This document shows, one piece after another, positions 1 to 64,000 of a DNA stretch of 64,000 nt. The notes under the pieces are model-generated. The model worked only from the letters and a program-made list of their open reading frames with translations. It had not been told where the DNA came from and searched no databases. Numbering within the stretch: the first letter of the stretch is position 1; every line of letters starts with the position of its first letter. Source of the stretch: Fragilaria crotonensis (Eukaryota; Bacillariophyta; Fragilariophyceae; Fragilariales; Fragilariaceae). The stretch is taken from positions 1 to 64,000 of the forward strand of contig JAKSYS010000329.1 in NCBI GenBank assembly GCA_022925895.1. Reading direction: 5' to 3'. The translations under genes and the position numbers were made by a program.

Positions 1-1435
1 AAAAAAGTACTGAAGTTGTCGGAGGAATCGGTGCGTTCAAATTCGTTGTCGGGCACAGGAAGTGGTTCAATTGTATGTACCCACAATCACTTTCTGTGCC
101 ATCGTTTGTGTCGTGCTTTTTATTACCAACTGCTATCTTTCCAGCATTGAAGGAAATGAAACAACCCCAAATGAAGTCAACTTCATCGCATGTTAGCATG
201 GCGATGTACGGCTTCTCAAATAGATCAGTGTTTCCCAAAATAAACTTCATGACACATGAAGAGGCCTCCATAAACTTCTTGTGGTCTATATGGATGAAAA
301 ATGTGGTTCAAACTTCCATCCGGTTGACCATTAGTCGACAACATCATTTCGCGGTGCAATAACGTCATTTGGCGGTATTGCTGAAACAAATAAACCATGA
401 GCCTGACTGCATCCATAACGGCAATAGGAATGAGGTCATGTACTTGTTCCAAATGACCGCGTGCGGATCACGCTTCAGCCAAGAAATGGCAATCTGCAGA
501 AAATCGGAGGTGCAACCCTCATTTTCTTGGTGAAACATCGCGTTACCCAAGACATGTGGACGACGTCGCAGGCAGGAGAGGGTACATCATTGCCCGACGA
601 GGTTGAGAACACGTGATGCTTCAGTTTCGAAGCTGAAGTTGATTCAAAGTCAGGTGCACAATGGTTGAGACTTTCCAGGCCCAACGTACCAGGCAAATAT
701 GAATATGTCGAAGGGAACCCATCAATTTGGGTCCGTGAAAAATCGTGCTTTTACCTCCTTCAAATAAGGATTCCAGTTGTATTTGGACTCTTTTGCGATG
801 CATTTTTGTAAAGCCATTTCAATTCCTTTTCCGTCGAATCAAAGTAATTACTGAGCGGACTGCCTACCGCCTCATCTTTGAATGCTTCGACCAATTAGGA
901 AATTTCTTCTTCGTCATATCCTTAAATCCAAGCTTTTTTGTAGTACCTCGCCGTTGGTTTATTCTCTGTTGGATTCACTTTCAGATACATCCAAATTCCA
1001 TTTTCTTTAGTCTGGACCGCATGATGACTGATACGAGGAAAACAACAAGGTGGCCATTCCTGTATTCTGAATGTACACCTCAGTTGCGACGTACAATATA
1101 ACGCAAGAATCGCAAGCGGCTGCAAAGGTGATTGCACTGATTGCGTTCGATTTGTCAGGGTTCAGAATGGCAATTGTTTCTCCCTTCGTTAATGCAGGCA
1201 ACAACGCTTCACGATCGTGCACATTTTCAAATATGAAGTGATACAAGGAGTGCACAGGAAGGGATACATCAGGTGATGATCCAGTATCGTACACAACCCA
1301 ATAATGACGAAGAAAATCTGGCAAATCAAAACTCGGGTGTATGAGTGGATGATATGGGAGGACGTCCTCAAATTTGCAAAACACTGTGTCATCCTCTCCC
1401 TGTAGGGGATGAATAAACTTGACTGATTTTGACAT
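1..1435 (-). pseudogene. GNAT acetyltransferase + Ulp1-like protease gene, partial (runs off window start)
   Basis: Read on the minus strand from an ATG at 1435. The first about 140 residues hold a GNAT-like fold: a central strand ending in the acetyl-CoA loop QNTGMA (about 1055-1075), then, in a shifted frame near 1000-925, the second conserved block YLKVNPTENKPTARYYKKAW, which matches the family's typical strand/FYxKxGF segment. Nearer the left edge (about 240-1) the frame reads VDFIWGCFISFNAG and GYIQLNHFLCPTTNLN. This lines up with NDHWGATFVFNAG and the following segment of the Ulp1-like gene at 28789-30446. The protease His position reads Ile here, so this copy has probably lost activity. 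Several frame changes occur, so it is either broken or spliced in a way I cannot resolve. Domain order and spacing match the big transposon gene at 27660-31988, so this is most likely a relative of that element. Confidence 0.6.
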
Positions 1436-1827
1436 CAGTTACGAATGACAAGGGAAAAGAAAGAACAAAAAGGGAGAAGGAGAGATCTGCAAGATTTTAA
1501 TGACATCGAAAGTAAGAGATTGACTGTAGATTGTACACGAATGTAGTGGTGCTGCCATTGGTGACGTTTACAACTGTGGCGAGTTTTGGATGAGAAGTCG
1601 ACGTCAACATCCAAATCTAACAAGCATTGTCAGCGGGGTATACGTAGATATGCGCGTAGGCTTGATACGTACGAAAAATCTAGTATCAATACACTGTGTG
1701 GAGCGCAGAAACTCACTCCTAACCTCACATTTGCATCGACATGAAATGACCATGCTGAGTTTTGCAAGTGGTGTTGGCGAATAAAAAGACAACAAGGAAA
1801 GTAAGTTGATGCTTAGTACATTTGTGA
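1436..1827. other. Intergenic spacer between divergent genes
   Basis: AT-leaning DNA between the minus-strand GNAT gene and the plus-strand dioxygenase-like gene. Short frames on both strands have no recognisable content. By position it should hold the divergent promoters, but I see no clear motif. Confidence 0.4.
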
Positions 1828-2200
1828 CAGGACACCGCTAGCTGTGGCATTCCTCGCGGTAGCAGAAGCGCCGAGATTGACAAGGAAACTATCCTGAGTC
1901 AAAGTACGGTTGATATCACGAGTTACAACATGGAAATGAAATGGGTGTGCAGTACAGTTGTTAACCAGGACACCGCTAGCTGTGACATTAGGCGGTAGCA
2001 AGCTCCAACCTCAACTTGGAACCCATCATGATTCATAGTACGGTTGATAGCACGTGTTCCAACAAGGAAATGAACGTGATTAGTAGTACTGTTCTGAAAA
2101 AGGACCCTGCTACCCAAGAGGAATGTCGCCGTAGCAGAAGATCCAACATCAAATTGGAAACCATCAAAAAACGTAGTACAGTCGTCAAAATAAAAACCAG
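1828..2200 (+). repeat. Degenerate ~135-bp tandem repeat, about 3 units
   Basis: Units begin near 1829, 1968 and 2099. They share AGGACACCGCTAGCTGTG (degenerate in the third unit), a GGTAGCAGAAG-type block, AGTACGGTTGATA and CAAGGAAATGAA blocks in the same order. The third unit runs into the lysine-rich reading frame, so the apparent N-terminal part of that frame (2016-2218) is repeat-derived. Confidence 0.7.
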
Positions 2201-3237
2201 TGCTTCAAAAAATGAAATCATGGGAAAGAGAGGATATCAACACGTATACAAATCAAGCAAAGCACCATCGAGCAAAAAAGTGCGCGAGGCATACAATGAA
2301 TCTTTAAAAATTGAAAACAAAAAGAACAAGAAGGCGGCAAGACGCGATTATAAAAAGCAAAACAAGATAGGAAAACTGACCCTTGTTAAGGCATCGCCAG
2401 TGCACTGCATTTGCCCATTACTTTTGAAAAGCGGAACGCCAATTTTCTTCAGCGGAACGAGAGATAAGGTAATGAAGAATCTGAAACAGCACCGGAACGC
2501 ACATGTGCTATCAGCAATTGAAAATCTCAAGGTTGTTGATACAGTGCTCGGTGCAAGAATGGAATCAGAAGGTGGGGACACTGTGTTCACATTGATTCCA
2601 CGGGAATATGCAATCGAAAAATTGACGCATGTGCATGAAACACTTCGATCACTATACGCATTGGATGGTTCGCAAAAAGCTGAAGTGAGAGGGAAGGCGA
2701 GAGTGACTGTGGCGGAGGATGATGGAAAGTACATCACTGTGGGGTTAAAGCCAAATAGAGGTAGAAAAGGTATTTCGAATCGTGGCCAAAAAAGTTGAGC
2801 AACGTTGACAAGAAAAAATTTGCAAGCTGATTAGTACATGTCAGGATGTTGCCAAAGGATACGTGCCGGCAAATGAACTACGAGGATTGCAATTTGCGAA
2901 GATGATGGCACAGTGGCCAAATCTGAAAGGAGTGTCATCGCAGCAAATATGGGGAAGTCTTGCTTGTGGCAAGAACTATTACTTGAACACACATTTGGAC
3001 GAGGATTTTTTTTATTCCTTGACAACAATTGCTTCCGCGTGGGGACTACGACAGGATATCGATCGGTACAGCATGGAAGCTGAAGTGTGCAATTACTTCA
3101 CCTTTGCTGAGGAAGGGATAGCTGTCGCGCTCAGGCCAGGGACATGCTTCTTTTCAACCCATTGTATCAACACTGTCTTTCGTCGCGAACATCCAATTAT
3201 GAAAACAAGGATGTGTTTTGCTTGTCGTTGTACCTAA
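2016..3237 (+). pseudogene. Lysine-rich protein ending in a 2OG-Fe(II) dioxygenase-like domain
   Basis: The first frame (2016-2798) is lysine-rich from MGKRGYQHVYKSS onward. The ATG at 2219 is the more likely start because everything before it is tandem repeat. The frame shifts near 2755, and the continuation VEKVFRIVAKKVEQ has one TGA at 2806 before ICKLISTCQDVAKGY and the dioxygenase-like part (2863-3237). That part shows the expected order: a CGKNYYLNTHLDEDFFYS segment (HxD iron pair), then YFTFAEEGIAVALRPGTCFF and a downstream His and Arg (STHCINTVFRR), as in the double-stranded beta-helix of 2OG-Fe(II) oxygenases. TET/JBP-type oxygenases are known passengers of KDZ transposons in fungi and algae. 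A link to a mobile element is inferred from the divergent GNAT-Ulp1 gene next door. Family identity is my reading of the motif pattern. It could also be a prolyl-hydroxylase-like domain. Confidence 0.5.
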
Positions 3238-3376
3238 AGACTGCAGTGGTGGGAGGTAATAACAACAGTGTGCAAAAGTAGTTGTCAACCAATCATTAGT
3301 TCAACTTATTTTTCGGTGAATATATTTGGCCTCAATGGCAGCCATAAACAGGCAGAGACTGAACAACAATGCCTGT

Positions 3377-6300
3377 CTACCGGGACGCAGGTGTCATAAA
3401 TGCTGTCTCCTGTGAGGCCAAAAACTTGGAAAATGATGCTTCTGAGGTGTAAATTTGTTCAACGTAAGCCTGGAAGGTACCTGTCACTTTTGCTCTGACG
3501 AAGGTATGCGACAGTAATCGTCGCAGTCTGCCCTTAACTGGGCAGCTGTTGCTTTCGTGCTTCGTGGAACCGGCAGCGCCTTTAAAAACCCAACACTCGC
3601 AGCATGCTCGGTTGTTCAAATAATCTTTTTTAAAGGGACAAAGCTTGCGATCATGTGTACTCACACCACATGCGTAACACATTTTCCATTGGAAACAAAC
3701 TTGTTGGTTCTCTGGCAAGGACTTGCTACCTGGTCCTCTCAAGAGAGGTATTCCTCGACACGTGGGTTTCCACACACAAGACAGGCCGATGACAATTGGA
3801 GTAAGACGCGTCGCGAGGCACATTCATCCTTTCGGACTTGATGAATGCGGTTGGTTGCCTCGCTTTGGAGACTCATCAACGGAATGTTGCGACAAAGTGG
3901 CAGGCTCCACAATTGTCTAACGTTTCTCTCCCAAACGAAGCCGACAAAATCTTGATCGCACAACCCCTCTGTCCTTGGGAGGTGTCAGATAACCAATCAT
4001 GAACTCCACTCGATGTCATAACCGCTTTGAAGTTGCAATGGTCTTTTGAAGAAATAAAGTTCTCATTCAAAAGCCGAGTGTAGCGATGTTCATCATCCTT
4101 AGTTCGGTGATCGGACAATTTGTCGGGAACCGCGAATAACACTTGACCAAAGAGGTTCGCATGTAGTTTCGCAATCGACCGAACGCTTGCACAATCTGCA
4201 TGGAATCATACAGATATCCTCGCAAACCAAATATCTGCAGTATGGATTTTCATTGCCGACCAAGCCCATGGTTGTTGATATGAGGATGTCTAACTTTCCA
4301 TTGCTCCATGCTTGGCGGTTTCTTTCACTTCCTTGTGAGTGGAATCAGAAGAAACAAACTTGCATTTATACCGGGTGGTGGAAAGCTGCTCGAATAAAGT
4401 CCTGCCGTCCTTCTTCTCGGCAACAACAACGTGAGCAGCACAACGTGGACCTGATAGTCCTCCACCTGAGTCCATCTTTTTCTGGACGAATCGGGCAGCG
4501 AGGTTTACGTACAGAGACGAAACCGCTACCTTTATCTTAAATCCGCTTGGAAACTTTCCGACAACATGATTCCCAAGAATAACTTTGACATCACTCATGT
4601 CATCAGCGTTGGACAATCCTAGTTGCTTTGTGAATTTAGAAACTGCAAACGTAGGCATTGATCCACTCAACATGACAATGGGAATACCCAAACTTGGAAG
4701 TTTGGAATATACCTTGTACTTGTCTCGGAAACATGTCTCGGAAAGGATGGTGTGCGCTTCGTCTATTACAATTTTGTCGACGACATCCAACCACGACTTG
4801 AAAACTTCCCCGAAGTAATGGAACAAGTTGTTTAAGGCATCAAGGTTTAAAAACAGTAAACTCGGAAGACGTTCTTTCGTGTAGAGTCCTTCCGGCAACA
4901 CACCATCAGAAGTGATGTCTTGCCCGGTGAAAACACGCATGTTGGAATCGAGTCCAAGCTTCTTAAAGGCTGCTGAACATGTGGCGAACTGATATTCGGC
5001 CAGGAAGCGATACGGAGAAACATGGATGATGGTCTTCGTACTTTGGTTTGCGAGGACGAGCAATGGTTGGGATTATGTAGCATTCTGACTTCCCCTCACC
5101 AGGAGCTAGTAGAGCAACGCAATGCTGTGGCTTGGTGAAGGTCATACCATACCCAAACTCAACCAACTCTTTTTGTTGCAAGGAAAGGTAGTTGTGACCC
5201 TCTGGTGTTGAGGAAGTTGGATATCGGAGTTGCATTGCCGACCGCAGATTAGCCAAGGATAAAATATTCTGACATCTCGAGAATCCATATGATGTATCTC
5301 CTAAAGCAAAGTGATAGGCATTGAAGTGGGCCTCTTCTGAACCGACTCGTTCACTGGAATAGGTAGATGCATGAGTAAATGTTGAATGACCCATTTTGAT
5401 GCTCCGATGGTGCTTGAGCACAAGTACTTGTGTTGCTCACCACCAGTAACAAAATTTGAGACGCAAGCCCAGAACTGACGAACCTGTGTCATGTCTGGTA
5501 ATGACGACAAGTTGAAGAGATCCCGAATCACATGAGATGGTCCAAAATCTGATCGATTGACTCGCCTTGGAAAGATTAATGATTGAGAGTCTTCATCTGA
5601 GAAAAGCTTCCACTGTTTTGGATCAGGGATCGAAACAACAAAAAATATCGGGAGATAATTGGTGGAAGCTTGCGTTCAACTTGTTTACACTTTCGTCGTG
5701 AAGCATTGGTGAAACCTTTCAATGATGTAAGGGAATAGTAGATAGTATCATTGCTGTAAACGCAGTGAAACATTGATGGTTCAACCAATTCGGTCATTCG
5801 TGCCGAGCCACCACCAAATCCATGAAAAGACATCTCGAGTTGTGCAGTTAAATAATCCAGATGCTCAAGAGGCAAGCACAAACCTTGCTTCCAAACTGAG
5901 TGAATATCGACAAGAGCAAGGTCCCCTGTGTCCTTGTCTACCCTTACCTTGACATTTGTTGCAAGGTCAACAATGGGTTCCCACCATAGCCCGTCTGCCA
6001 ATTCAGTAATTGCATCCCGCATCAAGAACACTGTCCGAGGTACGATTCGAGACCATTCATCAAATAAGAAAGAATATTGATCAACCATAATGTTGCCAAC
6101 CGTATCAAGTGTTGTCTTTCTCCTTTTAGGCATGCGACGATGCATTTCACGAATTTGACGAACCATCGGTGACAAAATGTGAATCACTGGTGATTCACGT
6201 ACTGATTTGACAAGTGCAGGACCAAAATTGTAAATGACTGGTTGGAAAATGAACAGATAACGGAGCAAACGGCTGCCTTCAGAACTGATGAGATCTTTGA

Positions 6301-7335
6301 GAAGACAGAGGACACTGTGTCACAAGAGATCATGTTGATTTCTGAACCATTGGTTGAGACTCGGAAAGCAAACATTAAACAGAACTCTGCAACGAAGGGA
6401 AGAGATGCCACCGATTGAGGGACTTCAAGCAACAAGTCCTTCAAAAAGTAGGGCACTGCAAAGGCATTGCTTGTGTCAAAGCCTCTCGATGCAAAGAGAC
6501 CTCGTCTGTAAGAAAAGGATAAAAGCTTTTTCAACTCTGGAAGCAAACTCCGTGGATCGTGTTGCATTGTGTAGGTACAACGATGTGATATCTCTTCTAT
6601 TTCACCACCTTCAAATGTTTGAAGTCCAGCGCGGAGATTGCCAGGAACCAATCCTCAGCATGCTTGTGGATTTGAACCAACAAGAACTCAGTTGATGAGC
6701 ACGGTGATGAATGGATCGAAGAAAAGTCGGATTTTATCTTCTGGACAAATTGTTTGCCACCACCGCATCCATGAATAAGGGGTGTAAACATATGTGTGTA
6801 CGTATGATCCTGTTTTCCCGTTTTGGAAGAATAGGAAAAGCACAGCTCTTGCCTCACAATAATCAAATTGCTGTTTTGAATTGTGTGGTGATTCGTTGAA
6901 AAATGAAGTGACTTTAGCATGAGTCACATACCTGCCGCAGCAAAGCTTGATGAGATCAACTTTCTGTAGTTTTGAAGAATCACAACCCACAGTCTTGCAG
7001 TGTCGATTTGCATTTCCAATCTTTACAAAGGATTGACCACACACACAAGAAAATCCAGCATATGTTTTGCTGTCGCTCCGATACGGATCGATACTTCCCA
7101 AAGCCTTTGCATGAAGTAGTTCCTTTTTATATTCTTCAAGGAGAGAACGGACTGTCGAAAGCCTACTGTCCATACCATGTTTTTTCAGGTGAATTTGAAT
7201 GGATCTCTCGTCTGACTGAATTGAAGCAGACCGAATACATTGTCGACAACCTAGACCAAACGGAGAGAATGTGAAAAGTTGCAAATGTGTCCCATCCGAT
7301 GCGTTTCCCTTCTTGGAAGTTGCAATCGACAGCAT
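3377..7335 (-). pseudogene. RecQ-like DEAH helicase with N-terminal C2H2-type and C-terminal zinc knuckles, copy 1
   Basis: The gene reads leftward over several frames. N-terminal block (7335-6900): FSPFGLGCRQC...HLKKHG and a second CVCGQ...HCKTVGC pair, resembling the C2H2-like domain found with fungal telomere-linked RecQ helicases. Middle block (6650-5580) is conserved with copy 2 (FGGGSARxTELxEPxMFHC). Helicase motifs follow: LLAPGEGKSECYIIP (motif I, about 5110-5065), IVIDEAHTIL (motif II, about 4770-4740), MLSGSMP (motif III), ILISTTMGLVGN (motif V, about 4290-4240) and QIVQAFGRLR (motif VI, about 4200-4170). The C-terminus (3823-3377) has CYACG...HDRKLC and CCEC...H...CP zinc knuckles. 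I count at least five frame changes. Some may be introns, but motifs V-VI are themselves split, so it is probably broken. Telomere-linked helicases and RecQ-bearing mobile elements are the nearest known comparison. Helitron is unlikely (no HUH Rep domain). Confidence 0.65.
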
Positions 7336-7575
7336 GGTACAACTTTATTGTGATTGCCAAGGGATGAATGGTATGGAGTTTAAATTCATGGATACCAGAG
7401 TCTACAGAAGCAATCCGTAGCTCCCAATGCATATTTCCTTAAGTAATCAGTGGCTCTTGATGCAGAAAAATGGCTCCCGATGCAAATTTGCCTAAGTAAA
7501 ATGGCTCCTGATGTATCAAGTAAAAATATACATATTTGAGGAAAATTTATCTAGTTTGAACCCCGCCCCCTTAGG
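7336..7575 (-). repeat. 5' flank shared by both helicase copies (copy 1)
   Basis: About 240 bp upstream of the copy 1 start. It matches the region 9942-10187 upstream of copy 2 in order and wording (AGCTCCCAATGCA, repeated TGGCTCC words, TCAAGTAAAAATATA, ATCTA then CTTTGAAC-type words) up to a shared CCTTAGG. Beyond that point the two flanks differ completely: here it meets the truncated end of copy 2. The repeated GGCTCC words within the block could be regulatory. Confidence 0.65.
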
Positions 7576-7578
7576 GGC

Positions 7579-9941
7579 CTCTGATTTCCAAGCCTTCGGG
7601 CAATGGATGGAATGATATAACATTCCGACTTTCCCTCACCAGGTGCGAGAAGACCAAAACAATGCTGGTGTTTTCCAGGTGACTGGTGCCCGTACCCGAA
7701 TTCCACTAAAGCCTTTTGTTTCACAGTTAGGTAGAGGTGGCCATCTGATGAGATGGATTTCGGATAGCGAAGAGACATGGCACCCCGAATATCACCCAAG
7801 GAAATTGTGGTGGACTGGAGATGTGACATCTCATATGAAGTGTCGCCGATCGCAAAATGGTATGAATTGAAATGTGCTTCTGCACCACCAAATCTCACTT
7901 GAATAAACATTCTCGTGAGTCTTCACAGAGTGGCCAAATTTGGATGCTCCACAGAACTGGCATGCTGCGCAAAAATTATTCCTGTTCCCATGATCACCTG
8001 TTACCATATTTGAAACACCAGCCCAGAGCTGTCGTACCTGTCGCATGTTTGGTAATGAATCCAAGTTGAAAATATTGCGTATGACATTTGGGATTCCAAC
8101 ACATGATGATGTTACTCTTGTCAAACATCAAGGAAGTACCAGTTGCAGTGAAGAGTGACATTTGATTTGACAAGTGATCGATACAAGATATAATATCGAG
8201 CAATCACAGGAGGAGTTTCGCTCCACTTTCAGAAAGCGATGTGAGAGGAACTTGTATAACCCTTCAGTGAGGTCATCGAATAGTATACTGTATCATTGCA
8301 GTACAGACAATGAAACATAGTGGGCTCCGCCAACTCTGTCTCTCTTGCTGATCCACCGCCAAAACCATGAAATGCCATTTTCAACAAGGCAGAAAAATTG
8401 TCCAACTGATCAGTGACAAACATGCACCTTGATTCCACAATGGAGAAACACCTACCAATGAAATGTCGGCAGTGATGTCTTCCACGCTGACTTTGATGAT
8501 GGTTGCTGGATCAACAACAGGCTCCCACCATTCACCGATTGCCAGATGAGTCAGTGTCTCCCGCAGCAGAGAAACAGTCAAGGGAACAAACTGTGACCAG
8601 ATGTCGAATGAGAAAGAAAATTGATCAACAATGATATTTCCGTCAGGGTGAAGTATTGTTTTCTGCCTCTTTGGTAATCGATTGTACATTTCCTTTACCT
8701 GTCGAACCATTGGTGACAAAATATGAATAACTGGAGCCTTTCGCACGGATTCTACAAGCAAATTCCCCATTACTGTGTAGGTGTTTTTGGAGAAGGAGCA
8801 GATGACCGAGCAAACCGCTGCCTTCAGAAGGGAAGAAACTTTGGAAAACAAGGAGGACACAGTGTCACAGGAGATCATGGAAATTCGAGAACCATCAGTT
8901 CTCACTCGGAATGGGAACATGAGACAAAACTCCACGGCAAAGGGATGAAAGGCAACCGATGGGGGAACTTCCAGCAGAAGATCTTTCAAAAAATAGGCAA
9001 CAGCAAAATCATCATGGTCATCAAAACCCTTGGATGCAAAAAGTCCTCGTCTGTAGGCAAACGAGAGGAGTTTCTTGAGTTCTGAAAGTAGACTTGTCGG
9101 GTCATGCTGCATTCTGTAGGTTTTTCCTTGTGACACATCATCAACTTCACCTGCTTGCAATGTCTGTAGCCCAGCACGGAGATTCCTGGTACCATCAATA
9201 TATTCTTCTGCGCAAAGTTCAGAAGCCATTCTTCAGCTTGCGTGTGGATTTTTGTAAGTAACTCTCCGCATGGACTTGGTGGTGAATGGATTAAGACAAA
9301 GTCAGTTTTGATCTTTGCAATGAATTGTTTACCACCGCCACATCCAGTAATTAGGGAGTGTACATATGTGTGTAGGTGTGATCTTGTTTTTCTCTTAGTG
9401 GGAGAAAGGGAAGTAGAGTATCTCTCGACTGACAGTAGTCAAATTGCTGCGTGATGTGAGGCACATCATTGAAAAAAGATGTGATTTGAGCCTGGGGTAC
9501 GTATCGGCCACAGCAGAGCTTGATGAGATCAACATTCTTCAAATGAGAAGCCACGCAACCTTTCCTCCCGCAATGTCGAATTGCATTCCCCTTTTTCAAA
9601 AATGATGAGCCACAAGTGCAGGAATAGCCGACAAATATTTTGTTGTCAATCCGAAATGGTTCAATTGTTCCAAAAGCCTTAACATTGTCTAGCTCCCTTT
9701 TATATCCTTCAACAAGGGAGCGGACTTCTGTCACACTGCTGTCCACACTATGCTTTTTCAGGTGACGACGAATGTATTTCTCATCAAACTCGAGTGTTGT
9801 AGACTTTGTACATAGAAGACAGCCTAAGCCAAATGGTGAGAAGGTGAAACATTTTCGAATTGACACCGGATTAGTTGAAGATGGAAGATCTTCAAGAACA
9901 TATTGCACCTTTCGTTTCTTTGTTAGAGTGATCGGAGGCAT
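7579..9941 (-). pseudogene. RecQ-like helicase copy 2, cut off after the Walker A motif
   Basis: Paralogue of the gene at 3377-7335, same strand, same domain order. The N-terminal zinc-finger block (9941-9351) reads FSPFGLGCLLC...HLKKH and CTCGS...HCGRKGC. The long middle block is open over 282 codons (9229-8381), and the conserved FGGGSARETELAEPTMFHC and LLAPGEGKSECYIIPSIAR (about 7650-7600) follow. Homology stops at about 7579, where copy 1's 5' flank begins, so helicase motifs II-VI and the zinc knuckles are missing. There are at least three frame changes. Its own 5' flank ends at 10187 against a LINE. Copy 1 and copy 2 are clearly diverged at the protein level, so this is not a recent duplication. 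Confidence 0.65.
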
Positions 9942-10187
9942 GACAAAGGTATTTTATGTGGTGATGTATTCCGAGAGGAAAGAGCCAAAGGGCTGTTTCA
10001 ACAGTACTGAAACCCACGGGGGATCTCTGTAGCTCCCAATGCACATTTCACTAATTAAACAGGCAGCTCCGGAGGTTCAAAATTGGCTCCGGAGATCAAA
10101 TCTCTAAATAAAATTGCTCCGGAGGCCTCAAGTAAAAATATATGTACCTGAGGATTTTTTATCTACTTTGAACTCCTTTTCCTTAGG
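9942..10187 (-). repeat. 5' flank shared by both helicase copies (copy 2)
   Basis: Counterpart of 7336-7575. It contains the GGCTCCGGAG words repeated three times, AAGTAAAAATATATGTACCTGAGG, and ends at CCTTAGG next to the LINE reading frame, where TTAGGCGGT already codes Leu-Gly-Gly of the LINE protein. Element boundary and LINE edge therefore meet within a few bases. Confidence 0.6.
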
Positions 10188-12640
10188 CGGTTTGGGTCTG
10201 CTGGACCTCAGGACAGAAGGAGGCATCGAAATGTTGAAATACTTCAGACATGAAGTCTACGGCAACACGGAGGTCGGAAAACTTTTTCTTCTGCAACTTC
10301 AGGCTTCACAACTCGAGTCAGGTATTTCCCCCTCCTCGCGGAACCCGGTCTCTTCCTTCCTTATCTAACACCAACATGGATCCTCTCGATGCGACAATTC
10401 ATGTCAAATCACAACATTAAGATTACACTCACCGATACGATATCCTTTCCACTCAGGAGTCCCACTGATCAGTACGTGATGGACGTTGCACGGCTACAAG
10501 GCTATAGCATCAACCAACAGAAGGACATCAATCTCACGAGGATCTATTTACAGATCACGACGATAGCCGAGATGACGGATAGCGACATACCAACCAACAT
10601 AGCACGATGGGCTTTGCAAGGCGAACGGCCCGACGATTTCGTTTCGAAGGATGCTTGGCCCCGCCAACTGCCTCCGAGCTCACTCCAGAAACGTCTTTGG
10701 CGAAGGTACATATCGTCGCAATTTCTGCGATACGACAGGAAATGGCGCGAGAATCCAATAGGTCACACGCCGGTAAACGAACCGTTAGCTCCTGCTCGAC
10801 CTTCCACACACCATGCGGGTCAGGTGGCACTGCGGCTCAAAGGTTTGCCGCGGAATCAGAAACGGATGATGACCCACATTCATTTTGCAGCAAGCGACGA
10901 TCAACTTTGGAGAGAATGCCAACGCAAACAGACGCTGACTATCGCATCGGACGGCGGCTTGAAAGGCCGACACGGGACATTCGGATGGAGTCTCACAACT
11001 CCTCAGAACAACATACTCTGCGAAGGCGCCGGTCCAGTCGACGGACCATTCGACACTGCCAATTCCACTCGATGCGAACTCGGAGGCTACGCGGCAGCAC
11101 TTATCTTGATATCGATACTTCAACGTTCATGGGGCAAACGTCACAAATGTCAATTCCGTTGGATTACGGATAGCAAATCTGCGATCACCAACGTCGCCAA
11201 CTCTACACTACATCGGCCAATCAAGGCACGCCAACCATCCAATCCGGACTACATGAGTATCATTCAACACGAGACTAAATCGATCAGAAGGAAAATTTCA
11301 CGATTCTGGGTTAAAGGTCATCAAACGGTGCGATCTCAACCAGCAGAAAGTACCTCCAACAAAGATGCGGTTCGGAACTCTCACGTGGATCATCTTGCGA
11401 CATGGTACCGAGAACGCTCCAAAAAACGACAATCAGTTGAGAAGACAGATCACACGCCCGAAGCCAAGATTACATTATCTGTCAACGGGGTCCGGCTCGT
11501 ATCTCAGATCGAATCATGTTTGCGGTTCCATATTAACGGATACCACCTACGCTTGTATGTACAGTCTAAACACAAGTGGACAAACAACACCTGGGACAGA
11601 ATAGACGTGGACATTTTCGGACGGTTTCACCGAAGACTATCGGCATCAGCACAAGTGGCGCAAACGAAATTCATGTTCGATCAGTGGAACACCGGCAAAG
11701 TGCGCAGTCGAAACGCCAAAGTGCGAGATCCCAAACTTAGTTTATGTCCATGCTGCAAGGTGACTGACGAGACGACTATCCACGTACTTCGGTGCCGCTC
11801 GAACACCGATCACACGCCAGCATTGCGCCAGCTTCGAACTACACTATCATCGTCAGGACCTCATCCGGTATTCAACATCATAAAGGACAAGCTGTGCGAA
11901 TGGATAGACTATTGTGACGACTCGGCACCATATGCGACACCGTCAGGGGAGTACCCCGCAAAGTTCAGCAATTCAATAAGAGACGCCCTCCAAGATCAAC
12001 AGGACATCGGGTGGGAAAACGCTATGAAAGGATATCTCAGTGTCGCATGGCGAACCATGGCCGAAGACGACCTATTTGATTCTGATCTTCCCATTCAAGG
12101 CCGAGGTTACCAACGGATGCACACCATTCTCCTGGCCATACATACTTATCATCAGACGGTTTGGAGGGGGCAGAAATAAAATGTTACACCATTCCCAGGA
12201 TTTGGATCTTCGTATGATCAGGGATTCCGAGATGACCGAGATAGCAGCCTTGTACGGGAAGTCTGACAGGCTGAGAGCAGGGGACAGGCACTACTGCGAA
12301 CAGCCCTTAGAGGCGATTCAAAAGAAATCTCCATCATCACGACGAAGGTGGTTACTGTACATGAGAAGAGCTATCACTCGAGCATCCGCCGACGGAACAC
12401 GACAAACTCTCATGACAAATTTCTTCCGATCTCGAACCACGAATGAAACAGCAACAGACATGGAAACGCGAACAGAAGGGGGTTATACATATGATGCTTA
12501 GGGTTAGGGATAGATAAGTCCCCGCCTCCCTGTAATACGGGTAGGCCATGACGGGGTACACACGCTGGTCTTGTCGAAAGACTGGGGAAGGTGTTAACCC
12601 AATAATTAGGTTGTATATAATCTGGTAAGCACAACAACGG
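10183..12640 (+). mobile_element. 5'-truncated non-LTR retrotransposon (RNase H-bearing LINE), copy 3
   Basis: Only the 3' part of ORF2 is present. 10183-10368 reads LGGLGLLDLRTEGGIEMLKY and matches the end of the reverse transcriptase region of the long LINE at 38554-46574 (LGGLSLYELRTEMGIEQIKL). One frame change follows. 10389-12179 then carries the linker, RNase H (Asp in IASDGGLKG, Glu in TRCELGGYAA, Asp in ITDSKSA, His in VKGHQ) and a CPCC...H...C zinc knuckle. A further frame change near 12180 leads into a C-terminal tail (to 12501) resembling the tail at 57300-57541. The rest to about 12640 is 3' untranslated. The 5' truncation is typical of target-primed reverse transcription, but here the edge coincides with the helicase element boundary. 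Confidence 0.8.
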
Positions 12641-12730
12641 AAGGTTGCCCGTTGTCGAATCTCAAAAATCTCGACCTTGCTGCAGAAGTTGTTCTCGTCC
12701 CTGCCTATTAGTATGCTTCTCCAGCCATCC

Positions 12731-13270
12731 TCACAGTCGTGCACAGATTGTAACAGTCCTATCCGTCGGCTTCACTGCCTCATGTGCAGTTTCGTTACTA
12801 CTTTGCCTCGCCTCGCCGCCATTGTTGTCGATGCTTACAGCTGGTGGTGTCGAAGCAATCGTTGTTGGACGAAAGAGTCGACATGCTTCAGGGCTATCAG
12901 GCCAATGTGACATTGGTACAGAATCCTCTTCCCTATGCTCTAATCTTGGGCGTTTCTGTGGTGACGGTTGTTCGTTAATTGCTTCAGCACACTCATCATC
13001 CACATTGGTAGATTCAGTCGTGTCGACATGAGTTGCGAGAGTGACTGCTGGTCTCGCTCTTGTTGAAGGAATGACAAGGGCATTTGATGCCGTTTCCAGC
13101 ACTCTTTCCTTCCAGGCCTTCTTATTCAAGGGATATGGATAGCTTACCCGCCTCGTTTCATTCGTCAAATAGTAAAAGTGTTGATGATTGTAGTTGATTC
13201 TGAAGACTCCACTCTGATTTGACCCGTCGAATCTTGACATGGCAGATCCAAATGTAGCTGCCTTGGACAT
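12731..13270 (-). CDS. Hypothetical protein, 179 aa
   Basis: Open frame on the minus strand starting MSKAATFGSAMSRFDGSN. It has a short aromatic-rich N-terminal part (VFRINYNHQHFYYLTNETRR, then VSYPYPLNKKAWKER) and a polar, low-complexity C-terminal half. I do not recognise the family. It lies downstream on the same strand of the ORFs at 13703-14499, so it could be a further exon of that gene or a small separate gene. Spliced continuation is possible. Confidence 0.35.
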   Translation of the reverse strand: MSKAATFGSAMSRFDGSNQSGVFRINYNHQHFYYLTNETRRVSYPYPLNKKAWKERVLETASNALVIPSTRARPAVTLATHVDTTESTNVDDECAEAINEQPSPQKRPRLEHREEDSVPMSHWPDSPEACRLFRPTTIASTPPAVSIDNNGGEARQSSNETAHEAVKPTDRTVTICARL

Positions 13271-13702
13271 TGCCGTATTAAACTTTCAAACATCAATAAC
13301 AATTCCTCAGAGGGTTCTGGGTTGTACACCTACCATATGGTGGTACCTGTAAAATATTTTTTTGAGTCCGGTACATTTTTGTACCATGGTTTTTTGTGTA
13401 TCAATTTTTGGTACACCTGAACATAATAGTACTCCCCTACAAATTACGTATCACAAAATGGTACAAAGGACTAATATTTTTCGATTGTGGTACAGCTCTG
13501 TCACACTGACTGTACAGTATGTCACATCTTTGATCATGTGTTATCTATGTTACGCTCTCTTCTTTGTATTCCATCTGTCACATTCACCGTACAACGCACC
13601 ATCTGATTGTACTGATGTACTCCCAGTAGTGCTGTCTCTGTGCAATGTGTCCCTTTAATGTCAAAATTCTACATCGTGAGCATTTCATTGTTCTTGTTAC
13701 AA
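13271..13702. other. AT-rich spacer with repeated GGTAC words
   Basis: No gene seen. The stretch 13330-13500 is rich in GGTAC, TGGTACA and GTACC words at irregular spacing. Nothing else is supportable. Confidence 0.4.
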
Positions 13703-14499
13703 TTACAATTCAAAAAATGCCTCTACTGCTTCAGGCAAAGCACGCCGTCTCCCTCTTTCTTCCTCGGGGTCTCTCAGAGTGGCATTGTCCACACAATCTC
13801 CAAACTTTTGTCTCCTCAATGAAAGGAGCACTTCTTCTTCAGCTTTCTTTGCGTTAGCACTCTTTCTGTCCCTATCAACAAACATCGACAAGTCATTGAA
13901 TCTCGCAACTCCCTCCGCACTCCACCCTCCATACAGGCAGTGATCCATTACCGATGATGTGTATTTGCCCGTGATCTTTGTATCAGCCTTCTCGCCACGT
14001 CGTTCTGCGTGATACCGTGTTATCCATTTTTCAATGTAATTCTCGTAAAGGAGGAGAGCAAAAGCCTCATCAGACACTGTTACCACAAGTTCTTGACTTC
14101 CCTTGTCCACGACAGCTTCAGATACCCTGTAATAGTACTTTTTCTCCCCCAAACTTTCTTTCCCGACACACATGCCAGAAACTCCCCAATGAACCACCGA
14201 AATGCTTGCTTGTCAAGTTCATGTTCGCCTTGCCTCAATTTTACAAGTGTCTACATAGAGTAAGGTGGGTTAAGATCATCCGCGTCGGCATAATCAAGTT
14301 GACGAAGTAGTTCCTTGACAATCCTCCCTCCTGCCTGCTCACAGGTACTTCTCTTGCCATTGATGCTGCCAACAACACATGTCTTGTATATCCTCACAAA
14401 TTCCTCCTCATCATCCGGTTCTTCAGTTTCCAACACGATCTTCATCGCTCTATTGAACATTGCCTCACTCGTAATGAACTTCATCTTCCTGAATATCAT
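13703..14499 (-). pseudogene. Transposon accessory gene, paralogue of the gene at 35389-36797
   Basis: Two frames on the minus strand: 14499-14251 (EEFVRIYKTCVVGSINGKRS) and 14197-13703 (VSDEAFALLLYENYIEKW, then KYTSSVMDHCLYGGWSAEG). They align in order with the third gene of the large transposon: NQISVIKTCIKKHVFSIWKF, ISDEAFILLCLINYGKRWF, and the spliced YTFSRNKGAHDNGEAVVGHRW. The family has no function I can name. The protein is basic with an acidic patch. A short gap between the two frames may be an intron, so it may be spliced and not broken. Its presence outside the 25472-37359 element suggests a second, decayed member of that element family here. Confidence 0.5.
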
Positions 14500-14838
14500 T
14501 CCCTTTACGACAACTTAAATTCTCTCAACAACGTGCTTCTTCTGACTATCATGGGCAGTTCTGTATGACATCGCCTTTTTCGATTCTAAACTGTTTTGAG
14601 AAGGCAATTGTCAGGGTTGGGTTGATAGATCGGAGTGCAATGTTGTATTCTCATTTGATTACGTCATCACTAAGTTTCTATTGGCTACACGTATGATTTG
14701 TACTGGGTGCTGCGCCAGGTTTCTTGGTGATGAAACCTGCTGTAGATACGTACGTTCGTACCTTCAAGGATAGTAGGCTACTCTACTACAGTGCACTGTA
14801 TAGGTGGTTTCAAGGTTGTCAGATACTATCTGACAAAA
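14500..14838. other. Noncoding spacer
   Basis: No gene seen. The stretch has words such as CTACAGTGCACTGTA (near-palindromic) and GATACTATCTGACA. The TACAGTA/GTACTGTAC vocabulary recurs in much of the window's noncoding DNA. Confidence 0.35.
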
Positions 14839-15146
14839 CCCGTGGGTTATAAGAGCATCCCCACCGCTGGCTCTATATTTAGTGTTTCTCCGGAAATCTT
14901 ATTTATAAGGGGACAATTTTGTCCAAAATGCTATCACCGGTAGGGCCAATATCCTTATAAATAGCTCCCGAGGGGCTCTATTTTTAAGTTGGGGAGCGAT
15001 TTTCCACCAATTCTGCTGAATTATAGCTCCCCACCGTAAATTTAGCTCCCCTCCTTTTCCCTGTTTGATTCATTGGATTAATGATTCGACCCATTGGATT
15101 CAATGCTTTGTAACATGGATTCCAATGATTTCAGCCACAGACCAGA

Positions 15147-15576
15147 ATGCAGAAAATGTTTGCATCTGCTCAAGAAGCAAAGAGGAAGGATATAGAACGT
15201 GCGTTTGGAATGCTGCAGGCAAGATTTCATATCTTGACCACACCATGTCGCCTCTGGAATCGACATGCGATGAAAACAGTCATCGCAACTTGTGTGATCC
15301 TTCACAATTTGATAGTAGACTACGAGATGAAGAATAACCTCGACTCCGATTATATTGAAGATGAAATCTACGTCCCGAGTCATCCTTTCACCGTCATACC
15401 TCGTGATGTCCATCAAACGGATGAAACGAGGTCAACCATGATAACTGAGATGCAATGCTGCCTCAGACTACCACACTCGCCTGCAACATGATTTGATGAT
15501 TGAGAGGTGGCGAAGGTGGTCCAACGAAAACAATTTGGAGAATAGTAGCAGTGGTGATGAAGAAGAGTACGACTAG
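15147..15576 (+). pseudogene. Harbinger DDE transposase, C-terminal fragment
   Basis: Reads RKDIERAFGMLQARFHILT, CRLW, VIATCVILHNLIVDYE, the hallmark C-terminal block of the PIF/Harbinger nuclease family (the Glu in the ERAFG motif is the third catalytic acid). A frame change near 15465 leads into DYHTRLQHDLMIERWRRW and an acidic end with stop TAG at 15574-15576. The first two catalytic Asp residues and roughly the N-terminal two thirds of a normal ~400-residue transposase are absent, so it is inactive. Confidence 0.8.
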
Positions 15577-15594
15577 TAGATAGTAGTTGCAATA

Positions 15595-15720
15595 CAACAA
15601 CAAGTAACGACGACGACATTTATTTATATTGCTCTTCTTGCTACTAGTATTGTACTATAGACTAGTATCCTCAACAACAAGTAACGACAACGACATTTAT
15701 TTTTATTGCTCTTCTTGCTA
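15595..15720. repeat. 77-bp direct duplication between the convergent Harbinger ORFs
   Basis: A segment starting CAACAACAAGTAACGACGAC at 15595 recurs at 15672 with few changes (…ACAACGACATTTATTTTTATTGC…). It fills the whole gap between the two stop codons, so it carries both 3' ends. Confidence 0.8.
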
Positions 15721-15724
15721 GTAC

Positions 15725-16569
15725 CTATCCTGTTGTCAACTGAGAGTCTTCTGGTGGCGGAGGAAGTTCACGTTGTGGAGATTTGTCCTCATCAAAATCG
15801 GAACCTTTAATGAGGTCGAAGTTTATAACTGGCATCGTCCTCTGGTGTCCGCGCATGAAGTTTCGAAGGTCGCCAGCAACGTAATCAATACTGTCTTCCT
15901 CGTCGTCGTATTCCTCTTCGTTGCCTAGGGAGGCGGCAAGCCGCTGAGTGTCAGGCAGCCTTGGCAAGAAGCGCACTTCCGTCACTTCAATGTTGTCCTC
16001 ATCATCGTCATCGACCTCCTCCTCATCAAACGTGTCGTCATCTGCCACAATACTCTGATCGGCATCTTCAACACAGAACTTGCTGGTCATTCTTGCAAAG
16101 TATGACCTAGAGGCAGCTGAGTTTGGGTTCGCCATATAAATCTGCAACTTCAGCTGCTCTTGCGCAAGCTTCATCTTGCCTTTTGCAGCCTCTGCCAAAA
16201 AACGGAGCGATTCATTTCGCGACTCTCTTTGTTTCAACTCCTTCTCTTTCAACCCTAACTTCAACTTCTTGTTTGCATTGGCATTGATGTGCATGCGAGA
16301 ATTGGCTTGCGCAACTGCTTTGCTTTCTTTTTACCAATGGTGGGTCTTGGTGTTACAAGAGAGAAGCCGATGATACTCGTAGTTGCATCATCAGCACTGT
16401 TGCTGCCTTGTCCTCCTCCTGCTTTTTCAGCGCCAACAGATTCTGCACTTGGCAAATCGATTGACCCGGATTCGTTACTCGTCGTAGCAGTCTGATCTTC
16501 ATTGCCGCCTTTCACTTGTCTGCCATACTCATCGTCACAGTCCATGAGCCCGAACAACTCTAGCACCAT
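15725..16569 (-). pseudogene. Harbinger second ORF (Myb-type partner protein), N-terminus missing
   Basis: Starts within an acidic, low-complexity part, then RPTIGKKKAKQLRK (about 16340-16295), the conserved PxGxKKAK motif after the Myb domain of Harbinger partner proteins. A frame change near 16310 leads into a basic helical segment (LKLGLKEKELKQRESRNESL) and an acidic tail ending at 15725. The Myb DNA-binding domain itself, which helps carry the transposase to the nucleus and the ends, is not present upstream. Confidence 0.6.
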
Positions 16570-17117
16570 TACCAGCTACTCTGAGCTCCTATTACCAAGT
16601 AGTACTACTACTTGCAGCACTTGTATTAAACATACACTCTAGAGTAGCATACTGGAGTGCTCCGTACAGTGTACAATAAGGAGGAGGTCGAAGTGCAACG
16701 TGCTACCGGTAGCACATACTCCTATCACACTTACGCAATGCCAACCCTTGCACGAGAGTATAAAAAAGAGCGATCCGTTTGGATTCCGGGAAAAAATCAG
16801 AAGGCAACGAAGAGTAGGTAGTTGCGTATTGCAGCGCATGCATAAGAATGGTTTACCTCATTTCCCCGTGGGTTATAAGATATTAAAATTTGTTCCTACG
16901 AACACGGTACGATTTTTGGAAACTTTCCCGGTTCGCCCGGTTGTCGCAAGTCGCAATTTGTGAGACCCTCTCTAGTACGGCGGATCCACAAACCTTGACC
17001 CGCTTGGGAGTCGGGTTAGTGCAGAACCGACGGGAACAGAAGAGAGGGAACACGACAACACAATGAACAAGAGCGTGGCGATGTCGAGAGGTGCCATTCG
17101 TAAAAGGGGTCGATGTC
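16570..17117. other. Noncoding spacer
   Basis: No gene I can support. A short frame MNKSVAMSRGAIRKRGRC (17063-17116) is interrupted exactly where the solo LTR begins and could be a disrupted gene start, but it is too short to call. Confidence 0.35.
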
Positions 17118-17374
17118 TGTGATGGTGGTGTCGTGTGTCGTTGGCGGACGAAGCAATAACTGTACCTCTTCACCCTTACGATCGTAGACCGGCAAGAATG
17201 CAGTGGAGGTAATAGTTTTAAGCTAAGTTAGGAGTTGTGTGCCGATGAAGTACACCGGCTTAAACTAAACTAGTCGGAGTGGCGCATAATACAAGACACG
17301 ACCATAGATGGTAGACTGTGCGCAGTTGAACGATAGCACAGTATCAAAGATTGAAGGAGATATGCACTGACACA
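17118..17374 (-). mobile_element. Solo LTR, copia-type (fossil)
   Basis: About 257 bp running from TGTGATGGTGG to CACTGACACA on the plus strand. It shares CCCTTACGATC, AGACCGGCAAGA and GAGGTAATA blocks with the LTR at 24693-24994, and both end in CA(C/G)TGACACA. No internal coding region is attached. Clear target duplications are not visible, so it is old or has been trimmed. Confidence 0.55.
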
Positions 17375-17444
17375 ATTGACTCTACCGGTATAAGTCGCTA
17401 CAGTACGAAAACCCTAATGAACACCTATCACTCTGGTTTCTATT

Positions 17445-18146
17445 TTACAAGTACAAGGGCTTCGCCGGTTCCGCTGCGGCATACATTGTGGAGTAGACCA
17501 TTGTGCCTGCCTTTGTAAGCATGCTATGAGCCGTGCCATCGTCATTCACTTTTGCACCAAGTCTACCTTTTGACTGAATGATCCTCTCTCCGTCCCTTGT
17601 CCATGCAAGTTCCGCCTTGATTAGTTCGCACTCCGTCTCCATCACCATCAGAACCGTCTGGTCCTCGGAAGGCGGATCGAAGCTGCGAAGCTTCCCAGGG
17701 AGCCACACAGTATCATCGGCATTCGTTGCGAGATCCCTGAGCAATGGGATCCAACACGGTGGGTTTTTTCCCAGTGGTCGGGAGATGACGGCTGTCGCCG
17801 TACCAACGTTGGCAGCTCTGACAGTCCATCGCAGCCTCGTGATCTCGGCGCTTCCTACCCCGCGTGCTCCAGCGATCATCGCCTTGATAGCGTCCCAACT
17901 CGCTTTATTCACCTCTTGCACTTTCCCGCCGATGTTTGGTATGATGAAGCCACCCTTCAACTCAGAGGCCATCGCGCGGAAAGGTGACATGGCCATGATC
18001 GCATTCGCATCAGGATCCACCAGCATGACACGTCGCACACCGGCGCAATCTATAAGTTTGCCCGAGCTCCTATCAGTGAGGAGTCCTTTAGGGAAATCAA
18101 CTTGAAGATTGACTTCCACAACGGGCCCTAAGACGTTGACCATCAT
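17445..18146 (-). pseudogene. N-terminal 233-aa copy of the two-repeat protein (inverted, truncated paralogue)
   Basis: Starts MMVNVLGPVVEVNLQVDFPKG and follows the plus-strand gene at 22569-24281 closely to EPAKPLYL, where a TAA stop falls in place of the glycine codon of the full copy (LYLGLKVRHE). Only the first of the two internal repeats is present and the C-terminal membrane segment is missing. The promoter side is conserved too: AAAGCAATCTGATCGTGAAC precedes both start codons. The copies are in opposite orientation 4.4 kb apart, which fits an inverted duplication followed by loss of the 3' part. The open frame over 233 codons could still make a short protein, so the pseudogene label is tentative. 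Confidence 0.7.
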
Positions 18147-18290
18147 TGTTCACGATCAGATTGCTTTGTTTGTCAGGTGAATTTCTTGTAAGGATTTTTT
18201 GTGGCAATTGAAAACTGCAAATGCGAACCTTTCTTGTGACAATCCGAACAATGAAATGCGAACCTTACACCTTTCTTGGAAAGACATTTT
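18147..18290 (-). promoter_or_regulatory. Upstream region shared with the paralogue at 22569
   Basis: The minus strand reads ATTGCCACAAAAAATCC and then AATTCACCTGACAAACAAAG before the ATG, and carries AAGGTTCGCATTT words, the core of the tandem repeat upstream of the full-length copy (21905-22510). Here only about two short copies of that core are left. Confidence 0.5.
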
Positions 18291-18517
18291 TGTTGAATCA
18301 TTGTGTCGTCGCTTTCTGTGTGTTCGTTCGTTCATGTCGAGTGGGCAGTGGACAGTGGCGCAATCAAGCCCCACCCAAATGACCGCTGGTGTCTGGTGTC
18401 GTGCTTGCATCTTGCATCAAACCGAAATACAGAGTAGAAGTACAGACGTGTTGAAGTGTGTAAGCGGGAGGAGAAAATTTGAGCTACTGTACCACCTGGT
18501 AGGGTATCTGTCATATT

Positions 18518-18884
18518 CAGGGGTGTTTAATTAGCAAGGCGCCTGCCTTCCGTTAAGGCCCGAACGCCTTCTATATACTGTACCCCAAAATCGCGCCTTG
18601 CGACATCACGTACGATCTACGAGGTCAACATACAAGTGTAGAAATCGTACGTGTAACCCATAGTTTGACAGTATTAGTAGCCTATCCTGTTACTGTGCGA
18701 GATCCACACCGTACCATCGAGATACTAATGTACTGTCGCAATGTACCGTTGTGTTTTACTACAGTAACCCCCGAACCCCGAACCCCTAACCCCTGCGCCT
18801 TCTTGAGGTCCGAATTTGGCGACTTAATTCATAAATTAAGGCGTCAGTAGGCGCCGGCCGGATCGCCTTCATTAAACACCCCTG
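18518..18884. mobile_element. hAT-type MITE, 367 bp
   Basis: Ends CAGGGGTGTTTAAT and ATTAAACACCCCTG form a 14-bp perfect terminal inverted repeat, followed on both sides by an AAGGCG word. Flanks are GTCATATT (18510-18517) and GTCATATC (18885-18892), an 8-bp target duplication with one mismatch, as expected for the hAT superfamily. No coding capacity. It contains ACCCCGAACCCCTAACCCC, which resembles telomeric DNA but is a single short tract. Confidence 0.85.
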
Positions 18885-18892
18885 GTCATATC

Positions 18893-19714
18893 GGATTTCG
18901 TCACAGTACTTGTACTTCGGTCAGCAGTAAAATAGGTCAGCACAGTACTCGTATGGATACCAGCAATCGGTCGGGGGTCCTTTTTTCTGATGGTGTTGAA
19001 TCAAGCAAAATCCTGGGGCTAGGCAACGTAGAAACAATACCGGTGTCTACATGAGGGAAAAATCGATCACGTTGCACATCTGATGATACCTCAAATGCTG
19101 CAACAGCTCCATGCGCGTTGATGCCAATTGCACCACAATCATTATCAAGCATTTTGGTGTTGATGCTTGTAGACGAGAGGTCGGGGAAGGCTGTAGTGCC
19201 ATCCGTTGACTTGACTTTGTTGTGCTCTAAGTTGCGTAGAAAACGTACTAGAACTCATGTAAAAACAACAACTTACTTGGCAAAAACTCCTTGGAAAAAA
19301 TTCTGTTAGAACTTATCACTAGTATAACAACAGCTAGCAACTAGATCAATTATAAAAGGGGAACTTGGTATCATACCTGTTATCTATTCCAAAAATTGAA
19401 AACAGCACCTGGTGTTATCTGCTCTATAATATACCCCCTCAAATGACAATAATAGCACGCTAACTTTTAATATATCAATAACACCTGTTATCTTTTTGCA
19501 ATTTTTTCAATAGCACCATTTATGTTTTACACAATTTGCAATAACACCTGTTACAATTTGCAATAACACCTGTTTTGATTGTGCCAATTTCAACTCCACG
19601 CAAATTATCATACCCCATAACATACAAAGCTAACGCATTGACACACTTTCAAAGGTAAGGATCTCATGCATTGCTTACTAGCATTATCATGTGTTTCTCA
19701 CTGATGAAATAAGC
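18893..19714. other. Noncoding spacer with repeated AATAACACCTGTTA words
   Basis: No gene seen. Between 19400 and 19575 the word AACACCTGTTA (or AGCACCTGGTGTTA) occurs about five times with AATTTGCAATA between copies. It is close to a palindrome (AACAGGTGTT against AACACCTGTT) and looks like a short degenerate tandem array. Confidence 0.5.
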
Positions 19715-20960
19715 TGTGTTATTCCATTGACAAGGCTTGCCGTGTTGGTGTGAGGAAGTATGTGGTCCTCATCTTGTATGCTCTTGGGTACATTCTGGTT
19801 GCATTGTCATACACTGTCAGATTTCTCGGGCTTGGAGACCGGCCAGTAAAAAATCGCTCGTATACAGTGCTGTACAAATCATTACTGTCCATGTCGTAGC
19901 TAGTACAACGTTGTACAACAGTGCGCTTCAACATGTACTGTGGCATATAACGCAGTGACACACTCCCCCATTGTATGCATCCACAAAGGCAAACAATGAG
20001 TACACAGCAGGAGTGTGTTGTCATGACAGGTGGGGGACGGTTTAAGCGCCATCATCACGAGGGATCCATGGAACACGATAGTGTCCCATCAAACGACGAA
20101 CATGTCGATAGTGAAGAGTTGACCCCAAAGATTTTGTAAGGGAGCCCGCTTGATGTACAATACCTTGGATGTGACATAGGATGATTTCACCATTTGCTTT
20201 CAATTCTTGGATAGCAAAGTGCTGAATGTCAATATGTCTTGCACGAGGCATCGGGCGGCTAGCATTGATCATCAATATTGCTGCTTCATTGTCCTCGTAT
20301 AATACGGTTGGTCCGGGTTGAGAATATTCGAGTTCATGGAGAATCGAGCGTTGATACTTTGCTATCTTTTTGGCATGGACGGCGGCAATGCATTCAGCTT
20401 CAGTGGAACTTGTGGACACGGTAGATTGCACCTTTGATTTGTAGGCATGAAGGCTAGGCCGGTGATGGATCGGCGAGTCGTCAGGTCGGTGGCGTGAGTG
20501 GCATCGACATAACCAGCGAGTTTGGTAGGCAAGACGGGCTGAGGGAAAGTGGGTAGAGCGGAATCGGACTCCAGAGCAATGAAACTTCCGTTTGGCATGG
20601 AGGCTAGCGGAGTAGGTCGCCAATAGATAATACCCCAATAGAATCAAAATGGATTTTACTGGGGTGATCCGAGAAACGCGCCAGTAGAGTGACTGCAAAA
20701 CCAATCTCGACGCGGGCAACTACATATATGCAGATGACGGCTCCCAGGACACTGCGATATGCGAAGCCGGCTGTGTTCTCGAACTCCAGCAGTGCGTTCG
20801 TATCGGGGCTAGCATTCGCTTCGTAATCCGTGAAGAGCTGTGGGATTGTCGAAAGCACGAGTGCTGGTTCAATAGGTTCTTTATCGCTTGACTCATGTGC
20901 CGATGCAGCCGGCTATCCATAATGCCTTAGGAACTTGTCAATGTAAGATTCACAGGTGAT
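19715..20960 (-). mobile_element. Copia-type LTR retrotransposon, 3' part (fossil)
   Basis: On the minus strand: the end of the reverse transcriptase/RNase H region (about 20960-20042, with STSSTEAECIAA, LYEDNEAAILM and RHIDIQHFAI blocks typical of copia RNase H), a purine-rich tract (AATGGGGGAG, about 19966-19976) and a 3' LTR of about 250 bp (19715-19964, TGTGT...ACACA ends on both sides). The upstream pol, gag and 5' LTR are not in the neighbouring sequence. The element is broken, with several breaks, and looks old. The LTR end and purine tract match those at 24985-25012. Confidence 0.8.
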
Positions 20961-21904
20961 TTGGATGTAGTCATGAGTTTACTTGACATCAACGCTGTTG
21001 AATGATTCGAGGATACCTCTTGCTCATCATTGTTGCTTCTTCTTGAGTGCTGTGTAAGGGAAGCAAGCAGCAGTGAAGCTGGCTGGGTCGCCGGCCTCCT
21101 GTGACCGTGTATCTGAGGGAAGGAGCGGCCTTGCTTGTACTTACAATTGCGGACATGTTTGCAGAGTTAGCTAAGTGCTGGGGATGGATGCAGGGAGGCA
21201 GATTCCTTCTTGATGACATTTGTCCCATGCTGCTTTACCAGCCAAGATCTTCTTGGTGCTGTGTTGCATGGCACAGAGGGATTCCTCCATAGGAGCATTG
21301 CATCATCAAATGGATTGCCTCTTGCTTGCTTATGAAGATATTAGAGCAAGGTATTGAAGAAATTGATGCCCTTCCACAATGCCTCCTTGAAGATCATTGC
21401 CTTATGCAAGGCAGACTTATGCTGGAGGATTTAAGGTGCTGAGCATGGAAGCTGTTACCTATGCAAGTGCACTTCAATCCTTCAGAGAATTTTGTGTATG
21501 CAAGGAGAAGAGAAAAATTTCATGGTGATCTTGCTGATCCAGCATGTCCAATATGAGCTAGGTGGAATCTGACTTCATTATTCTCAATTGGACAGCAAGG
21601 GACATGACATTGCAGTTGAAGATGCCAGCATTAACAGTTCTCTTTCTTGCACTCTAATTACAAATGCAAAGAATACAGAATCTTGGATAGTCTGTCTTCT
21701 TAGTAATTACTTCATTTTGGAAAGAATAGATGTGCTTTTTGGCACTTCATGTTGAGCAAACAATGGCAAACAACTAGTTCCCGAATTTAACCCGAAAATA
21801 AGTTTTCAAAACTCCCGAATTTAGCTATTTTCGTTATTTTCGGATTTACACGAAAATAGGTAGGCCTGCGCCAGGTATGTAAACATATATATTTTTCGTC
21901 AAAG
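20961..21904. other. Noncoding or unrecognised stretch
   Basis: A region of mixed composition with short frames on both strands, none recognisable. 21300-21600 contains long runs of GCTT/TTGAAGAT words that look like decayed coding or repeat DNA. Nothing supportable. Confidence 0.4.
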
Positions 21905-22510
21905 TACTGCAATCGGTTCGCATTTCGTAGATCGGATTAGCACTTAAAAATGTTCGCAGTCGCATTACGCAGTCTGTCGTCTGCAGTCCGCGGTCAATTC
22001 GACCCACAGATGTATCTGTCAAAGTATGTAAGGTTCGCATTTTGTAGCTCGGATGCCACAAGAAATGTTCCCATTTGCATTTCGCAGTTTGCAGTCCGCA
22101 GTCAATTTGACCCACAGATGTATCTGTCAAAGGTCAAAGTATGTAAGGTTCGCATTTTGTAGCTCGGATGCCACAAGAAATGTTCCCATTTGCTTTTCGC
22201 AGTCAGTATGTAAGGTTCGCATTTTGTAGTTCGGATGCCACACGCAATGTTCGCATTTGCATTTCGCAGTTTGCAGTCCGCAGTCAATTCGACCCACAGA
22301 TGTATCTGTCAAAGTATGTAAGGTTCGCATTTTGTAGTTCGGATGCCTGCCACAAGAAATGTTCCCATTTGCATTTCGCAGTTTGCAGTCCGCAGTCAAT
22401 ATGACCCACAGATGTATCTGTCAAAGTATGTAAGGTTCGCATTTTGTAGTTCGGATGCCACAAGAAGTGTTCGCGATTGCATTTCGCAGTCCGCAGTCAA
22501 TTCGGATTGC
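21905..22510 (+). repeat. ~110-bp tandem repeat array upstream of the 570-aa gene
   Basis: The core AAGGTTCGCATTTTGTAG begins at 22030, 22145, 22212, 22320 and 22432, with a degenerate copy near 21912. Each full unit continues GATGCCACAAGAAATGTTC, CATTTGCATTTCGCAG, GTCCGCAGTCAA and the inverted repeat ACAGATGTATCTGT. The unit at 22145 is shortened to 67 bp. The array ends about 60 bp before the start codon at 22569. It may be a promoter repeat, since the same core, in reduced form, lies upstream of the inverted paralogue. Confidence 0.85.
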
Positions 22511-22568
22511 CACAAAAAACCCTGACAAGAAATTCGACTAACAAACAAAAGCAATCTGATCGTGAACA

Positions 22569-24281
22569 ATGATGGTCAACGTCTTAGGGCCCGTTGTGGA
22601 AGTCAATCTTCGAGTTGGCATCCCTAAAGGACTCCTCGCGGATAGGAGCTCAGACATGCTCATGGGTTGCGCCGGTGTGCGACGTGTCATGCTGGTGGAT
22701 CCTGATGCGAATGCAATCATGGCTATGACACCTTTCCGCGCGATGGCCTCTGAGTTGCAGAACGGCTTCATAAGCCCAAACATCGGAGGGAATGTGCAAG
22801 AGGTGGATACGGCGAAGTGGGATGCTATCAAGGCGATGATTACTGGAGCACGCGGGGTAGGAAGCGCCGAGATCACGAGGCTGCGATGGACTGTCAGAGC
22901 TGCCAACGTTGGTATGGCGACAGCCGTCATCTCCCAACCACTGGGAGAAAACCAACCGTGTTGGATCCCATTGCTCAAGGATCTCACAACCGATGCCGAG
23001 GATACTGTGTGGCTCCCTGGGAAGCTTCGCAGCTTCGATCCGCCTTCCGAGGACCAGACGGTTCTGATGGTGATGGAGACGGAGACCGAATTAATTAAGT
23101 CGGAACTGGCTTGGACAAGGGACGGGGAGAGGATCATTCAGTCTAGAGGTGGACTTGGTGCAAAAGTGAAGGATGATGGCACGGTGCATCTTACTAAGGG
23201 AGGAAAGTTCTACTCCTCAATGTACGCAGCAGCGGAACCGGCAACGCTTTTGTACCTGGGATTGAAAGTCCGCCATGAGGCCCTCTTCGAGGCGTGGCAG
23301 AAAGACACAACGGGAATTACTACGAGCACTCGTAATGGTCAGATCCTGTATGATATTGATTGCCAAGGGCAGATTCAGCGAGATTGGGCCACAGAGTTCT
23401 TCAGGAATCCATCGATGGTGAAAGTGGGAGTGCAGAGAGTAGCCGTTGTTGACAACACAGCTGGAGAGGTTATGGTATGCACACCCATGCGTGCTGCGGC
23501 GTATCTCATCAGGAAGGAAAGGAAAACACCTGACGTCGCTGTTTCGAATTCAAGTCGGGTTGAAGACGTTACCCAAAAAGAGCTGGACATGGCTCTCAAG
23601 TTCCTTCGGAACAAGAATGGAGGAACGATCACCACGGATGCAGATGAACATGCCGGCATTCCTACTCGTCTTCACATCACAGAAAGGGACGCAGATGTTG
23701 ATGAAGTTGTATCGGACTGGGATCTTGTTGGGTATTCAAAGGGCGGTGGTTGGGCAAAGTTTTTCGCCGAAGTCATGACCGAGAAGAATTGGTGTATGGC
23801 CGTTATCCAGGGCCGCACATCCGACAGGAAGAACAGTAATTCCGGATTGCGCTACAACCTTGTTTTCAAGGACACGGAAGCGGAGTTGGTGTTTGGTGAA
23901 CATCGAAACTTCAAACGCGGAGCCCAGGATGACGTTATCGTAGGACTGCAGCTTCGAAGAGGGTACGCCGTTATCCGAGGAATAGTGTTAGAGAATGGTG
24001 AGCAGTCACAGTTCGACCAAATGATTATGCCTCGTGGTCTCCGTGGTGTATTCAACAATGATACTAGAGTTGCCAACCCACTAATTGAGTGGGTAATCAG
24101 ACCCGGAGCGTCTCTGGATCAGCTGCACCTTGTGGAAATACGAAAACGCATGTCATTTCGCGCTTACGTCATAAGCGTTATTCTGTCGGTTTTGTTCCTT
24201 CTATGTTTTCTCCGTTTCATTCCTATTTTCAAACTGATTTCTATGGCTGGGTGCACCGCAATGCTCGGAATAGTAGGTTGA
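22569..24281 (+). CDS. Unrecognised 570-aa protein with internal duplication and C-terminal membrane segment
   Basis: Intact frame of 570 codons from ATG at 22569 (MMVNVLGPVVEV), supported by conservation of the same start and upstream bases in the truncated copy at 18146. Two halves resemble each other: GVRRVMLVDPDANAIMAMTP then FRAMASEL (about residues 36-70) and GVQRVAVVDNTAGEVMVCTP then MRAAAYLIRKE (about 290-325). A motif EDTVWLPGKLRSFD lies near residue 150 and RRGYAVIRGIVLENGEQSQF near 470. The last 40 residues (VISVILSVLFLLCFLRFIPI, then a weaker hydrophobic stretch) form one or two membrane-spanning segments, suggesting a tail-anchored protein. No known family comes to mind and I assign no function. 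Codon use looks ordinary and the frame is free of breaks, so this is a likely real gene, either host or element-borne. Confidence 0.75.
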   Translation: MMVNVLGPVVEVNLRVGIPKGLLADRSSDMLMGCAGVRRVMLVDPDANAIMAMTPFRAMASELQNGFISPNIGGNVQEVDTAKWDAIKAMITGARGVGSAEITRLRWTVRAANVGMATAVISQPLGENQPCWIPLLKDLTTDAEDTVWLPGKLRSFDPPSEDQTVLMVMETETELIKSELAWTRDGERIIQSRGGLGAKVKDDGTVHLTKGGKFYSSMYAAAEPATLLYLGLKVRHEALFEAWQKDTTGITTSTRNGQILYDIDCQGQIQRDWATEFFRNPSMVKVGVQRVAVVDNTAGEVMVCTPMRAAAYLIRKERKTPDVAVSNSSRVEDVTQKELDMALKFLRNKNGGTITTDADEHAGIPTRLHITERDADVDEVVSDWDLVGYSKGGGWAKFFAEVMTEKNWCMAVIQGRTSDRKNSNSGLRYNLVFKDTEAELVFGEHRNFKRGAQDDVIVGLQLRRGYAVIRGIVLENGEQSQFDQMIMPRGLRGVFNNDTRVANPLIEWVIRPGASLDQLHLVEIRKRMSFRAYVISVILSVLFLLCFLRFIPIFKLISMAGCTAMLGIVG

Positions 24282-24692
24282 CATGGAATTCGGTATAGAA
24301 TAATTTATGTATACACATTTTCAAAGTATGACATCAGCAAATCTTTGTGATCAAAGAACGATTGCCAGATGCGTATGCATATGCCACAAAAAGATCTTTC
24401 CATTGTTCTTGTTGTTTTGCTCTTTGCAAGAATGGTTCTCCTTCTCTTCTATTCTTCGGTTCGTTAAGTCTATGAACGTTGCCCTGCAGAAGCTGTGGTC
24501 GAAATTGTGATCTCCTTCCAAGTATCGAGTGCTCACGCTCGGGGATGTAGAAATGAGAATGGAGGGTCCACGATCGTCCACGAAGAAGAATATGCACGAG
24601 TACCGAAGAATGGTATGCAATTCTCCTGGCAATGGCGGTTCGGTGTTTGTACTATACGGCACGTAGTACGTTGCTTGGGTGAGTTGGACAAT
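24282..24692. other. Noncoding spacer after the 570-aa gene
   Basis: No gene seen. The first about 100 bp presumably hold the 3' end of the preceding gene. Confidence 0.35.
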
Positions 24693-25012
24693 GTTGTGGT
24701 GGTGGCGTTGCTTGCTCCTTGATAAACCTTGACGCCTCTATACCCTTACGATCAAAGACCGGCAAGAGTGCAAATGAGGTAATATAAGGTTTAAAGTAGA
24801 AGTTGTGAGTGGAGTACATGAGAGGTACTCCACTAATTAGACTATCTACATACCTGACTTAGTAACAGGTATGTTGGAGTGCATTCGCACCGGGCGGTAC
24901 TGTATTGTGAATACAGTACCAAACAGCGGTGCGTATACACATACCATGGACATATTGTAAGTCGTGACGAACATGCAGTGACACACTCCCCCATTGTATG
25001 CGTCATGGATAT
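24693..25012 (-). mobile_element. Copia-type 3' LTR with adjoining purine-rich tract (fossil)
   Basis: The LTR runs from TGTTGTGGTGG to CAGTGACACA (about 302 bp on the plus strand), followed by CTCCCCCATTGTATGC, whose complement is the purine tract that primes plus-strand synthesis. The same arrangement, with near-identical bases, flanks the copia fragment at 19964. No coding region of the element is recognisable to the right. Confidence 0.6.
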
Positions 25013-25471
25013 GAAAGCAAAACAATGAGTACACAGGAATGCATTCGGGAAGAACGTGTCAGAGCATCTATCCACGCGCTTGCCTCAAGCCATTATTGTC
25101 ATACTTCAGTATGATATGAGGTACCATTACTATCAATGTACTGTATCTATATGGTACTGTTGCATGGGCATACTGACCGGACTAGGATAGTCTAAAAAGG
25201 GGTGGATCTCCCCACGCCGGTCACAACTTCATCATGGCTTAGAACATTTACCCTCAATTGCATCTTTGCCGGTCTGAGATCGTAAAGGTGAAGAGGGATT
25301 GTTTGTTGCTTTGATACAACAGCACCAACACTTTCTAGCGAACTCGCAGCACATTCGGACACACTTGTTCTTACTTGTTTTGACTTGTTTTGACGATCAT
25401 TGTTGATCATCGTCATTTACGCGAGCCCTCCCTCCTGCCTTACGTATAATCTGCTCCCCGGCAAGTACGTA
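25013..25471. other. Left flank of the large transposon; small minus-strand ORF at 25192-25416
   Basis: A 74-aa frame (25416-25192, MTMINNDRQNKSKQ, ending in VLSHDEVVTGVGRSTPF) is the only candidate. I do not recognise it and cannot tell whether it belongs to the LTR element on its left. The last bases, TACGTA, abut the terminal inverted repeat. Confidence 0.25.
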
Positions 25472-25497
25472 TACATCTAAGGGTGCCAAAACTAAGT
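25472..25497 (+). repeat. Left terminal inverted repeat of the large transposon
   Basis: TACATCTAAGGGTGCCAAAA plus CTAAGT; matches the complement of 37334-37359 with one difference (T for C at position 22). Confidence 0.85.
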
Positions 25498-25539
25498 ACC
25501 ATAGTTGATACAAGAATTTTTTATCATATTTATTGGAAA

Positions 25540-25700
25540 AATTTCAGGATTCCCATATTTAGTTCAGGATTCCTGAAGTTTTTTTCTGGTTTATTTATTT
25601 AGTTCAGGATTCCGACATTTGCTGTTTCCTCATTTTTATGAAGAATTTTTTTTGCTCCTGAACTACTGCAGTATTATTCCTGAGCTTTTTTCTTCATTAT
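25540..25700. repeat. Left subterminal TTCAGGA repeats
   Basis: TTCAGGATTCC occurs at about 25545, 25563 and 25601, and in reverse as TCCTGAA near 25570 and 25655. The matching words on the right side are in 36990-37205. Confidence 0.6.
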
Positions 25701-26349
25701 TTCGATGCACATAAAACACCGAGTACTGTACGTGTTTTGTACGAAATACTGGAGTAGCATGGTGTATCGTGGGTGGACTATTGGTTGTGCCGTACAGTGT
25801 ACAGTATACAGCGGTTTTACAGTGCTGTCAGCTGGGATACTACCGTCGTACTAGCGCAATGGTTCGTTGTTGGTTATACGCTGTACATTGTACGTTGTAC
25901 AAGTAGCTATGGGCGTGTCTGGTGCATGGTGCATGGTGTTCGGTGCCTGCTACAGTACGTTTAGTATGGTGCGGTGGTGTACAGTATGGTAGCTACGGCG
26001 TGGTCTGTGTGTATGGTAGTGTGGTACTGTGTACGGTACTTTCATTACTATAGCGCTGTGTTTTGTGTACTACGGTATGGTGGTAGCGTATAATTTTAGT
26101 ACAGTATTGTATCATGCGAGTACTCCTATGACACTATGCTACGTACTACGTGATCTTGTGTTTTCAACAACAAACCGTAGAATTGTAGGCGATAGTATGT
26201 ACTGATTAATTCTTTGGCACCAATACCAGTGCATGCTGTATATTTCTACAAGGAATTAATTCTTTTTCAGCCACAGTATTGTCTTTAGTAGAATCGTACG
26301 TGATTTTTTTTGCGGGAAGTGTCACATCTCACACTTCGTTCGTTGAGCA
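25701..26349. other. Low-complexity noncoding DNA inside the transposon
   Basis: Rich in GTAC, TACAGT and GGTG words (for example GTACAGTGTACAGTATACAG near 25793). No gene seen. Confidence 0.4.
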
Positions 26350-27310
26350 CTCCACCACTTGGTGTCATGCCCGACACCACATTGATGCTCCATTATTTGG
26401 CATCTTCGCTCCTTCTTCGTCCTTTCCCACCCACAAGACATTGCAGTCTTAAGTGGTAAGACTGCAAATGTGCTTTTTTTCGTGTTGATTGTTGTGTTGA
26501 TTGAATGTTTCCATCATGGTGATGGTCGAATGAGTTTTGAGGTACTCCCGTTGTGCCAGTACCGTTGTCTACGTACGGTGCTCAGGGTGCAGTCAAGTAC
26601 TGGGACGAGTTCGCACGACAGTACCTTGGAGGTTACGGTGATACACTACGTCGCGCCTGTACAGTCGTCTACCTACCGTACTTAGGGTGCTGCCAAGTAC
26701 TGGGAGTACGACAGTACCTTGGAGGCTACGGTAATACACTACGTCGCGCCTGTACCGTGGTCTACGTACCGTACTTATGGTACTGCCAAGTACTGGGAAT
26801 ACGACAGTACCTTGGAGGCTACGGTACAACACTACCTTGTGCATGTACTGTTGTCTACGTACTGTACTCATGTTGCTATCAAGTACTGGGAGTATGACAG
26901 TACCTTGGTGGACCTTCGGTTTATTACAATACTACCTTGTGCCTGCTGTACGGTTGTCGATGTCACAACTTGGTGTCATGCCCAACACCGCATTGAATGT
27001 TTCATTCTGTGCTTGTCCCCTTGCCCTTTGCTTCTTCTTCCTTTCCACTAACAAGGGCACTTAACTGTCGTTCTTGTTCGTGAGTTTTTGATTGTTTTGT
27101 CCTATCAACACAAGAATGTTGTGTTGAATCGTCGTTTCCATCATTGTGAGCAACTGATTGATTTGTTGAGGTACTCCTGTTGTGCCTGTACCATTGTCTA
27201 CGTACTGTACTCATGGTACTGTCAAGTACTGGGACGAGTTCGCACCACGACAGTACCTTGGAGGCTTCCGTACAACATTGTGCTGGTACTGTACTCCAGT
27301 CTTTCTTGTT
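26350..27310 (+). repeat. Minisatellite with ~96-bp units inside a ~610-bp higher-order duplication
   Basis: Units start with GTACCGTTGTCTACGTAC-type words at 26559, 26659, 26752, 26845 and about 26944, and carry CAAGTACTGGGA and ACAGTACCTTGGAGG. A larger unit holding a TTGGTGTCATGCCC-ACACC block, a TTTCCATCAT block and GAGGTACTCC(C/T)GTTGTGCC recurs: 26350-26960, then 26964-27290. In the second only one short unit (about 27190) is retained. Frames through it are open by chance because the unit length is often a multiple of three, and I do not call them genes. Confidence 0.8.
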
Positions 27311-27659
27311 GACGTTGTGTCATTGCACATGATTGTATTTTCCAGCTTTCAATCTCACATCCTCCTCTTCTTCTCCTTTCATAATTAGGATCCTTGTCGA
27401 CAAGTGTTGTGCTTCTCATTTTGTTGTTAATTGAGGGAATAAGTACTTCGTCTTGTGTGCGTGCTTCGATTGAGTTTGTAAGGCAATCTGTCATCTAGAA
27501 TCCAATATTCGGTCATCTGCGAGAGATTCTCATTGATTTGAGTGAATCAAACCAGATTGATCTACCGGTATTGGTTCTTTTGTCAGTTGTCTGTTCGCAT
27601 GCTCAAGAGTTGTATACACGCACACCAGTTGGAGGATTATTCATATTTCAACCAACAAA

Positions 27660-30600
27660 ATGGCAGAGGTTCCATCACTGTCCCCTGTCTCTCGTCAGCA
27701 AGGAGGAGTCCCTATGGATAAGGCGTACCTGTTCCGTGATGGTATGGATGAATTCACACCACCTCCAGGAACAAAGGTCAATAAACAATTCAGATCGCAA
27801 GTTCGAGTCTTTTATCATCACCCGCTCGTGCTGTTTCAGAGTTTCCACTACACATGTTCAGCTCTTGGTTTCAAGACCTCCCGTTGTCCAAGATTATGAC
27901 TCAGAACGAAAGAGAGGACTCCAATGAAATTTGGCAATTCAAGGTAGTTACGTTGTACCCCACACGTGTCCAAACAAACAAAGCTGAGGCGACAAGGTTT
28001 AAGTGGGCGACAGAAGCTGCAAGGCAATTCTACAGCACATCATTCAATTCTACAGAAGCTGATTTGAGCTCTATCGATCGTGCTGTGAATTCTGATCCAT
28101 CAATAATGATTGTGGGACGTCCTCTTGGAAAAGAAGATGACCCCTTCAAGAAATCTGTCATAGGGTGCCAAGACTCTGTTGTTATTGCATGCATTACATT
28201 TCGAAGTGGAATTGGAGATGAAGTTGGTGCGTCGTTGGTGCTTTGGCTGTTGATTGCAGAATCTGAATCACGGAAGCCATCCGGTCTTACATCCTGGAGA
28301 CGGCAAGGGTTTGGACGTCTGATGTTAGTAATGCTCATCAAGCATTCAACTTTTTTATTATTGTCTCACCGTGAGCTGTCACAATGTCAGGAGAGCCTAC
28401 ATGGTGTGGACATCTACTTGCAGTGTCCCCATGACGAGCCAAAGGAATTCTACCAAGCCTGTGGGTTCCGTCAAATCAATCTCCAAGACACAACTGGCAT
28501 TGAGTTTCTTCCCAAGACAATTGCCGACACCTTAATGGACGAGACCACAGGTGGATTTGCATGGATTGTACCAGAGTCTGAGGAGCACTGCATTATCCCT
28601 CTGATGAAACTTTCTTCCGGTTCCCTTTTGAACAGTGCTGCTAACAGTGCTGCTGTCGAGGTTGTTGAAAGCAACAGTGATGTGATCAGTGCAACAAGAA
28701 ATGATGGTTCCCCGCGTGCTGTTGTTGAGTCAGAGGAAGAAAGCAAGATCAATATAGTCGCAAAATCGAGTGGTGGTTCCCCTTCCTCGTGAGCAGTGAT
28801 GTTTTGGAGATTGTGCAGAGCAACAATGAGACAGTCAGTGCACGGAATGATGGTAGCAACACCAGAAAAACATTTGTATGGTGCCAATACCCTTCATCAA
28901 CAATCGATCTCCAAGATGATGTTGCAAGTGGAGCATTGCTGACAAATGCAGATCTGGAAGAGGCATTTACCGGTCTGGACTATTTGAACAACCTTCTTCC
29001 ACCACCATTTGGTGACCTGGTTCTGCCTGACCAGTTGCGTGGTTTTGGAGAAATGGGATCACAGGAAAGGCTTGATCATAGCAAAAGTGGTGGGAAAACT
29101 TGGATGGCCACCCGTGAGCTGCAAATGATGACTTCACTCCTCATGAGGGATGGCAGGTATCACACATCAGTTGCAATCCTGTCTTTTGACGACATGCAGG
29201 TAATTCAAGGTTGCTTTGCACGTCTTCAACGTCATCTATCTGCAAAGAAGTACGAAAACGACTTGATGGTAGCCAATGGAGCCGATCATGCAGAATGTCT
29301 TGCCCTTGTGAAAAAAAGGTATGGAAGTTCTAAGGAAGAACTTTACCAGAAGTATGATGACCAAATGAATCGTGTTGTGAAGGAAGTCCTGTTGTTCTAT
29401 CCAGGGCTTCTGCAGAAAAGGTTGATTGTGTTTCCTACGAATCTCAGCAACGATCATTGGGGGGCAACATTTGTTTTCAATGCTGGAGACGTTGTGGCTG
29501 CCACGGATGATGTATCATGCCTCCGGACATGTTTTTTTCGCTATTGCAGTCTTCATCCCTCCGGCACGAGAAAAATTCCAAACAATGTCGGTGTTGTCTG
29601 GTTCCTGAACCTTGCCTTCAGTTACCAGGAGCAAAGGAAAAACAGTGCAAATGATAGCAGCACTCCAAACAAGATGAAGTGGCTCAGTCCGTTCGGACGA
29701 ACCTTTTTTTTGGGCAAATGAAGGGCACCAATACATTCCCTGCATTGAGGGTGTTGGATAATGATGTTCTTCCCCTGCAAGAAGATGGCCATAGCTGTGG
29801 GATTGGGATTATAGCTGCAATTGCAATAATTCTCCGAGATATCATTGGGACTCAAGATGGAGTTGCAGCGTACAACGAAATGTTTAGACGCGATCGCATG
29901 GAAATCCAGATGTCAACTGATGTGAAATCGAAGGAGCACATTTGCTGTTTTCCACAGGGAATATTCACAAAACTGTTTAAAAGGGATGATTCGGCTTCCA
30001 TTTCCTACTTGCATGCGATGAAAGCACAGTGGTTTTTGCTGTTTGATCGCATTGCAGAATTTCAACACGTCACAGTCCCAAAACGTCAGAATTCAAATCA
30101 TTTGATGGATCCCTGTTACGGAAGTCTGAAGTTGGAACTTCAGACTTTCACGTGGCCCTGGGTGCCAGTACCATCCAATGCCACAGAGGACGACAGTGTT
30201 ACGTTGGAGGATGTTTCTTCCAGGGAGGATGTTTTGCCAAATGCCAATGAACGGAGTTTGCCATCAGAGGAGGATGTTGCCGATTTCAAACCATCTGGAT
30301 CTGCTGATGGACCTGAACAACAGGAAGAAGATATTGATCTCAACGAAGCCTGGTGGAATGATCCTGCTAAGCTTCCCCCGAGCAAGCAGGGTATGGAAAG
30401 GTGGGCCTCCTCGTACGTATGGTTATGGAGACATTCATGTACCTGATGAATGCCCGAAATTACCTTTCGGAGAAAGTAGGTACAAAACATTGGTATCAGA
30501 CAATGAAGTTGAGAAATTTAGAAAAAAAGTGGCGAAAGAAAGGAGATGACGGTGAAGATCGACCAGTGCTTCTTAGGGATGAAGCAGCAATGAACAAATT

Positions 30601-31988
30601 CGTGGAGGACAGATTTTTGTACTGGGGTTGGAGCTCTACCAAAGATCACATGAAGAATGTGGAAAAGAAGCGGGCCGAGATGCAAAGAAAAATTGATGGA
30701 TGTAAGAAGAAAAAGACAAAGGATGATTACAGAGAGCAGTACACGAAAGAAATAAAGTTTATGAAGAAGGAAAGGAAGAAATTCAAAAGGGCATTTGAAT
30801 TGGAATGGACATTTGGCACTGAGGCCATGGTGCATGGCCTCAAGTACAACCCACGTGAAGATACCTTTGTTGCACTTTTGGTTTACAATGTTAAGACAAA
30901 AGAAGGAAAGTTGGAAAAGAAGGAAGAAAAATTGCTGTTTCCAAAGACTGGATCAAGGATGCCGATTATGCAAAGGGGTAATCCAACATGTCATTAACGT
31001 TGGAAACACGGATGGATTTGTACCTGTTCCTGAAGGAAACCATCCTCATTCATACTAAAAGGTACATAAGCTGCGATACGTTCCCCCACAGACACAATGG
31101 GTGTTTGATCCTCAGTCGAAAAGGTCCTTAAGGAGCAACAGTGACTCACCAGGGGGTAAACATATGAAGCAGATACAGGCCCCTGGTTACTGGGAGGTCA
31201 TCTTTCATGGAGAAACACAGCCCATTCGAACTGATGAAGACTTTGTGAAACAATTTAAGACAGGATTCTTGGAGGAGGTCAAGCGTATGAGGTGTGGATT
31301 TGTTGACATACCAGTGGGCGATTTCAAAGAATCACATTTGCATGAATATCCCAAGCTGCAGGTTCCTGAAGCACCCCAGGTCCACTTTGTACAATCCGAA
31401 GGTGAAGATCTTTGTGTTTCAAAGTCATTGGCCAGTGCTTTATATGCAATTGGCTTTGATAATGCTGCCAAATCCATTAACCATTTTGGTGAAAGTCACC
31501 TAAGAGGAGGTACTGTTGATGCCATTCGAAAGGTGGGACAGTTTGCTGAAACTCAGCTGCCTACATGGATCACCCGACAAGTTCTGAAGAGACCACACAT
31601 GTTTGATTGGCAACTCCTTCAAGAACAAATGAAGGACACAATGGTATTGGCTGTGCTCAATGAATCCGATGGAAATGGTTCACATGCAGTTACCATTCAC
31701 AGTGGGTATGTGTATGATGCAAATGAAGTGGTTGCAATTCCTCTCTGCAAGGAGGCCTTGGATTATTGCTGCTCAACCTCAACTGTGAAGAATGAGTTTG
31801 TGAGCTTTCGGAAGGCAACTCTCTTTTTTTATGATGGCCCAGACATCAACAGGAAGGCAAGTTTTACTCTTTGGGTAGATTCAAACAAGCGAAAGCGAGC
31901 CGATGGTGATGGTCCAAAGATTGTGAGGGCTCGGACAGACGATGGCAACATGTTTCCTTTAGGTACTTTGATGCAACAAGCTAGCTAA
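27660..31988 (+). CDS. Transposon gene 1: GNAT + Ulp1-like protease + papain-like protease (multi-frame)
   Basis: Likely start MAEVPSLSPVSRQQGG at 27660. A frame change before about 27900 leads into the GNAT part: SVVIACITF (28175), RRQGFGRLML with the acetyl-CoA loop (about 28300-28330) and EPKEFYQACGFRQ (28436-28475). A spacer with an internal repeat (SARNDGS) follows. The Ulp1/C48 part has NDHWGATFVF with His (about 29450) and QEDGHSCGIGIIAA with the catalytic Cys (29778-29810). A lysine-rich helical region (30500-30800) comes next. The last part (31101-31988) has LCVSKSLASALYAIG (Cys, about 31412) and GSHAVTIHSGYVYDANE (His, about 31680), which looks like a second, papain-like cysteine protease. 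The frame changes about six times. Gene 3 of the same element is spliced, so some may be introns, others decay. Ulp1 proteases are known passengers of Plavaka/Zisupton-type transposons, but this three-enzyme arrangement I do not know. Relative: 1-1435. Confidence 0.6.
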
Positions 31989-34740
31989 GCGAATTTGGAT
32001 GCCCACTCTGTATATGGTTTTGTCTCAAGAACTGTGGAACTGTTGTGTGAGATGGATATAACAAAACAAGGGGCCACGACAGTGTTTCCAGAGACAAGGT
32101 GGTATGTTGGAGACCACTTCCACTCCCTCAACAGTGTTGACTCGTGTTCTTTAATTTCTTCTGTTGTTGATTGAACAACCAGTTGGTATCTCTCGTCCGG
32201 ATCCGCGGGTGAGTCAACAACAACTACAAGAGCCAAACGACAGGGGAAACTTCCCATGTTCCCCAAAGTCAATTATCATCCAGTCATGTATGGGACCATC
32301 GGACTGATAGCAGGGATGACATCGAAAGGTGTGGACATCTCGTTTGTATTCAGTACAAAATGTTATTGAGTCGGATTCCTTAAAGGAATCAAAAAGAAAC
32401 TCAATCAACTCCAGGGGGAAGAGCAAGTAAATCACGGTGAGTTCTGGTGTCCCATTCAATTTTGTACTGAATTTGTTTACTCGATTTGAATCGATAAACA
32501 CAGCCAAATGTTGCTTGTCCGGTGCTCTGAAAGATTCCATTCCTTGTTGTTTCATCATCATGGTGGCTGTCGGGTACATCAGCATCACCATCTGGTTGCT
32601 CCCATATGCGCGTGTGTATGGTGTCGATCATGAAGGAGTACATTAAACGTTGGGCTGCCTGAAGTTCATATGCAGAACCCTCAATTCGCTTCTGTGCCCG
32701 TCTCCCAGGGTGCTTTGCAGCAGGAATTAGAAGTGATTCTGGACGCTGTGCACAAAAGTTCACTGGAGAGCCAAACCGAGACATATCATCCACAATGTGT
32801 AACAACTCATGGAATTTCGAAACTTCCATGCATCCTCGGCATTGCTTTTCTGTCCTTCCTTCCTTATGATGGTTCCCTTTTTCTTACCCTTTTTCTTGTC
32901 ATCCTCCTTTCCCTCAACTTTCAAGGGAATGGACTGTTTGCACATATCCATGAAATTGCGAATGGAATCCTGATGTTTCTTCATTTCATTTGCAACATGT
33001 GCTGGATTTGTAGTCTCCCAGTAATGACTCTGGTTTAGCCAAGCATCGAAACAAAGGAGAGATTCAAGTACTTCAAGGACCTCAGGAACCTTCTTAGTTG
33101 TTCTTTTCTCAAGACATGTTTGGATCATTTGCCATCCTGCTTCATATTGGAAGAGGATGACAAACAAAAAAGAGGCCAACGCGTTCTGATGCAGTTATCT
33201 TTGTCAAATTTGTTACCCCATTGCTGAAATCTGTTGATGGATACTCCTTTCGGTAGGTTTGGCGATGAGACTTGTGAAATGCTATTGCAAGGTCATCAAA
33301 GGCAGCCTTCTTGGATGCTGGAAGACTGTCCAATATAAGTTTTGTTACTTTCTCGATGACACCTTTCGAAATGCATGCATTGTCTCCACAGGAGTGGCCC
33401 CAAAGATTCCACGCTCAGGGTCAGCAAAGGCAATGTGTTCAAATGCATTTTCAAGTTTATGTTGAGACCATCGTTTCCTGAGATCATCATCATTACTCCT
33501 GGCAATGAAACCCATATCCGAGGCTACCAGGTATTTGCAATGGACATCACAGTTCTTCAGATCATCATAATTGACATCACAGCACCGATGAGGGCGTTGG
33601 ATTCCACTGGTGTGAACACCATACCGACCACACAGCATATCTCCTTCTTGCATATCTTGAATGATGAACAACACACATGTGACAATGTCGACACAGATTC
33701 TACCCTTTGGACCAATTGGCAAATGAACACCACACAGTTGTGGTGAACATTTCCGAAAGGTCTCCAATACAGCATCCAGCTCCTTATGATAGATACGAAT
33801 GGCATCGCCCATACACGAAGTGTCTGCTTCTGAGCTGATGAGGACTTCCTCTTTGGGAGAAAGCCATGATAGCCCCATGCCTTGATACTCCTTCTGAATT
33901 TTTCTGTAAAAATGGCTGGAGTGAACATGTAGGGTTTAAGTGAAAAGCGATCATTCCCTGTTACAGAGGTACGATCAATCCATTGGATGATTGGAACAAA
34001 CAATTGCTTCTGAGGATCTGTGATTAATCGATCATACGCCTTGCGATAGACACTCCCGGACAGTGCCTCACCCAAAACATTGCTGCCTTTCAATTTGTGG
34101 TAGGGCTTCAGGGGATCATTGATATCGATGGCAAGGTTTTCTGCAGTCATAATGCTTGGATTTTGCAGCAAACTTAGCAACTGTGAAGCGAAGTCAAAAC
34201 AAATCACATCTGATGGAGAGCCATGATGTACATCCACTCTTCGTACAAAGGGAAGCAGTCTTTTCCCATTACGAACTGAGTTGATCAGGGCATCAACATT
34301 TTTGGCACGCGAGAGTCCACCCACTGGGTTGTAAGAATAATTATCAGCAGATGCAGAGCGTGCCCACTCCAGGACTTGACCAAAAGTGTAGTCGGGTGCA
34401 TTGGCATGGTCCAGGATTTTGAGGAGAGAAACAGTCCACTTCTGATCGGTAGTATACATGAAGTTTGAACGAAATGATGGGGCTTCCACATCTTCATCAA
34501 GTGCAGAATTCGTACAGGTAAGAATGTTTGGGTCATCACTTAACATGGACAAATCATCACTTTTGTTGCAGTCCTCGATGTCCTCACAAGAAGTGCTTTC
34601 AACTTCCACACCATTGCCAGCCGGAAACTGCAGAAGGTTGTCTGTGCCATCAAAATCCATGTGGGGATCATTCACCATATGTCGCCTTAAAGGGCAGGCC
34701 TCTTGTTACTTGTGCATGTGATATTCCCATCCTCATGAAG
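31985..34740 (-). CDS. Transposon gene 2: Plavaka/CACTA-like transposase (multi-frame)
   Basis: Reads leftward from an ATG at 34678 (MVNDPHMDFDGTDN) or slightly upstream. The core is PLKPYHKLKG, then FVPIIQWIDRTSVTGNDRFS (about 34000-33940; first candidate catalytic Asp) and RRSIKAWGYHGFLP, which follows the order of fungal Plavaka transposases (VPIIxxxDKTxLT, then IRRxPSxxAxxLLGYLP). Next come IIQDMQEGDMLCGRYG (about 33655-33605; second Asp) and GIFGATPVETMHAFRKG (about 33410-33355; candidate Glu before the His). The C-terminal part ends with CHPCYQSDGPIHDWMIIDFG and a beta-rich tail, similar to the HxNYRxxxxxYDWV end of such transposases. The reading frame changes about five times over 2.7 kb. 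Introns are likely for some. The stop TAG (31987-31985) overlaps gene 1's stop TAA (31986-31988) tail to tail. Confidence 0.55.
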
Positions 34741-35388
34741 ACGGCGACGGTGTGAAGCAGAAGCCCCATGTGTTGCTGCATGGTGTGATTTCTTCACAAT
34801 GAAATTATAACACCCGATGTTTCTATCAATATGCTGTGTATATGCTGCTTGATTGGAAAAGGGTTTCTTGTTGAAATTCAGGCAGAAGGGGTTTTGACAG
34901 AAGAGCAGGGGTGCCTTTGAGGAAGCAGACGAGGACAACATTTTGAAGAGAAGGTTTTGAAGAAAGGGTTTTGAAGAGGACGAGTGAAGTGAAAATGAGG
35001 TGTTGAAATTGACAGGACACAGATTCACTAAACAGAAGTTCGGGAAAGCGTGCATTCAAATTGTACATTTACTTTCGGTACATTTTTGGTGTATGTAAAG
35101 AATGAAGGGGTGTGGTATGAATTCAAAATTTGAAAACCCTGCATGAATGTAGAACCTACATACCAACTCGGTACTTGGTATGAAATTCAAATGGTGGCAA
35201 AAAGACTATCCCACAAACAGGATTTTCAGTGTTCAAAATTTGGCGCACAATCGGAAAGTTTTTCACACAACAAGGAAGCACCACAAATACAACCATGGCA
35301 TCAATGGCACACCAAACAGCAGCAGGCATGACTGCCTTAAAGCCCAGCTCTAGGAAACAAAGGAGAGACTTCATAAGAGGCGTGAACA

Positions 35389-36797
35389 GTGACCACAGAT
35401 CCCAATGATCTGATTCAAAGTGACAACGAGGAGGAGGAGGAGGAAGAAGTGCCACGGAAAATGGATGCAAAACTAGGACAGAAGCATGCATACGGAAATC
35501 CACCATCCCTACCTTCAACTATTAAAGTCGGGAAATCAAGTGACAGCCAACTAACATCATCGGTTCCAGGGCTAAGCAGCATAGTGGACATGAGCATGAC
35601 GGAAAATACAGAAGAGAATCAAATCAGTGTGATCAAGACTTGCATCAAAAAACACGTGTTCTCTATTTGGAAGTTCTATCAAAAAGACTATCATTCTCAT
35701 TTCAGTGAAGATGAGAAAACACTTTGTGGCTTTATCATGAAGCACACAAACATTCGAGGAACCGAAAACTGGTGGCTTGGGATGCGGAGAATAGTTGTAA
35801 AAACACACTGATCTTCGAACAATGCAATAAAAAACATGCAAACGAAATTCAAAGGTGAGGAATTGAAGTGAGTGTACTTTGCCAAAGCCGAGCATACTCA
35901 CACTCACTTGCATTCAACATCAAACACCTTGCATCCAGAGGATTCACTTCCAATTTAGGAACGTATGAACACAGCCTATACAGTGGAAGCGAGGAAGAAA
36001 CCAGTTACCTCCTCAAGATGAGGGATAATATCTGCTACTATGCCCAAATCATAGACACCTATGCCCCATGCATTGTCGGCAGCAGCAAGTGGAATAACAC
36101 TATCAACATGGAGAACCACTGTGCAACAACTGACAGAAAAGTATGGAGCAAGAAAATCCTGTCCATAAGTGATGAAGCATTCATTTTGCTGTGCCTGATC
36201 AACTATGGGAAGAGGTGGTTCGCGGAATTAGTTAAGACAGAGAAAATGGTAAGTTTATCCGAATGGTTTGTCACAGAACAAACAACAAGAAACTGACTTG
36301 TTTTGTTATCACTTGTTGGAAACAGCGAATTGGTACATGGACTGATGAGGACAACAACAACCTACCCGTAAGTTACACTATGATACTAAATGAAATGAAA
36401 AACCACATCCTAACTTCTGACCAATCTTTGCAATACCATGTTCGCAGCCACCACTTTACACATTCTCCAGGAACAAGGGTGCTCATGATAATGGGGAGGC
36501 TGTGGTTGGTCACAGGTGGGAATGAGGAAATACGATGAATTATACATGGCCATCAAGAATGATAGAAAGAAATCAACCACCCCAACATTCAACCAGGAAC
36601 TACTTAAAATGTTTCTGTCCAGAAGGAAAAAGGAGTCTGGCCGGGGGGTCAGGAAACAATTTGATGACAAGGGTAAGAAACGCCCACACAAGTGCATTGA
36701 TGTATTTGACGAGGACTCTGATGAGGAGGATGATAACTACTCCAGTCATCTTGCTCCTGAACTTGTCTACAGTGAATTGAAAGTGGAGGCAGTTTAG
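35389..36797 (+). CDS. Transposon gene 3: unrecognised accessory protein, spliced
   Basis: First block 35389-35811: an acidic start (EEEEEEV), then NQISVIKTCIKKHVFSIWKF and WWLGMRRIVV. Second block 35868-36248: YYAQIIDTYAPCIVG and ISDEAFILLCLINYGKRWF. A GT-AG intron is clear at 36249-36325 (ATG|GTAAGT ... AACAG|CGA), joining EKM to RIGTWTDEDNNNLP. A second lies at 36368-36447 (CCC|GTAAGT ... CGCAG|CCA), joining NNLP to PLYTFSRNKGAHDNGEAVVG. The last block to 36797 is basic then acidic (VFDEDSDEEDD). One more frame change remains near 36510. The paralogue at 13703-14499 keeps the same blocks, which supports the exon choice. No function can be named. The position beside the right end suggests a role in the element's own movement or control. 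Confidence 0.6.
36249..36325 (+). other. GT-AG intron 1 of transposon gene 3
   Basis: 77 bp, donor GTAAGT, acceptor AACAG. Splicing keeps the frame and restores a continuous protein that matches the paralogue in order. Confidence 0.7.
36368..36447 (+). other. GT-AG intron 2 of transposon gene 3
   Basis: 80 bp, donor GTAAGT, acceptor TTCGCAG. Joined exons encode NNLPPPLYTFSRNKGAHDNG, aligning with GKYTSSVMDHCLYGG in the paralogue. Confidence 0.65.
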
Positions 36798-37333
36798 AAT
36801 AGATCAGACACTTAGTAATGAATAGTAGAATGGTTCATCAAAGCCACACGAATAGGCACAATTAAAACTAATCTCCAACAAAAGTTAAAATGAGCGACAA
36901 TAACATCTATTATATGAACAATGTCAGCTCAGAACTACTGAGGTGATTACTTCATACACACTACACAGCAAACTTCTTCTTTCGAATATCTAATTCAGGA
37001 ATTGAAATTCATGATCACAAATGAAGAAGTGGTATAGTTCATATATTTAGAGTCCAAGAGTTCAGGAATCCCACCCGAGTGTTAGTAAAAATGAGTCAGT
37101 GAAATTCAGGAATTGAAATTTTGGAGCTCAGGAATGCAAAGTATGAGCTCCTATGCAAGAGATGAAAAAGTTCAGGAAACATAAATTTCAGAGTTCAGGA
37201 ATACGAGGAAACCCGCTTCATACACATGATGTACAAGCTCTTTAGTCCTAAGTTTTTACCTATATTTTAGGTAAAAATTATGAACAAAAAATTCTCATAT
37301 CAAAGATAATTGGTTTTTCATATCCAAGAGCCG
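36798..37333. repeat. Right subterminal region with TTCAGGA repeats
   Basis: AT-rich, no gene. TTCAGGAAT occurs at about 36992, 37062, 37104, 37163 (TTCAGGAAA) and 37195, and CTCAGGAAT at about 37130, spaced 30-70 bp. Mirror of the left subterminal zone. Probable transposase binding sites by analogy with CACTA elements. Confidence 0.6.
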
Positions 37334-37359
37334 ACTTGGTTTTGGCACCCTTAGATGTA
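37334..37359 (-). repeat. Right terminal inverted repeat of the large transposon
   Basis: ACTTGG, then TTTTGGCACCCTTAGATGTA; complement of 25472-25497 with one difference. Confidence 0.85.
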
Positions 37360-37444
37360 GACGTAAGGTTCTGGAAAGTGTGGTCTGACAGGTTATGAGC
37401 ATTAATTTTACGCCACATTCCTCCGTGTTGCCCTTCTGACGCGC

Positions 37445-38553
37445 GTGCACACGTCAGGTGCATCCCGGCCCAGCTTAAGTATCCCGGTGCTTCGACGCCC
37501 GCTTCACGCATCTGCCCCTTTTCGACCACTCGAATGTCTGTGTTGTTATCACAGTGGATATTCAGGGCTGTCCCTTGGCGGAGATCCCGCTCACCAAGCT
37601 CTTCGATGTTCCATCCTCGACCCACCGCGATACTTCTATCACGATACCATCCGCGAGTCCGTCGCCCTCCAACTTGAGGACACGCCCTGGCTTCGTCGTG
37701 CCGACGACGCTCGGCGTCTCATCCACGATGCTGGTTTTGGCATGATGTACCATGCCCGGGATCGCACGTCGATCATCACGCTTCGCAAGCCTGCGCTCCA
37801 GCGGTTGATTCTCCAGTGCCTTCAGGAACGTCCCCGCCCATCCAGTACCATACATGTCCACGTTCTGATCCGCTTTTTATTGCCTGACGTCGACATTCCG
37901 AAGCCGCCCCAGACACCTCTCACGTCCGACAGTGAACGTGACAGCCGCTCCCGCTCCTCCCAAGGACTCCCGTCTGAAATACGCACCGTCGCTTCCGAGT
38001 CGTCTGCGGTTCCCGCGTCCGGCACCTTCGGGCCTGTCGCGGCCGCGTAGGTCGTCCCTGACGTCGCTACCCCTCCGACGCCCACGGATCCCCTTCCTGC
38101 TGCCGCTGTGCCTTCTACTTTTCGTGGCAACCCCGTGGATATCGGGACCGTCAACGATCGCGGTACCCCTTCGGACCACTACCAGACTCCGACGGAAGAC
38201 GCCCCGCCTCACTCGGCGGCCCGTACGATGTTCGACTCTGGCACCACGGCGCGATCCCGTGCGCTTGTTCGCAAGCCGACTCGGAAATCATCCGTTCTCG
38301 GCTGAAGTCACCTTCGGCGCAGAGACTTTCGAGGAATACATGCCGCAGTTCATGTATGCGGAAGTCAAATTCAAGGACTTTTGCAAGGCTGTTATCCCGA
38401 AGTTTGACTCCCAACGACAGGATTCTTTCCTTCACTGGTACAAGCTCTTCTGCTCCACATGCTTGCAATGGGGCGTCTGGTGTCCTCCCTACGAATCCGC
38501 CCAAGAGGATATGGTTCATGGCGCTTACACATTTTTCAGCACAAATTTAGCGT
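37445..38553 (+). mobile_element. GC-rich gag-like fossil of an unplaced retroelement
   Basis: Noticeably GC-richer than either neighbour. Frames carry YFYHDTIRESVALQLEDTPW and, near the end, a helical segment with CKAVIPKFDSQRQDSFLHWY and CSTCLQWGVWCPPYESAQ, which looks like a capsid-type gag domain. Family not identified. Broken, a few breaks, no terminal repeats seen. The long LINE begins directly at its right edge, so the LINE inserted into it. Confidence 0.35.
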
Positions 38554-38619
38554 AACTACATCCTGTCCGTCGTCCGTCCCTACCAAGAAAGATACGAAGA
38601 CCTTTGTGGAGCTTCCACC

Positions 38620-41347
38620 ATGACCGAAGGCCCTCGTCCACCACCACCGTCTCCCAAGGCAACTCTCCCTACTATCTCCGACATTCGTTTTGGCTTCCTT
38701 ACCCAGGATTGGCTCAATCCACATGAATCCATTTTTTAATTCGTTGAAAACGGCAGAAGAACAGTACAGACTTCTTGCCGACGATGACGCCTATCGTCAA
38801 ACCGTGTCTCCAACTACATGGTCTCGATTTGTCCATCTCGGTTGCCCTACAACCACCGGTTTCCATTTTGACAAAATTTGGAATAACTTCGACTCTGACC
38901 CGTCTCTCCTCTACCAACTGATCTGGTATACATACCTCTACTATGTCGACCGAGAACTTGAAATTCCCATGAAGCTTGAACACTGGGCCACCACAGTCGT
39001 TCAACCTTATCTTGCTAGTCATTCACCACAGACGCTCTTGGTTGACACACTACAGACTACGTGGTCAATGATTGAAAACAAACATGAACCTTGGATTCAC
39101 GTCGGAAGCAACAAAAGACCAGCAAGTACGATGCAGGAGAAATCAGGCAAAGTTATCGACAGACTTGAGAGCAACCGCACTCCTGTTCAACCAAAACCTA
39201 CCCTGCCAACCAATATCCCTCCCATCCCTGAAGAAAGTGAAGACGACCCCGAATTGGAAAAAACTCCAACAACCGACAATATTTCGCAAACATCATCTGA
39301 TGATGCTGAGCAATCTGCTCTCATCCCTAATCTCAAAGTGTCTATGAACGATGGCACCCACAGAGTAACCTTTCGTATGAAGCAAAAAATCGATGTGAAC
39401 AACATCGAGAAGGCAACAACTGAGATCCACCACACCATTCAAGAATTACTAGCAGCCGTTTTCTCTGAAGACGACGGATATATGTATCGCTGGTCAAGAG
39501 ACGAACTGACTGATCCGAAAGTAGTTTCTGACATGTCCTTATCACAACTTCGTTCATATATGCCAAAGATCAACATCATGCCTACTCAAGCAATGGTCAT
39601 CTTCTCAGTAAGATTTGGTTTCACTGATCTTAATCCAACTAACTGGAGAAATAAGATCTTGACAAAAGAGATTCTACAAGATTTTCAGACGACAATATCG
39701 ACCTCAAATTCGAAGAGCACTAGCGGAAGATTGGTTGTGGCAGGTTACGTCCTACTGAAGTCTCCGAACTTGACTCACAGAATCAGGTATCTCCAAAGTC
39801 TTCGGAGCAACCTTCCGGAAAATACCCCAGGCTTTGACATTCTTCTCCATCGTCGCACCCCAACAGATCAAAAGATAGACCATCTCGCGATTCAATGCGG
39901 TGAAAATCACGTTCATCCTCTCAGTAATGCACTTCTCAATGTTCTTGACGGGAAAAAAGCAGGAGTATATGTTCCACGTTTCGCGTTTTCCACTATGACA
40001 ACGACAGAAGTATCTGACATTTTCCTGAAACATGACAACTATGTCAAAACGCAAAAAATGATTCCATTATCTCCCTTTATCACTAACTTGGATACCGTTC
40101 GATGTGAGCACAGAAGTACCCCAATTGAACGGACGACAAGACAATGGGCATATTCCTTGAATACAGAAGATGGTAAGAGCATGAAATGCGACGTCGTCAA
40201 CGGAGGTTATGATCAGAAGGCGTATATTCTCGTTCCACCACAGCACGAAGAAATGGCAAGAAGCGCGCTCGAAGAATATAAGACAATGATTTTCCCATTT
40301 GCGCAACGCGAAGCTAGGTTCCGTGAAAGCATTGGCCCGCCTTCAGTTATCCTTTTTTCAACAAAGATTAAGGCAAGTCTTGAAGTCTTTGATTCCATCT
40401 CTTCTTCCGAGTTCTGGCAGAAAGCACCAAAAACAGTAAGACATGAAAATTCGGAGCACACACAGGATGAACAGAGCTACGAGGAACATAGTTCAATGTC
40501 ATCATCAAACACAAACAAATGGTCAAAAGCACCGACAAAGGATAAATCCAGGTCAAGCTTCATCAACAGTCAAAGCCGACAACTATCTCCACAAGACAAC
40601 GGAAACAAAGACACGCAGTTAGAGGGATTGACAACCGCAACAAACTCGACAAAATCTGGATTCACTTCTGCAATGGAATCTGGATTTCAATCACGGTTCC
40701 GTGAACTAGAGGCACTGATAAAAATGCAACAAGAGGAAATTGAGAAGTCGGCAACATTGACCACCAAAAGTAATCGACAAATGGCACAGCAATTGAAACG
40801 GCTGGATTCAGTAGATGATAGGTTATTGAAGCAGGAGGAAACATTTGTCGATCTCGAAGACAAGATGGTTAAGTCCCTGGACAGACAACTAGATCTCGGA
40901 ACAAATATGCTCCAAATGCGCGATCAATTTCAGCAACAGTTGGATATGTTAATGACGGCAGTCACGAACCTAGCAGAACACAGGGCAGCGATACCTACTG
41001 CGAGACAATTAACGACAGTCACAGACATGGATGCTATTGATCATCACTCGACTAAGTCCGCGTCCACATCGTCCCAAAAAACCGAGCACAGCGGATCTCA
41101 GGGGAAAGTTCACTCTCCAGAAAAGAAAAAGCAACGAGCTACTTCAGATGATGTTTTCTTCTCTCCAACAAATTCCTCAGACGATACCTCTATGCGCTCC
41201 GAAGATGGTTCAAAAGAAAACACTAGTTCACATCAATCAACAACCTCGTATGATTCCCACATTTCGATGGAAAATCTGGAAGAAATATCCACTACCTTGG
41301 AGTCACGATACAAAGAAAACGCTCCAGGAAGTGGGCATGAGCCATGA
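38620..41347 (+). pseudogene. LINE ORF1 (nucleic acid-binding, coiled coil)
   Basis: The likely true start is ATG at 38620 (MTEGPRPPPPSPKATLPT), in a frame that closes near 38740. The remaining 885-codon frame (38690-41347) continues the same protein, so one frameshift separates them. The N-terminal domain (TWSRFVHLG...YVDRELEIPMKLEHWATTVV) matches ORF1 of the LINE at 54049. A middle DGTHRVTFRMK block is conserved too. Residues about 665-770 (LIKMQQEEIEKSATL ... MLQMRDQFQQQLDMLMTAV) form a coiled coil, usual for ORF1 trimers. The C-terminus is Ser/Thr-rich and ends at the ATGA overlap with ORF2. Confidence 0.7.
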
Positions 41348-44300
41348 GTCGAAATAAAAGCAGAAACCACATGTTCTCATCTTCAAAAGGCCTGAAGACA
41401 AATAGTGCAAATCACCACATAGTCCCAATTGAATTAACAAACCCATATCACAATTATGGATTCGGAAAACGAAGCGACAGAGAAGCGGAAACGGCTGACC
41501 CGGCACAAAAGCAAAAGCATGGCACAACACGTTTACCAACGTCACATAAGCTGCTCACTCCAAAACAGCGAATTGGACGTAAGATCTGGGAGAAGCCAAT
41601 CGACCCTGACCCGACAAGAAGCTTTGGGGATACAATATATGAAAAATCATCGGACTCGTTAAGGATCTACTTCCAAAATGTCAAGGGTCTAACCTACTCG
41701 ACTGGTCTAGAGGACTATTACTATTATGTGCAGAGTCTGACCGCTCTCCACATTGATATAGCAGGATTATCGGAGACCAATACGGCATGGCAGCACCTAC
41801 ACCTACAAGCGGATTTTCGAAGTCAAATACGAAAACACTACCGTCAAAGCAGGGTTTCTTTTGGTTTTCCGTCTTCAGACATTGATAAATGTTCAGACAG
41901 CGAAACCTATCAAGCAGGAGGAAATTTGACAATGGTCGTCGGAAACATCACATCTAGCAGCTTCTCGGAAGGATGTTTCGATCCTACTGGCCTGGGTAGA
42001 TGGAGCGGGTTGCAATTCAGAGGAAAAGATGGTTTTAAACTCACAGCAATAACAGCGTACAGAACATGCTCGGGCAACATCCGGACTTCTCCTCTGGGAA
42101 GCACATACAGCAGAGAATATAATTTCTTCAGGAGCCAAGGTCAGCAGTCCCCGAATCCACGTCTACTATTCATTCGACAACTGGAAACTCAAATACGACA
42201 GCTACAACGGGAAGGAAATGCAATTCTCCTTATGTTAGACGCAAACGCTGACTTCAGAGATACAAATTTTATGGATATGATCTCTGCGTGCGACTTACAT
42301 GATCTCCATCAATCTAACCCACCTCAATCAACATATATAGGTTCTGCCAAGAGAAGGATTGATTATATGTTTGGATGTAATAGCATCAAAGATGCCGTCA
42401 CCCGTGCAGGGGCACTTTCATATACGGAAGGCCCACAATCGGACCATCGCGGTTTGTTCGTCGATATCAAGATTCCAGAGTTAGGGAGCCTGCTACAAGC
42501 CAACCCGTTAGCAAACAAATCAAATCGTTTCTTATACACGGGAAATCCAGAGCTGGTTGAAGCATTTATTAAAAGCGTAAAAAAATACTACGCCGAACAT
42601 CGAATGATACAGCGTATTGAAGAGTTATTCACCAACCAAAGCACAATGACCCGAGACGAAATAATGTCATGCTTAATCAAGTGGGATCAGGATCAAGGTA
42701 GAGCTATGCACATGGCTGAAGATAAACTCAGGGTTCCATCGAAGAAATATTCATGGTCTCCCAAACTGCGAAACGCGGCTATAATTCGACGATATTGGAT
42801 ACTAGTCTTCGGGAAGTAAGAGAACAGCTGAACTACGAGAATACTTTTCTCAGATGGCAACGACAAATTCAAGCAGGCGACAAATCGTTCACTCTCCCAT
42901 TTTTGAAAACTCCGCTTGATCAGGCTGAAATAAGTAAACAGCTGACAAGGTCAACAAGATCATTTCGAAAAATCCAACGTGATTCCATAGAACTCCGCCA
43001 ACGTTCATACGAACAATTACTGGCTGATTATATGTCGGACGAAAACCCGAAGACTTTAAAGGAGTCCCAAAGAAAGTACAAAAACGTTCAACGGACAATT
43101 GATAGTGAAACTAGCAAAGCAACGTTTGGAAACCTTCGGAATGTCGTGAAGCCCACTTCGACCTCCGCATTATCTCAACTGGAGATTCCAAGACCGAAAG
43201 GAGATACACCGACAGTGCCGGGAGACAATATACAGCAAATTCTGAACAACACGGATTCCGAGGACCTATTATGGGATGTCGTAATTGACCGATCTGATAT
43301 AGAACGCCACTTGGTCACATACAATCGCGAAGCATTTCGAGCAGCTGCCAAATCTCCCTGTGGTCATGGTATTATATACAATGCAATAACTTTTTCCAGT
43401 CTATCTTCCCAAGCATCGAGGCTTTTAGAAGGACACATACCCAAGGAGTGGTACGGCAACGACAGAGTACTAAAGGAATTCCTAGCGTCTTTCGCGATGC
43501 CGCCCCAAGTCCTCAGCAAAGAAGAGATATCGACCGATATATCGGAAGACGATGTGAAAAAAGGATTCACACACTGGAGAGAAACAACAACGACCTCTCC
43601 TTCAGGCCGCCACTTAGGGCACTACAAGGCACTAATACAGGATCCAGTTCTACTTCGGTGTCTCTCACTCTTCCTACAAATTGCATTAAAACACGGCATT
43701 GCAATCCCGAGATGGTGTAAAGCTACAAACGTCATGATCGAAAAAGATCCAGGCCGCCCAAAAATCAACAGACTGAGAATAATCCATTTGTTTGAAGCCG
43801 ATTTCAATTTCATATTGAAACTGATGTGGGGTCATCGGCTAGTCAGACGAGCAACGGAACTTGACATTCTTCATTCCGGGCAGCACGGGACAATCCCTGG
43901 TCGATCTGCAATAGATCCAATTATGCTGACACAACTCACAACAGACATTATACGAGTGCAACGGACCAACATGATCAGATTTGATAATGACGCCTCCGCC
44001 TGTTATGATAGGATAATTGTCGCCCTCGGCATGCTGGCGGCAACGAGGTGCGGGATGCCTGAAAACGCCATCAGCACGCACGCTAAAGCTCTGGAATTGA
44101 TGCAATATACCGTCAAGACAGTATATGGTATCTCAGAAGAAAACTATTGTGGTACCGAGTTCGAACCTCTTTTTGGAACCGATCAGGGCAGTGGTGCCTC
44201 GCCGGCTGTTTGGCTCACATTGGTTGTGATACTTTTACACACCTTAGACAGATTGATACCAGAAAGGATGGCCATTGCTTCACCAAACGGGCAAATCCAT

Positions 44301-46574
44301 CACGAGAGACTCTCGGATGCTTACGTCGATGATACCACTCTTGGTTTTACGGATAACAACAAAAATCTTGAGTTCAACGAGCTCATATCGCGCTTACAGG
44401 AGGTAGCTCAAACGTGGTCTGATCTTCTGGAAGCATCGGGAGGGTCACTAAATTTTGGCAAATGCTCCTGGTACGTGGTCTATTGGGAATGGAAACATGG
44501 CAGACCAATGCTTCGGAAGTCTATGGAAAACGATATGCCCATCACACTCCATTCGAAATATAATGGCGATGTTACTTCACGAACAACAATTCGGCGGAAA
44601 GAGCCACATGAAGCACAAAGGATGCTTGGTGTTCACCTCACTCCAACAGGAGACTCCTCGGAACAGCTCAAAAAATACAAACTGAAAGCAGATGCGTTCG
44701 CAACACGCTTGCTATCGCCTCGCTTGAAACGATACGACATCAAAGTGTTTCATCGCTCGATATACACTCCCACAATGAGATATGGACTGGGGACTATACC
44801 GGCAGCACACGAAACTGAGGAGCTTCAAAAGGTTCAATCTCGAGTTGTCAGTGCTATGTTACAAAAAATGAATGTCAGCAGCAAATTGCCAATCGCTATT
44901 CGTCATGGACCAACAGAACTCGGAGGACTCTCCCTTTACGAACTCCGTACAGAGATGGGAATCGAACAGATCAAACTCCTCAGGGATTCTGTATACTCAA
45001 ATTCTGCAAGTGGTAAACTTATTATGATAAATCTCCATGCAATGCAACTTGAGGCGGGAGTCGGTTACGGTTTACTCGAAGAGCCATCTATACAGATCCC
45101 TTACCTTACCCCAACTTGGCTAACCTCGGTGCAATCTTTCATGGCAAATCACAATCTTCGGATTACTATAACTGACCAACCAAAACTTGACACTCGGAGT
45201 GAAACTGACGAGTACATAATGCAGCAGGCTCATCTATCGAGGTACACAACGTCGCAACAACGTGACATAAATCTTGTCAGAATTTTTCTCCAAGCAACCA
45301 CTCTATCGGATTTAACCGACATCTCTCGGCCGGAGGCAATCTCACTAAATGCTCTGGATGGAAATCGCGACCCAGAAACCATTCCAAACGACTCATGGCC
45401 GCGACAAGAAAATCCGTCGCGATCTCAAAAACGATTGTGGAAACGATATATCACGTCGTCGTTTCTGCGATATGTACCATACTGGAAGATACCGCCCTTG
45501 AGCAAACTTGAATTACGAAGCTTGACTCGCACACCATGCATACCACAACCAGTCTCCAAAGTCAACGAGAATCCAACCGCATTCTCATCGCTGAAGGATT
45601 ACGTCAAATCACTTCCTCGTACGCAGAGAACAAGGCATGTATCTGACGTTCAACAAAAAGCAACCGATCTGCAAATTTGGAGAGCATTTCGATCAAAAGA
45701 AAGATTAATAATTGACCAACACGGTACTTTCGGATGGGTCATCGCAACAAAGAAGTTGACACTATATGAATGCGGAGGACCAGTTGATGGACCGTTTGAT
45801 ACGACGTCATCAACCAGAAGCGAATTGTGTGGATTTGCGTCGGCTCTCCTCTTGATAGCCTCATTATCAAGATACTGGGGACTACGCCATCGATGTACAT
45901 TCAGACGGGTTACAGACAGCAAGAGCGCCCTGAGTCGCGTTATCCGAATGGTTAGCCGTGAACCCAAAACCACTCGTCGTCTCCCTGATGATTCTGACCT
46001 CGTGACCCTAATAAACTCTTTGCTGTGGGAGATACGGAGAGTCGTGACTATGAAGTGGATAAAAGGACATCAGGATTGTCTTGTTGCATATGATCAACTT
46101 CCCAAAGAAGCCCAGCTCAATATGTCAGCCGATTTCCTCGCCACTCGCTACCGCATTCGAGGAAAATGGAAGCCATCCCGTCACATAGATCACCCGTCAA
46201 ACCAAAGAATCTCGATTTCACTCAATGGTACCCGGCTGACGAGTCAGATTGACGCATGCATACGATACCATATAAATGATTATCATCTGCGTCGCAACGT
46301 GGGACACGATTGACTTTGACAAGCACTTTGGCAATTTACCTTTGTCCAGGCAGCTTTTTCAAATGAAAATGTCGCATGATCAACTCCCAACTGGCAGTGT
46401 AAACATACAACGATCTCCAGTCAAGGACGAAAAAATATCACTGTGCCCATGTTGCAAGGCGAATTCAGAGGACGCGTCTCATCTTCTCAGGTGCGAGGAA
46501 AATGCAGCAATCCGAGAAGGACTACACAACTTTCTGAAAGATAAAAAATTTCCCGACTCACACCCTCTCCGACG
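41344..46574 (+). pseudogene. LINE ORF2: endonuclease, reverse transcriptase, RNase H
   Basis: The endonuclease (about 41660-42480) shows IYFQNVKGL, GLSETNTAW, LLMLDANADFRD and GPQSDHRGLFVD, the apurinic-type motif set. A frameshift near 42780 moves into the frame 42753-46313. The reverse transcriptase has FDNDASACYDRI (motif A, about 43980), GTDQGSGASPAVW (motif B, 44178) and AYVDDTTLGF (motif C, 44318). The RNase H region reads LIIDQHGTFGWVI where copy 3 has IASDGGLKGRHGTFGWSL, so a small in-frame deletion has removed the SDGG part of the active site, while the Glu (TRSELCGF), Asp (VTDSKSA) and His (IKGHQ) remain. A second frameshift near 46300 leads to LCPCCKANSEDASHLLRC (zinc knuckle). 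Enzymatically dead in RNase H and by frameshifts. Confidence 0.8.
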
Positions 46575-47301
46575 GACGACGCTTGATTCTCTGCGTCGAA
46601 ACCAGTCTGTCGTTCTGTAGTATTCTTGCTTGGGACCGCACTCCTCATGTTATTAATTCTAGTAGTAGTACTGTACTACAAGTAGACATGGCTTTTTGGC
46701 TTGGCCGAGGAATTGCATTCCTTGGCAGTAATGTAGCTCCAACTCCCCGGAGTTTCTGGATGTTCCAGGGGTGGGCTTGGGGAATTTAAAAGTTAACTAG
46801 ATTGGATAGATGCTGCGATGCACAATCGACCCGTTTGGATTGATGTGAGCCGTGCGGATCTTTCCCCCTTCAGCATATCGGCGAGTACTGTTTATCGGTC
46901 TTCGGCCGCTGGATGTGTAACATATAATCGTATCCGACTTGTATACCGATAGTGCCCCCTGTTAGCGTGTACGTAGGCACTGCGCAGCCTCTTGCGCCTT
47001 CACTTGCACTGTCGCACTGTAACGACTAGCCGAACTGTAGACGCCATAATACTGTATTCCTTCAGACCTTGTGACGACGCTTGATTCTCTGCGTCGAAAC
47101 CAGTCTGTCGTTCTGTAGTATTCTTGCTTGGGACCGCACTCCTCATGTTATTAATTCTAGTAGTAGTACTGTACTACAAGTAGACATGGCTTTTTGGCTT
47201 GGCCGAGGAATTGCATTCCTTGGCAGTAATGTAGCTCCAACTCCCCGGAGTTTCTGGATGTTCCAGCCATTGAATTCTTTGTTGTCGGTCATCCAGTACT
47301 C

Positions 47302-48546
47302 TCAATGGTGGAGGTGGAGCTTGCTTGCCATCTTCTTGCCCCCGTCTGCGATCGTCACTGGCTTGAGGCGCCGTGTCCGGGGGTCGTCTTTGCTGGCCCG
47401 CCTGTCGTCGGATGCATCAAAGAATGAGTTGTTCCTTATCATGTCGGAACTCATCTGATTGGTCCACTCCAATACCTGTGGGCGGATGTAGTCCAGGAAG
47501 GCGTCCGACGACCATCGTCCAAGGATCATGATCTTCGCCACGGGGTGGTTCATCAGGAATAGGCCCATCGCTGCCCCCGAGCGAATTGACCTCGTCCCGA
47601 TGTCAGCCGCTGTGTAACCGAATTTTCCTTTCCGCCTCCCAGTGTGCACGCGGATCGTAGGTTTCTCCTGAGTGTCTCGGACGATACTCTCGAGTGCTCG
47701 TCCCAGTCGGGTGGCGCTCAGCGGTGTGTCTGGGCCAGCCGCCGGCACCATTCGTAGGACTCGATTTACCAGCGACGCGAGGCGGAGGACGGGACACATC
47801 ACGGGGTCTCCTGTCTTCTCGTGCGTTCGACGGTCGTTCTTCAGTCCGTTCTTCTGGTCCTCGAATGTGACAGTGACTCGGCGAGCCTCCGCCAAATCCC
47901 CTGTCTTTTGGTCCATCTCCCTGTTTCCGTGATCACGAAACGTTACACCCCTCAGTCGGGTGATCTTGGTCCTTCCCGGTGCCGGTGTGACCGTTATCTC
48001 GCACGACCGCATCGCGAAAAAATAAGCAACTATCGCGATCTCCGCGACGATTGCTGCCTCGCTGTCGTGACCGGCCTCGGAGTTGCACCCAGATTGATCA
48101 TACATAGATCTCAGGAGCTGGGGCGTGACTGCTCGCTGCTGCTTCTTGGGCGGGTCGCCGTTGTCGCACGCCTTTAGCCACATTCGCACGAAGGGTCGCA
48201 AGTTGGAAGACCCCGGGAGGTGCAAGGGGCTTTGCCCGATATTCCGCCGAAACGCCGCAGCCAGGTTGCTTGTGGTTTTGCGCAAAGTGCTCGCGACCAC
48301 TGGGACTTTACGAGTTCCGTCAGGTCTGCCGTTTGGGTCCCAATTGGCCACTCGATAGAAGTTGAGGAAGGCTCTGATGACGAGTTGTTGTTCGTCGACC
48401 GATAGCAGAGCGAGGTAGGGGTCAGAGTTGTACCCGGCGTGCTCGCAGAACCCTTCCCACCGTCGCCACGTTCTGTCGTAGGTTTCGTTGCTCTCTTGTC
48501 GCCCGTCAAATATGATTCGGCGATTAGAAGCACTTGCGTTGTCCAA
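47302..48546 (-). CDS. DIRS-like element: tyrosine recombinase part
   Basis: 414-aa frame. The C-terminal half holds RSIRSGAAMGLFLMN, ILGRWSSDAFLDYIRPQVLE, the conserved Arg...GRW...Tyr box of DIRS-type tyrosine recombinases. The recombinase inserts the circular DNA copy without target duplication. It overlaps the RT/RNase H part at its upstream end, as is common in the order. Confidence 0.85.
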   Translation of the reverse strand: MDNASASNRRIIFDGRQESNETYDRTWRRWEGFCEHAGYNSDPYLALLSVDEQQLVIRAFLNFYRVANWDPNGRPDGTRKVPVVASTLRKTTSNLAAAFRRNIGQSPLHLPGSSNLRPFVRMWLKACDNGDPPKKQQRAVTPQLLRSMYDQSGCNSEAGHDSEAAIVAEIAIVAYFFAMRSCEITVTPAPGRTKITRLRGVTFRDHGNREMDQKTGDLAEARRVTVTFEDQKNGLKNDRRTHEKTGDPVMCPVLRLASLVNRVLRMVPAAGPDTPLSATRLGRALESIVRDTQEKPTIRVHTGRRKGKFGYTAADIGTRSIRSGAAMGLFLMNHPVAKIMILGRWSSDAFLDYIRPQVLEWTNQMSSDMIRNNSFFDASDDRRASKDDPRTRRLKPVTIADGGKKMASKLHLHH

Positions 48547-48753
48547 GAGAGTATTTCGTCCGGCAGCTGAGAGATGACGAAGCCCTCCGGAACCTGTGAT
48601 GGTAGGGCGTGTAGGAAGCGCGCAGTTAGTACGTCGTTGGCTGGGTTGTCAAATGCGAGGGGGTGTTTCTTCCCCCTTCCATCTCCCGAGAACGATAACA
48701 GGTCGGCGACCACATTGAGTTCACCCTTGATGTGTTGGGACGCGAGGCAGCAC

Positions 48754-50728
48754 TTAAACTCCATCAGCAGCGACGCTATCTTCCGGGCCACTACAAGGTG
48801 GGCCGCGTGCTATCCAAGTCGGCTCCAGTCTGGATGTATTGTGAAGCCAGCCCAGGGCAGAGGTGTTGTCGCCGATTGCCAGGATGCAGCTTTCCGATGA
48901 CTCGTCTTCTAGGCACGAGAGCCAGACGTTTATGGTCATGCCGACAAACTCGAGGAGGTTGTTCACCCCCCGATGGCCAAATATCGGGCTGGATTCTGGT
49001 ATACGGACCCTCCACGCCCGCCCAGACAGGCTGTAACCCCCCATACCATAGGGGCACGCGTCGGACCAGCATACCTTGTTCGGCGTCCTCGTTACCAGTA
49101 GGTTCATTGATACACCGGCGTGGGCATCGCTCAGGAAATCTTCCCAGAGAGCCAAGTCCTCCATGGCTTCAGCGCCCATCTTCAGGCCCCTGCCCTTGAC
49201 GCCCCCGTTCGGTCGCCGGTGGAGGCCAGCCCTTATGCGGTTCAGAAAGTGGCGGGCGTTGGGGAGGATGTAGGCCGTGTGATTCAGCCTACCCACCAAG
49301 GTCTCCAACTCGGCATGTGTGCATCCGCTGATTCCTCTGATCTTCTTGATGTCCCCTAGCCAGGCGACGTACTTGTCCTTTGGCAGGGCTATCTCGAGTC
49401 GCCTCGTGTCCAGTCGCCAGCCCAACACGGTCTGAACCTCTTCAGGTCGCCCCTCCGCAATTAGTTTTGGTTGCGAGAGTATCGGTCTCCTGGGTACTGG
49501 TTCCTCTTCGTCGCCGGCGTGGGGGCGACTGGTTACATGCATCGCAAGCGGCACTACGTGCGGCTGCCGGGCGCAATTCTCCGGCGTGTCGATGAATATG
49601 TTGATGAGGTCATCAATGAAGCCATCGACCTTACCTCCTCTGCGGGCGCGGTACGAGAACCGCCATCTCCTTCCTGTCGCCACTGGGATGTCGCGAGGTA
49701 GCCTGATGGGCTCAGGTGTCAGCGGTTGGGCGGGGCTTGAGCTCCTCGGGGTCCCACTCGCCGCACTGAGCTATCTCATTAGCCAGGTCGGTGACAAGTT
49801 CGGAGAACATGCACCAGGTTGGGGGGTTCGGAGAACCCCCGAAGGTCAGGCGGAGGGACACGAATGCCGTATCGCCGTTGACGGACACTGTTTGAGTGGC
49901 CGCTTTGGCGCTGTGGGCCATCCTGCGATATGCATCACTGTAATCGTACTTGCTGATGAGTATCAGCAGAGTAGGGCTGTGGATCCGGAGCGAGACAATG
50001 TAGTGGATGATGCGAGGCAAGCACCACCCGTATATCATTTCCGGATAGGACGCCATGTCCACCCGGGAATTGATCGAGACGGTGGGGGCTTTCTTATCGG
50101 TTGAAAAGCTTAGGTCTTGGGTCAACCGGTATTTGATGACCCTCTCTCCATCCGGAGCGACTGTCCACTGCTGGACCAGGCCGAGCGGTTGTACCATGGC
50201 CCCCGGTATCAGCACCACGGTCTCCACCGGGATCGGGATTGTGAATCCGTGGAGCACGTCCTTGGAAATGAGTTTTCCGACTTGGTCCTGCTCAGACTGC
50301 GCCGATTTGTGGTTGCCACGGGCCAACATCGCTCCGACTTCGTCTTTCCTCTCGGTCTCGCTGAGCTCACGAGTGAACACGTATTCCATCCCGTTAGTGA
50401 GCAGTTCTGCCAACTTCTCGAAGTGGCTGTGCCCTCCCAGCAGGGGTCGAAGTTCGGGAACGGTCCTGAACTCGGACCCGAACCCTAGGGTGGTCGATGC
50501 GTGTGCTTGGATCAGCCTTCCCAAGTCGTAGCCGAATCCCTGGAGGAGCTTTGCGTTGTGCGAGGCCGCCTCCTTACCGGGTTCGAACCTGAACGGGGGT
50601 TTGGACGGCGTCGCTGTCCTGGTGTTGCATATCCCTCTGACCGCCTCGAGGAACCATGTAGGCGGGTCGCACGAGTCGTCGGGGCCCAGCAGCGGCACAG
50701 GGAAGAACGCCTTGGGGTCTGCCGGCAA
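48754..50728 (-). CDS. DIRS-like element: reverse transcriptase and RNase H part
   Basis: The reverse transcriptase includes YDYSDAYRRMAHSAKAATQT (motif A region, about 49930-49870), typical of DIRS elements where SDAYRR follows the catalytic Asp. The RNase H includes VCWSDACPYGMGGYSLSG and, further down, CILAIGDNTSALGWLHN. Parts are carried in adjoining overlapping frames, as the family often does. Confidence 0.8.
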
Positions 50729-50771
50729 GAATGGTGTCGTGGTAACCGAGCAAGTCCTGATCCGATTCGAC

Positions 50772-53555
50772 TCACCTAAGATTGACGCGTCGTTCTCGTC
50801 CGCCTCCCTGAGCCGCTGCGCGTTCCGAGCGATACTCCGCTTGGTTGCGTTCGATACTCCCTCGTCGCCGACGGTCGCCTCCTTGCGCTCCTGTCTCGAG
50901 AATTGATTGCGTACTAGCTCGGGAGCGCTGGTACAGTCTGCCCCCCGTCGCTTCGCGTCGCAGCCGCGCTCGACGCGCTGCGGCGGCGGACTCTACATCC
51001 GTCAGTGCCGGCTTGATTGTAGGGAATAGGTCCCTTGGTGACGCGTTGGTGTGCCGTTCCCTCCTCGGCATACTGCTCGGGTACTTCGGGCCGGGCTCCG
51101 AGTTGTCGGGGGTGTGAGCCATACTCGCTTCACTGTTAGTGCGAGGCGTACTGCCGACGCTGCGGGCCATAGCGGCTCCGTGTTGTGTGTGCGGCGCGCT
51201 GCCGCTTGGCGTGGTCGCGTCGCGAGGCGTACTGCCAACAGCGACTGTCCTGCGAGGTGTACTACCATCGCCTGGCTCTTCACGAGGTATGCTTCCGCTG
51301 TTTATGTCTCGTAGCCTCTCCGTCCCAGTCCCTCGCCGCTCCGACCGTCGGGCCATAGAAGAAGAGGAATTCGGTTGGAGTCGTGGGGGCGGTGGTGGGT
51401 GTTTTATTGTTGGGCCATCGTTGACCCGGGTCGCTGATGGCCGTCCCCGTCACGAGGATGCGTAGACGGCTTTGAATAGCGCATTTGCCTTCGAACGAGA
51501 GTCGGCAGGCATCGCGCTCGCCGCGACGTGAGCGAGGGAGCACCCTTGCTTGCAGTGGCCCGATACTTGGAACTTGACACACATGGGAGCCTTACGTGTA
51601 CGGCTCTGCTTCTTTGATATGCGCGTGTCCAGTAGCACCGGCCATCCTTTGAGTCCTGGCATTTTCGCGTTGAAGAGATCAAGGTAGCTGACGCCGGAGG
51701 GGAGCTGCCAGTCAGTGACAATCTCGTTATTGACATGTGTGGCGTTCGGGTCGGTGTCGTCGATGGCTTCCGCCGCTTCCGTCCTTTTTGTCTTTTTCGG
51801 AGTGGCGGTCTTGGGCTCATTGGCTGCCCGTCGCTTTGTGGGGGTGGACTCGTGCTTGCTCGCCCTCAGTGCAGCGGGGAGGACAATATTGAGACCCTGC
51901 CCGTCCTCGAGTCGCTCGATCAGCTCGTCCGCCTTGGCCATGAGGTATCGGGGTTGTCCCTCCTCGGCGACGTCGTCTCCCCACCTGGTCATTTTGTCGA
52001 AGAATGTCTGCAGGTGCCTGTCGAGGGTGTAGCAAAACTTCGCCCCAAATTCCGGCTCGGTGCTGAACCGGTCATTGAGGATTGTGGTCATTCTTCCCCA
52101 CCGGCGAGGGTCCAAGACATGTGCGAGTCCGCGCCCGGCTATCGTGTTATCGCACGTCAGGAGCTGTAGCATGTCGAGGGCCGTGCGGAGCACTATGCGA
52201 AGGTCGTTCGGCGTCGAGGGCGTGTAGAAACCTTGCTTCATGTAGTAGTCGAGCGTCGATTCCTCGACATCCATGCCAAGGTATTCGCGGAGCAGTTCGG
52301 TGCTCCCTTTGCCTCCGAGCGCTTTCCCCCCAATGTCGGCGGTCTTTGGGTAGAACATGAATAGGGTGAACCCCCCAGGGTTAGCCCGATTGGCATCTGG
52401 TGACAGGAATCCGTGCGACAGCATCTTGTGGAGGCTCCCTTCGGAGAAGGTCCCTTCCCAATCGCGGGTCTCAGACAGCAGCAAGTTGATGGCTTTTTGC
52501 GGAGATTTGCTTGTTGTCAGGTTGATCATGAAGTCCGACATCGCTGGCTCTCTGGACATACTACTGGTGCAAAGGGCCGTGAAAAGGGCCCGCTGGGTAG
52601 GGCCCATTGTGCGGAGTATGGACTTGTCGGATTCCTTCTTCTGTCGGTCAGCCTCGTTCCCCTCTTGGAACTTGCTGAGGAGGGAGACCATGGCCTGGGA
52701 TGACAGGGCCATTATCTCCGTCGCCCCTCCGGCGACAGCGGGTGCTACGTCGCTTGGGGTTGCGACGGTTCCCCTTCCGCCCCCGATCCTGCGTCTCACG
52801 TCCTTTATGATGTGGCTCATCATCGGGTCTTCCGGTACGTCGTCCATTCGGATCTCCTTCAGCATTCCTCTTGCGGATGCCCAGAGCGTTGCTAGTATCC
52901 CTTCTAGGCCAGATGCCTCTTCCTCCTTTTCGACACTGATCTCGTCGTCGTCTTCGACGGACTGTTGGAACTTTTCTATGATGTGGAACGCCAGGTCTTT
53001 AGCGGCCAGTAGTTTGGCCCCTTTTACCTGTAGGAAGGTCTCGGGAGTGATGAAGCAGTGGTTGGGCAGGCGTTCGAGGATGTTGTTTCCTTCCGGCTCA
53101 AGCGCGGCGAACTCTTCCCCCGATTGGGCTCCAAGCATACTGTCGAGGGTTGGGGCGCTGCGCCTCCGCTCGTCTCCTTCCTCGTCGTCGTCGTCTCTGC
53201 CGGCTATGGGAGCCACCATCTCGTCGCGTGGTACGGTCTTGAATGTCGTGCAGTCCCCCAGGTTGCCATGAGCGAAAGCCAGGGCAAATCCGTCTGTGGT
53301 GTTGCAGGCGAATCCGTGGTGTACCAGCTGCATTTGTCCTGGTCGGCCTGGGATCAGGACCATGTTCCCGTACGAGCTTCCGGTGATGTAGTCGGTGAGT
53401 CGGCCCACGTTGTTGAGGTTCCCCTCCACTTTCCTGGCAAGAGTTTTCGAGTTCATGTCGAAAAGTGCTTGGATCGGTCCCCCATCGTTGCGGTTGCGGG
53501 AGTAGTACTCTGTCCACTTGTCTATGCCCGCAGTGGGGTTGATCGCGGGAGCCAT
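50772..53555 (-). CDS. DIRS-like element: gag-like part
   Basis: A 701-aa frame (53555-51450) starting MAPAINPTAGIDKWTEYYSR six bases from repeat B, with an acidic stretch near residue 120 and a Cys/His cluster at the end (CVKFQVSGHCKQGCSLAHVA), as in gag-like proteins of this order. A following basic Ser/Arg-rich stretch (51356-50772) links to the reverse transcriptase part. Probably binds the element's RNA. Confidence 0.65.
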
Positions 53556-54048
53556 TGAAGATTTAAAAGTTAACTAGATTGGATAGATGCTGCGATGCAC
53601 AATCGACCCGTTTGGAATTTAAAAGTTAACTAGATTGGATAGATGCTGCGATGCACAATCGACCCGTTTGGATTGATGTGAGCCGTGCGGATCTTTCCCC
53701 CTTCAGCATATCGGCGAGTACTGTTTATCGGTCTTCGGCCGCTGGATGTGTAACATATAATCGTATCCGACTTGTATACCGATAGTGCCCCCTGTTAGCG
53801 TGTACGTAGGCACTGCGCAGCCTCTTGCGCCTTCACTTGCACTGTCGCACTGTAACGACTAGCCGAACTGTAGACGCCATAATACTGTATTCCTTCAGAC
53901 CTTGTGATCATGTCAAGTGGAATCACTTGGTGGTTAGACTCAAACGAGTCAGAATACACTTTTTACAGTCTAAGTTTTCGAAACTACGTTCTGTCCGTTG
54001 TCCGTTCCTCAGTATCCTTCCAACGTGGTGTTTTCGTTGAAATTCACC

Positions 54049-56730
54049 ATGATTGACAAGTCGGCACCAGCCGTCTCTCTCCCCTTAGCCTCCCCAACTC
54101 CCCCACATGATCCCATTTTCGACTTCGACACCTCTACCTGGATTGATCCTCCAGTTAACGTGACAACGCTTCCTGAAACAACGCCAGAATCCAACATTCG
54201 CGAAATGACCGAAAAAGAATATCGTGACTCCACCACTCCTACCTTGTGGCACCGTTACATCACTCTTGGCCGTTATGTCGTAGATGGCTTCACGTTCGAT
54301 TCAATCATGGAGGAAGGTGTTATTGATCCTCTCAAGATGCATTGTCTTGTCTGGTATCAGTATGTCTATCATCTTGACCAAAAGATAGACATTCCTCCCA
54401 AGCTCCAAGCCTGGGGAGCGACGAGGTCACAACCATACTTGGCGAAGCATGCTGATTCCGCCTTCAAACTTGACACCAACATCACTACCTGGAAAGAGTT
54501 TTCTCGAACCCAATCCCTTTCCAATCCGTGGTCTGAAGTTACATCTAAGTCGAATAAACCCAAAAAAGCCAATCCTACAAAGACTTTTGTCACGGCATCA
54601 TCTCTTCTTTCAAACCGTTCCAAACCAGGCACTATTGCTGAAGAGACATCCTAAGCTAGCACTTCCACGGTGCCCAGAGGACAAAAACGCCCTTCGGATC
54701 GTGACGAGCAATCAGCTGTTTCTGATGGCAAACAGTCTGTGTTGATTCCTACTCTCAATGTTCCTGTCTGTGATGGCACCCATCGAGTTACTTTGCGCTG
54801 GAAGGTATCTTTTGACGTCACTCAAATCTCGAGCAATACTCAGCAACTGAAGGAGGAGATCTATAAGCTTCTTGATGACCTTTTCGATGACGATGATGGC
54901 CTTCTATACAAATGGCAACACTCTGGAACTGATGTGAACAACTCAATTTCCAAAATGTCTCCAGACGATGTTCGTCAGTATATCTGTCCCTCTATTGGAA
55001 TCATTCCTTCCAAATCGATGATCGTCATTCCTATTCGTTTCGGATTCTCTAGCACTACTCCCAGTAAATGGCGGAATCTTGAGACCACAAAGGAAAAACT
55101 CGACAAACATGATGTTACTGTCTCGTTCTCCAATTGCACAAGTATCAGCGGAAAATTGGTTGTTGCCGGCTACATTCTACTCAAAGCTCCTATGACAACG
55201 CACCGTCTTAGGTATCTGCAGAGTCTTCGACAGATGTTACCACAATCTACGTCCCCTTTTGACATTCTCCTCCACAAACGTACTCCCCTGGATCAACAAA
55301 TTCCCCACCTGGCGGTACAGTGTGGCAACAAGAATGTTCATACTCTCAGCGAAGCACTAGCGTCTATTCTAACCGGTGAAAGCTCGGCTCTCTACATCCC
55401 TCGGTTTGTTTTTTCCCAAATGACTGACTCAGAAGCGCACGCCTTGTTCCAAACCCACGACGAGTTAGATCCCGCTAAACTGGCAGGACAAATTTCTGCA
55501 GAGTGTAGCGTCACCCATGGCGTCCACCACATCAATCAACAACGACCATCGGTTACAGAATGGAAACTCTGGTGCAAAGCAAACTTGTTATGGAGCGATG
55601 AACGAGGCCGGTTACACCAACCCTTGGGTCCATGGATACAACCTATCAAGAAGCAACGACAACGACACCAAGCGTACCGTCTCCATCGAAGACTTTGGGT
55701 TCGCGTTCATGAACAATTTATGCAATGTCGGTTGAGTGCGGATGGCGATGACGTTTACCACTATACCCACAACCTTTGTTCATGGCAAGATATAGCCGGT
55801 GAGAGCTTACCAGTTGATGTCCTTCCTGAATCCCCTACTACCTGGCGAGTATCCCGCGCTTCAAGCCTATTCATTCCCAAAGTGGTCCATCCTGCGACGT
55901 TTGATCACTACGTACAAACTCTGGCACCTTGGGAAGCAGAATTATTATCGCATATGGATTGTTCAACAGATGCCTTCACAATCAGCGAAGCACTCACTCA
56001 CGGTCTACGCGGTGTGAGCGATGGGTCCGTGTGGCTGAAACAGATGGGGGCCTATGGATGGATCTTAAGCACTGACGTTGGCGAACGGGCTGCAGAAGGC
56101 ATGGGTCCTGCACCAGGCGCAACTCCCACATCATACAGGTCCGAAGCATATGGAATGCTCGCGATCCTATGTTTCCTAAAGCGATTGGCCGAGTTCACGT
56201 ACCAGTACGAACCATGGCAGGGGATTCTGGCGACCGACAGTTTGAGTTTAATTGATACAATCCGTGGCGTGACACGACACGATATGGGGGAAGCAGTGGA
56301 TGACGCACACCTGGCGCACGACCCGACGCTAGTCCCACTTGATCCTTTTATCCCTGATTGGGATTTACTAGTCAACATCCGAAGGCTCCTCAAGGAGATG
56401 CCAGGATTACAACTGCAACACGTCCGAGGCCATCAGGATCGAAGAATAGCATACCGGCAGTTAAGTTTATTGGCTCAATTGAATGTCGATGCGGATAAAT
56501 TGGCAAATACTTATCATCGCGATCATGGCGCGATCCGCCCAATCGCACATTTAACAGAAGGAGCGGGCGTCCACCTCGTCACCGCGCAAGGCAGCATTAC
56601 TTCCAATTATAAAAGGCGATTCGTCATCAAGCCACATACAAGCCATTATTGGGTACATTCAGTCACGACAGCGCTGGTCGGGCACAGAAATGCGGAACAT
56701 AAACTGGACGGCACATGGTACAAGCCTTAA
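54049..56730 (+). pseudogene. LINE ORF1-RNase H fusion
   Basis: MIDKSAPAVSLPLASPTPPH start. The ORF1 N-terminal domain (TLWHRYITLGRYVVDGFTFD ... YHLDQKIDIPPKLQAWGATR) matches copy 1. One in-frame TAA at 54652-54654 interrupts. The same frame then stays open for 686 codons: DGTHRVTLRWK, YILLKAPMTTHRLRYLQSLR, then after about 55450 unrelated sequence leading to an RNase H with all four expected residues: Asp in GVSDGSVWLK, Glu in YRSEAYGML, Asp in ATDSLSLID and His in VRGHQDRR. A frameshift near 56700 leads into 56690-57541 (zinc-type CPSCNHRDED, helical tail). The fusion looks like template switching or internal deletion during reverse transcription. Whether the RNase H belongs to the same family as copies 1 and 3 is unclear, as it is clearly diverged. 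Confidence 0.65.
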
Positions 56731-57541
56731 AAAGCGGATGAAACAGCGCGACCACTATATCAAATTGGTCCACGGTATATTGCCCACCAATCATAAATTG
56801 CATCGGAATGACCCAAGTCGACGAGGATGCCCCAGTTGCAATCACCGCGATGAAGATTGGACATATCCCGATGCCAACCCAAGCCGCGAAGCGTGGAGAA
56901 CGTCTATGCTGGAAGCAATCAAGGATACGTGCGATAAATGGAATACCCGCCCACTTCTTCGCGATATACTTGTCGCAGGCATTCGCGGGTGGCTGGAGTG
57001 CCCGGATCCCGACGATTACAATCTGGATCAATCGCCTTACGACGACGCACACCTCTGTCAAATGATACATCAACAAAATAATATTGGGTGGACGCATCTG
57101 TTTTTGGGCAGGTTTACTTGGGGATGGAGCGATGTCCAAGATGCCTACTACGTGTCTCGTCCAGATTATAATCAGAAGAAATGTCGCACAGGATCGGCAT
57201 GGCAAGTCGCAATTATCAGTTGTCTTGGGGACCATTGGGACCTGTTATGGGAATGCCGAAATCAGGCCCTCCATGGTGCCACTACGCAGGAAACAGCACT
57301 TATCGAGCGGCAGAACGCACAGCGAACATTGAGAGAGTTGTATGCGCTAAGGAATCATTATGAACCTTCCGCACGGGACCTGTTGATGGCAGACATACGA
57401 GATCATGAGGTGAAGCCCACTTGGCATTTAAAAGCATGGTTAGCAATCCACGAGCCAGTGCTTCGCGCTAGTTACAACAGGGCACGGAAATTAGCAATAT
57501 CAGGGATGCGATCCCTACGGCAGTACTGGACCGGCACTTAA
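56690..57541 (+). pseudogene. LINE copy 2 C-terminal tail
   Basis: Continues the fusion protein in a shifted frame: LVHGILPTNHKLH, CPSCNHRDEDWTY (zinc knuckle), then a tryptophan-rich helical region (WTHLFLGRFTWGWSDVQ) and a tail (SYNRARKLAISGMRSLRQYW) that resembles the end of copy 3 near 12400-12460. Confidence 0.65.
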
Positions 57542-57671
57542 ATCAGTCACCAGTCGTGAGTACGAACGGTGGTCGTGGAGTCTAGCTGTATACCACGGCA
57601 TAGGTCCCACCGTATGGGTCGATTGTCTATATACCACGGACAACGCGGCAGTACGTAAAATAGAGGTGAGG

Positions 57672-60600
57672 TTTTTTTTGAATTTCTCATCAGCCTTCTC
57701 TTTTCCTTTCGTGTGGGACAGACGCCCTCGAATTGTGGACACAAATTGGTCAATCGACACTCTGTCTCCTGGTTCAAGCTTTTCGGCTTTGAGGATCGAA
57801 TCACGTTCTTCGATCTTTATTTCCGTTGAAGTAGCGGTGCCTCGTCTCGATTGCTTTGCTAGCTGGCAGGCAGCGCATAACGGTACGGGAACGGAAGATA
57901 CTCCTTTCTCCTTGGTTGGTAGCAGCGGTGGAATTTCGCATTTACCCTCCTCGTCAATTATATTCTTGCGAGGGGTGGCTGCTAGAGATTGAATCCACTG
58001 GAAATTACAGTGCCCAAGGCGCCAGTGCCACTGCAATAGTTCCATTTGTGCCCGGGTAAGATTCTGATTGCTTTCGTCAGCAACAGACATGTAAGCAAGT
58101 CCGTGTTCCTGGTCTGAAAAGACCTTCATATCTTGATACGAGAGGTTGACAACCTCTTTTTGGCGACCGACGGCAGGCAACATGAGGGGAATATTCATCC
58201 CATGGTTGTAAGGAAAGATTAACTGAGTGCCGTCGCGTAGTGTCAAGCGCGTAGTATGCGCATCCATAAGATAGGATCCGGAATTACTCTCTTGAAAATA
58301 ACTCTGGGGCGAGAAGAGCCGAATTGTGGCGCTAGGAACGTAGTACGCTGTTGTTCTGATAGTGCGAACGACATCCATCAAATCGAACACCGTCCATTCA
58401 ACAATGCCTTGCCCATGTACTTTTGTGGCTCCTTCAAGGCCTTTTAAATCCGAGAGTTGTGTTGGATGAATGCCATTCACAAAATCATTAATGTTCGGTG
58501 TAATTGAGACCGATGCTCCTGAATCGATAACTATTGATAGTGATCAGGATTGCACCGATGAGCCTCAAGAGCATGAGGTACCGAATTGTGTAGGGATGAA
58601 CTTGTAGGGTCGGAGTAAGCCGAATAATTTGAGGGCGAGCAGGCAGCAGCTATGGCAGAAAATGTGCTGGCATGAGTAGTCATGGAAGTCATGACAGGGC
58701 GCAAGAACGGAGACTGAACCGTCGTCAAGGTGCGCTGAAGGCGAAAGGATTGTAGGGGGTCAAAGGATGAACAGGTAGACAGTACCTGTAACCACTTGCC
58801 ATACTGGACTCTGGTGTCGTGCAAGAAGTGGTGCGGTTCAACCGGAAAGGCTGCACGTAAAACTCCTTCTCCCTCCCTCTTGCACAAACCACAACCAGGG
58901 TAAAGGCGACGAGGTAAAGGAGAGCGGCGGCAACTTATGCGTCGTATCAGACAATAGTGTCGAGGTCGGCGAAACGCCGACTTACGGAGACGTCAAAGGC
59001 GACGTTCCGATGGTGAGAGAAACAAACGAGATATCTCCAAACAGAGAAACCTCGGTAGACGGACAAAGATCATCCATAGGAACAAGAGTATGCCAAAGAT
59101 CAGTTGACATGTTATTGTTGTCACTAAAGACGTGAACGAGCACTCCTGGGAATCCCTCCCAGGATCGACGACGTTTATGGATTGGTGGCCTGTGTTGAAT
59201 GGGTTGCCGAATCCCAAACAACGGCCGAGCAGTCAAGTTGTATTGCTGAATTGCTGCATGGCAGCGGCATACGCATTGGCATAAGCGTGCCTCGCTGTGT
59301 GGACTGCACTTCGTTCTGCACTCGAAAGGGTGCTAGTCGTCGAAGCGGAGCTTGACGAAGGTTGCGACGCAGATGTCGCAGAGGACGAGGACCCAGCGGA
59401 AGTAGGTGAATTGGTACTAGTATTCACAACGCCATTTGCAGGTGGCGAACGATCTGGAATCCATCGTTTGGATCGACGGCAGTACCACATTGGTTTACCG
59501 TCAACAACTCTACGGTTGCGCTCTTCTGACGTCGGCGGCTTCCACTTACCGGTGGAGTCTTGTCCTTTCTTATTGTCGTCAGGACCGGACTTACTAGTAG
59601 TCTTGGTACTTCCAGAGTTAGCCTTCTTCAACGCTTTCAGCTGTGCTTTCTTATTTGCCTGAATACGATCTGGATCTTTGGAAAGCTTGCAATTAGGAAG
59701 TTGGTGTCCGGCTTCGCCGCAGTTCCAGCAACGACCTTTACTTGCAGCAGTCGTGAATATCGAGTCTGCAGTACGCGTCGTTCCCGTCCAGAGACCCTCC
59801 TCCCAGAGACTTCGGTACTGGGAAGTGGCAGCTCTAAAGATGCCTGCCGGAGTGAGTTTTTCTTCGATCTTAGAGGTAGCAAGAGCTTTCTCAATTTTCC
59901 GCTGTTGCTCCAAATGTTTGAAAAAATCATTGAAGCTGGGCACCGAAGAGGTTTGGAAGATTCGCAAGAGGTTTCGAATAAGATCCTCTGGGACCTTGTC
60001 GAAGGTTTCTAGACGAACAATTGCAGCCCTAGCAAGGCTCACAGCTTTGTCAACATTTTCACCCGGAATATTCTTGAGGTCCATCTTCTTTGAGGCGGAG
60101 CTGCAGTGCAATGACAGCTTCCTCGGTCTGACTCATGATCTGTTGCATCATTATTGCAAAGAACAACGGCCCACCGCGGGCTTGTTTTGGGAAGGTCGTA
60201 TACACCTCGTTGACCTTCTCCCCCAATTCCGGAGAGACATTGTTCTTAAAGAACCGATCAGTCCATGCCAAATTCTCCCTCCATGTCGGGCCCTGGGGCC
60301 AGGTGTTGTACCAGGTATTTGATGCGGCTACCATTTTGAGCGTCACGAGTGCATAGTCGGTATAAAGATTATATACCTCATCCTTCTTCAGCTGTTTTCC
60401 ATCGTCCATGGGGACAACGATTGAGAAGACGTCATGCATATCGTATGTGCAATGTCGTTCTGCCACGTTCTCGATTGTCTTGTTGATGTTGTAACAATCG
60501 TCTAACTTGGCCTCGCTGTCTGGAGTACCTAGCGAGAGGGCCTTGAAGTAAGTATCTTCATGTCGCTCTGTTGCTGCTGCAATAAGAGCAAGGCGACTCT

Positions 60601-60953
60601 TCTTATCAAGAGCAGCTCTGTCGTTCTTGGAGTGGAGGATCAAAACCTCCTCGAACTGTGTTTCCGCGGTTCGCGAAGAACAATCTCTGAACCATTTAGG
60701 TTCACTATCTGGGCCTCTTCTGCGCCGATCTTCTTGACCGTCGTTCGACTGTGCCAGACTTTCGCGGCGAAGGGATGTCAACATGGTGGTCAGGAACTGA
60801 AACTGATCGAAAGATTTCTTTCGAAGAGAAGATCTTCGTTCCGATTCTCAACCCGCGAACAGTTGCGGGCGTACTCTGAATTCAAGTATGAATTTCACGG
60901 ATCGCTTCGTTATAGATCGGTTATTGAGGAGCGTATCCTTGGGCTCATAACCT
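57672..60953 (-). mobile_element. Copia-type LTR retrotransposon, 5' part (fossil)
   Basis: On the minus strand: a likely primer-binding site (GGTTATGAGCCCA, near 60950-60938), gag (60784-59233, with CWNCGEAGHQLPNC zinc knuckle), a protease region (about 59000-58480), the pre-integrase zinc domain (HWRLGHCNFQWIQSL, CAACQLAKQSRR) and the beginning of the integrase core near 57700. The rest is cut off by the LINE. Broken, a few breaks, older than the LINE that sits in it. Confidence 0.75.
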
Positions 60954-62182
60954 GCGATGACACAGGTAGAAAACGTAGGTCGTAGGGGTACGAGCATAAG
61001 CATAGGACCTGGACAGCCAAAATTACGGGTATACCTGGACAGATTGAGAATCGAGTGATTTCAGCCTATCCATTCACGAAGATCAATCATTTCACCCTGT
61101 TGAGAGTTGCAGTACACCCCGAACGATATGGGGTTACCGTACATCATTTTTCTTGAGATGGTGTTGCTCAAAAGTTGGAACCAGATAAAAAAATTGGAAT
61201 ATCTTCGCTTGCAGTGATTTTAAGTTCGTAGTAAAAGTCCAAAATACTGTCACATGTCAAACAAAGGAAAGAATGCTTCCAGTGCTTTTGAGACCGCAGA
61301 AGTAAATGTTGGTAGACAAACAATCCAAGCAACCTCCGAAGCTGTGGTCCAACAGGTAAGGTTTTCATTTCTAGCGGGTGCAGCAAAGTCCACATGGTCA
61401 AAGTCATTTTCGAGAAAATAATTTGCTCACGAATCAATTTTTTCAATCCTACGACACCGTCCATACAAACTACTTTATGCTACAAATTTAGTCGCAATAT
61501 TTGTAGGGACTTTCCCTACGAACTTCAAAAAACTCCTGTTGTACCGATCGACGTCAATTTGAATGCCTTGCTTGTCAAATACATCATTTTTAAAACTGCA
61601 GATTAGTAGGAAATACACTTGTGATTTATCTGTAACTTGCAAAAAAATTGTTTCCAACATGAGATTGTCAAAATGGACTCAATTCGCCCACTAGTGACTC
61701 AACTTGTCCAGGTACTATGTTAAAAAACATCGACGAAATAAAAATTCGACTAATCATATCTTAATAATCATTATCCATCGCAACAAGACTCTCAATAGCT
61801 AGAAACAATACTCTGTATATGATCTATTGAATGCTGCCGTTAGAAGTAGGTTAAGAAGGGTGCCAACATAGCGAATACTTTTTCTCGTCCAGGTACTATG
61901 CTTATGCCTGTACTTCGTTGTCTTAAAGTCTTCCTTAATTCTAAAATTATGAGTCTTGTCTATTTCGAGCATCGAACTGTAAGCTCGTGCACTTTCTCAA
62001 ATGTATCGCGCGCATACGCCTGTTGCCAGGCTAATCCCGGACTGGCGTAGCAGGACTATCGCGCGGTATATTCACACCGACTCTACAAAACGAATCTATT
62101 ACAGTACTCCAGTATCCAGTATGATTGAGTATTCTACATACATATACTGTAGAGTTCGTACTTCCACTTTGAACGTTCAAAG
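60954..62182. other. AT-rich DNA, possible copia 5' LTR and flank
   Basis: If the copia element has a 5' LTR it starts at about 60954 (TGCGATGACACAGG) and extends right. I cannot find its other end. The word GTCCAGGTACTATG occurs at about 61707 and 61891, with a related reversed word near 61000. No gene seen. Confidence 0.3.
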
Positions 62183-62863
62183 CAGGGGTCGGAATAGTTA
62201 TACCAAATACTAACCGGGACAAAAATGTAGCAGCGGTTGGTGCACCGGTTGTGTAGGTGGCCATTTTTTGGTTAAATGCATCGCTGACTTTATCACGGTT
62301 TAGTATTAGTATAACCATAGGCTTCTTTCACCTGCGGTTGGTCAACCGGTACTGCAATGGTCATACCGGTTAAAACCGGTTCATAAACTGTCGCTTGAGT
62401 ACAGAGAGTACTGGATGATTTGGTACTGTACCCCTGTAAAGTACTATCAAAGAGGTGACTTTGGTCGTAAGAATCAACAAATGACATGATGACAACAAAT
62501 TCTTGCGCTGCAATTTATACATGTGCAAGTATTTTAGATGTTGCCAAGCTGGAAACTCCATTAAATGTAAGAAAATTGTGCTCTCAAGTCATTCACATGA
62601 AATTCGTATGACCCAGTATCCTTGATAACCAGGAGGTTTTCCAGAATACCGCAATGTGGTAGTATACTGTTCCGCAGCAGTAGTTAGTTATGATTAGGCC
62701 CGGTATCAGGTCAGTCATAACCGGGGTGGTGTGGTAGTATTTGGTTAAATGACCACCAATGCACCACCGGTTTCCTGGTTTTTTTTAAAAGCCAGTTTTG
62801 GTACGGTTAAAAACCGGGAAACCGGGTATACCAGAACCGGTAGTATAACTATTCCAACCCCTG
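62183..62863. mobile_element. hAT-type MITE, 681 bp, perfect target duplication
   Basis: Ends CAGGGGTCGGAATAGTTATA and, reversed, CAGGGGTTGGAATAGTTATA (one difference in 20). Flanked by GTTCAAAG at 62175-62182 and GTTCAAAG at 62864-62871, an exact 8-bp target duplication, the hAT signature. The interior is non-coding and rich in ACCGGT words, partly inverted between the two halves. The perfect duplication suggests a fairly recent insertion, though the two ends have diverged slightly. Confidence 0.9.
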
Positions 62864-63068
62864 GTTCAAAGTACTCGAAGACCAAAAAAGTTGACAAAAA
62901 ATACTTCGGACAATTCGGGCCGTTTAATGCATTCAAGAACGGCCCAATATTAGAGTGAATCCAATCATTTTCCAGTTCCTGCATGTCGTGTGTGGTATGG
63001 TGCGTGCGACGTGCCCATGTTGATGAAACAAGTGGCGCACACAGTATAGTTGCGTTCTCTGTGGGCTG

Positions 63069-64000
63069 ATGGGGAGCACGCAATCCCAATCCGCCGACGC
63101 CAGGTCTGAAGAAACGCGTAAGAGAGAGCTTGCGGACCGAGGTGTCTTGCTTCCTCCATTGTTTGTTCTTGGTCCCAGTACTGGTGCCAGTTCAAGTACG
63201 AGTTACGGCGGGAATCCAAATGAGCAACCCAGTGCATCCCTTTTGACGCGTTTACAACATGAATCGCTAAGTCACTCGATTTTAACTCGCTATTTGAACC
63301 CTGGAATATGCATAACTTCGTTCACAAATGCAAACGCCAAGGGATCGGTCTCGGCGTCGTTGATTCCCATTGCGAATAATGACGCCAGCTTGACCAACAC
63401 TGCCTGCTCCGATAGCGATAGCGCACTGTCCGCTGCCGCGGCGAATGCAGTGCTTCGTATCTCTCAATGCTTTGAGAATAAGTTCCAATTCGATCTGTGG
63501 TATGCTACAAATTCCCATCCGACCCTTGCAGCGGCTCTGCTGGTGACGCCAAGTCTCAAATTGTCGTCAAAGATGGATGCTCAGGGAGCTGGATGGTTGG
63601 CTTGTCAATATCGAACGTCGGTCAAGGCTGATAATGTCTTTCCATCGTTGTCGCCTCGGAAGGACTCATCAGGTCCTCAACACAGACTACATTTTCATTT
63701 TGGAACCTGGTTTGATCTTGACGCTTCAAAACGATGGCCAATTACATCAACCAATATCTCAGCTGCAAATGCCTATGCCTCCTTGCAAGTTCCGGGTTGT
63801 GTTATGGCTGTACAAGGCAGATTACCAAACACGTATGAGCAATTGCCTGACCTTTCTTATTTTGCCTCCGCGGACCTAACGACTGATGGACCTCCGTTGA
63901 CGGTCACACTCACCAGATCACCTCATGCATCCAGTTTGGGATTTTCCCAAACGATTCAATGGGATCGATGGGTCCTCAATCCTGTCGAAGTGACATGTCC
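63069..64000 (+). CDS. Unrecognised protein, 5' part of a gene running off the right edge
   Basis: An open frame of at least 310 codons from ATG at 63069 (MGSTQSQSADARSEETRKRE) with no stop before the window ends. The first 70 residues are polar and Ser-rich (GPSTGASSSTSYGGNPNEQP). From about residue 78 there is an ordered region (LNPGICITSFTNANAKGSVS ... CFENKFQFDLWYATNSHPTL ... LHFHFGTWFDLDASKRWPIT ... FSQTIQWDRWVLNPVEVTC) in which polar and hydrophobic residues alternate in short strands, suggesting a beta-rich, possibly barrel-like protein. I do not recognise the family. The undisturbed frame and lack of transposon motifs suggest a host gene bordering the element cluster. An earlier in-frame start upstream is possible. 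Confidence 0.6.
   Translation, partial: MGSTQSQSADARSEETRKRELADRGVLLPPLFVLGPSTGASSSTSYGGNPNEQPSASLLTRLQHESLSHSILTRYLNPGICITSFTNANAKGSVSASLIPIANNDASLTNTACSDSDSALSAAAANAVLRISQCFENKFQFDLWYATNSHPTLAAALLVTPSLKLSSKMDAQGAGWLACQYRTSVKADNVFPSLSPRKDSSGPQHRLHFHFGTWFDLDASKRWPITSTNISAANAYASLQVPGCVMAVQGRLPNTYEQLPDLSYFASADLTTDGPPLTVTLTRSPHASSLGFSQTIQWDRWVLNPVEVTC

Follow-up and report, generated by a model that had tools for sequence, protein, structure and literature searches.

A probable Plavaka-lineage DNA transposon of about 11.9 kb in the diatom Fragilaria crotonensis

Architecture of the locus and its ends

Within a 64,000-nucleotide stretch of the Fragilaria crotonensis genome (contig JAKSYS010000329.1, positions 1 to 64,000; hereafter the window), paired inverted ends enclose a transposase gene that matches the Pfam Plavaka family PF18759, together with two additional gene blocks, gene A and gene C. 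Gene A (plus strand, 27896–31985) is convergent with the transposase gene. The features, with the basis on which each was called, are as follows.

25474–37357, no strand: entire element at its most likely edges (CATCTAAGG...CCTTAGATG), with terminal inverted repeats and TA on either side; a single copy is known
25472–25473, no strand: left-hand TA of the 2-bp target duplication proposed here (flank comparison)
37358–37359, no strand: right-hand TA of the 2-bp target duplication proposed here (flank comparison)
25474–25497, plus: left terminal inverted repeat (inverted-pair search)
37334–37357, minus: right terminal inverted repeat (inverted-pair search)
25505–25522, plus: second inverted block, left arm (inverted-pair search)
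37286–37303, minus: second inverted block, right arm (inverted-pair search)
25543–25683, no strand: left subterminal TCAGGA repeats, three per strand (motif count)
36994–37200, plus: right subterminal TCAGGA repeats, six, all on the plus strand (motif count)
26615–26908, no strand: tandem repeat in the non-coding part on the left, with 3.2 copies of a 93-bp unit (repeat detection)
27896–28789, plus: gene A first part, GNAT acetyltransferase-like (Acetyltransf_7, E 0.0042, 17.9 bits, cut-off 27)
28897–30422, plus: middle part of gene A, resembling a Ulp1 cysteine protease, with a frame change at 29703/29706 (H-W ... Q-x5-C-G)
30371–30994, plus: gene A, lysine-rich region (open frame; no Pfam match above cut-off)
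31059–31985, plus: C-terminal domain of gene A, perhaps another cysteine protease (open frame; tentative assignment)
32021–34941, minus: transposase gene in eight frame segments, with an N-terminal C2H2-like finger (Plavaka PF18759 on read-through)
35386–36794, plus: gene C, accessory protein (related to 13703–14212, minus strand, of the window)

The inverted ends, the second inverted block and the TTCAGGA-type repeats at either end hold up as real features, beyond chance expectation. Arms at 25466–25497 and 37334–37365 are complementary at 94% over 32 nt (30/32), and 25 of 26 positions match between 25472–25497 and 37334–37359, reproducing the 26-bp termini of the original prediction. The exact inverted core, TACATCTAAGGGTGCCAAAAC, measures 21 nt, compared with 14–16 nt for the longest exact inverted pair in each of 40 dinucleotide shuffles of the window, and no other inverted pair equals the terminal pair in length and match among the 25 longest of the 38 found between 25400 and 37450. 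Allowing up to three mismatches, the 16-nt terminal motif occurs twice in the window, both times exactly and once per end, in a looser and weaker test in which two matches also arose in 8 of 100 shuffles. The second inverted block predicted behind the termini was found just inside them (18 nt, 89% match), and the predicted subterminal repeats were recovered on both sides: TCAGGA, counted on either strand, occurs six times in the first 250 bp, six times in the last 400 bp and nine times in the intervening 11,234 bp, and none of the 2000 shuffles made of each end reached six. Longer exact inverted pairs, of up to 84 nt, exist elsewhere in the real window.

The sequence of 25474–37357 starts with CATCTAAGGGTGCC and ends with its inverse. 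We consider these positions, with TA on each side, the most likely edges because CA...TG ends occur in most of the group and PlavakaB has CATCA...TGATG termini with 2–3 bp duplications, while PlavakaA has TGT...ACA and 2 bp, as far as the available portion of the source goes (PMC12730594). The inverted ends proposed at 25472 and 37359 do exist there, but the TACATC...GATGTA so delimited probably takes in the duplicated TA, which puts each edge 2 bp inward. Ends of CATCT...AGATG with TA nearly fit PlavakaB, though the edge is ambiguous: its choice is uncertain because the flanking TACGT and ACGTA form an inverted pair too, and the duplication varies with the edge chosen: TA, AG, CG, AT, ACGT, CGTA or ACGTA. 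A duplication of 4–5 bp may be an alternative, with ACGT giving an element at 25471–37360 and ACGTA one at 25472–37360 (CGTA and ACGTA need uneven ends). Across 16 symmetric edges tried, 3 bp was never the longest identical flank, and the longest duplication found was 5 bp.

Transposase and accessory genes

Read through its frame changes (with X at each), the transposase scored 33.3 bits against PF18759 (cut-off 26.3), its residues 271–521 matching profile positions 72–314 of 325. The longest unbroken piece reached 21.4 bits, under the cut-off, and four other pieces of the transposase strand or of the genes gave sub-threshold Pfam matches or none. The profile comparison proposed with the original prediction returned Plavaka as the sole Pfam match of the transposase, and no other family matched either it or its relative L001 (E up to 5). 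On this profile evidence, minus-strand 34941–32021 is a predicted Plavaka (PF18759) transposase, one gene broken into eight segments. A KDZ identity is not supported, given Plavaka as the sole Pfam match and a longest duplication of 5 bp, compared with 7 bp for Kyakuja and 8 bp for Zisupton within KDZ (PMC12730594); the same source places Plavaka with EnSpm/CACTA and not with KDZ (Kojima 2025).

L001, a relative from IMG/VR, is 46% identical to the transposase over 334 aa and scores 33.7 bits against PF18759 in one frame. Judged from its ORFs, the contig seems to join eukaryotic DNA to phage-like DNA just after 7384; L001 lacks the 16-nt terminal motif at up to three mismatches. By eye, a C2H2-like finger is seen at the N-terminus of both the window transposase and L001. 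For the Plavaka/EnSpm/Transib group, C(2)C and H(3-4)H motifs are reported between the second D and the last E. The former would correspond to H-R-C-C in the window transposase and C-R-A-C in L001, and the latter was not recognised at its expected place.

Protein scans of IMG/VR returned L001 only, with no relative for three of the gene A pieces and none for the gene C relative. The 21-nt end occurred in 0 IMG/VR stretches; its 14-nt version was found in 73, but the best of these matched at 25 of 40 bases, 14 of which are the motif itself, which looks like chance. In GTDB genomes 31 stretches matched, with no relative among them; the longest transposase piece was unmatched in phage and plasmid records, and a sequence search of solved structures gave no match at E below 0.6.

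The blocks of gene A would, we infer, form one gene, which then carries about five frame changes plus an in-frame stop at 31056–31058. Its first part contains the stretches RRQGFGR and FYQACGF, which we take to be GNAT-like, and its middle an H-W...Q-x5-C-G spacing, presumably like that of Ulp1-type proteases; this pattern was picked after inspection of the sequence and also appeared in 13 of 5000 shuffles. Together these motifs suggest an acetyltransferase-like and Ulp1-like enzyme. The cargo enzymes of the original prediction are to that extent suggested, but the Acetyltransf_7 match of 17.9 bits lies below the GNAT profile cut-off of 27, and neither the read-through nor the core of the middle part matched the Ulp1 (C48) protease profile in Pfam. 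The C-terminal domain matched no family, and the pieces scanned yielded no TET/JBP-type match. Single-sequence structure models were unusable (mean pLDDT 33.5 for the GNAT-like piece and 37.7 for the C-terminal domain).

Gene C has a relative within the window. Two of its pieces together align with the minus-strand ORF at 13703–14212 with a local score of 98; 2000 shuffles reached at most 55, and among the 422 window ORFs compared (at least 60 aa long, none starting within 35300–36900) the runner-up scored 56. BLASTP of the pieces against this ORF gave E values of 9e-7 and 5e-5 as single comparisons, and a window search with the last piece gave 0.006. The relative lies ~21 kb away, and a Harbinger-type transposase fragment (15129–15491; Plant_tran, 85.6 bits) sits about 1 kb from it; the region 11800–17400 contains just four inverted pairs, of no more than 20 nt, so an element uniting the two there is no more than a possibility. 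It is possible, albeit doubtful, that we are dealing with a Plavaka lineage that combines a multi-domain enzyme gene (acetyltransferase, Ulp1-like and second protease-like) with an accessory gene traded between it and the Harbinger-type elements of this genome; if true, this would constitute a helper module common to several transposon superfamilies.

Identity, state and proposed mechanism

Inverted ends and subterminal repeats with a PF18759 transposase in between identify 25474–37357 as a single coherent element of the Plavaka/CACTA group, a well-supported conclusion that bears out the single Plavaka/CACTA-like element originally predicted. Very probably it is a cut-and-paste DNA transposon of ~11.9 kb belonging to the Plavaka lineage of the EnSpm/CACTA group, by now probably decayed. 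The neighbourhood could be taken to favour another history, in which a non-autonomous or composite insertion supplied the inverted ends, while the transposase and the other genes are leftovers of separate elements nested between them: the window is crowded, with the Harbinger-type transposase fragment, retroelement-like ORFs at 38624–46313 and split repeats at 46575–53907, and the relative of gene C sits outside the element. We consider this quite unlikely, given a terminal pair unmatched among the inverted pairs surveyed above and ends whose resemblance to published PlavakaB agrees with the enclosed transposase (PMC12730594, available portion). An EnSpm/CACTA element from outside the Plavaka lineage is also unlikely; the transposases of Plavaka and EnSpm are relatives, and three EnSpm families from Puccinia resemble Plavaka too (PMC12730594, available portion), but Plavaka was the sole Pfam match here and the ends read CATCT or TACATC rather than CAC...GTG.

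The three gene blocks originally predicted are all present, but each is divided over several frames in the sequence as given, a breakage that the prediction did not mention. Because every gene block carries frame changes, the present copy of our Plavaka-lineage element is probably inactive; as it stands it would not encode a full-length transposase and could be mobilised only with transposase supplied from elsewhere. By eye, introns could account for the first break in the transposase gene and for two GT...AG stretches of gene C. Introns or programmed frameshifts were nevertheless judged the less likely explanation of the broken frames: L001 keeps a single frame across the region matching breaks one and two of the seven in the transposase, so decay or assembly error is likelier. 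Were the frame changes assembly indel errors, the element would be intact in the organism. This is possible because some changes fall at homopolymers, among them T runs near 29704 and 33168, and because neighbouring retroelement ORFs (41341–42819 and 42726–46313) overlap in different frames. It is nevertheless rather improbable, as frames of 707, 907 and 1195 aa are unbroken in the same window and gene A contains the in-frame stop at 31056–31058, and we regard decay as more likely.

The family to which the element belongs suggests how it would have moved. An intact sister transposase would bind the subterminal TTCAGGA repeats and the inverted ends, its DDE active site would excise the element, and joining into a TA target would leave TA copies on both sides. 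The product of gene C may aid DNA binding or assembly of the complex, and that of gene A (acetyltransferase-like plus Ulp1-like) may target proteins of the host or the transposase itself. Transposon-borne Ulp1 and OTU domains have been proposed to contribute actively to transposition, for instance via DNA repair factors (PMC2836005, available portion), and gene A could have a similar role if the protease reading is right.

Comparison with known systems

The Plavaka kind is best described in fungi. As far as the available portions of the cited articles go, PlavakaB of Agaricomycotina shares with our element a PF18759-type transposase (by Pfam name), ends of the CATC type and a short duplication, and some of its families carry extra genes (PMC12730594). 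Fungal Plavaka elements with TET/JBP genes are known, whereas the extra genes here are the putative GNAT-like/Ulp1-like gene and an accessory gene. Classical CACTA/EnSpm elements have CAC...GTG ends and a 3-bp duplication (PMC12730594), unlike the CATCT or TACATC starts and the 16 edges without a 3-bp longest flank reported above.

Beyond fungi, Plavaka-type transposases are known from other eukaryotes: Auxenochlorella, a green alga with EnSpm-Plavaka (PMC12633428), and Amoebidium, where one flanks giant repeats (PMC11244446). Amoebidium is similar also in having other genes near the Plavaka transposase, up to 50 kb, but the genes named there are tyrosine recombinases, unlike those seen here. 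The giant EnSpm, KDZ and Sola-1 transposons of Ectocarpus likewise exceed 10 kb and carry accessory genes, with a transposase gene frequently predicted to be pseudogenized (PMC12477816); in contrast, the ends and transposase described here fit Plavaka better, and Plavaka is unmentioned in the main text of that article as available. Ginger1 and Mutator show that a DNA transposon can carry a Ulp1-type protease domain, though their transposase is a different one, and in Ginger1 it contains the Ulp1 domain, whereas the putative Ulp1-like region here lies in a separate, convergent gene (PMC2836005). Among diatoms, EnSpm has been recorded for Cyclotella cryptica (PMC7466962, available portion).

The literature matches listed, from a search mostly outside subscription papers, described no Plavaka element from a diatom and, by title, no transposon with acetyltransferase/GNAT plus Ulp1 cargo; the search likewise returned no paper on a KDZ transposon with a Ulp1 protease. 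Plavaka outside fungi, Ulp1-bearing DNA transposons, giant EnSpm and gene-carrying fungal Plavaka are all already known (PMC12633428, PMC11244446, PMC2836005, PMC12477816, PMC12730594; available portions). To the non-fungal Plavaka elements, the locus adds a full-length candidate with ends, and it may be a case of transposons bearing protein-modifying enzymes. Gene C, with its counterpart at a locus close to a Harbinger-type fragment, makes it possible to test whether helper genes move between transposon superfamilies.

Repeats and accessory genes in and beside the element

Two related accessory genes lie in different settings: one (35386-36794, +) is located within the Plavaka-type element, whereas the other (13703-14212, -) is found ~1 kb away from a Harbinger-type transposase fragment at 15129-15491. 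Within the non-coding sequence on the element's left side there is also a tandem repeat (26615-26908) of 3.2 copies of a 93-bp unit. Further duplications occur to the left of the element, where a gene region is present in two direct copies (5057-7276 and 7597-9849; 66.6% identity across 2.3 kb), the first of which adjoins a DEAD helicase domain at 4290-5072, and an ORF family is present in inverted copies (17448-18269 and 22429-23258; 86.5% identity). ORF 22566-24281, in the region of the latter inverted copy, had no match in a Pfam search.

Putative retroelements right of the element

To the right of the element, 38624-46313 contains three long ORFs. Two of them, 41341-42819 and 42726-46313, occupy different reading frames and share part of their sequence. 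These ORFs apparently belong to a retroelement; a Pfam search at E 0.01 gave no match for any of them. Beyond them, 46575-53907 contains repeats that match each other exactly and are laid out in a split pattern:

46781-47074 = 53614-53907, repeat pair, 294 nt, 100% identical
46575-46768 = 47073-47266, repeat pair, 194 nt, 100% identical

From these split identical repeats, the region looks like a recent DIRS-type retroelement. A Pfam search with ORF 47302-48648, inside it, returned no match.

Setting of the related transposase on L001

On L001, the IMG/VR contig encoding a relative of the element's transposase, eukaryotic DNA seems to be joined to phage-like DNA just past 7384. Within 3075-7384, a DDE_Tnp_1_7 transposase (Pfam, 140.7 bits; piggyBac type) is found immediately upstream of the Plavaka relative.
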